Shown here: in pieces, positions 1 to 24,102 of the stretch
How positions within the stretch are numbered: position 1 is the first letter of the stretch
Layout of the letters: each line of letters begins with the position of its first letter
Virus record (IMG/VR): IMGVR_UViG_3300009537_000175
Coordinates: 1 to 24,102 of that record
DNA from: a virus
DNA length: 24,102 bases
Strand: one strand, 5' to 3'
Made by a program: the position numbers and the translations under genes
The notes under the pieces: model-generated
Databases searched by the model: none
What the model saw: only the letters and a program-made list of their open reading frames with translations
Told to the model about the DNA's origin: nothing

Positions 1-2
1 AT

Positions 3-230
3 TATATTGTAGATGAACTTCGTAATCAGTTAGCGGAAAGCGAACTGCGGGCAGATAACCTTAGCAAACGGGAAAAGGAGTTGCAAAAATCGCTGGATGA
101 ATCTTACACGGACGGCGAAAAGCTACAGGCGGATTATCAGGATGTGGTTGAGGAAAATAAGGTCTTGCGGGAGGCGTTGGAAGAAGCACAAAAAAGCCAC
201 GTTGAAAAAGCTGAAGGAGGCGAAAAATGA
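3..230 (+). CDS. Coiled-coil protein, C-terminal part (cut by window edge)
   Basis: An open frame runs from the left edge to a TGA at 228-230, giving 75 visible residues with no start codon in view. The fragment is very rich in Glu, Lys, Gln and Leu with a heptad-like pattern throughout, so it should be a long charged coiled coil. No catalytic motif is visible and I do not recognise the family. The stop overlaps the ATG of the next gene (ATGA), and a strong ribosome binding site (GAAGGAGG) for that gene lies inside its last codons, so the two are translationally coupled. It probably belongs to the rightward accessory/replication operon. Confidence 0.75.
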   Translation, partial: YIVDELRNQLAESELRADNLSKREKELQKSLDESYTDGEKLQADYQDVVEENKVLREALEEAQKSHVEKAEGGEK

Positions 231-553
231 ACGACCCCGAAAAGGCAATCAATTACATTCGTGACAACGCAGAGGCTCTAGCGACGGCAAAAGCCGAACG
301 AATTTACATGGAACAGTATCGCAAATCGAAAAAAGCGTTGCTTATGAGGGAGAACGTGGATATGCCCGTGTCGGCGCAAGAGAGGGAAGCATATGCCCAT
401 CCCGCTTATCTGCAAGTTCTGGAGGGGTTGAAGGAAGCCGTGTTTATAGAGGAAAAGCTGAAATGGATGCTGAAAGCGGCGGAATTGAAATTTGAACATT
501 GGCGAACAACCTCCGCTAATGAACGGAAGGAAAAGAAGGCGTATAACGCCTAG
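227..553 (+). CDS. Small helical phage protein, unknown function
   Basis: 108 aa, started by ATG 9 bases or less after a GGAGG ribosome binding site and overlapping the upstream stop by 4 bases. The protein is almost all alpha-helical and charged, with an Ala/Glu/Lys-rich N-terminus, a central stretch with DMPVSAQEREAYA, and a Lys/Glu-rich C-terminus. The overall look (helix, SKKALLM, then a region ending in a Trp-containing helix) resembles small conserved phage proteins often found near recombination or nuclease genes, but I cannot assign a function. It precedes two further small genes in the same direction that end in a nuclease-like protein, so a DNA-metabolism role is possible but unproven. 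Confidence 0.75.
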   Translation: MNDPEKAINYIRDNAEALATAKAERIYMEQYRKSKKALLMRENVDMPVSAQEREAYAHPAYLQVLEGLKEAVFIEEKLKWMLKAAELKFEHWRTTSANERKEKKAYNA

Positions 554-558
554 AAACC

Positions 559-789
559 ATGCTCAAAGTAACGATAGAACTTTATGACGGCAAATGGAAA
601 ACGCTTGGCGTTGCGGAAATAAACAACATAAAAGGAAACGGCAAGATAGGGCATTACGAGTATTCGCTTCAAAAGCTACGCACAGCGTGGCGCAGGGGTG
701 AGGTTTATAACTTTCCTCGGCAGGAATTAACCGCTTGGGATTTGCTTTACCGTGTGTTAAGGAAGGCCGTAGGTAAGCGCAATGACTGA
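559..789 (+). CDS. Small phage protein, unknown function
   Basis: 76 aa, ATG five bases after the previous stop. It begins with a beta-strand-like segment (LKVTIELYDG) and continues with a mixed alpha/beta region containing WRRGEVYNFPR and then WDLLYRVLRKA. This pattern (short beta N-terminus, a W-R-x-G-x-V-x-N-F-P-R element, a C-terminal amphipathic helix) resembles small conserved phage proteins of unknown role. No strong Shine-Dalgarno sequence is evident, so translation probably depends on coupling to the upstream gene. Its end overlaps the next start by 8 bases. Confidence 0.7.
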   Translation: MLKVTIELYDGKWKTLGVAEINNIKGNGKIGHYEYSLQKLRTAWRRGEVYNFPRQELTAWDLLYRVLRKAVGKRND

Positions 790-1111
790 TATAGGCTACC
801 CAAAACTGAAACCTTACCGCAACAGGAAGTTGCTGGACGGCTACAAAGGCGAACCATGCTCATTGTGCGGCGCGCCAGCTAGCTGTTCGCACCATTACAA
901 GGGATTCCATCAGCATTCATACGGCGGCGGCAAGGGTATCGTTGTAAGCGACCTCGCCAGCCTGTATGTTTGCCAGTATCATCACGACCTGTTTCATGGG
1001 GTTGTTGATGCTGGACGCTATACCCGCATGGAACTTAACGATATGCAGTTACACGGGATAGTACTGACAAACATAAGGCGGGTAGAACAGGGTTTATTTA
1101 AAAGCGTCTAA
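782..1111 (+). CDS. HNH/zinc-type nuclease-like protein (DUF1364/YbcO-like)
   Basis: 109 aa. Visible metal-ligand candidates are C26-x2-C29, H37-H38, and C64-x2-H67-H68 with H72 following, spaced by a Gly/Lys-rich loop and an Asp-x-x-x-x-Tyr-x-C element. The order (Tyr-Arg-x-x-Lys-Leu-Leu, Gly-x-x-Cys, Cys, His-His, Gly-x-Gly-x-x, Asp, Cys-x-x-His-His-Asp) fits the phage DUF1364/YbcO family, regarded as small nuclease-like proteins of the recombination region. The role in DNA processing is family inference. It is the last rightward gene and its 3' end overlaps the 3' end of the oppositely oriented late operon by 18 bases. Confidence 0.7.
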   Translation: MTDIGYPKLKPYRNRKLLDGYKGEPCSLCGAPASCSHHYKGFHQHSYGGGKGIVVSDLASLYVCQYHHDLFHGVVDAGRYTRMELNDMQLHGIVLTNIRRVEQGLFKSV

Positions 1112-4100
1112 TACCCCGATCCTTTTCCTTGCCTCTTCCTTGATATTTGGAAAGCCCTGCTTCGTTTGTTTTTGTGGATACATCCCCTGCCGCAAAACAT
1201 CGTTGTAATACTTCAATGCTTTGTTGAGCTTATCGCGTTCGCGAGGAGTTAGTGTCTTCGTGAAAGCATCTCTATCCTTTTTGGCTATCCCGCTAAGTGG
1301 ATGAAGGGTATCCAGCGACCTCATCATTCCTTTTTCTGAACCGCCATATTCGTAATATTGCTTTAGAAACTTATCTGCCTGTTCTTTATTCTTATAGCGA
1401 AGGGCGAGCTTGTAGTTGTATAGAGCCTTCCCTTTATCGGATACGGTAAATGTCTGTACTGGCCTGCCCCTTCGTTCGTTATACTTGCTTACTGCACTAC
1501 GAATATCCCTGTAAGCCCCCTCCAGGACATCTACAGTTTTAAATCCGGTTATACCCTTCACCCTTTCAGTCGAGTAGGATTCTTGCGGGAGTCCCCTTGC
1601 CGCCCTATATTCGGGCCGTAAAGCAACAACTGAAGCTAATGCCTCTCCAGTGTCACGAATTGTGAAACCACGCCGTATATCGGGGAAGGTTGATTTACCG
1701 GCATACAATTCAGCTGGGGTCTTTATTATGGGAGAAATCATGTTTGCTGTTTTATTGATAGGCGAATACGCCATATCGGTCATTATATCTTTCATCGAAG
1801 CCTTACCGTTAATGTAGTCTTTTGCATGGCGGGGGAACTCATCAAGCCCTACCCAATTTACAAGCTCATATAGAGAATCGTAGGTATCCCGATACGTCAC
1901 CTTTCCGTCTTTGCCGCTGGTTATTATATGAGGCCGTGACTTCCTATCTTCGGATAAGGCTTCTTCTTCTTCGGGGTGAAACAGCCGATTATATGCGGAC
2001 AACCCAGCCATGAGCCATGCCATTTTTACATAAAACAAAGCGGCCTTAACCGTGGTTTTGCTTGCGACTTTCACTCCTGACTTGGCTAAATGAGGAAGTA
2101 GTTTACTTACTATTTTAGATGCTTCTTTTTCACTCAAATATATGTTTCTGGTACGGTGGAAAAACCTTTTTATATTACCCTCTTGGAATGAAAAGAAAGG
2201 GAAGAGGGTGTCTCTAAGAGCCTTGCCAGACGATGACACCATGTTATAGGCCACCATATCATCGTTTGCCAAAACAAATGCCTTCTGCTCAACCTTCGGC
2301 AATCCGTCTATAAATTCTCTTTTAGACGAGCCGTAATGAGTCTTGCCAGCTTTCAGTTCATCAAGATAATATTTATAAAGAGTGTAACGTCTCGCTGTTT
2401 CAGTTAAAGTATTTAATTGAAACACACGATCCATATACCATTTAGGCAATAGCATTATTCTCTCAATTGCCGTTTCATTTCTAAACCCCTTGAATCTGGG
2501 ATGGTCTTGAACGTGGCCGACTTCCTGTACGCTTATACCAACATCTTCACCACCCATTTCCAGAAACTCTCGCAGTTGGGAAGATGGTTTTTTGCCTTTG
2601 GCTACAGAGAAAAGCTCGCCCAACGCCGTGCTTGCATATTTGCGCTTAAACGCATTGACGGACAACATGCTTTTGTGGATAGCCCCCAGCATATAAGAAG
2701 TGTCGCCTATCGTATTATTGGCTATAAAGGGGAATGCCCTGTGTGGAGCGAATAATATATACTTCTTCCATCCTCTCGTAGTTCCCCTTATCCCCTTAGT
2801 TACGATATTGCTGTCAACTTTAACCGTCATCTCATCGAAGGTTTTAGCCACTTCTTCGGGAATTACCCATATATCAGGATCGGTGCGGGCTATCACATCC
2901 TTGACTTCCCTGCTGGTAAGGTTGCTTTGTTCCAACATATCCTTTATAAGCAAGTCCGCCATATCTTCCCCTATGGCTTTCGCCCTGTAATATACGTCCC
3001 TTACCGATACGGCTCGGTATCCTTCGGGAGTTAGCGTGTGAGGTTTTATTTCCCCCTTTAACAACGACTGTTGGTAATCGGTAACAGGACGGCTGAACAC
3101 ATCTATATTGGGGGCGAACGCTTCATCAGGTAAGTCCTTATCGCCACGCCTGGCCTCCTGCCATGCTTCCATCCGTTTTTCTTCCGAGGCACGAAGCGTT
3201 TTGTCCTTGAGCATATTGCGATATTGGTTGAGCTTCACCGATATTTCCGTTGTAATGTCCGCTATCTCATTGTCAAGTCTTATAATATCCGAGTCTTTAA
3301 CTGTTCCCTCTTTAAACATCTTGGTTTTCTCGGACGATATTTGAAATAACCTTTTCGCCGAGTCTTCAAGTCCGAGATTATACGCCTCGTCTATAAACTG
3401 CCCCCTGGCATAGATACCCTTTATGGTGTTTACGCGCCTTTTGGATATTTCCTTTTTTAGGGCTGGGATAACGTCCTCGGTGTCTTTAATGAGCTTCATT
3501 GACTGCGCCCACCTTATATCAGTCTCCATCTGCGCCCATACCTCGTATATGGGCTGTACCACGTTTGTATTGTAATCATGCTCCGAACCGTACCTGCGCT
3601 TGAGAAAATTTCGCCATACTTTAGTTTTTAGTCCCTTGCCCCCTCCTGATAGATTGGTCTTTTCTGCATACGCCAATATCTGGTGGCGCAGGTATTTTTC
3701 TCTGGCAAAGTTATCTGACAGATCAACCCCCAAATCCTTGAACGCATCCACATATTGTTTGGAAAGAGATTGATGCTTTTCGTAATATAGACCCACGTCT
3801 TGCGCTACATCCGGCCTCTTGGCTAGTTCGCTATCTATTGTCTTTTTGAATCGAGGCAAGTTTTCTTCCGTAAACCCAAATCCCAGCTTGACTTTTTCTC
3901 CCCTGGTTTTTGATACGGCCACAGATTCTATAGCATCTTCGATAAGGAGCTTTTTGGCAAACAGGTCTGCTTCGGCTGTCCCATAATTCCCGACGATTGC
4001 CTGTAAATTCTCGCTTGCTGATCTTGCGCCACGTTGCCTTGCCGACCCCATACGGGCTATCTCGAAGTTCGTTATCGCAAATCTTGTATCGTATGGAAGG

Positions 4101-5092
4101 TCTTTGTGAGGGCGCGTAAACCCATGAAGGAAATCCTTAGCGTATTCCTTAATATGGTCAACCATCCCTTCGCGGACAATGCCGCTTTTGGCCTTTTGTA
4201 TGCGTCCCTCTACTTCGCTATCTAGCTTGATGAAACTTGGCGGTGCCTTTTCCGGAGAGATGGTTACATGACCGGCCTGTCCTACGGTCTTTTCCTGTTG
4301 AGTCTTCTCCGCAAGTCGTTCTGCCAGCTTTTGGTCTATGCCAGGCGTGGCAGGTTTTTCAGTCGGCTTTACTGTCTCAACTTTATCCTTTACCTCCGCT
4401 ACAGCCTGCTGGATAGCTTCAGGGCTTTCAGGCAATTTCCCTCCCGCCGCTTTCGTGTTTGCAGTCAATTTATTGACAGTATTCCTCGCCAGCATGGAAC
4501 CTATACCAGATTCTACAAGGCCGGTGAATAATGCCATCTGTGCGGCATTAAAGGCCGTTTCCTGTAATGTTTCAGCGGGCATCAGTGCGCCGAATTGTGC
4601 GCCTTTCGTCATCGTCTGGGGAATCCGTTTCGCGTAAGTCTCAAATTCCTTACCAATCCCTTTCTTCCCGAATATCCGCATCCCGCCGTATTTGGCTACC
4701 CCCTCGCCTAACATTTTCAGTTTGCCGGATGGCAGTAACATGAACTCTCCTATATCGGCTATTACCTTTGCCGTTGTCGCCGCTCCCGCCGCTATATTTG
4801 GATGCTGTGCGCCGAACTCTGATTTGACAATCTTTTGGGGAATATACTCTTTTGCGGCCTCTACACCATGTTGCGCCGTCTGTAGAACCTCGAAGGGGTT
4901 TGTAACCTCTCCCATTCCTATCGGTTTCGGGCCGGTGTATTCAGGCCGTTCAATGGGTTTGTTAAGGTCAACACGCAAGTCGCTTGCCGAAGGCTGGTTA
5001 TCAAATGGAATGAAACCTTTTTTAGGCGATATATCCTCTAATGGAATAAAGCTGTTTTGTTTCTTTTCGGTTTCAAGAGCTATGAACGGCAT
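1094..5092 (-). CDS. Giant internal virion / ejection-type protein
   Basis: 1332 aa, the longest gene, last in the late operon. ATG directly follows the upstream TAA (TAAATG) with only a weak GGGAAA leader. Residues 1-60 are low-complexity and Pro-rich. About residues 90-210 contain Ala/Gly-rich, possibly membrane-active segments. The middle is long and helical. Around residues 925-980 there is a segment (VAYNMVSSSGKAL, then FPFFSFQEGN) that resembles the LPD38-type domain of large phage polyvalent proteins. No lysozyme, transglycosylase or protease motif is evident. Position at the end of the structural operon, size and composition fit an internal protein ejected with DNA, as in T7-like and N4-like podoviruses. 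Structural role is inferred from context; confidence in a coding gene is very high. Confidence 0.8.
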   Translation of the reverse strand: MPFIALETEKKQNSFIPLEDISPKKGFIPFDNQPSASDLRVDLNKPIERPEYTGPKPIGMGEVTNPFEVLQTAQHGVEAAKEYIPQKIVKSEFGAQHPNIAAGAATTAKVIADIGEFMLLPSGKLKMLGEGVAKYGGMRIFGKKGIGKEFETYAKRIPQTMTKGAQFGALMPAETLQETAFNAAQMALFTGLVESGIGSMLARNTVNKLTANTKAAGGKLPESPEAIQQAVAEVKDKVETVKPTEKPATPGIDQKLAERLAEKTQQEKTVGQAGHVTISPEKAPPSFIKLDSEVEGRIQKAKSGIVREGMVDHIKEYAKDFLHGFTRPHKDLPYDTRFAITNFEIARMGSARQRGARSASENLQAIVGNYGTAEADLFAKKLLIEDAIESVAVSKTRGEKVKLGFGFTEENLPRFKKTIDSELAKRPDVAQDVGLYYEKHQSLSKQYVDAFKDLGVDLSDNFAREKYLRHQILAYAEKTNLSGGGKGLKTKVWRNFLKRRYGSEHDYNTNVVQPIYEVWAQMETDIRWAQSMKLIKDTEDVIPALKKEISKRRVNTIKGIYARGQFIDEAYNLGLEDSAKRLFQISSEKTKMFKEGTVKDSDIIRLDNEIADITTEISVKLNQYRNMLKDKTLRASEEKRMEAWQEARRGDKDLPDEAFAPNIDVFSRPVTDYQQSLLKGEIKPHTLTPEGYRAVSVRDVYYRAKAIGEDMADLLIKDMLEQSNLTSREVKDVIARTDPDIWVIPEEVAKTFDEMTVKVDSNIVTKGIRGTTRGWKKYILFAPHRAFPFIANNTIGDTSYMLGAIHKSMLSVNAFKRKYASTALGELFSVAKGKKPSSQLREFLEMGGEDVGISVQEVGHVQDHPRFKGFRNETAIERIMLLPKWYMDRVFQLNTLTETARRYTLYKYYLDELKAGKTHYGSSKREFIDGLPKVEQKAFVLANDDMVAYNMVSSSGKALRDTLFPFFSFQEGNIKRFFHRTRNIYLSEKEASKIVSKLLPHLAKSGVKVASKTTVKAALFYVKMAWLMAGLSAYNRLFHPEEEEALSEDRKSRPHIITSGKDGKVTYRDTYDSLYELVNWVGLDEFPRHAKDYINGKASMKDIMTDMAYSPINKTANMISPIIKTPAELYAGKSTFPDIRRGFTIRDTGEALASVVALRPEYRAARGLPQESYSTERVKGITGFKTVDVLEGAYRDIRSAVSKYNERRGRPVQTFTVSDKGKALYNYKLALRYKNKEQADKFLKQYYEYGGSEKGMMRSLDTLHPLSGIAKKDRDAFTKTLTPRERDKLNKALKYYNDVLRQGMYPQKQTKQGFPNIKEEARKRIGVLDAFK

Positions 5093-5950
5093 TTATTTTC
5101 CCGTCCAGATACCCTTGCGCCCCTGCTTATCCGTCACGACTGGATATAGCACCCCATCCGGTCCCTTTTCCTTTTCGCCGGTGTATTTATAACCATCCCC
5201 TTCTGCCGAAAGGATAAGCTCATTCATTCTGCTAATTTCTTTCTGTTTTGCTTTCTCGTCCGCCTTTTCCTTTTCTTGAATATCCAGTCTCCTGCTGGCC
5301 GGCGTAGGAGGTTTATACTCAGCTGGTTTAGGTTGTGACGTATTCAATATGGACATTGCGCTGGTTGGTTGAACCCCTGCCTGAACCAAGTCTGCCACAA
5401 GCCCCATTCTTTCACTTTGTGGTGTCGGGCCGGTTGGCCCCTGCAACTCCCCAGGCAACGGTTCACTTTGCATGGTCATCGACCTGTCTCTTAATACACC
5501 GGCGACACGGCCTCCGGTAGCTTCCCTTTCCTGTTGCTTTTGCGTAGCCATGTGCTGCTTTTTCATAAGGTCAAGGGACGCTTTCTCGCCCGCAGTCAAA
5601 GACCCGCTTAACTCTCCTATGAGCGCACTGAATAACGTAGTATCCTTGTCACTTAGAGCTTTGCCTAACGCTTTAAACGTGTCCTTGTTATCCTCAAAGT
5701 CCTGCGCCGTTACCATTGGGAACTCACCAAGTTGCCCCTGTTTGGCGAACCTCGGAATCTGGTTGAGATACTTGACACTGCTTTCAATCTTCATCCCTGG
5801 GGTGGCCGCCATTTTCAGTAACATCTCTACCGTTCTGACGGAGTTCTGTCTCGCCTCCCTTTCCTCAAGCATTTTGTTCTGTAAGCCCATCTCCATGCCG
5901 CGCGCGATCCCCGCTCCGAGACCGCTTAAAAGTCCAACATTGCTAGGCAT
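5093..5950 (-). CDS. Probable internal virion/ejection protein
   Basis: 285 aa. ATG is preceded by a good ribosome binding site (GGAGGTAATAA) and overlaps the upstream stop by 8 bases. The N-terminus (LLSGLGAGIARGMEMGLQNK) is a Gly-rich amphipathic stretch followed by charged helices; the region near 160-230 is Pro/Gln-rich, and residues 225-245 are a Lys/Glu/Gln coiled coil. The C-terminus is short and Gly-rich. Such N-termini with Gly-rich helix plus coiled coil are typical of podovirus ejection proteins. No enzymatic motif is visible. The position between the S74 protein and the 1332-aa protein supports a virion role. Confidence 0.65.
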   Translation of the reverse strand: MPSNVGLLSGLGAGIARGMEMGLQNKMLEEREARQNSVRTVEMLLKMAATPGMKIESSVKYLNQIPRFAKQGQLGEFPMVTAQDFEDNKDTFKALGKALSDKDTTLFSALIGELSGSLTAGEKASLDLMKKQHMATQKQQEREATGGRVAGVLRDRSMTMQSEPLPGELQGPTGPTPQSERMGLVADLVQAGVQPTSAMSILNTSQPKPAEYKPPTPASRRLDIQEKEKADEKAKQKEISRMNELILSAEGDGYKYTGEKEKGPDGVLYPVVTDKQGRKGIWTGK

Positions 5951-7496
5951 TTATTACCTCCGCATCTTTATACATATCAATCTTTTCCGTTATATGTTGT
6001 GGCAATCGGTCATACATAATACCCTCTATTTCGCCGTTATCATTTTTAAATACGGCATCCGGCCTTATCTTGGCGGTTTCTTCGGCAATCATGCCAGTGT
6101 CCTTTTTCCCCGATTCTTTCCATACAAACGAAACGATACGAAGCCCTGTTTTAGGGTCAATTTCCAGTGTCTCTATATTCTTTTTGTATCGCCTTGATGA
6201 CATTAGCCATTTTGTACCCGCAAGTCCTACTCCTGTCCCAACACCGCTCATTAACTGGTCAAAACCGCTGGGTTGCATGCTACTGTGGTAATCATATCCC
6301 ATTTGAGCAAGCTGTTTGTCATATTCGAACTTCTTTTCCATAAGGTCGCTCTGGATATACGGCTGTGTGGCACTTGCAACGCTACCTCCCAGCACACCCA
6401 CCCCTTGATTGGCGTTCTGAGTCCCCGCATGTTGTAACACTCCAATTCCTTCACCTATGGCGTTCGTTACGCCCGGTGTCGAGGGCTGTTGAGGGTTGGC
6501 TAGAATATTAAGGTTGCGCAATCTCCTGCCCTGCAAGTCTGACGACAACGCCGTTGACTGGCTTAATAAACTCAACCCCTGATTTATCTCGCCCCTTCTT
6601 TCGGCATCTAAAGCCAGCGTCCATGTCTGCTGGAATTCCCCTAACGCCTGCGCCGCAGGGGTCGAGAACCCTATCGCCGTGTCTGGGCTGTCACCCATAA
6701 TGGCGTGGCCTTTACGGGCAAGGTTTTCCTTCAACTGAGTGAACTCGTCTCTCTGCCGTTTGAGAGTCCCTTCGCTTATAGCACCTTCGCCCCTTAACGC
6801 CTTTTCAGCCCTGTCAGCCTGTAAAAGAGCTATATCGTTGTACCTTTCCTCTACTTCCGATATGGGTTGTTTGAGGTATTCGCCTATATGCCCCTGAGCC
6901 GCCATAGCCTGCGTGAGGCGGGTTTTTTCTATCTCTTCCTGACTGGCACCTATCTCATTCAGAAAATCAAGCCTGTCGCCGAGTAATCCCTGATACTTCT
7001 GCTGTAAATCCGCATTGGTCTGCTGAATATCCTGTAACTGCTGTATCTGTTCGGGAGTCTTAGAGGCGATCTGCATAAGCTGGTTGCCAAGCGTCTCCGC
7101 TTGGTTTATCTGCCATGCCGTGTGGTCGCCCACCAAATCGAGGTACTCTATCTGAAACTGTTCTATGGCATCCTGCGTGAGTTCCTTCGTGTCTTTCGTG
7201 TTGTCCATGAAATCGGAGTTCTGGAGCTTGTCTATCTGGTCTTGTAACTCGGAACGCACATCGACCACAGATTGAAGCTGGCCTTCACTTACTTGGTCAT
7301 ATATCGTTGCCGGATGGTCAAGTACCGTAGTTTCGCCTGTTGCTTGGTCATAGTAAGTATATTGCGATGGCGGAGCGTTCTCTAGTTGTCCCTGTAATGA
7401 CTGTATTTGCGCCTCCAGCGCATCGCGTTGCTCCTGTATATCCTGCGACTGCCCTTCGGCTATGAGGTCTGATACGCTGGTTATTGTGTTAGGCAT
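5943..7496 (-). CDS. Coiled-coil virion protein with C-terminal S74 chaperone domain
   Basis: 517 aa, started by ATG after a strong AGGAGGGA site. Residues 1-300 are Gln/Glu/Leu-rich coiled coil. Residues 300-430 are Gly/Gln/Ser-rich with a Gly-rich segment (GVGTGVGLAG). Residues about 432-517 match the Peptidase_S74 intramolecular chaperone: SSRRYKKNI (canonical SDxRxKxxI, with Ser in place of Asp), a VSFVWK strand, GMIAEE, and a final IMYDRLPQHITEKI helix. S74 domains normally trimerise a fibre or spike and then cut themselves off. Here the host protein is not an evident fibre and lies among the ejection-type genes. It may be a trimeric coiled-coil appendage or a scaffold for neighbouring proteins. 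Confidence 0.8.
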   Translation of the reverse strand: MPNTITSVSDLIAEGQSQDIQEQRDALEAQIQSLQGQLENAPPSQYTYYDQATGETTVLDHPATIYDQVSEGQLQSVVDVRSELQDQIDKLQNSDFMDNTKDTKELTQDAIEQFQIEYLDLVGDHTAWQINQAETLGNQLMQIASKTPEQIQQLQDIQQTNADLQQKYQGLLGDRLDFLNEIGASQEEIEKTRLTQAMAAQGHIGEYLKQPISEVEERYNDIALLQADRAEKALRGEGAISEGTLKRQRDEFTQLKENLARKGHAIMGDSPDTAIGFSTPAAQALGEFQQTWTLALDAERRGEINQGLSLLSQSTALSSDLQGRRLRNLNILANPQQPSTPGVTNAIGEGIGVLQHAGTQNANQGVGVLGGSVASATQPYIQSDLMEKKFEYDKQLAQMGYDYHSSMQPSGFDQLMSGVGTGVGLAGTKWLMSSRRYKKNIETLEIDPKTGLRIVSFVWKESGKKDTGMIAEETAKIRPDAVFKNDNGEIEGIMYDRLPQHITEKIDMYKDAEVINA

Positions 7497-7677
7497 CTGG
7501 TCCCTCCTGTTTGGTCAAAAACGCTCCGTCCGGCGATAACGTGTACGTTCCTTCAAGTTCTTTCGCATTGATGTATGTGTCCACTATCAACTGCACGGTT
7601 GCGGTAGTAGCGTTTATCTTCCCGATTAAGGACTGTATATACTGCCTTGTCTTGTCGTCTATCTGTACTTTTTCCAT
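7489..7677 (-). CDS. Small conserved-looking virion-operon protein
   Basis: 62 aa. The ATG overlaps the upstream stop (TAATG), and a GGAG lies 11 bases upstream. The end overlaps the S74-protein start by 8 bases. The first 40 residues form a helix or two (TRQYIQSLIGKINATTATVQ), followed by a short beta-like tail with Tyr/Thr/Ser/Asp (TYTLSPDGAF). I do not recognise it. The tight stop/start overlaps on both sides argue for a real gene. No transmembrane helix is apparent, so it is not an obvious holin. Confidence 0.6.
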   Translation of the reverse strand: MEKVQIDDKTRQYIQSLIGKINATTATVQLIVDTYINAKELEGTYTLSPDGAFLTKQEGPDA

Positions 7678-8054
7678 TAGAACTTTGCTCCAAATCCTAT
7701 TCCTATTCTGTCGTTATTCATTACAGCCTGCAACCTTCCCCCTAACGTCATCGTTTGCCATATCTTACGGTATTTGGGGGGGAGTTTTCTGGATATTAAC
7801 CCGTGCCCCAGCAAAGATAACGCCATATACAAATCCACGTCCTGTACTCTGGGGTTTTTCCCTATTATCTTTTGAGTTATGGGGTTGGCTTCGTGATAGT
7901 TGTGGCCTCGCTTATCCTTCTGGGCGATAGTTCTGGTTTGCGCCCAATCAGCCAGTAACGACAATGCGTGGACTCCTTCCATAACCGTATCGTCCTTTGA
8001 CCATTCCTTTGACGATGGTATGTCTTTAATAACGTCCAATATTCCTATATCCAT
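7677..8054 (-). CDS. Small helical protein, DUF5658-like, unknown function
   Basis: 125 aa, starting 6 bases after the tail-fibre stop. The pattern LADWAQTRTIAQ followed by HEANPI and then YMALSLLGHGLI resembles small phage/bacterial proteins of the DUF5658 type (Asp near a Thr pair, a later Glu-x-Asn-Pro, then hydrophobic helices). The hydrophobic helices are short and interrupted, so membrane insertion is possible but weakly supported. The C-terminus ends in GIGFGAKF. Position between fibre and S74 protein suggests a late role. A lysis function (spanin or holin partner) cannot be excluded, but no lipobox or clear transmembrane segment is seen. Confidence 0.6.
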   Translation of the reverse strand: MDIGILDVIKDIPSSKEWSKDDTVMEGVHALSLLADWAQTRTIAQKDKRGHNYHEANPITQKIIGKNPRVQDVDLYMALSLLGHGLISRKLPPKYRKIWQTMTLGGRLQAVMNNDRIGIGFGAKF

Positions 8055-8060
8055 CCATGA

Positions 8061-9302
8061 TTACCCGATTCTGCATCCAGTGAAATATGAACGAGAAGTA
8101 GTCCCTACCACTGTTGATGTATTTCTATTAACATTTTCGGCAGTTACTTCAAAATAATCAGTAGACCCATTTGCATCTACAACTGCTGTGACAGTTTGGC
8201 TTTCATCGGCACTACCGCTTGCTATATTAAGGGTTCCTGCATATGTTGCGCTGTTTTTGAAGATCCATACATATAAAGCATCACCATCAGTGAAACTGCT
8301 CCAACTAATAGTCGCAGATAATAGATATTTGCCCGCTACTGTAGGAGTAAATCTATAATATGTGGTACTATCAAAATCACTATTAGTATCGAATACCTCT
8401 GTTGTCCATTCTATCTTCTCATTGCCTGTTATAGTTGTTTGGGCTGTTCCATTTCTATGAACACTAAAAGAAGGCCAATTCGAACCAGCGAAAATGGCAG
8501 ATTCTATAGTAGCTTCGGTTGTTGCGTCTAAGGCGTCTACGTTGGAAAGGGTCATGGTTCCGGCGGAGTCGGCTAGAATTGGAGTGGCATTGAACAATAG
8601 ACTTGAACTTGCGGCAAGGTCCACGCTTGCATTGGGATTGAGTTGCCCTGAAATCGTAACTGCCCCCACTAATGTTGAAATTCCACCAACATATAAAGCT
8701 TTTGCCACCCCTAGCCCGCCGTCCGTATGAATCGACCCTGTTACCGCCGAGGTCGAGTCTACAGTAGCATCTATGCTTAATGAACCGGGGAACGATATGT
8801 TTTGCGAAGAATCAATATTAATAGCCGTTACTCCACCAGTGGCAATGCCCATGTTGTTTGCGCCTATGCGATGGATACCCGTGTCTAAATCACCTGTAAA
8901 GGTCATCCCCGGTGCGGCGGCTGAACCGCTTGCAAAGTCCGCACTGGATGTGAACGTAACTACGCCAGAAAATGTCTTAGTCCCCGCAAATGTAACACCG
9001 GAGTTGGTAAATACGGCGGCAAGCGAACCGTCAGGGTCTATGTACCATTGAGCCTCCCCCGTTATCTGTGCCACTAGATACCGTAGCCTGTCAATCTCTC
9101 CCTTCAAATCCGTAGGGAGCGATACAGCCGCTCCAGGGTAAGGGTCAACGGTAGTCTGGAAGGCCGTAGCGTCAGCCGACATATCGCCTATGCCGGTGGG
9201 GTCCATATTGTTTATTATCTGGTCAAGGGCGGCTTCCAGTGACGTATCCGTTAACTCTCCCCCCGCCGCCCATTCTTGGTCGCGTGAAAATGTTGCTGGC
9301 AT
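8061..9302 (-). CDS. Tail fibre with C1q/TNF-like C-terminal domain
   Basis: 413 aa with a good GAGGT site 6 bases before ATG. The N-terminus (residues 1-90) has the INNMDPTGIGDMSAD, TTVDPYPG and LKGEIDRLRYLVAQITG pattern common in podovirus fibre anchors. Residues 100-270 are a repetitive beta-rich shaft with TFTGDLDTGIHRIGANNMG and INIDSSQNISFPGS, typical of trimeric fibres. From about residue 275 to the end there is a jelly-roll-like domain (SFSVHRNGT, YYRFTPTVAGKYLLSA) matching C1q/TNF-like fibre tips. It should bind the host surface. Notably it lacks the C-terminal S74 chaperone that usually follows this shaft type. Confidence 0.85.
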   Translation of the reverse strand: MPATFSRDQEWAAGGELTDTSLEAALDQIINNMDPTGIGDMSADATAFQTTVDPYPGAAVSLPTDLKGEIDRLRYLVAQITGEAQWYIDPDGSLAAVFTNSGVTFAGTKTFSGVVTFTSSADFASGSAAAPGMTFTGDLDTGIHRIGANNMGIATGGVTAINIDSSQNISFPGSLSIDATVDSTSAVTGSIHTDGGLGVAKALYVGGISTLVGAVTISGQLNPNASVDLAASSSLLFNATPILADSAGTMTLSNVDALDATTEATIESAIFAGSNWPSFSVHRNGTAQTTITGNEKIEWTTEVFDTNSDFDSTTYYRFTPTVAGKYLLSATISWSSFTDGDALYVWIFKNSATYAGTLNIASGSADESQTVTAVVDANGSTDYFEVTAENVNRNTSTVVGTTSRSYFTGCRIG

Positions 9303-9310
9303 CTCTTACC

Positions 9311-10864
9311 TCAATTCAGTTTTGCGCCGAGATTCTTATAATCAACCATTATCTGCGATATATAAAAATCCTGGTCGGCTATGTCATTATACACTTCAAA
9401 CTCTATCCGCTTCCCCGTGTTTTCTATCTCAAACGTGGTATCCACGAAGTTTTTCCCGCCTAACGTAATCGGAAACGTCATCGGGAAAGTATCTCCGGTT
9501 CCGGCAAGCGTGATGGTTTGTGATGTCTGCGCCACACCGTCTATCCATATCCTCACGTTGATGCTGTAACTGCCGGTCGGTTTTATAATCGCCCTGAATA
9601 AGCGGTATAGCTTGTCGGCCCTCGGATTGCCGAAATGTAACGCCGGAGTTCTCAATCCGGCATAGTATCCGTTGCCGTCGTCGTTCTTGGCCGTTTTTTC
9701 AAGTTCCCATACAAACCCCGAATAATCTCCGGTGATTACGCTTCTTGTCAGGTTGGTTTTTCTTATCTGTGCCGATACCGCGGCACTGTGCCCCGAAGCG
9801 GAGTTTTTATTGTCGTGTATCATCCACGCTTCCTTCGGGTTGCGGTCTATGTAATATACGAGGTCTGTATCGACCTGCGTCTGTCCGTTGCGCCTTACAA
9901 ATACCCGTACAGCCCTTATCTTCGGATCGTAAACCGCATGACATTCGTCTATATACTGCAAATTCACGTTATCCTTAATCCATTTATGCATGAACGACGG
10001 CCTTGTAAGAGAAGCCATCTTGTAATCGCCATACGTCTGTGCGGACGTGATACTGTAAATCTCACCGTCTTCCATCATCGCAACCACGTCATTCGGCGTT
10101 CTTACGATAAGCCTGTGGTGAGCCGCTCCTCCGAACCATTGCGCCCCTACAAACCCCCAATTAGCTACCGTTGTAGAAGTGTCATCCAGTACAAACGCTT
10201 TCGTTTTCCCGAAACATAACAGCCGGTCGCCGAAGTCTATAGCCCCGACAATCCCGTACCCGTCGCCAGTGTCCATGTTTATAATAACCACGTTGGCATC
10301 GGAAAAATCTTCCATATCCCCTACATCGCTTATATAAACGGACTTGAGGTTGCTCGGACACCCGAAGGCGCACATTCTTTGTGAAGATTCCCTTCCATGT
10401 ACGACCATGTATTGAGGGTAATTGGACCCCGTCCAGTCTGTAGGAGTACTCGTAATATTGGAGGTGGAACCTGCCGACCCGTCCCATATTTGAGGGATGT
10501 TGGCACCGTCCGTTATAAAGAGCTTGTTCTCGCCCATCACCATGCCAAACTTGTTGGTAGTGGACATACCTGTTTTAAGCGAAGTCGTGTAATCCTTATA
10601 GATAACCCCGTCATTGCAGGCTGTTATAATAAAACTGTTCCCGTTTTCGTACCATGCGTTGAACAGTCCCAGAACCTCCGGCGACCCCGTAATGGCCGTG
10701 CCGTTGAGTTTCGCCGTCCCGCCTCTCGGAGTTCTCCAGTTATCCTGTAAGTTGATATTTCTGGTGGGAGAAACCATGTCATGCGGCTCCACAAGGTCTA
10801 TATTGGGGTTGGCTACAAACCCGCCCCTGTCACATGGGATTAAAAATGTATTGCCTCTAAACAT
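9311..10864 (-). CDS. Tail nozzle/hub beta-propeller-like protein (P22 gp10-type)
   Basis: 517 aa from the ATG at 10864, which follows AAGGG at 9 bases and overlaps the upstream gene by 8 bases. A longer frame starting at 10894 has no ribosome binding site. The protein is beta-rich with repeated blades of the type GDRLLCFGKTKAFVLDD and NKLFITDG, typical of propeller-like nozzle proteins such as P22 gp10 (packaged DNA stabilisation) and similar podovirus tail hub proteins. The C-terminal 100 residues form a beta-sandwich-like domain. It sits directly after the adaptor and before the fibre, as expected for a protein closing the DNA channel. Confidence 0.75.
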   Translation of the reverse strand: MFRGNTFLIPCDRGGFVANPNIDLVEPHDMVSPTRNINLQDNWRTPRGGTAKLNGTAITGSPEVLGLFNAWYENGNSFIITACNDGVIYKDYTTSLKTGMSTTNKFGMVMGENKLFITDGANIPQIWDGSAGSTSNITSTPTDWTGSNYPQYMVVHGRESSQRMCAFGCPSNLKSVYISDVGDMEDFSDANVVIINMDTGDGYGIVGAIDFGDRLLCFGKTKAFVLDDTSTTVANWGFVGAQWFGGAAHHRLIVRTPNDVVAMMEDGEIYSITSAQTYGDYKMASLTRPSFMHKWIKDNVNLQYIDECHAVYDPKIRAVRVFVRRNGQTQVDTDLVYYIDRNPKEAWMIHDNKNSASGHSAAVSAQIRKTNLTRSVITGDYSGFVWELEKTAKNDDGNGYYAGLRTPALHFGNPRADKLYRLFRAIIKPTGSYSINVRIWIDGVAQTSQTITLAGTGDTFPMTFPITLGGKNFVDTTFEIENTGKRIEFEVYNDIADQDFYISQIMVDYKNLGAKLN

Positions 10865-11723
10865 CGGCCACGACCCTTTGCAACCCGCTGACATTTTCTA
10901 TCTGCTTCGCTATCAGATATGCCGTCATGCGGGCGAGTTCTCGCTCCTCTTTTTCGGCCCTTGTATCGTCCATCCTCTTTAACGCTTTCACTTCGATATA
11001 CTTCTGTAAAACATTCCTGAACCTGTTAAGGAATAACGTGTAAACCGCGTCACTCGTATCGGCTTTCATGATGTTCGAGTAATACCTGAATAAAATCCCG
11101 TAGTAGGACTGGTCTGGAACCTTCCCAAGATAAAGTTTGTCGTCGTATTCGGCGTAAAACTCCGGCCTCGCCTTTTCACCGACACTAAAAAAACTTGCAT
11201 CCAACGCCGATATTAAAGCCGGTTTGAGCGTATAGCGGTAACTGATAATCATGTATAAGGAAGTCGAATCCGGAGTCGTATTCCAATTCCCGTCCATCGT
11301 AGCAACTTTGGTGGTCGTGCTGAAAGTTTTACATTGCTGATACCCGCCTGCCCCCGTGCCCGAATATATCAATATGTATTTACCGACAACATAATCTTCC
11401 GTTGACGAATCGGCGGCGGCTAACGTGATGGAATCCGCCGCTCCCGCCTGGGCCGTCCCTCTCGTATCGCCGTCCAGTATCGCCACTTCAAGACCCCTGT
11501 CATAATCGGTCGGCATGGCGTACTCGCGAACTCCCTTGACAGATATGGCTATCTTCGTCTGTTGGAAATCTCTGGCCTTTTTGAACCGAGTCCAGACGTA
11601 TTCCTTAGCCTCCGGCAACCAGTTACTTGACGCTAAAGTCGAGTAAGTCGTACTGGATATGCCTGCATCGCTTAATGCCGCCGCCGTTATGACGGATTCC
11701 GTTACATCGCTTGGGACTGCCAT
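10857..11723 (-). CDS. Head-tail adaptor-like protein
   Basis: 288 aa, ATG preceded by TGGAAAG, overlapping the upstream GT9 gene by 22 bases. The start is helical (SVITAAALSDAG) with a YVWTRFKKARDFQ helix, then a beta-rich insertion of about 100 residues rich in Asp/Thr/Gly/Ser, then helices with YTLFLNRFRNVLQKYIEVKALKR near the C-terminus. This helix - beta barrel - helix plan matches podovirus adaptor (tail tubular protein A / gp11-like) proteins that dock under the portal. Its place between capsid and nozzle genes supports this. Sequence alone does not prove the family. Confidence 0.65.
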   Translation of the reverse strand: MAVPSDVTESVITAAALSDAGISSTTYSTLASSNWLPEAKEYVWTRFKKARDFQQTKIAISVKGVREYAMPTDYDRGLEVAILDGDTRGTAQAGAADSITLAAADSSTEDYVVGKYILIYSGTGAGGYQQCKTFSTTTKVATMDGNWNTTPDSTSLYMIISYRYTLKPALISALDASFFSVGEKARPEFYAEYDDKLYLGKVPDQSYYGILFRYYSNIMKADTSDAVYTLFLNRFRNVLQKYIEVKALKRMDDTRAEKEERELARMTAYLIAKQIENVSGLQRVVADV

Positions 11724-12688
11724 TTTTCTTTCCAGTTCAAATAATGTTTTTCGATAAGTTTATACATGGCCTCCGGCTTTATCGCCGCCATGCACACTGG
11801 AGAACCGGTCGTTTCGTTTTTCTCGCACGCTTCCCAGCTATATATAAGTTTATGGCAGGGGGAACATTCGACATCCCCTCGTACCGTGTCGCAATTTTTA
11901 AAATGTTTCGTAAGGTTTTCTTCCGAACTGTGGGACAACATCGCTATCTTCGGAGTGTCGAAGCACCCCGCCGCGTTAAGTATCCCCGTTTCAGGGGCTA
12001 CCACAAGGTCCGCGTACTGAGTCATTATGAGCGACCGCCATAAATCCCATTCCCCGCAATAGTTCTTGGTTTGGGGATGCTTCCATTCTATTACCTGCTC
12101 CACTATCCCGCCTACCGTTACCATAACTATGTCTGGAAAAGCGTTTTGTATCGCAACCGCCACATATTCGGCGTATGGGTAAGTCTTGTGAGGAGATGAC
12201 CCCGATAAAGACCATAAGATTAAAAATCTGTTTGAATACCTCGCCTTGAAGTTTTGCGCCCAGCTATGTTCATACTTCGAGAAAAACAGCTCCCCTCTAT
12301 ACCCCTTTTCGTCAGGATACCCGCCGAGTTCCATAGTCCTGTCGTAATAGTTTACGTTGAACTTCTCATGTCTTTCTTCATGTGACAGGTCGAAATTCTC
12401 CTGCCCTTCGACGGCAAGCAACCCTTCTTCAATACTTCCCGAAAGGTTTATGAACCTGTCGTACCCTTTTTTTAATTCCTCCCAATGTTCGTGCAGTTTC
12501 TCGTTAGGGATGGATTCATCATGGAACATGAACTCATCGACGTAAGGATTGCGCCTCACTATCGGGTAAGGGTCTTTGTGCATATTCAAGGTAACGTGGT
12601 AGCCGTCTTCCTTTAGTTTGCGAAGCAGCGGCGTAATCATCACTAAATCACCCAACGCCCCGTACCTGACGACTATAACCTTCTTCAT
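11702..12688 (-). CDS. GT9 family glycosyltransferase (heptosyltransferase-like), second copy
   Basis: 328 aa, ATG overlapping the methyltransferase stop by 4 bases. The N-terminus VVRYGALGDLVMITPLLRKL is the glycine-loop start of ADP-heptose:LPS heptosyltransferases (GT-B fold). Other family-like elements are SPHKTYPY near residue 165 and APETGILNAAGC near 231 (canonical D-T-G-x-x-H-x-A-A-x). A Cys cluster ECSPCHK (residues 274-280), with later C288 and C299, is shared with the paralogue upstream. The donor and acceptor are unknown. In bacteria the family adds heptose to LPS core; here the gene sits in a virion operon, so the acceptor might be a capsid or tail protein, or host surface sugar. 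Confidence 0.8.
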   Translation of the reverse strand: MKKVIVVRYGALGDLVMITPLLRKLKEDGYHVTLNMHKDPYPIVRRNPYVDEFMFHDESIPNEKLHEHWEELKKGYDRFINLSGSIEEGLLAVEGQENFDLSHEERHEKFNVNYYDRTMELGGYPDEKGYRGELFFSKYEHSWAQNFKARYSNRFLILWSLSGSSPHKTYPYAEYVAVAIQNAFPDIVMVTVGGIVEQVIEWKHPQTKNYCGEWDLWRSLIMTQYADLVVAPETGILNAAGCFDTPKIAMLSHSSEENLTKHFKNCDTVRGDVECSPCHKLIYSWEACEKNETTGSPVCMAAIKPEAMYKLIEKHYLNWKEKWQSQAM

Positions 12689-13230
12689 CGGCGTTTTGCC
12701 ACTACCGTAATTATATGTTGCGGTTTATCGGGGTTTCGTATAGCCCCTTCCTCGTAATTGTATTCAAGAACCTCATATCCAAGCCTTGCCAGAAGTCCCG
12801 TAAGACTGTTCAGCCCGAAGTACCATAAGTGCTCATCAGGTCTGTAATGCTTCCAGTCTTCTATCTCCCATTGGCCTATAGCCTCTACATTGGGAGTGGA
12901 TATGAACAGATATTCGGGACGAAAAGTGTTTATCGGTTCGGCAGGGTCTTCAAGGTGTTCGATAACGTCCCACATTGTGAGGATTTCTATGTCTTCCAGC
13001 GGGGGGATCATGTACCCGCAATGGGGATTCACGTCATATCCGTAAGTCTCAAACCCGTTCGTGCTGGATTTATGGAACGCCCCAGGGCCGCATCCGTAAT
13101 CAAGCAACGTCATGTTTCCGTGGCAATATTTTTCCACAAGCTCCCATCTTGAGCGGTAAATCCTTTTCCCCGTCTCGGATTCGGCGCGTTCTTTATACCG
13201 TTTGTAATACGCTTCGTTGTATATGTTCAC
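12685..13230 (-). CDS. Class I SAM-dependent methyltransferase
   Basis: 181 aa from a GTG start at 13230, preceded by AAAGAG; a TTG at 13245 would add five residues. There is no ATG. Motif I is clear (LLDYGCGPG, residues 42-50), followed by YDVNPH and the DVIEHLEDP element typical of Methyltransf_23-type small-molecule or sugar methyltransferases. The gene lies between two GT9 glycosyltransferases, overlapping the first by 38 bases and the second by 4 bases, so all three should be made together. O-methylation of a sugar or glycan is the obvious context inference. DNA methylation is unlikely, as no target-recognition region or DPPY-type motif is seen. Confidence 0.85.
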   Translation of the reverse strand: MNIYNEAYYKRYKERAESETGKRIYRSRWELVEKYCHGNMTLLDYGCGPGAFHKSSTNGFETYGYDVNPHCGYMIPPLEDIEILTMWDVIEHLEDPAEPINTFRPEYLFISTPNVEAIGQWEIEDWKHYRPDEHLWYFGLNSLTGLLARLGYEVLEYNYEEGAIRNPDKPQHIITVVAKRR

Positions 13231-14236
13231 TTTCAACTCTTTCAATCATGTTTTGTATATTGAACCTTGTTATGCAGGGAGGGATTATATCCTCATCGTA
13301 TTGAATCATGTTCCCGCAATCTTCCTGCGTGTATATGGCCTTGTGGCAAGGGGAGCACTCTATATCAGCCTGAACCGAGTAGTCGTTCTCGTGATACTTG
13401 ACCATCTGTTCAATGCCGGACGCGGTTGCCAACATCATCTTCGGCGTTCCCCACATTCCTGTGGCTACCATCAGCCCCGTCTCGCCTCCGATTACAAAAT
13501 CCATGAATTTCATCATTAAGGCGGCCTGTTTGAGCGGAACTGTCCCGAACATGGGAATTACGTTGTCGTGCCTGAATTCGTCAACCTCATCCTTTAGGTA
13601 ATCAAGCGAACTGTCGCCCATAAGGTAGATTTTTATATCGTCAAACTTTTCCCGTAACTGCTTGACGAGGGTTGGGTAGTAGGGGAATACTTTGTGAGAG
13701 CAGGTTCCCGCTACCGCTATGGCCACAAGAAAACCGTCCTGTCTGTCGGCCCACGCGCCAACGATGTTCTGTTGTTCATCGCTGAAATACAATGAATCAA
13801 TACCACGGAGAGACCAGCCGACTTCTACATCCGATAACGGTATCTCACATCTTTCCAACACAGCTTCATAAAAGTTCTTCCCGCCGAAATGCTCCTGCCT
13901 TTCCTTTGTGGAAGCCGTGAATATCTCCTGATGTCTGGCGGCTATGCACTCGACTTCAAGCGTTCCGTCAAGGTCGATAACTCGGTCGGGCTTGATAGTT
14001 TCCTTGAGCTTTTCCAACCGTTCCTTAATAACTTCTTCATGCTTCGTCAACGGTATCTTTTCATATTCCATAACCGTTATCTGTTTGAAGCGCGGGTCGT
14101 CATGAAACAGCCCATACCCCTTCGCCGTCGTCTCAAGGTAAACCTCGTACCTGTCACAAAGGACATTAAGAGCGGGAAGGCAATACAACCAATCCCCGAA
14201 CGCACGATAACCAATCAATAACAGTTTACGTTTCAT
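13193..14236 (-). CDS. GT9 family glycosyltransferase (heptosyltransferase-like), first copy
   Basis: 347 aa from the ATG at 14236. An upstream in-frame start at 14293 would lie inside the terminator hairpin and add Gly/Arg-rich residues, so it is rejected. The N-terminus LLLIGYRAFGDWLYCLPAL matches the GT9 first loop. Further elements are CSHKVFPYYP (residues 179-188), GGETGLMVATG (250-260) and ECSPCHK (293-299), each aligning with the second copy, so the two are paralogues. No Shine-Dalgarno site precedes ATG; the sequence upstream is the T-tract of a terminator. Expression may therefore be low and depend on read-through. Substrate unknown. Confidence 0.8.
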   Translation of the reverse strand: MKRKLLLIGYRAFGDWLYCLPALNVLCDRYEVYLETTAKGYGLFHDDPRFKQITVMEYEKIPLTKHEEVIKERLEKLKETIKPDRVIDLDGTLEVECIAARHQEIFTASTKERQEHFGGKNFYEAVLERCEIPLSDVEVGWSLRGIDSLYFSDEQQNIVGAWADRQDGFLVAIAVAGTCSHKVFPYYPTLVKQLREKFDDIKIYLMGDSSLDYLKDEVDEFRHDNVIPMFGTVPLKQAALMMKFMDFVIGGETGLMVATGMWGTPKMMLATASGIEQMVKYHENDYSVQADIECSPCHKAIYTQEDCGNMIQYDEDIIPPCITRFNIQNMIERVESEHIQRSVLQTV

Positions 14237-14240
14237 AATT

Positions 14241-14263
14241 AAAAAGGGGCGGTTGCCCGCCCC
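14241..14263 (-). terminator. Intrinsic terminator behind the capsid genes
   Basis: On the minus strand a perfect 7-bp GC stem (GGGGCGG / CCGCCCC, 14263-14257 with 14252-14246) with a 4-base GCAA loop is followed by five T (14245-14241) and TT-rich bases. It lies between the small capsid-associated gene (stop at 14272) and the first GT9 gene (ATG at 14236). It should end much of the transcription of the strongly expressed capsid block and leave lower read-through into the GT9 cassette and tail genes. Confidence 0.85.
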
Positions 14264-14271
14264 CATTGGTT

Positions 14272-14691
14272 CTAGTCCACGTCCCCTTTCCAAACAAGGT
14301 TTACAGCCGAGGTCGGCGTTGAAGCCGCAGTTCCGGCCAGATTGGTTAGAACGATGAAGTCGCCGGCATCAAACTCGGTTTCAGTCACGGTGAGAGCCGC
14401 GTGGTCCAGATTCGCGTCCGTTCCATGAGCGTGAGTACCGAATTGAGCGACCGTACCAGTACCGGCAAGGGATTTCCCTACCGCTATATTAGGGCCAGCC
14501 GCCGTCCCGCCGACAACCATTAGCACCCCTCCGCCGACAACAGTCATCTTCCTCGGCACGCGCACTCTTGTAAGTACGGTGTCGGATGCGGCTGTGCCGG
14601 GTACAGAGCTTCCGCCTATGGCGGTCATGGGGAGTATATGTTGGGTCGTATTATCCGCCCCATCGTAAATAGCGTCATTTCTGATAGTCAT
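14272..14691 (-). CDS. Small Ala/Thr/Gly-rich capsid-associated (decoration-like) protein
   Basis: 139 aa, ATG after a strong GAAAGGAGGGAG site and 15 bases behind the major capsid protein stop. The composition is rich in Ala, Thr, Gly, Val and Asp with alternating hydrophobic beta-like strands (RVRVPRKMTVVGGGVLMVVG) and no coiled coil. Small beta-rich proteins immediately after the capsid gene are often head decoration or head fibre proteins, and the strong ribosome binding site fits high expression. The many Thr/Ser residues could accept O-linked sugars from the GT9 genes downstream; that is speculation. No specific family is recognised. Confidence 0.6.
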   Translation of the reverse strand: MTIRNDAIYDGADNTTQHILPMTAIGGSSVPGTAASDTVLTRVRVPRKMTVVGGGVLMVVGGTAAGPNIAVGKSLAGTGTVAQFGTHAHGTDANLDHAALTVTETEFDAGDFIVLTNLAGTAASTPTSAVNLVWKGDVD

Positions 14692-14706
14692 TTTCTCCCT
14701 CCTTTC

Positions 14707-15669
14707 CTATGCGGAATCCCATTTGATTATTCTTGCGTTAGGTTCGTCAGACCATTCAATCTGGAACCCACCCATCCAATACCACGCAAGGCCATGCGAC
14801 CTGTCGTAGTCCGTAGGATGCTTTCTCCTGATCTCCTCCGGTATGACTATCGCCTCCCTGCAAGTATCCGAGCCGAATACATATCCGGGCTTGGAACCGC
14901 TGGAACCTGCGAACGTGATAGCCGTTTCAGTCCTTGCGGAGGCATCAGTCACGAACCTTGAGGCGTAGTTGTCCTTTATAATCCTGCAGTTGAAGTACCG
15001 CCCCGTTTCGCCAGCCGCAATCCTCTTGTGGCCGGTTTCAACGTACTGGTTCATGCTCTGCAAGTCCGCGAACAACTCCTCATGCGCTTCCGTGGAAAGA
15101 ATCGCTACATAATCGCCTCCGGCACTCGAATACCCAGGCACGTTGCGTTTCTCAAGCTCCACCACCATCTTGCGAAGGTGATACGCCTTGAATCCGCCTG
15201 TGCAGGTGGCCGTCGCCGTACCATTGGTCGTCACCGCGCCTCCGGCCGTAGCCGTTCCTACATACCTTAACGGAGTCGCGTTAAACTGCCTCTCCACAAG
15301 GCCGTCTATAACCTTAACGCGGTCGTTCATAAGGCCGCCCCTGAGGATGCCCTCAAAATCCACCTGAGAAAGAGCCATGCTCTTCTTCGTGTAAGGAATC
15401 GAGTTGCCAGCCTCATTGACTGTTAGTGTGCCTTTCGAAATCACAACGGTGGTCTGGTGCATGGTGTTGGTTTCCACCAAAGTACCACCGCGTGTGCTTA
15501 CATTGGCCACTTTGTCCCAGTTTACGCTATCGCCCTGGCTTTTCCCGAAAGCCTCTTTGATAGAGCAAAACTGGCGGAATCTTAACATGGGCTGTGCCGC
15601 TACGCGGAATTCCCTATTCAGCTTTGTGTTGGCTAAATAGGAGCCCTGGTCAATCCAGTTCATTGCCAT
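14707..15669 (-). CDS. Major capsid protein (N4 gp56-like / P22-coat type)
   Basis: 320 aa, ATG 7 bases after AAAGGA; an alternative ATG lies two codons downstream. The N-terminal region with a conserved helix (LNREFRVAAQPMLRFRQFC) followed by beta-rich segment, a central part with IRDRV-like sequence (MNDRVKVIDGLVERQFNAT), and a C-terminal element (YVFGSDTCREAIVIPEE) match N4-gp56-family major capsid proteins with the HK97 fold. It follows the scaffold gene by 12 bases, the usual order in podoviruses. The protein should form the procapsid lattice with the scaffold and mature upon DNA packaging. Confidence 0.85.
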   Translation of the reverse strand: MAMNWIDQGSYLANTKLNREFRVAAQPMLRFRQFCSIKEAFGKSQGDSVNWDKVANVSTRGGTLVETNTMHQTTVVISKGTLTVNEAGNSIPYTKKSMALSQVDFEGILRGGLMNDRVKVIDGLVERQFNATPLRYVGTATAGGAVTTNGTATATCTGGFKAYHLRKMVVELEKRNVPGYSSAGGDYVAILSTEAHEELFADLQSMNQYVETGHKRIAAGETGRYFNCRIIKDNYASRFVTDASARTETAITFAGSSGSKPGYVFGSDTCREAIVIPEEIRRKHPTDYDRSHGLAWYWMGGFQIEWSDEPNARIIKWDSA

Positions 15670-15681
15670 TTTTTAGTCCTT

Positions 15682-16554
15682 TTAAAAAAGTACCCTTCCA
15701 GCTTTAATCTCATTGACCGCCTGGTCGTACTTTTCGCGGGGAGTTTGAGGTTCCTGCGGCTTTTCGCCGATTGAACCCGGCGACCCTACAAGGGTAGCCT
15801 TGTTCGCCATTTCCTCTTTCTCCTTCCGTCTCGCCTCGGCCTGCCGCTCCTTGTCGGTAGTGAAAGTCTTGAGTAAGTCGGGATATACATTCTCGGCGTA
15901 GAACTTCGCCCACCCTTGAGGGTTGTCATGGGCATGCGCAAAATCAGGGTCGGTTTTGTTGACCTCTCTTAGCTTTTCTGCCACGGTCGGGAAATTCAAT
16001 CGAAACCCCGATATGCCGGACTGTGAAAGCTCTTTATCCATTTTGTCAATTTCCATTAACCTTGTGCGCTCCAACTCCGCCTGTCTGTCCATCTCCGCTC
16101 TTTCCTCAAAAGCCTTCAACCTTTTTTCAAGTTCGACAACCTTCGAGTCGGGTTCATATTCGGAGTCCTCTCTTGGTTGAGAGACTTCCGATAACCTCAA
16201 CTCTGCAAGTCTGGCCTTTTCCTCGGCAAGACGCGCGCGTTCCCGCAAGTGGTCGCGTTGTTCGATATAGCTTTTAAAGGGTATGGTTTTGATCTTCTCT
16301 TGAGGTTTAGCCTTCGGAACTTCTTCTGCAGGCTCCTCTTCCTTGTCGGAAACATCCATTTCCTCACCCGTTTTGTCCGGTTCGGGTTCCGTCTCTACCT
16401 CCGGTTTTTCGTCCTGAGTGGACGTTTCCTCATCCGAGGATTCCAGCGTCTTGTCGTAATTCTCGTACGCAAGCTCGCGCGCGGACTTTGGTGCGTCCTC
16501 AAACGATATGTCCTCGTTCGCTACCTTGTCCTCCAGGTCTTTGGCCTTAGCCAT
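15682..16554 (-). CDS. Scaffold protein
   Basis: 290 aa, ATG after a strong TAGGAGGAT site. It is highly charged: an acidic Glu/Asp/Pro-rich first third, then a long coiled coil of Glu/Arg/Leu/Ala (residues about 105-185), an amphipathic middle (PDFAHAHDNPQGWAKFYAEN), and a Lys/Arg/Glu-rich C-terminal region ending in EIKAGRVLF. This composition, length and position directly before the capsid gene are typical of podovirus/siphovirus scaffolds, which drive procapsid assembly and are lost on maturation. The C-terminal basic region probably contacts the capsid shell. Confidence 0.85.
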   Translation of the reverse strand: MAKAKDLEDKVANEDISFEDAPKSARELAYENYDKTLESSDEETSTQDEKPEVETEPEPDKTGEEMDVSDKEEEPAEEVPKAKPQEKIKTIPFKSYIEQRDHLRERARLAEEKARLAELRLSEVSQPREDSEYEPDSKVVELEKRLKAFEERAEMDRQAELERTRLMEIDKMDKELSQSGISGFRLNFPTVAEKLREVNKTDPDFAHAHDNPQGWAKFYAENVYPDLLKTFTTDKERQAEARRKEKEEMANKATLVGSPGSIGEKPQEPQTPREKYDQAVNEIKAGRVLF

Positions 16555-16556
16555 GT

Positions 16557-16901
16557 CTATCCTCCTACCGCACTTTCCGGGTGCGTACCGTTAACCGGAC
16601 TTTGCGCGTCCGTAACGCCTAAAAAACCTTCGCTCGCCGCCCGCGCGACAAGTTCCGGGCCTTCCTGCTTTATATTACTTATGAAATTAGGAAACAACTC
16701 CGTTAAAAACCTGTACACAAACTGCAACCTCTGTATCTCCATAGTATTCTCGGCTGGAGTATGCAACAGCTTATCCTTCTCTCTTTCAGCCATTTGCGCG
16801 AACGTTTCCATAATCAACTTGAACCCTTTGGTCTCTATGGTGTCAATTATATCGGCGCAAAAGAGGATTCTGTCTTCAAGTATTATTTTTGTATCTTTCA
16901 C
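16557..16901 (-). CDS. Small head-module protein, unknown function
   Basis: 114 aa from GTG at 16901, which overlaps the portal stop (GTGA); an AGAGG lies close upstream. It is 2 bases from the scaffold start codon. The protein is helical with several charged segments (KLIMETFAQMAEREKDKLL, LQFVYRFLTELFPNF) and a Gly/Ser/Ala-rich tail. I do not recognise it. The position between portal and scaffold is often occupied by small head proteins or protease-like genes; no protease motif is seen here. Confidence 0.7.
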   Translation of the reverse strand: MKDTKIILEDRILFCADIIDTIETKGFKLIMETFAQMAEREKDKLLHTPAENTMEIQRLQFVYRFLTELFPNFISNIKQEGPELVARAASEGFLGVTDAQSPVNGTHPESAVGG

Positions 16902-18664
16902 GCGCCGCCTCTATTGATATCGACGACATTATCCATTTCGCCGTTTTTAAGCTGTCCGGCGGCCTGCCCCGCCAGAGCCTGGTTCTGCGGGCCTTGTGCA
17001 GGTTCATTAACCGTTATCACGAAATCCTTTATATTCTTCATCCCCAGAAGCCGCATAAGTTCGTCTTCAAAAGCGGCAGGGTTATACAGTTTCACCCCGT
17101 TAGGCGGCATGGCCCCCGACTGTAAAAGCTGTATCTGGCTCTGGTTCGCCATCATGGCTTTCTCCATCGCCATTAGCAATTTCCTTAAATCCTGGTCTTT
17201 ATCGAACTCGCTTCTCCCTACCTTCAACGTAAGGTCGAGTTCCAAGTCGGCGAAATCGTCCACATCGGCCAGTAGCGGCAAAGTCTGTTCCCCGAACTTC
17301 ATGGGGTTCTTTCGTTTGAAACTATCGTTGGCGATTCTCATTACCCGCTCACTTGTCTCAAACTTGTTAATCTGCCATAAAAGCTCATGGTAAAACGGTT
17401 TCATGTACGTTTCCGCTACAATCGCCGTGAAAAGACTTATCTTCACATCGGAGTTTTGTTCATTAATCCTCGCTACGGTAGCCTTCTGGTTGGCACTGCC
17501 AAGCCCCTGCTTCCCCGGTGTAACCCCCGACAGCTCCTGCATCATGGCCTCGTCGCTGGCGGCTTCTATATAGGCGTTCTGGGTAACGTCCGGCATCCTC
17601 CTGTCCACAATAGCGTTCATGTCGTCCGTAAGCGTTATCCCCGCAGGTCTGGAGTTAACCAGACTATCCAAATCCACGTTACCGAACCTCGATACGACCG
17701 TCATCGGGTTGAGCACAAGGGAAACATTATCTTTCCTTTGGTTCAACGTGGTGGTAAAAGACTCGTTCGGGCCTTCTAGAATCTCAGGGAACCCCGTTCC
17801 TATGGCCTTATGGGGGTCAAACAAACATTGTCCGAACATCAAGGGGTAATGGTCGTAAACCGACTCTTCCGGCTCCCTTAACTCAACCTCGGCCTCGTTG
17901 CTGTACCCAAGCCATACCTTCCCGTCTTTTTTGTAAAACGTCTCGTATACGGCATAAAAGTTTTTCGCAGTCTCGGCATCGGTAGTCCCGTCTTTCCCTG
18001 GAGACGGATACTCATTTTCCCCATACGTCCCTGGGTCGCCGGTGCCTTGATGCCTCACATTCCTTAGAACTTCATTCTTGATGGACGAAGGACGGGCTTT
18101 ATCGATGTTTTTGAACCCCATCTCCTTCATTTCCTCCATCGTCATGTAATTGACGAGGATTACATACCGCATCTTTTCCTTATAAACCCCGTTCCAGTCG
18201 GCAAACACCTGTTCGTTGGGATAAAGCGTGTATTCAGGATGGTCTTTATTCCACCATAGTTTCCCTACCCCCAACCCCAAATCGGCTATATTTTTAAACG
18301 CCGACAGATGTTTTAACGCCAGAGAATCGCGGCGGTTCAAGCGGTCTATATGATATAAGGCGACCTCCTCCAGAACCTTCGCCCTGTGGAAATCATCCTC
18401 GGTTCTCCCCCCCAAATCAAACGGCTCCATCTCCGACAGGAACGTGCGGTGCAAATCCGACACAATCCTCCATGTGATGGCCTCAATCTTTCTATAATTT
18501 ATCTTCGCCCTGTTTCTCGTCTTGCTCCATGTGTTCTCGTGAGGCTCGAATATCCCCTTTATAATCCTTAGATTCTTCGCCCATCTCTGGTCGTACATGG
18601 AACGGTCGTTGGCGGATCTGGACTTCCACCTCTCGACATCCAATAAAAACTGTGTTTTGTCCAT
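16898..18664 (-). CDS. Portal protein
   Basis: 588 aa, ATG overlapping the TerL stop by one base (TGATG). The N-terminus has YDQRWAKNLRIIKG and TRNRAKINYRKIEAITWRIV, typical of podovirus portal proteins of the P22-like type. The central region has GFPEILEGPNE and LNQRKDNVSLVLNPM elements. Near residues 360-390 a SGVTPGKQGLGSANQKATVARINEQ segment matches the portal stem/tunnel-loop region. The C-terminus holds a Gln/Asn-rich stretch. It should form the 12-fold ring through which TerL packages DNA. Order terL - portal - scaffold - capsid supports the assignment. Confidence 0.85.
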   Translation of the reverse strand: MDKTQFLLDVERWKSRSANDRSMYDQRWAKNLRIIKGIFEPHENTWSKTRNRAKINYRKIEAITWRIVSDLHRTFLSEMEPFDLGGRTEDDFHRAKVLEEVALYHIDRLNRRDSLALKHLSAFKNIADLGLGVGKLWWNKDHPEYTLYPNEQVFADWNGVYKEKMRYVILVNYMTMEEMKEMGFKNIDKARPSSIKNEVLRNVRHQGTGDPGTYGENEYPSPGKDGTTDAETAKNFYAVYETFYKKDGKVWLGYSNEAEVELREPEESVYDHYPLMFGQCLFDPHKAIGTGFPEILEGPNESFTTTLNQRKDNVSLVLNPMTVVSRFGNVDLDSLVNSRPAGITLTDDMNAIVDRRMPDVTQNAYIEAASDEAMMQELSGVTPGKQGLGSANQKATVARINEQNSDVKISLFTAIVAETYMKPFYHELLWQINKFETSERVMRIANDSFKRKNPMKFGEQTLPLLADVDDFADLELDLTLKVGRSEFDKDQDLRKLLMAMEKAMMANQSQIQLLQSGAMPPNGVKLYNPAAFEDELMRLLGMKNIKDFVITVNEPAQGPQNQALAGQAAGQLKNGEMDNVVDINRGGA

Positions 18665-20652
18665 CAGTACGCCACCGCCGGAACTTCCGGTTTGTATTCA
18701 GGCAGTCTCTTGCCGTAATCTGGAGCCACATACCTTATCGGAAACTGGAATACATACCTCATGGCCGCATGGAAATGATGTTTACCTTCCAAAATCTTGT
18801 CCTTTTGTCCCTTTTTTTCCTCATTCAACGCGACATCCCTTTCCAGCGTCAACATGGAGTTGATCAACATACGGTTGTTGGGGGTATCAAATATGAAAAA
18901 GTTGGGTTTCCCCGTCTTCTCGTCAACCTTCAACCTCCTCTTAATCTCCTCGACCCCCGCGTCTATGGAACCAGGATACTTGATCGACTTCCTTAATCCG
19001 CGCATCCTGTTAGGGGACCTCCTTAAAGTGTCAAATATGTTCAACCCGCCGAACGCCTCAATTCTTACGTCCGAAGACTGGTCAACTACACTCCATCCCA
19101 TCCTCCAACGTTTTGTAATGGCGGATACGTCAGCCTTGACCTCCTCGATATCCCTCGCCTTGTCGCCCCAATAAGAATCCACCACATAAGGAATATTTTC
19201 GCGGTCAATCGCTACAAACACGACCGCAGTGGGAGTCGTCTGGTGGGGGTCCATCCCCGTCAATACCATATACTCGTCCGTAATAGGGAAAGGATCGATA
19301 ACATGCAGGCTCCGGCTGAAATGCTTATACACACGGCCGGAAAGAGATACAAACTCACCTAAAAGCCGCATCTTGACTTCCTCGTACGAACCGAGACCTG
19401 CGACAATATCTTCCAATACCTTCAAATTCGCATACCTGTTCGTTACAGATGACATCTTGAAACACTCGATGGAATTGCCGTCAATATCCTGTTTCCCCAA
19501 TATCTCGTCATTAACCCAGGTCATCCCCTTAGTGGGAGTCATCTCAAACAATATCCTCACTCTGCCGGCAGTAGTGAACCGCATCAGGTTCTCTTTATAT
19601 ATCTCATATAACGGTTCCTCATCATAAACCACCATGCCCCTCGGAGGGCCCTGAAAGCTCCCCACACTCTGCTTATTCGACATGAACTCTATAGTCCCGA
19701 ATAACTCACCCTTCTTCCCCAACCTCAAAATACTCTGCTCACTGGAAAAACTCTTCTCCCAACTCCCGTCAATCAAATACTCCCTCGGACACCACTCCCT
19801 GTACTTGGGGATAACATTCTTGAGCAACCCGTTCACATAATCCTCACCCACGACCCTTACATGAAAAGGACGGGGAACATCCAACTTCTCCTTCGGGTAT
19901 ACATCCCTAAGAGAATTAGGAACCTCACCCGTTACGGCAATAAACGACTCAAGAGCACCCGAAACACTCTTGCCGCTGTTATGGTGGATAACCCCACTTG
20001 CCAGATAATTATGGTATTTGGGAACCGTGAAATCATATTTGATGTCGCGGCGTTTATGCACTATACCGGTTATCACCAATTGAGGCGTAACCGTGGAGGA
20101 CGATAATGTGGAAGACTCCAGAAGGGAAATCCCGCATCTTAACGGCAACTCACTTAAAGAAAGGTAACCGTTCTCCGTCAAAACAACGTGATTCATCGAG
20201 GCCACAAAACTCTCCCCGTTAGATAACCCAAACTCATATAAATCGTCAACAGGTTTCGTAAAAGGTTTCTGGGCCTCCGCCGTAACCAAAAATTCCCCAT
20301 CCCACGCCAATACATGAAAATCTGAATCAATCTCACCAACAGGTCTATCAACACCCAAAACAGGGTCATATATCAACGTCTCACCACCTAAACACTGGTT
20401 ACCACCAAAACCACCCACAACATTAGCAGTACTCATATGAACATCCATCTGGCTGTCCAAACGCTCAGGAATGTCCTCAGGCAATATATGACGCCTCAAA
20501 AACTCCAAGTTCGCAGAAGGAACACTCCCGTCACTAGGAACATAAAACCAAAAAGGGTCACTCTGCTCCAATAACTTCTTCTGAACCAATAAATCCTTGT
20601 AACGCTCAACTAACTCGGCTTGAGTAACACCCTTCTTAGCTTTCTTAGCCAT
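18664..20652 (-). CDS. terL: Terminase large subunit, interrupted by an intein in the Walker A loop
   Basis: 662 aa precursor from the ATG at 20652 (an upstream TTG at 20682 is less likely). The mature extein would be 523 aa, a normal TerL length. The P-loop is split: GGNQ at residues 83-86, then 139 intein residues, then SGKS at 226-229, giving GGNQSGKS after splicing. Walker B is VVYDEE (about 341-346), followed by the coupling motif FEMTPTKG. The RNase H-like nuclease has LTGMDPH (D468) and VVDQSSD (D524). The third acidic site is replaced by a His-rich element (KHHFHAAMRY), where most relatives have Asp; this may affect metal binding. It cuts and pumps DNA with the small subunit and portal. 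Confidence 0.95.
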   Translation of the reverse strand: MAKKAKKGVTQAELVERYKDLLVQKKLLEQSDPFWFYVPSDGSVPSANLEFLRRHILPEDIPERLDSQMDVHMSTANVVGGFGGNQCLGGETLIYDPVLGVDRPVGEIDSDFHVLAWDGEFLVTAEAQKPFTKPVDDLYEFGLSNGESFVASMNHVVLTENGYLSLSELPLRCGISLLESSTLSSSTVTPQLVITGIVHKRRDIKYDFTVPKYHNYLASGVIHHNSGKSVSGALESFIAVTGEVPNSLRDVYPKEKLDVPRPFHVRVVGEDYVNGLLKNVIPKYREWCPREYLIDGSWEKSFSSEQSILRLGKKGELFGTIEFMSNKQSVGSFQGPPRGMVVYDEEPLYEIYKENLMRFTTAGRVRILFEMTPTKGMTWVNDEILGKQDIDGNSIECFKMSSVTNRYANLKVLEDIVAGLGSYEEVKMRLLGEFVSLSGRVYKHFSRSLHVIDPFPITDEYMVLTGMDPHQTTPTAVVFVAIDRENIPYVVDSYWGDKARDIEEVKADVSAITKRWRMGWSVVDQSSDVRIEAFGGLNIFDTLRRSPNRMRGLRKSIKYPGSIDAGVEEIKRRLKVDEKTGKPNFFIFDTPNNRMLINSMLTLERDVALNEEKKGQKDKILEGKHHFHAAMRYVFQFPIRYVAPDYGKRLPEYKPEVPAVAY
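19978..20394 (-). other. Mini-intein (139 aa) within the terminase large subunit
   Basis: The in-frame segment starts with Cys (block A, CLGGETLIYDP), has a block B-like element (ASMNHVVLTENGY, with Ser-Met-Asn-His where most inteins have Thr-x-x-His), a block F (KYDFTVPKYHNYLASG) and ends in HHN (block G) before a +1 Ser of the extein. At 139 aa it has no room for a LAGLIDADG or HNH homing endonuclease, so it is a mini-intein. Removing it restores a canonical Walker A loop. Nucleophiles are Cys1 and Ser+1, the cyclising Asn is residue 139, preceded by His138. Confirmed at DNA level: TGT for Cys at 20394-20392, AAC for Asn at 19980-19978, AGC for Ser. Confidence 0.95.
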
Positions 20653-20854
20653 ATATGTACTCAAGTACGTTAAATACACCAATATCAGGTCTCCACTCCG
20701 TGGGACGACCGCACTTTTGCACCGATATGCTGTACCGCAGTGACACGCTTTTTGTTTTTTGGAACGGGGAGAGGGGACTATATATATACCCCACGGGGCG
20801 TCCTTCCCCCCCGCCCCCTACCCTTCCATCAATAAAATCAACGCTTTGCGCCAT
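20645..20854 (-). CDS. Small ORF bridging terS and terL
   Basis: 69 aa. Its ATG overlaps the upstream stop as TAATG, with a GGGGGAATA leader, and its TAA lies inside the first codons of terL (8-base overlap). This fits a translationally coupled gene filling the spacer exactly. The sequence is odd: a Gly-rich N-terminal half encoded by the G/C-tract region, and a C-terminal part CGRPTEWRPDI then VLEYIYG that resembles the start of GRPTxYxP-type HTH proteins common in phage small terminases. It could be a real small protein, or a remnant of a second terminase-type HTH protein, or a fortuitous frame over a packaging site. Confidence 0.4.
   Translation of the reverse strand: MAQSVDFIDGRVGGGGEGRPVGYIYSPLSPFQKTKSVSLRYSISVQKCGRPTEWRPDIGVFNVLEYIYG
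20765..20822. repeat. G/C homopolymer tracts with a (TA)5 core; possible packaging site
   Basis: The terS-terL spacer holds GGGG runs, a 10-base alternating TA stretch (20779-20788) enclosed by GGGG and CCCC, an ACCCCACGGGG element, and a long C-rich tract (20802-20819). This is unlike all neighbouring sequence. Such structure near terS might be a cos or pac site, but no cut site can be located by eye. It might equally be only part of the 69-codon ORF. Confidence 0.35.
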
Positions 20855-21315
20855 TATTCCCCCGCTTCAATCAGCCGCTCAACTTGTTCTAGCTTAGCTT
20901 TGACATCACTATGCACGTCACGCACGTTCACGTTCATAGTCGATTCATTGTTGAGCAATCTTGCTTTATCAACACTGATCCCAGCTGCTGTTACCAACTG
21001 TAATGTAGACGCTTTATCCAGCTTATCTTGTTGATTTGCATAGTCTAAAAACATCGACGCATGCACAGTAAACTTGTCTGCTAGCTGCTCTTTTAGTCGT
21101 GTAGCTAGTAGTTTTGAACCTATCTTTTTTCCCCGCTTTACTTCAATAATAGTATGCTTTGAGCATTTTAATAACTTGCTGATTTTGTTGAGCGAATATC
21201 CCTGTTCTAGATATATCTCAATTAATGTGTGTCTCACTGTTCTGTTAGTGATAGTAGTGCAGTCAGTAGTGCTATTGACCGTCTCCCGGGGAATATCTAC
21301 CTCTATTTTTGGCAT
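20854..21315 (-). CDS. terS: Terminase small subunit candidate (HTH protein)
   Basis: 153 aa from ATG at 21315; a GGAG lies 11 bases upstream. A helix-turn-helix is visible at residues about 31-60 (LIEIYLEQGYSLNKISKLLK, then CSKHTIIEVKRG). Residues 64-120 are helical and resemble the oligomerisation core of phage small terminases, and residues 130-150 form a short C-terminal coil (VKAKLEQVERLIEAG). It is the first gene of the late operon, directly before terL, which makes a DNA-recognising terminase subunit the best reading. A transcription regulator with the same fold is the main alternative. The gene lies behind a strong -10 box. Confidence 0.65.
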   Translation of the reverse strand: MPKIEVDIPRETVNSTTDCTTITNRTVRHTLIEIYLEQGYSLNKISKLLKCSKHTIIEVKRGKKIGSKLLATRLKEQLADKFTVHASMFLDYANQQDKLDKASTLQLVTAAGISVDKARLLNNESTMNVNVRDVHSDVKAKLEQVERLIEAGE

Positions 21316-21386
21316 ATTTGAGATAGCTCCGCTGTTTTCTGTACTAATTTCTGCGTTATCCGCTCAATTTGAGATAGCGCTGTTTT
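21316..21386. repeat. Imperfect direct repeat in the terS leader
   Basis: Two copies of ATTTGAGATAGC followed by GCTGTTTT lie at 21316-21338 (with three extra bases in the middle) and 21367-21386, 51 bases apart between first bases. The second copy also overlaps a perfect palindrome CTCAA-T-TTGAG (21363-21373). Both sit between the candidate leftward -10 box and terS, so they may be protein binding sites in the transcribed leader, perhaps for autoregulation. Confidence 0.5.
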
Positions 21387-21401
21387 TTGCATATCTGTTC
21401 T

Positions 21402-21407
21402 ATTATA
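21402..21407 (-). promoter_or_regulatory. Leftward late promoter candidate (-10 box)
   Basis: The minus strand reads a perfect TATAAT at 21407-21402, about 90 bases before the terS start codon. No good -35 hexamer is found at 16-18 bases upstream; the best (GCGACA) is 14 bases away. The tandem heptamer repeats begin about 20 bases upstream of the -10 box. A weak -35 combined with upstream repeats fits an activator-dependent late promoter, but this is inference. Confidence 0.45.
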
Positions 21408-21428
21408 TTCTCTCACAAATGTGTCGCC

Positions 21429-21466
21429 CATCGGTCATCGGTCATCGGTCATCGGTCATCGGTCAT
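21429..21466. repeat. Tandem 7-bp repeats (CATCGGT x5)
   Basis: Five perfect head-to-tail copies of CATCGGT occupy 21429-21463, followed by a partial CAT. The last copy runs into a palindromic GTCATGAC (21462-21469). The array sits in the non-coding divergent region, just upstream of the leftward -10 box. It may be a multi-site operator, a short replication iteron array, or slippage-prone microsatellite DNA. Confidence 0.9.
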
Positions 21467-21473
21467 GACTGTC

Positions 21474-21501
21474 TCTCCTGGGGCTCCAACGCCCCTGGAG
21501 A
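21474..21501. other. Stem-loop in the divergent region
   Basis: TCTCC-T-GGGGC and GCCCC-T-GGAGA form an 11-bp stem with one T-T mismatch and a 6-base loop (TCCAAC). Neither strand shows a following T-run, so this is not an intrinsic terminator. It adjoins the heptamer array and may be an operator or part of a replication origin. Confidence 0.6.
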
Positions 21502-21515
21502 TGATTCACGATCAT
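21501..21515. promoter_or_regulatory. Operator-like inverted repeat
   Basis: ATGAT and ATCAT are perfect 5-base arms separated by TCACG. It lies between the stem-loop and an AT-rich stretch, in non-coding DNA. Short arms make chance possible. Confidence 0.25.
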
Positions 21516-21587
21516 TATCACACAATTTAAACCCCCCGTCAACGTTTTATTCAACTTGAACACTTCGTTATAACAAAACATTCACTT

Positions 21588-21603
21588 ATTACATTGCTGT
21601 AAT
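21588..21603. promoter_or_regulatory. Operator-like inverted repeat ATTACA-TTGC-TGTAAT
   Basis: A perfect 6-base inverted repeat with a 4-base centre lies in the AT-rich DNA upstream of the first rightward gene. Size and symmetry match binding sites of dimeric HTH regulators. It overlaps a possible but poor -35 (TTGCTG), so binding there might control the rightward genes. Confidence 0.4.
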
Positions 21604-21628
21604 GATAACATACTGATATTGATATACA

Positions 21629-21655
21629 TCGACAATGGCATGCATATTGTATATT
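21629..21655 (+). promoter_or_regulatory. Weak rightward promoter candidate
   Basis: TCGACA (21629-21634) and TATATT (21650-21655) are each one base from the sigma-70 consensus, but the 15-base spacer is short. Transcription would start near 21662, about 32 bases before the first ATG, leaving room for the AAAAGGAG site. Confidence 0.3.
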
Positions 21656-21693
21656 AAATGGATAAGATTAAACATTTAAAAAGGAGAATAAAA

Positions 21694-21870
21694 ATGAAAG
21701 TTGAACAATATCAATACGATGCGGCATACGGCAAATTGTACGAGTATAGCGCAGAACACAGCGCATATCTGTTTGTTGCAAGTTTTGACGGACATTATGC
21801 GTTGACTGAAGAAGAAGCTATTGAGCAGTACGAAGAAAATCATCGTGATGATCATATAATAGATATATAG
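21694..21870 (+). CDS. Small acidic protein, unknown function
   Basis: 58 aa from the ATG at 21694, chosen because AAAAAGGAGA lies at ideal distance; an ATG at 21658 would lack a site. The protein is rich in Tyr, Glu, Asp and His (YDAAYGKLYEYSAEHSAYLF), with a predicted beta-beta-alpha look and an acidic tail. I do not recognise it. It is the first gene of the rightward operon, where phages often place small host-takeover proteins; that role is only context inference. Confidence 0.7.
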   Translation: MKVEQYQYDAAYGKLYEYSAEHSAYLFVASFDGHYALTEEEAIEQYEENHRDDHIIDI

Positions 21871-21911
21871 ATGGGCTTAAAGAATAACATTTAAAAACGG
21901 AGGGAATCATC

Positions 21912-22085
21912 GTGACTAAAAAGGAATATAAAATCTGGCACACACAAAAGTGTATTGATCACTTGACTGAGTATCTGAAAACTTGCTCAAACAAAAAAAT
22001 AAATAACTGTAAAGAAGCAAAAGCACGGTTTGAAAGTGCGCATTACTTGCTCGGTGAGTTAAACGAAATAAAGAGATTATCATAA
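21912..22085 (+). CDS. Small helical protein, unknown function (GTG start)
   Basis: 57 aa from GTG at 21912, with a strong ACGGAGGGAA site 6-7 bases upstream and TAA at 22083-22085. The sequence is Lys-rich and helical with three Cys (KCIDHLTEYLKTCSNKKINNC) and a C-terminal helix (FESAHYLLGELNEIKRL). No family is recognised. Coding status rests on the ribosome binding site and on the neat packing between its neighbours. Leader sequence is similar to that of the previous gene (AACATTTAAAAA). Confidence 0.65.
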   Translation: MTKKEYKIWHTQKCIDHLTEYLKTCSNKKINNCKEAKARFESAHYLLGELNEIKRLS

Positions 22086-22098
22086 AGGAAAATTAATC

Positions 22099-22374
22099 AT
22101 GAAAATAGAAATTAAAAACAAGTTCACTAACGAAACAATTTACCAAGCGGAAGCTATATCGCTGAAAGATGCAGTTGAAAAAGCTATAAATGAAGGCGCA
22201 GATCTTCAGGGAGCAGATCTTCGAGGCATGAATCTTCAAGGCACGAATTTTCGTGGTGCGGATCTTCGGTATGCGGATCTTAATGGCACAAATTTGCGCG
22301 ATGCAGATCTTAGCTATGCAGACCTACGATATGTAAATCTTTGGGGTGCAAATCTGCATGGTGCAAAGCTCTAA
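22099..22374 (+). CDS. Pentapeptide-repeat protein
   Basis: 91 aa, ATG after AAAGGAAAA. Residues 1-33 form a beta/alpha head (IEIKNKFTNETIYQAEAIS then a short Ala/Glu helix). Residues 34-91 are about 11.5 tandem A(D/N)LxG/Y pentapeptides, which fold as a right-handed quadrilateral beta-helix. Phage proteins with this N-terminal head are common and of unknown role; some larger pentapeptide proteins mimic DNA and block gyrase. With under three full coils it is short for a gyrase inhibitor. It may bind another protein. Confidence 0.85.
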   Translation: MKIEIKNKFTNETIYQAEAISLKDAVEKAINEGADLQGADLRGMNLQGTNFRGADLRYADLNGTNLRDADLSYADLRYVNLWGANLHGAKL

Positions 22375-22440
22375 GGCGAAAATATTCTCTAAGTGTTTAA
22401 AACGGACGATGATTACTAATTAAAAAAGGAGAATAAAATC

Positions 22441-22533
22441 ATGCCGGATAATTATGGAAGAATGACAAGCTCCGATGAAGACGGGGATTGTGTAATGGGC
22501 AGAGATGAATCATGTGGAGGAAAAGTGCGATGA
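22441..22533 (+). CDS. Very small ORF at the edge of the GC-rich block
   Basis: 30 aa. ATG follows a strong AAAAAGGAGA site at good distance, and its TGA overlaps the next ATG (ATGA). The product is acidic with Cys and Gly (SSDEDGDCVMGRDESCGGK). The upstream leader is the AT-rich type of the flanking genes, whereas the coding sequence changes towards GC-rich, so this may be a hybrid frame at a recombination joint, or a short coupling peptide. Confidence 0.45.
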   Translation: MPDNYGRMTSSDEDGDCVMGRDESCGGKVR

Positions 22534-22736
22534 ATGAAACCCCTATGCAATCCGATCAGATCGTGGCCTTGGCTCAAGCGGTTCGTCTGCTTGCCTGGCA
22601 CGTTGAAGTACTGAAAAAAGACGGCGACGCGGAAGTCTTGGCTGAGATAAAGGCCGTTCGGATGAGCATGGTCGAGCTGATGGAGACGATCAAGGTCCCA
22701 TTCGGTAGAGCTGAGAGGTTTGGCGATGAAGATTGA
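22530..22736 (+). CDS. Small helical protein, unknown function
   Basis: 68 aa from ATG at 22530, preceded by GGAGGAAAAGTGCG and overlapping the previous stop by 4 bases. A longer frame from 22512 has no site of its own. The sequence is helical with Ala/Val/Leu/Glu heptads (VALAQAVRLLAWHVEVLKK, IKAVRMSMVELMETIK). GC-rich codon third positions set it apart from the AT-rich genes upstream. No family recognised. Confidence 0.65.
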   Translation: MNETPMQSDQIVALAQAVRLLAWHVEVLKKDGDAEVLAEIKAVRMSMVELMETIKVPFGRAERFGDED

Positions 22737-23181
22737 CATGCACAACCCAATTACCGGCGGTTATGTCGAGATTGGCAACGCTCCCGAACGGTTCCAACGC
22801 AAGTTCCTCCGTTGGGTCAAGAAGCTGAAGAACGGCGATGACCAAGCTGCGCAAGGCCATGAAAGAGGAGCCGTGGTAATGAACGTCCTTCGCTTCGCCT
22901 GTGGCGCGGAATCGCCGCCCTACAAAGGCTCCTTCCCCGAGTGGGTCCAGAAGGAGATTAAGTCGGTAATGAACGGATATGCGCTCGGTCATCGTCGCAA
23001 CGACGGGCGTTATCGGGTCATCGTGTTTGACCTAAACGGCGGCCTCAAAAGCCCAAGGATGCCTGACGGAGGCGGCCCCGCGTCATGTCTAAGCTGCCCA
23101 TGCGCTAAAGCGGCCGGCATGAAAAAGAAGTACCGGCCGAGGAAGTCAAGGACAGTTCTCAAACGGATCGGACAGATCTGA
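22726..23181 (+). CDS. Unknown protein with Cys-rich motif; start uncertain
   Basis: 151 aa from ATG at 22726 (GAGAGG upstream); the ATG at 22879, preceded by GAGGAG and overlapping a TAA as TAATG, is an alternative start giving about 100 aa. The C-terminal part holds a VFDLNGGLKSPRMPDGGGP segment and a compact Cys motif (CLSCPC, C121, C124, C126), then a basic tail (MKKKYRPRKSR). Codon third positions look best in this frame up to about 22837, then better in another frame (ATG 22838 to TAA 22879), so the N-terminal part may belong to a separate, frame-shifted gene. No family recognised. Confidence 0.55.
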   Translation: MKIDMHNPITGGYVEIGNAPERFQRKFLRWVKKLKNGDDQAAQGHERGAVVMNVLRFACGAESPPYKGSFPEWVQKEIKSVMNGYALGHRRNDGRYRVIVFDLNGGLKSPRMPDGGGPASCLSCPCAKAAGMKKKYRPRKSRTVLKRIGQI

Positions 23182-23187
23182 GGGGGT

Positions 23188-23397
23188 ATGACGATCATGC
23201 GTGAGAAACGCCGCCTAGGCGAGCTAAAGACTGGAGACTGGTGCTGGGTTCAGGACTACGACTGTCCAATTTGTAGCACCCAATACGCCGTTGGGTTTTT
23301 GACGGAAGATGCTGTGCTGTCTTCGGTTGAATGCGAAAACTGCGGCTGGGACATGATCCAAGTGCCTGCTCCAGCGGAGGAAACCAATGAAGCTTGA
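23188..23397 (+). CDS. Small zinc-ribbon-like protein
   Basis: 69 aa, ATG five bases after GAGGGGGT. Two Cys pairs, C26-x2-C29 and C49-x2-C52 (DCPIC and ECENCGW), separated by 19 residues, form a typical zinc ribbon. The N-terminus is basic and Trp-rich (GDWCWVQD). It ends in an acidic tail that overlaps the next gene by 11 bases. A DNA, RNA or protein binding role is possible; partner unknown. Confidence 0.7.
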   Translation: MTIMREKRRLGELKTGDWCWVQDYDCPICSTQYAVGFLTEDAVLSSVECENCGWDMIQVPAPAEETNEA

Positions 23398-23800
23398 AAT
23401 GGAACCTGCGTTCACCCTGCACGTCGAGGGCGACAACAGGGGCATCGTGAATGCCCTCCGCGAGGCGGGTCTCACGAAGCAATACGAGCACTTCCTCGCC
23501 GATCGGATGCTTCTCTGCGACGACGATCCTGACGCGGGGATCGTCGGCTCGATCCCGATCATGACGATGAGCGAGTTGGTAGCGGTGCTGCCAGTTTTGG
23601 CGGGCAAAGCGAAGGCCAAGCTGTGCCTGTTCATCGCCGGCGGGGACAAGGAGGCTGGATTCAGCGTGTTCTTCGGTGATGGAGAGCCTCAGCACGAAAC
23701 CGGCGCAGAGTGGCACGCGGATAGTGCCTTGTTCTCCAAGAAGATAGCGGAAGTCGCAGAGGCGACGAGGAATCTCCTAGACGAGTTGTTAACCAAATGA
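23387..23800 (+). CDS. Unknown protein of the GC-rich block
   Basis: 137 aa, ATG after CGGAGGAAACC. The protein is alpha/beta: FTLHVEGDN, a helix with YEHFLADR, then GSIPIMTMSELVAVLPVL, KAKLCLFIAGGDK, SVFFGDGE and an acidic Ala/Glu/Leu C-terminal helix. The GC-rich codon use matches its two neighbours. I do not recognise a family. It overlaps the upstream gene by 11 bases and its stop overlaps a 22-codon truncated frame (ATGA). Confidence 0.65.
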   Translation: MKLEMEPAFTLHVEGDNRGIVNALREAGLTKQYEHFLADRMLLCDDDPDAGIVGSIPIMTMSELVAVLPVLAGKAKAKLCLFIAGGDKEAGFSVFFGDGEPQHETGAEWHADSALFSKKIAEVAEATRNLLDELLTK

Positions 23801-23884
23801 CGGTCGAAAACTGGGAGAAAGGCCAGCGCAATGAAAGATCAAATCGTAAAATGTTTTTACTGTGACGGAGACCACGAAATTTGA
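23797..23884 (+). pseudogene. Truncated gene remnants at the GC-block boundary
   Basis: An ATG at 23797 overlaps the upstream TGA (ATGA) and begins a GC-rich frame (MTVENWEKGQRNERSNRK) that stops at 23865 just after the DNA turns AT-rich near 23835. A second short frame from ATG 23831 to TGA 23884 encodes KCFYCDGDHEI, a single CxxC half of a possible zinc finger. Both look like end-pieces of genes cut at a recombination joint. They may still be translated but probably do nothing. Confidence 0.45.
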
Positions 23885-23916
23885 AGAAAATGATTTAAAA
23901 TGAAAGGGAAATAATC

Positions 23917-24102
23917 ATGGATGAAAAAAAGTATCTAATACCTGAAACAGCATTAAAAATGCAGAAAATTTGCTCTAAAAACCCATCTCGACATGGACTT
24001 AAGGGAGTACACTTTAAAAACGGTGTAGCTATCGCAACAGATGGGCACAGGCTGATTGCCCATAGTGTAGACGATAAGGCCGAAAACTTGCCGGACAAAC
24101 AG
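23917..24102 (+). CDS. DNA sliding-clamp-like protein (N-terminal 62 aa; cut by window edge)
   Basis: ATG at 23917 follows AAAGGGAAATAATC. The frame is open to the window end. The segment LKGVHFKNGVAIATDGHRLI is the hallmark of beta-clamp (DNA polymerase III beta subunit) family proteins, where a strand pair is followed by A-T-D-G-H-R-L. Phage homologues are short clamp-like proteins in the replication region. If complete it could tether a phage or host polymerase. The family is clear in this short stretch, but function is by homology only. The AT-rich codon use returns to that of the genes at 21.7-22.4 kb. Confidence 0.7.
   Translation, partial: MDEKKYLIPETALKMQKICSKNPSRHGLKGVHFKNGVAIATDGHRLIAHSVDDKAENLPDKQ

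Follow-up and report, generated by a model that had tools for sequence, protein, structure and literature searches.

Gtr-type seroconversion cassettes contain multi-pass membrane proteins, and the autotransporter protein O-heptosyltransferase TibC has an N-terminal β-barrel made up of residues 1–97. TibC and Aah belong to the bacterial autotransporter heptosyltransferases (BAHTs), dodecameric enzymes that attach heptose to Ser residues of an autotransporter. Among phages, glycans have been observed on the virion proteins of the mycobacteriophages Che8 and Rita (Freeman et al. 2023, as related in parts of PMC12619734 and PMC11256854). The window analysed here is the whole 24,102-nt stretch (positions 1 to 24,102) of IMG/VR record IMGVR_UViG_3300009537_000175, from an uncultured virus, in which two GT9-fold glycosyltransferases and a methyltransferase are encoded among the virion genes.

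Gene Organization of the Cassette

All features described here lie on the minus strand. The major capsid protein (MCP; 14707..15669) was recognized by phrog_1357, major head protein (E 5e-20, 72.7 bits), and is 36.7% identical to the MCP of Escherichia phage HelliStehle_Bas95. It is followed by a probable capsid cement/decoration protein (14272..14691), a Thr-rich, all-β protein of 139 aa and a candidate acceptor, whose structure model (pLDDT 84) has six phage cement or capsid chains among its structural matches (Z 7.3–8.9). The next three genes are GT9a (13193..14236; ATG start, 347 aa), a SAM methyltransferase (MT; 12685..13245, as an ORF from TTG) and GT9b (11702..12688; ATG start, 328 aa), beyond which lie a probable head–tail adaptor (10857..11723) and a probable head-closure/neck protein (Hc3-like; 9311..10894). 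GT9a overlaps the MT, the MT overlaps GT9b by 4 bases, and GT9b overlaps the following gene, which starts at 11723, by 22 bases. The ORFs and their coordinates thus agree with a preliminary description of this DNA, which had reported two GT9 paralogues flanking a methyltransferase, all three overlapping. The base composition of the cassette resembles that of its flanks.

The same description had placed the cassette between the capsid block and the head–tail adaptor; the capsid side holds, and the adaptor label is moderately supported because the downstream genes resemble genes annotated as Ad3 and Hc3 in Vibrio phages. The adaptor gene matched no Pfam or PHROG profile, its family profile aligned with a Vibrio phage family annotated as Ad3 at an hhalign E of 2e-4 and a probability of 45%, and the neck family profile aligned with a family containing an Hc3-annotated Vibrio phage protein at an E of 2e-6 and a probability of 90%. 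No clear mutual relation was found between the cluster-3 and cluster-5 adaptor families.

An intrinsic-terminator-like hairpin of eight pairs, seven of them G-C, with a T run after it, is located between the cement gene and GT9a (14245..14264). It is probably an attenuator, and its position on the minus strand ahead of GT9a means that the late co-expression with the structural genes suggested earlier would probably be damped. Similar hairpins occur 3′ of the cement gene in other loci (17 of the 61 distinct loci at ≤0.05, from only 60 mononucleotide shuffles); one is found at the same place in the GT9-less locus L090, and the terminator was therefore rejected as a cassette-specific feature.

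The GT9 Glycosyltransferases

GT9a and GT9b are 28% identical (E 5e-40), and both carry an HKTYPY or HKVFPY motif (HKVFPY in GT9a, which has D15 in its GD motif) together with ECSPCHK. The HKx(Y/F)PY and ECSPCHK motifs are thus common to the two enzymes, as first noted, although they do not mark this pair as such, being features of the GT9 family, with the Cys motif widespread in cellular GT9s. With the PF01075 profile (cut-off 22), GT9b scored 25.6 bits and GT9a fell below at 20.9, reaching 22.1 with its in-frame neighbours in a six-frame search. Neither reached the equivalog cut-offs for the LPS heptosyltransferases I and II (TIGR02193 and TIGR02195), with GT9b scoring 29.3 against 134.6 and 16.8 against 185.3, and GT9a 12.5 and 14.1. 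As GT9b lies so far below these cut-offs, its donor and acceptor may differ from those of the LPS type.

Structure prediction and a GT9 phylogeny had been proposed as checks. The model of GT9b (pLDDT 96.1, pTM 0.93) adopts the GT-B fold of heptosyltransferases over its full length, with 3tov (Z 24.7), WaaF (Z 24.0), TibC (Z 21.2) and WaaC (Z 20.9) as its best structural matches, and GT9a falls into a single clade (SH-aLRT 99) of 12 loci, mostly with two copies. All 73 full GT9 domains (73/73) have GD within the first 25 residues, the donor-pocket Lys of GS..HK and four C-terminal Cys residues. The Asp of the N-terminal GD motif is presumably the catalytic residue, the role known for it in WaaC.

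The four-Cys finger was considered as a marker of TibC-type protein heptosyltransferases and fails as a discriminator, since cellular WaaF homologues and other LPS-type GT9s carry it too. The pattern CxPC..C..C is present in many cellular GT9s (13 host genomes; 30 loci, some of which are the same ORF), and Escherichia coli WaaF, WaaC and WaaU are without CxxC. No PHROG profile matched the GT9s, no GT9 relative was found by tblastn in 50,697 phage records, and single-sequence scans with P0003 and P0001 gave no matches.

The Methyltransferase and Its Variable Counterparts

The MT matched PF13489 (Methyltransf_23) at 57.1 bits and phrog_6564 at 84 bits and contains motif I as LLDYGCGPG; it is a class I SAM methyltransferase, in agreement with its earlier designation. 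Translation more likely starts at the GTG at 13230 than at the TTG, because the GTG is aligned with the Met of the homologue in L003. Homologues are flanked by a pair of GT9s in L003 (48%) and in L005, L006 and L008 (33%). Many loci have the MT fused to a GT9, and 41 of the 47 fused MT domains retain the motif I pattern. The partner in this slot varies between a methyltransferase (often fused), a GmhA-like isomerase, other glycosyltransferases, a sulfotransferase and an acyltransferase, and the genes within a cassette differ even among close relatives. The gene for the GmhA-like enzyme, a heptose isomerase, lies between those of two GT9s and was found in a single phage type only (L032/L033).

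Among the 224 distinct ORFs between the cement gene and the last GT9, none (0/224) had two or more hydrophobic segments, and WaaL, used as the control, scored seven. The absence of multi-pass membrane proteins fits a cytosolic acceptor, and an LPS acceptor is still compatible with it because LPS-core enzymes are soluble too.

Conservation within the Lineage

An MCP-anchored scan of uncultured viruses confirmed 547 relatives, of which 80 were kept, and a GT9-anchored scan confirmed 441, of which 80 were also kept. In the former, 52 of the 79 kept loci had the GT9 subfamily downstream of the MCP and in the same orientation, and the comparison of related phages with and without the cassette, recommended at the outset, gave GT9 in 37 of the 40 kept loci with at least 5 kb of sequence, two being without it and one set aside. 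Locus L041 was scored GT9-negative on 5.2 kb only; in the closely related L059, GT9 begins at 4.5 kb. Loci were left out where the downstream sequence was too short (24 viral loci and five from genomes) or where the MCP was broken or cut (one in each set). The GT9-anchored scan recovered the window-type MCP in 59 of 72 kept loci, with 12 of the other 13 having less than 5 kb upstream. The two scans agree, their locus counts not being independent events because several contigs in both are identical or nearly so.

On an MCP tree of 88 rows, the distribution of GT9 needs four changes, compared with a shuffled mean of 14.1, and a GT9-less sister clade builds its virions without GT9. On this evidence GT9 is inherited together with the MCP. 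The arrangement is not due to chance, as it recurs across a lineage, and the GT9 genes sit in the virion module and are inherited with it, in line with an expectation of our own that has no published definition behind it. An occasional insertion, which the preliminary description had named as grounds for abandoning its proposal, is ruled out for GT9 by this co-inheritance. The cassette is unusual, as had been claimed, when set against described phages (no PHROG, 0 in 50,697 records), but not within its lineage, where GT9 is the rule. Prophage-like copies occur in two cultured isolates, Paraburkholderia sp. C35 and P. rhynchosiae WSM 3937, in which the contig with the MT–GT9 locus also has an integrase gene at a distance of 37–38 kb, and there is also a Pseudothauera locus, so the role of the cassette is open to experiment.

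Proposed Function and Alternatives

Taken together, we consider that this soluble GT9-based cassette probably, if by no means certainly, glycosylates a virion protein with what is likely a heptose-like sugar, the MT providing a cap. In this podovirus-like lineage, related to Xuquatrovirus, the cassette would act as a soluble glycan-building unit, with GT9a and GT9b adding sugar in the cytoplasm to a virion protein, either ahead of head assembly or while it proceeds. We infer the acceptor, donor sugar, division of labour and capping as follows. The donor would most likely be a nucleotide-activated heptose or heptose-like sugar from the host pool, and the likeliest acceptor would be the cement protein, the MCP or the adjoining adaptor. 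Priming may fall to one GT9 paralogue and extension to the other, and the MT may cap the glycan; in relatives, the capping enzyme could be a sulfotransferase, an acyltransferase or a further glycosyltransferase. The suggestion that a Thr-rich capsid-associated protein is the acceptor is helped slightly by the Thr content of the cement protein (14–16%, versus 11.5% in a GT9-less control family), although the control is almost as Thr-rich, which weakens this feature as proof. A more specific version, possible and put forward tentatively, is that a large podovirus-like lineage of uncultured viruses O-heptosylates its own cement or capsid protein through a dedicated cytosolic GT9 subfamily that co-evolved with the MCP. 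This would amount to viral heptosylation of proteins, with decorating enzymes (methyl, sulfo, acyl and further sugars) that relatives swap like serotype determinants.

Alternatively, the enzymes might alter the host LPS core late in infection, for instance to mask receptors, to prevent the adherence of superinfecting virions or of those just released, or to change the surface of a lysogen. The nearest characterised GT9 folds are indeed LPS heptosyltransferases, and the related phage HelliStehle depends on O-antigen. Moreover, GmhA (by our own threshold of at least 160 bits; only one host exceeded the curated value) and RfaE-II (above its cut-off) were both present in 15 of 19 GT9-positive versus 4 of 13 GT9-negative hosts (Fisher p 0.011). 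The same counts bear on the idea that the supply of heptose in the host may govern GT9 presence. Phage phylogeny, host phylogeny and MAG binning confound this association, however, and the GT9-negative hosts are mostly from one phage clade. The fixed place in the virion operon, apart from the lysogeny genes, and the lack of any multi-pass partner such as a flippase or ligase among the 224 ORFs make an LPS target rather unlikely.

The GT9 and MT proteins might instead have been kept for what they contribute as folded proteins, structurally or as chaperones, to head–neck assembly, with catalysis secondary or lost. This would suit their fixed retention, the directly adjoining adaptor and the six of 47 fused MT domains without the motif I pattern; the invariance of the GT9 domains at the catalytic GD motif, at the Lys of the donor pocket and at the four Cys residues, and the variation of the companion glycan enzymes, render it improbable. 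Glycosylation of phage DNA at hypermodified bases, which virus glycosyltransferases perform in other phages according to part of PMC12619734, seems more improbable still, given the location among virion genes and a GT9 fold of the LPS type. The restriction sensitivity of the isolate HelliStehle points the same way, weakly because that phage is without GT9. The differences in cassette genes among close relatives might even suggest an accidental, recent moron with no virion role, but with four changes on 88 rows, a single GT9a clade and a base composition like that of the flanks, we give this almost no credence.

Comparison with Known Systems

The window GT9s share with WaaF, WaaC and 3tov (CAZy GT9, PF01075) the full-length GT-B fold (Z 20.9–24.7 for the GT9b model), the GD catalytic motif and a C-terminal finger as in many cellular WaaF homologues. 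They differ in having only 14–19% identity in structural alignments, in scoring under the curated WaaF/WaaC model cut-offs, in carrying ETG-x-NAA where the LPS type has NDSGLMH, and in residing in a phage virion operon. TibC has a similar GT-B core (rmsd 3.1 over 270 residues) and four C-terminal Cys residues, ordered in the phage enzymes as in its iron finger, a motif also present in cellular LPS-type GT9s and so not diagnostic, whereas GT9b is without the N-terminal β-barrel, its 328-residue model aligning from residue 1 with TibC 96..394. Gtr-type cassettes differ in their multi-pass proteins, of which the phage cassettes have none in 224 ORFs, and a search of the open-licence literature with narrow terms found no phage heptosyltransferases.

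The Xuquatrovirus relatives HelliStehle_Bas95 and Pondi and Vibrio phage 1.232.O have an MCP of the same family (34–38% identity), and their virion genes are similarly ordered; HelliStehle and Xuquatrovirus are podoviruses. In the stretches compared, Bas95 and 1.232.O have no GT9 between the MCP and neck genes (the Pondi stretch is too short for this comparison).

In the parts of PMC12619734 and PMC11256854 that describe the mycobacteriophage systems, neither GT9 nor MT–GT9 is named, and Maravista carries its glycosyltransferase genes close to the 3′ genome end rather than between capsid and adaptor. Those systems have phage-encoded glycosyltransferases in common with the present one, with virion glycans that are observed there and proposed here. 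If the proposal is true, virion glycosylation would extend beyond some mycobacteriophages to an environmental lineage of podovirus-like phages, in which it would be a fixed trait built on a GT9 core with exchangeable end groups. This would change what is deduced from metagenomes about the surface, adsorption and stability of phages.

Organization of the Virion Operon

The window comprises one entire IMG/VR virus record (24,102 bases), in which the minus-strand genes run, in order of transcription, from a TerS-like ORF through TerL, portal, a small ORF, and a scaffold-like protein (TerS and scaffold being named from place and look only) to the major capsid protein (MCP, 14707-15669), and then through a 139-residue all-β protein (14272-14691), GT9a (13193-14236), a methyltransferase (12685-13245), GT9b (11702-12688), an adaptor-like gene (10857-11723), a neck-like gene (9311-10894), and the fibre/tail genes. 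The ORF coordinates bear out the overlap of the three cassette genes claimed in the preliminary description, and GT9a and GT9b are, as it held, genuine paralogues (28% identity, E 5e-40). In base composition the cassette resembles its flanks. Pfam GT9 matches were weak for both enzymes, one above the cut-off and the other just below, and neither matched a PHROG; the methyltransferase is a standard class I enzyme.

Elsewhere in the window, the TerL ORF (18664-20682, minus strand) carries a mini-intein-like insert at about residues 97-236, with Cys at its start and HN at its end, which splits the Walker A motif between GGNQ and SGKS and scores 22.1 bits against PF14890 (cut-off 35.8). The operon is closed by a 1332-residue ORF (1094-5092, minus strand), perhaps an ejected internal protein, and a short ORF that looks pentapeptide repeat-like by eye lies on the opposite strand (22099-22374, plus strand).

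GT9 Is Linked to One MCP Lineage

GT9 in the virion operon is the rule in this lineage and no oddity. The initial scan with the paired GT9 alignment found ten loci, with an MCP just upstream in nine and the tenth starting 0.5 kb ahead of GT9. An MCP-only scan of uncultured viruses, from which the best 80 of 547 confirmed relatives were kept and the loci then read with a GT9 profile, showed 52 of 79 loci (L016-L094) to carry GT9 on the strand of the MCP and 3' of it; GT9 was absent from two (L041 and L090), 24 had too little sequence, and one was excluded for its broken MCP ORF. GT9 was present in 37 of the 40 MCP loci having at least 5 kb, and in no MCP-scan locus did a GT9 match precede the MCP or fall on the opposite strand. 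The reverse, GT9-anchored scan (best 80 of 441 confirmed relatives kept) gave 72 further loci, not 72 independent phages because contigs recur between scans; an MCP of the window's family was on the same strand in 59, 12 had less than 5 kb upstream, and L185 had no MCP in nearly 8 kb upstream of GT9, where many glycan-like genes lie. By eye, this L185 cluster (2215-9023, plus strand) includes GT2-like and methyltransferase-like ORFs ahead of GT9. The arrangement, previously called unusual, is thus ordinary within the lineage but does stand out against 50,697 phage records, among which neither GT9a nor GT9b has a relative.

In a tree built from 88 MCP rows (73 with GT9, 15 without; quick method, SH-aLRT support only), GT9 presence required four changes, compared with a mean of 14.1 in 500 shuffles, none of which was so low. 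Twelve GT9-less rows form one clade (support 98) that includes the cultured phages of Escherichia and Vibrio together with Bradyrhizobium, Aminobacter, and Hahella loci; its member HelliStehle is described as a podovirus (PMC11990801). The GT9a sequences of the window's branch group as one clade (99) apart from GT9b, which argues that the pair is ancient and retained rather than a local tandem duplicate.

The common slot order is MCP, cement-like gene, variable genes, GT9, adaptor-like gene, and head-closure gene. Of the 48 loci with a gene directly after the last GT9, 21 have a member of the cluster-3 family there, with cluster 4 next in line, the representative of which matches head closure Hc3 (phrog_578, 325.6 bits); in six more the gene belongs to clusters 5 and 14, and the remaining 21 start with other or small genes. 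The window's adaptor-like gene matched an Ad3 (adaptor)-annotated Vibrio family with 45% probability (E 2e-4), and its neck-like gene an Hc3-annotated one with 90% (E 2e-6). The model of the 139-residue protein (pLDDT 84) matched six phage cement/capsid chains, KHP40 (Z 8.9), KHP30 (8.5), BPP-1 (8.4), GP4 (7.5), Carin1 (7.4), and Pam1 (7.3), and carbohydrate-binding modules with similar scores; the protein is therefore likely, rather than proven, to be a cement.

Between the cement gene and GT9a lies a strong intrinsic terminator-like hairpin (14264-14245), read as a putative attenuator under which the capsid genes would run high and the enzymes low. Hairpins 3' of the cement gene recur in the window's branch (L003, L016, L017, L018, L019, L020, L022, L030, L031, L034, and L035). 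A cassette-specific role was rejected, as GT9-less L090 has one likewise.

Predicted Fold of GT9b and Conserved Residues of GT9 Domains

Structure prediction, suggested earlier as a check, yielded a GT9 fold for GT9b (mean pLDDT 96.1, pTM 0.93; predicted from 55 aligned GT9 domains of the window and of related loci), and this fold is silent on acceptor type, as it does not by itself separate protein from LPS acceptors. The top solved structure was 3tov (Z 24.7), with E. coli WaaF (1psw; Z 24.0, r.m.s. deviation 3.8, 274 residues), the protein heptosyltransferase TibC (Z 21.2, r.m.s. deviation 3.1, 270 residues), and WaaC (Z 20.9) also matching; plant NDH-PSI subunits (Z ≤19.9) and UDP-GlcNAc epimerases (Z ≤14.6) scored lower. 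The nearest predicted viral proteins were from uncultured phages, the first of them being named RfaF (18% identity), and a protein named Aah/TibC ranked ninth.

All 73 distinct full-length GT9 domains retain the GD motif, the Lys that follows GS.., and four C-terminal Cys, and 54 of them have the strict CxxC spacing. Iron in TibC is reported to be bound by four Cys, which are required for assembly and TibA heptosylation (PMC4358343), whereas E. coli WaaF, WaaC, and WaaU are without CxxC. As a link to protein heptosyltransferases the four Cys were rejected, since many other cellular GT9s carry CxPC..C..C.

Companion Enzymes

The methyltransferase is not universal in relatives, whereas GT9 nearly is. 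It is fused ahead of GT9 in many of them, and 41 of the 47 distinct domains fused in this way carry SAM motif I. In L012, L010, L009, and L116 the fused methyltransferase-like domain is without the motif I pattern, and wherever the GT9 portion is complete, its active-site residues are conserved; such a methyltransferase-like domain could be a pseudoenzyme or a docking domain. The methyltransferase-GT9 reading of L011 (2034-3906, plus strand) is broken at the joint (RYG / GAIGD) by a frame change that is either a sequencing error or real.

Other slots hold GT4 with a separate methyltransferase (L004), GT8 fused behind GT9 (L009), hexapeptide acyltransferases (L007 and L017), an NDP-sugar epimerase/dehydratase (L017), GT4 with a Gfo/Idh oxidoreductase (L025), GT2 (L045), and, between cement gene and GT9, a sulfotransferase-like protein (L020, 2583-3215; 23.7 bits, cut-off 22), which was seen in one group of relatives (L020 and kin L019-L028). 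The L009 fusion is a single 764-residue ORF (3926-6220, plus strand) of degenerate methyltransferase-like domain, GT9, and GT8, and a radical SAM/SPASM-like protein precedes GT9 in the variable slot of L031 (8680-9687, plus strand). Between two GT9s in L032 (12392-13003, plus strand) and the near-identical contig L033 lies a GmhA-like phosphoheptose isomerase (165 bits against TIGR00441, cut-off 209), possibly a phage-encoded first step of heptose synthesis. None of 224 distinct ORFs from cement gene to last GT9 in 62 loci had two or more hydrophobic segments (positive control WaaL, seven). Judged by its gene content, the cassette appears to build a glycan with soluble enzymes and interchangeable terminal groups, unlike a seroconversion locus of the exporting kind.

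Hosts

Scanning genome contigs with the MCP yielded 38 loci, of which 19 have GT9, 13 have none, five were too short, and one has a cut MCP. GT9-bearing isolates were Pseudothauera rhizosphaerae, Paraburkholderia rhynchosiae, and Paraburkholderia sp. C35. The Paraburkholderia loci look like prophages because both contigs carry an integrase gene, 37-38 kb from the MT-GT9 gene; none was among the genes listed for the Pseudothauera contig. Strong GmhA and RfaE-II were held together by 15 of 19 GT9-positive and 4 of 13 GT9-negative hosts (Fisher p 0.011), as a heptose donor would predict, an association confounded by phylogeny, MAG binning, and a self-set GmhA threshold.

Proposed Function

Glycosylation of a virion protein is the most likely role of the cassette; the acceptor, sugar, and cap are what we infer. 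The soluble GT9s would take a host nucleotide-sugar, probably heptose, and place the sugar on a virion protein in the cytoplasm, where the methyltransferase, or another local enzyme, may cap the glycan. Solubility would equally suit the main rival, modification of the LPS core, since enzymes of that type are soluble too, but the fixed place of GT9 between capsid and neck genes and its inheritance with the MCP argue against it and for a virion acceptor.

A search of the open-licence literature with narrow terms found no GT9/methyltransferase unit that goes with one particular MCP lineage. Virion glycosylation itself is already known, being described in mycobacteriophages, with glycosyltransferases common in some phages (PMC12619734, PMC11256854); what appears new, with chemistry that is putative, is a GT9/methyltransferase unit bound to a single MCP lineage.

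Follow-up and report, generated by a model that had tools for sequence, protein, structure and literature searches.

To our knowledge, the homing endonuclease of the inteins known so far is a domain of the intein. The mycobacteriophage inteins TerL1-a to e and TerL6-f lie in the ATPase domain of the large terminase subunit TerL, most commonly in its Walker A loop, and for larger inteins the endonuclease is likewise described as an intein domain (PMC5050341). In the methylases of ShiLan-type phages, an out-of-frame HNH gene is hidden in an insertion that is kept open in the frame of the host gene (PMC11855218). Nuclear group I introns of Porphyra carry His-Cys homing endonuclease genes on the complementary strand (PMC2585584). 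A search of the openly accessible literature turned up no intein described as carrying an antisense endonuclease.

Here, we analysed a 24,102-nucleotide stretch of viral DNA from IMG/VR (hereafter the window) that contains an interrupted terL gene. With high confidence, we regard the insert as a class 1 mini-intein in the Walker A motif of TerL that derives from a mobile intein family with an antisense HNH gene and retained the tail of this gene after deletion of the endonuclease.

The Walker A insert of TerL

The features of the locus are as follows.

20854 to 21315, minus strand: HTH protein, candidate small terminase, upstream of terL (Pfam HTH_38 below cutoff; phrog_4494)
18664 to 20652, minus strand: terL precursor gene with its ATG start at 20652, 662 aa, composed of an N-extein of 86 aa, an intein of 139 aa and a C-extein of 437 aa (translation; PHROG terminase large subunit; tblastn)
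20395 to 20406, minus strand: first half of Walker A, GGNQ (translation; intact loop of relatives)
19978 to 20394, minus strand: predicted class 1 mini-intein, Cys1 to Asn139, followed by a +1 Ser (profiles, alignment, predicted fold)
20392 to 20394, minus strand: Cys1, nucleophile of block A (the same in every sequence of the family alignment)
20188 to 20190, minus strand: His69, the block B histidine of S-M-N-H (invariant; with few exceptions, members have Ser or Thr at -3)
19978 to 20034, minus strand: block F/G, Asp121 ... His138-Asn139 (D121, N129, Y130 and N139 invariant)
19966 to 19977, minus strand: second half of Walker A, SGKS, with the +1 Ser nucleophile (translation; intact loop of relatives)
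16898 to 18664, minus strand: portal protein, SU10-like (PF23899 SU10_portal, 114.4 bits)

The insert, C...HHN, comprises residues 87 to 225 of the precursor, and its excision in silico yields a TerL of 523 aa with the Walker A motif rejoined as GGNQSGKS. In tblastn, this spliced sequence matches phage terminases, and PHROGs matches likewise point to terminase large subunits; identity in the exteins is low. The adjoining portal is SU10/P22-like, consistent with a podovirus-type head; the initial annotation had spoken of a podovirus-type TerL. Elsewhere in the window, a perfect 7-bp tandem repeat (CATCGGT, 5.4 copies, positions 21429-21466) lies in the non-coding DNA that precedes the HTH gene and terL, and tandem repeats of 15 and 45 bp are found at 22217-22319. 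A methyltransferase gene (12685-13245, minus strand; PF13489, 57 bits) is located within the virion gene cluster, and a tail fibre-like protein (5943-7496, minus strand) carries a C-terminal Peptidase_S74 chaperone domain.

The insert scores 22.4 bits against TIGR01443 (intein_Cterm), above the curated cutoff of 15.6, and matches Pfam Intein_splicing with E=3e-6 at 27.6 bits, below the curated cutoff of 35.8. Searched with phmmer, its residues 1-139 align end to end with Mtu RecA mini-intein structures (E=1.2e-5). An AlphaFold model built from 18 mini-inteins reached a pLDDT of 89.3, and its top Foldseek matches were all intein or Hint folds (best TM 0.76-0.85), led in the PDB by the Npu DnaB, Mtu RecA and Ssp DnaB inteins. 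Such a Hint fold is expected for class 1, as are the residues. Cys1 is invariant across the 18 aligned mini-inteins on which residue invariance was judged; it excludes a class 3 intein, which lacks Cys or Ser at position 1 and has a WCT triplet. The T-x-x-H of block B is represented by S-M-N-H with an invariant His, and the block F Asp (D121) is followed by the C-terminal HHN and then Ser. In all, C1, D10, H69, D121, H138, N139 and the +1 Ser are present, nearly all of them invariant in the family. Intein-free homologues with an unbroken host motif also exist: IMG/VR holds TerL relatives at 45-50% identity that lack the insert and keep the loop intact as GGNQSSKT or GSNQSAKT (L003-L013), and another TerL family contributes 120 intein-free alleles.

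By every feature examined, save the Pfam score below the curated cutoff, the insert is thus a class 1 mini-intein as far as its sequence can tell. Residues, TIGR01443, phmmer, predicted fold and intein-free relatives all agree with the initial proposal of a mini-intein that divides the Walker A loop. Judging from residues and fold, the intein would excise from the translated precursor via Cys1/His69/Asn139/Ser+1 chemistry and thereby restore GGNQSGKS. We consider it very unlikely that the insert has lost splicing and persists as an intein-like domain, with a TerL that works despite the insert or a dead gene: the catalytic residues are complete, the reading frame is open, and an unspliced insert would disrupt a P-loop that intein-free relatives keep whole. 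Two further points of the initial annotation did not hold up. The Ser in block B, described there as unusual, is not, because S-x-x-H is found in most relatives; and the allele, suggested to be possibly new, occupies a known site, because TerL inteins sit at the equivalent position in the cultured phages ME3, CP21/CP220, Lu11 and Erwinia SNUABM_46 as well as in dozens of uncultured phages.

Large relatives and their antisense HNH gene

A profile scan for the intein family detected 246 relatives, and 80 of them were retained. From the loci read, 92 inteins were parsed (66 distinct by DNA), nearly all in TerL P-loops, and later additions raised the set to 74 distinct inteins, 57 of them large. 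Many IMG/VR phages carry inteins of 280-326 aa at the same TerL P-loop site as the window, and more distant TerLs (L014, L018, L028, L029 and others) have inteins of 283-326 aa exactly at GGNR/C...HN/S[GS]K[ST], where slashes mark the intein boundaries. The window intein shares this insertion before S[GS]K[ST] and is related in sequence. Mini-inteins of 126-148 aa are present in many lineages. Neighbouring sites in the same P-loop are used as well. In L002, a close member of the TerL family, an intein of 302 aa (5247-6152) lies one residue further on than that of the window (/SKT), as does the one in L051 (1966-2361); the intein of L052 (from 3001) is placed three residues earlier (RG/SNRAGKT), and a P-loop intein in L046 (1033-1410) is followed by a +1 Cys. 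Scans of GTDB genomes for the intein family, and of cultured phages with the L061 and L063 inteins and L242 DNA, gave no match.

In each of the 57 distinct large inteins checked, the antisense strand carries an HNH homing-endonuclease gene that overlaps the middle of the intein. Its open frame of 174-291 codons always lies in the same relative frame, RC+2 (reverse complement +2). In five members scanned, HNH_3 was detected on the antisense strand at 40-44 bits (cutoff 24.8), and a profile of the endonuclease family matched the antisense strand in 53 of 53 distinct large inteins and the sense strand in none. PHROGs matches identify the antisense protein as an HNH endonuclease (E down to 1e-27), and the catalytic pattern E-x-V-H-H...N...N...H is invariant in eight aligned antisense proteins; a phmmer search of the HNH protein against the PDB gave no match. 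Read in the TerL frame, the middle of the large inteins contains no recognisable domain, and a LAGLIDADG or in-frame HNH endonuclease was sought there with Pfam and not found. Strong Shine-Dalgarno sequences precede several antisense starts, e.g., AAGGAGGTAATAG-ATG in L029 and AAAGGAGGTTTCAA-ATG in L061, while several other antisense genes have no obvious one. In L018 and L019 (both 5046-5975) and similar inteins of 310 aa, the open antisense frame extends deep into the part that encodes the splicing domain (sense nt 68-250), and part of blocks A-B may be dual-coding there.

In the RC+2 phase, sense codon position 2 is read as the wobble base on the antisense strand. Within the group of 295-aa inteins, the per-site differences for sense positions 1/2/3 amount to 0.070/0.047/0.385 in the splicing part and to 0.021/0.137/0.017 in the endonuclease core, a complete reversal. 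The groups of 310, 314 and 315 aa likewise vary most at position 2 in the core and, in the splicing part, at position 3. For the two largest groups, chi-square tests on the counts of variable sites give p values of 6e-15 and 1e-8. Read antisense, the endonuclease region has a mean dN of 0.019 and a mean dS of 0.244; read sense, the same region yields 0.072 and 0.029, respectively. Since substitutions are concentrated at the antisense wobble position, selection acts on the antisense protein, and the sense frame is merely kept open. Conservation is thus seen in the antisense protein and not in the overlapping sense peptide.

The openness of the sense frame is itself maintained against expectation. 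Synonymous recoding of the antisense gene introduced about 3-8 sense stops on average in most of 19 lineages, and the probability of an open sense frame after recoding was at most 0.003 in 17 of the 19. The four other alternative frames of the antisense genes contain 124-236 stops each in 3771 codons, compared to 0 in the TerL sense frame. In the AlphaFold model of the L029 intein, both Hint halves exceed a pLDDT of 90, and residues 95-246, the antisense-coding stretch, remain below 50. Long antisense open frames can arise by chance in some compositions, yet we give next to no credence to the idea that those seen here are not genes and merely follow from sense coding or composition. HNH_3 scores lie far above the cutoff, Shine-Dalgarno sites are present, the sense translation is disordered, and codon-position counts, dN and dS, and recoding rule out openness by chance or composition.

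Endonuclease loss and the relic in the window

The family is probably mobile. In one family of TerL, alleles with and without the intein are 81-97.6% identical in the nucleotide sequence of the extein, and inteins of 295, 310, 314, 315 and 132 aa all occur there. A scan with the endonuclease profile found 520 relatives; the best 80 of the 520 are all antisense to a long open frame, and at least 69 of these 80 were parsed as TerL P-loop inteins.

The two flanks (5.0 kb) of a 136-aa mini-intein (L062) and a 310-aa intein (L248) match at 99.5% and 100% identity. The two phages are set apart by one in-frame absence of 522 bp, through which L062 lacks the endonuclease except for its tail. At ~90% identity, the same in-frame difference is seen between L049 and L064. 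Counted over the well-supported branches of the intein tree, endonuclease presence or absence changes at least five times, and parsimony gives 12 changes; the tree alone cannot separate gain from loss. The endonuclease tail is left in five mini-inteins (L043, L044, L049, L050 and L062; 0 of 1000 recodings each), which argues for loss. About nine of the 16 mini-inteins tested show no clear relic, so that the case for deletion over gain does not extend to every mini-intein. In L320 (Lactobacillus phage CL2, 506-2590), TerL ends in the N-terminal half of an intein, followed by an HNH gene on the sense strand; this looks like a broken or fractured intein.

The window intein contains a comparable tail.

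20109 to 20219, plus strand: relic of the C-terminal tail of the antisense HNH endonuclease, WKTPEGKSRILTATHLKKGN..., with its stop at 20220 (tail profile; frame and position of full-length relatives)

The initial annotation had stated that the intein has no homing endonuclease. This is correct for the intein's own frame, but overlooked the HNH tail that is still readable on the opposite strand. An intact HNH gene in RC+2, the endonuclease that a mobile intein would contain, is absent from the window, and the plus strand holds only the tail in that frame. The relic is short; it shares the relative frame of the full-length endonuclease tails and lies within three bases of their place. Full-length endonucleases end in KWTPDGKARILTALR... 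(L063) and KWTPEGKARLLAAVE... (L029). Tested with the whole profile, the relic reached moderate significance (6 of 1000). A sharper, tail-only profile, which was chosen after this result had been seen, gave 11.7 bits for the window. The maximum among 20,000 synonymous recodings with an unaltered intein protein was 10.4 bits, and 0 of 20,000 scored as high as the window. As the tail scores above all recodings, the window mini-intein most likely is an endonuclease-deleted descendant. It is a derived, endonuclease-less relative of the antisense-HNH family and not a full member.

We also weighed the possibility of an ordinary mini-intein that never had an endonuclease, with the antisense HNH genes being independent insertions elsewhere and the relic a by-product of sense homology. 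The mini-inteins without clear relic, the moderate whole-profile result and the intein tree, which is poorly resolved around the window, leaves its nearest kin unplaced and supports its position weakly, are compatible with this explanation. Opposed to it are the tail score above every one of the sense-preserving recodings, the agreement of the relic with full-length relatives in frame and position, and the documented L062/L248 deletion, which leaves the same tail. We therefore judge it improbable and favour descent by deletion.

In the proposed scenario, the window intein derives from a mobile family of environmental phages that encodes its HNH homing endonuclease antisense across the central linker of the intein. 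In full-length members, the antisense protein is held by purifying selection, and the sense strand is kept free of stops for translation of the intein, its peptide forming a disordered linker. The endonuclease presumably cuts the P-loop DNA of intein-free terL, allowing the element to spread, a homing step that would go along with separate antisense expression. An in-frame deletion of the endonuclease gene would then give rise to a mini-intein, and the window copy most likely arose in this way.

Splicing-gated packaging, an idea of the initial annotation, is not needed to explain the window intein. The mini-intein could in principle be a domesticated switch whose conditional splicing times the onset of DNA packaging: inteins of some ATPases reportedly respond to stress (PMC6195587, PMC5790916), and loss of the endonuclease leaves an insert that is no longer selfish. 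The sequence, however, contains no signal of regulation, and near-identical phages with and without the endonuclease, together with closely related intein-free TerL alleles, are what a selfish element would produce. Such a switch is unlikely, and we retain the interpretation as a remnant of a mobile intein.

Comparison with known inteins and hidden endonuclease genes

Taken together, it is likely, at a confidence slightly below that for the window intein itself, that uncultured phages harbour an undescribed class of mobile inteins with an antisense homing endonuclease, of which the window is a natural loss product. If true, a stretch of 150-200 codons is read both ways, as an HNH enzyme on one strand and as a disordered intein linker on the other. 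Nuclease and splicer would be separate genes on opposite strands of shared DNA, uncoupling homing from splicing. Production of the endonuclease would then depend on neither the translation nor the splicing of TerL; an antisense transcript would be its probable source, so that it might already appear ahead of late gene expression. Antisense dual coding leaves a measurable signature, and it would explain why annotators obtain a long TerL with a meaningless linker. L062 and L248 provide a natural pair for endonuclease loss, a step of the proposed homing cycle, and the compact natural mini-inteins of ~126-139 aa are possible splicing tools.

With the Mtu RecA and Npu/Ssp DnaB mini-inteins (PDB 3ifj, 2in0, 4o1r, 1mi8), the window intein shares the Hint fold, Cys1, the block B His and the terminal His-Asn. 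It differs from them in its host protein TerL, in sequence (~26-28% identity) and in the antisense endonuclease relic it has kept; unlike them, its family is almost confined to TerL P-loops. Among TerL inteins, mycobacteriophage TerL1-a sits between the P-loop Lys and Thr, whereas the window insertion is three residues earlier (Q/SGKS). The inteins of mycobacteriophages BAKA and Bethlehem, the two tested, have an in-frame LAGLIDADG endonuclease and no antisense HNH. Those of ME3, CP21/CP220, Lu11 and Erwinia SNUABM_46 share the equivalent P-loop position, before [ST]xK[ST], but are distant in sequence, and an antisense HNH open reading frame was sought in the ME3, CP21, Lu11 and SNUABM_46 inteins and not found.

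The nearest precedents are the HNH gene of the ShiLan methylases and the Porphyra intron endonucleases. The ShiLan insertion is not an intein, whereas here the HNH gene is antisense and within a true intein. The Porphyra element is an RNA intron that does not require a sense open reading frame; the sense strand of an intein, in contrast, must be an open reading frame, and dual coding is therefore forced. The family thus departs from known mobile inteins in where its endonuclease is written.
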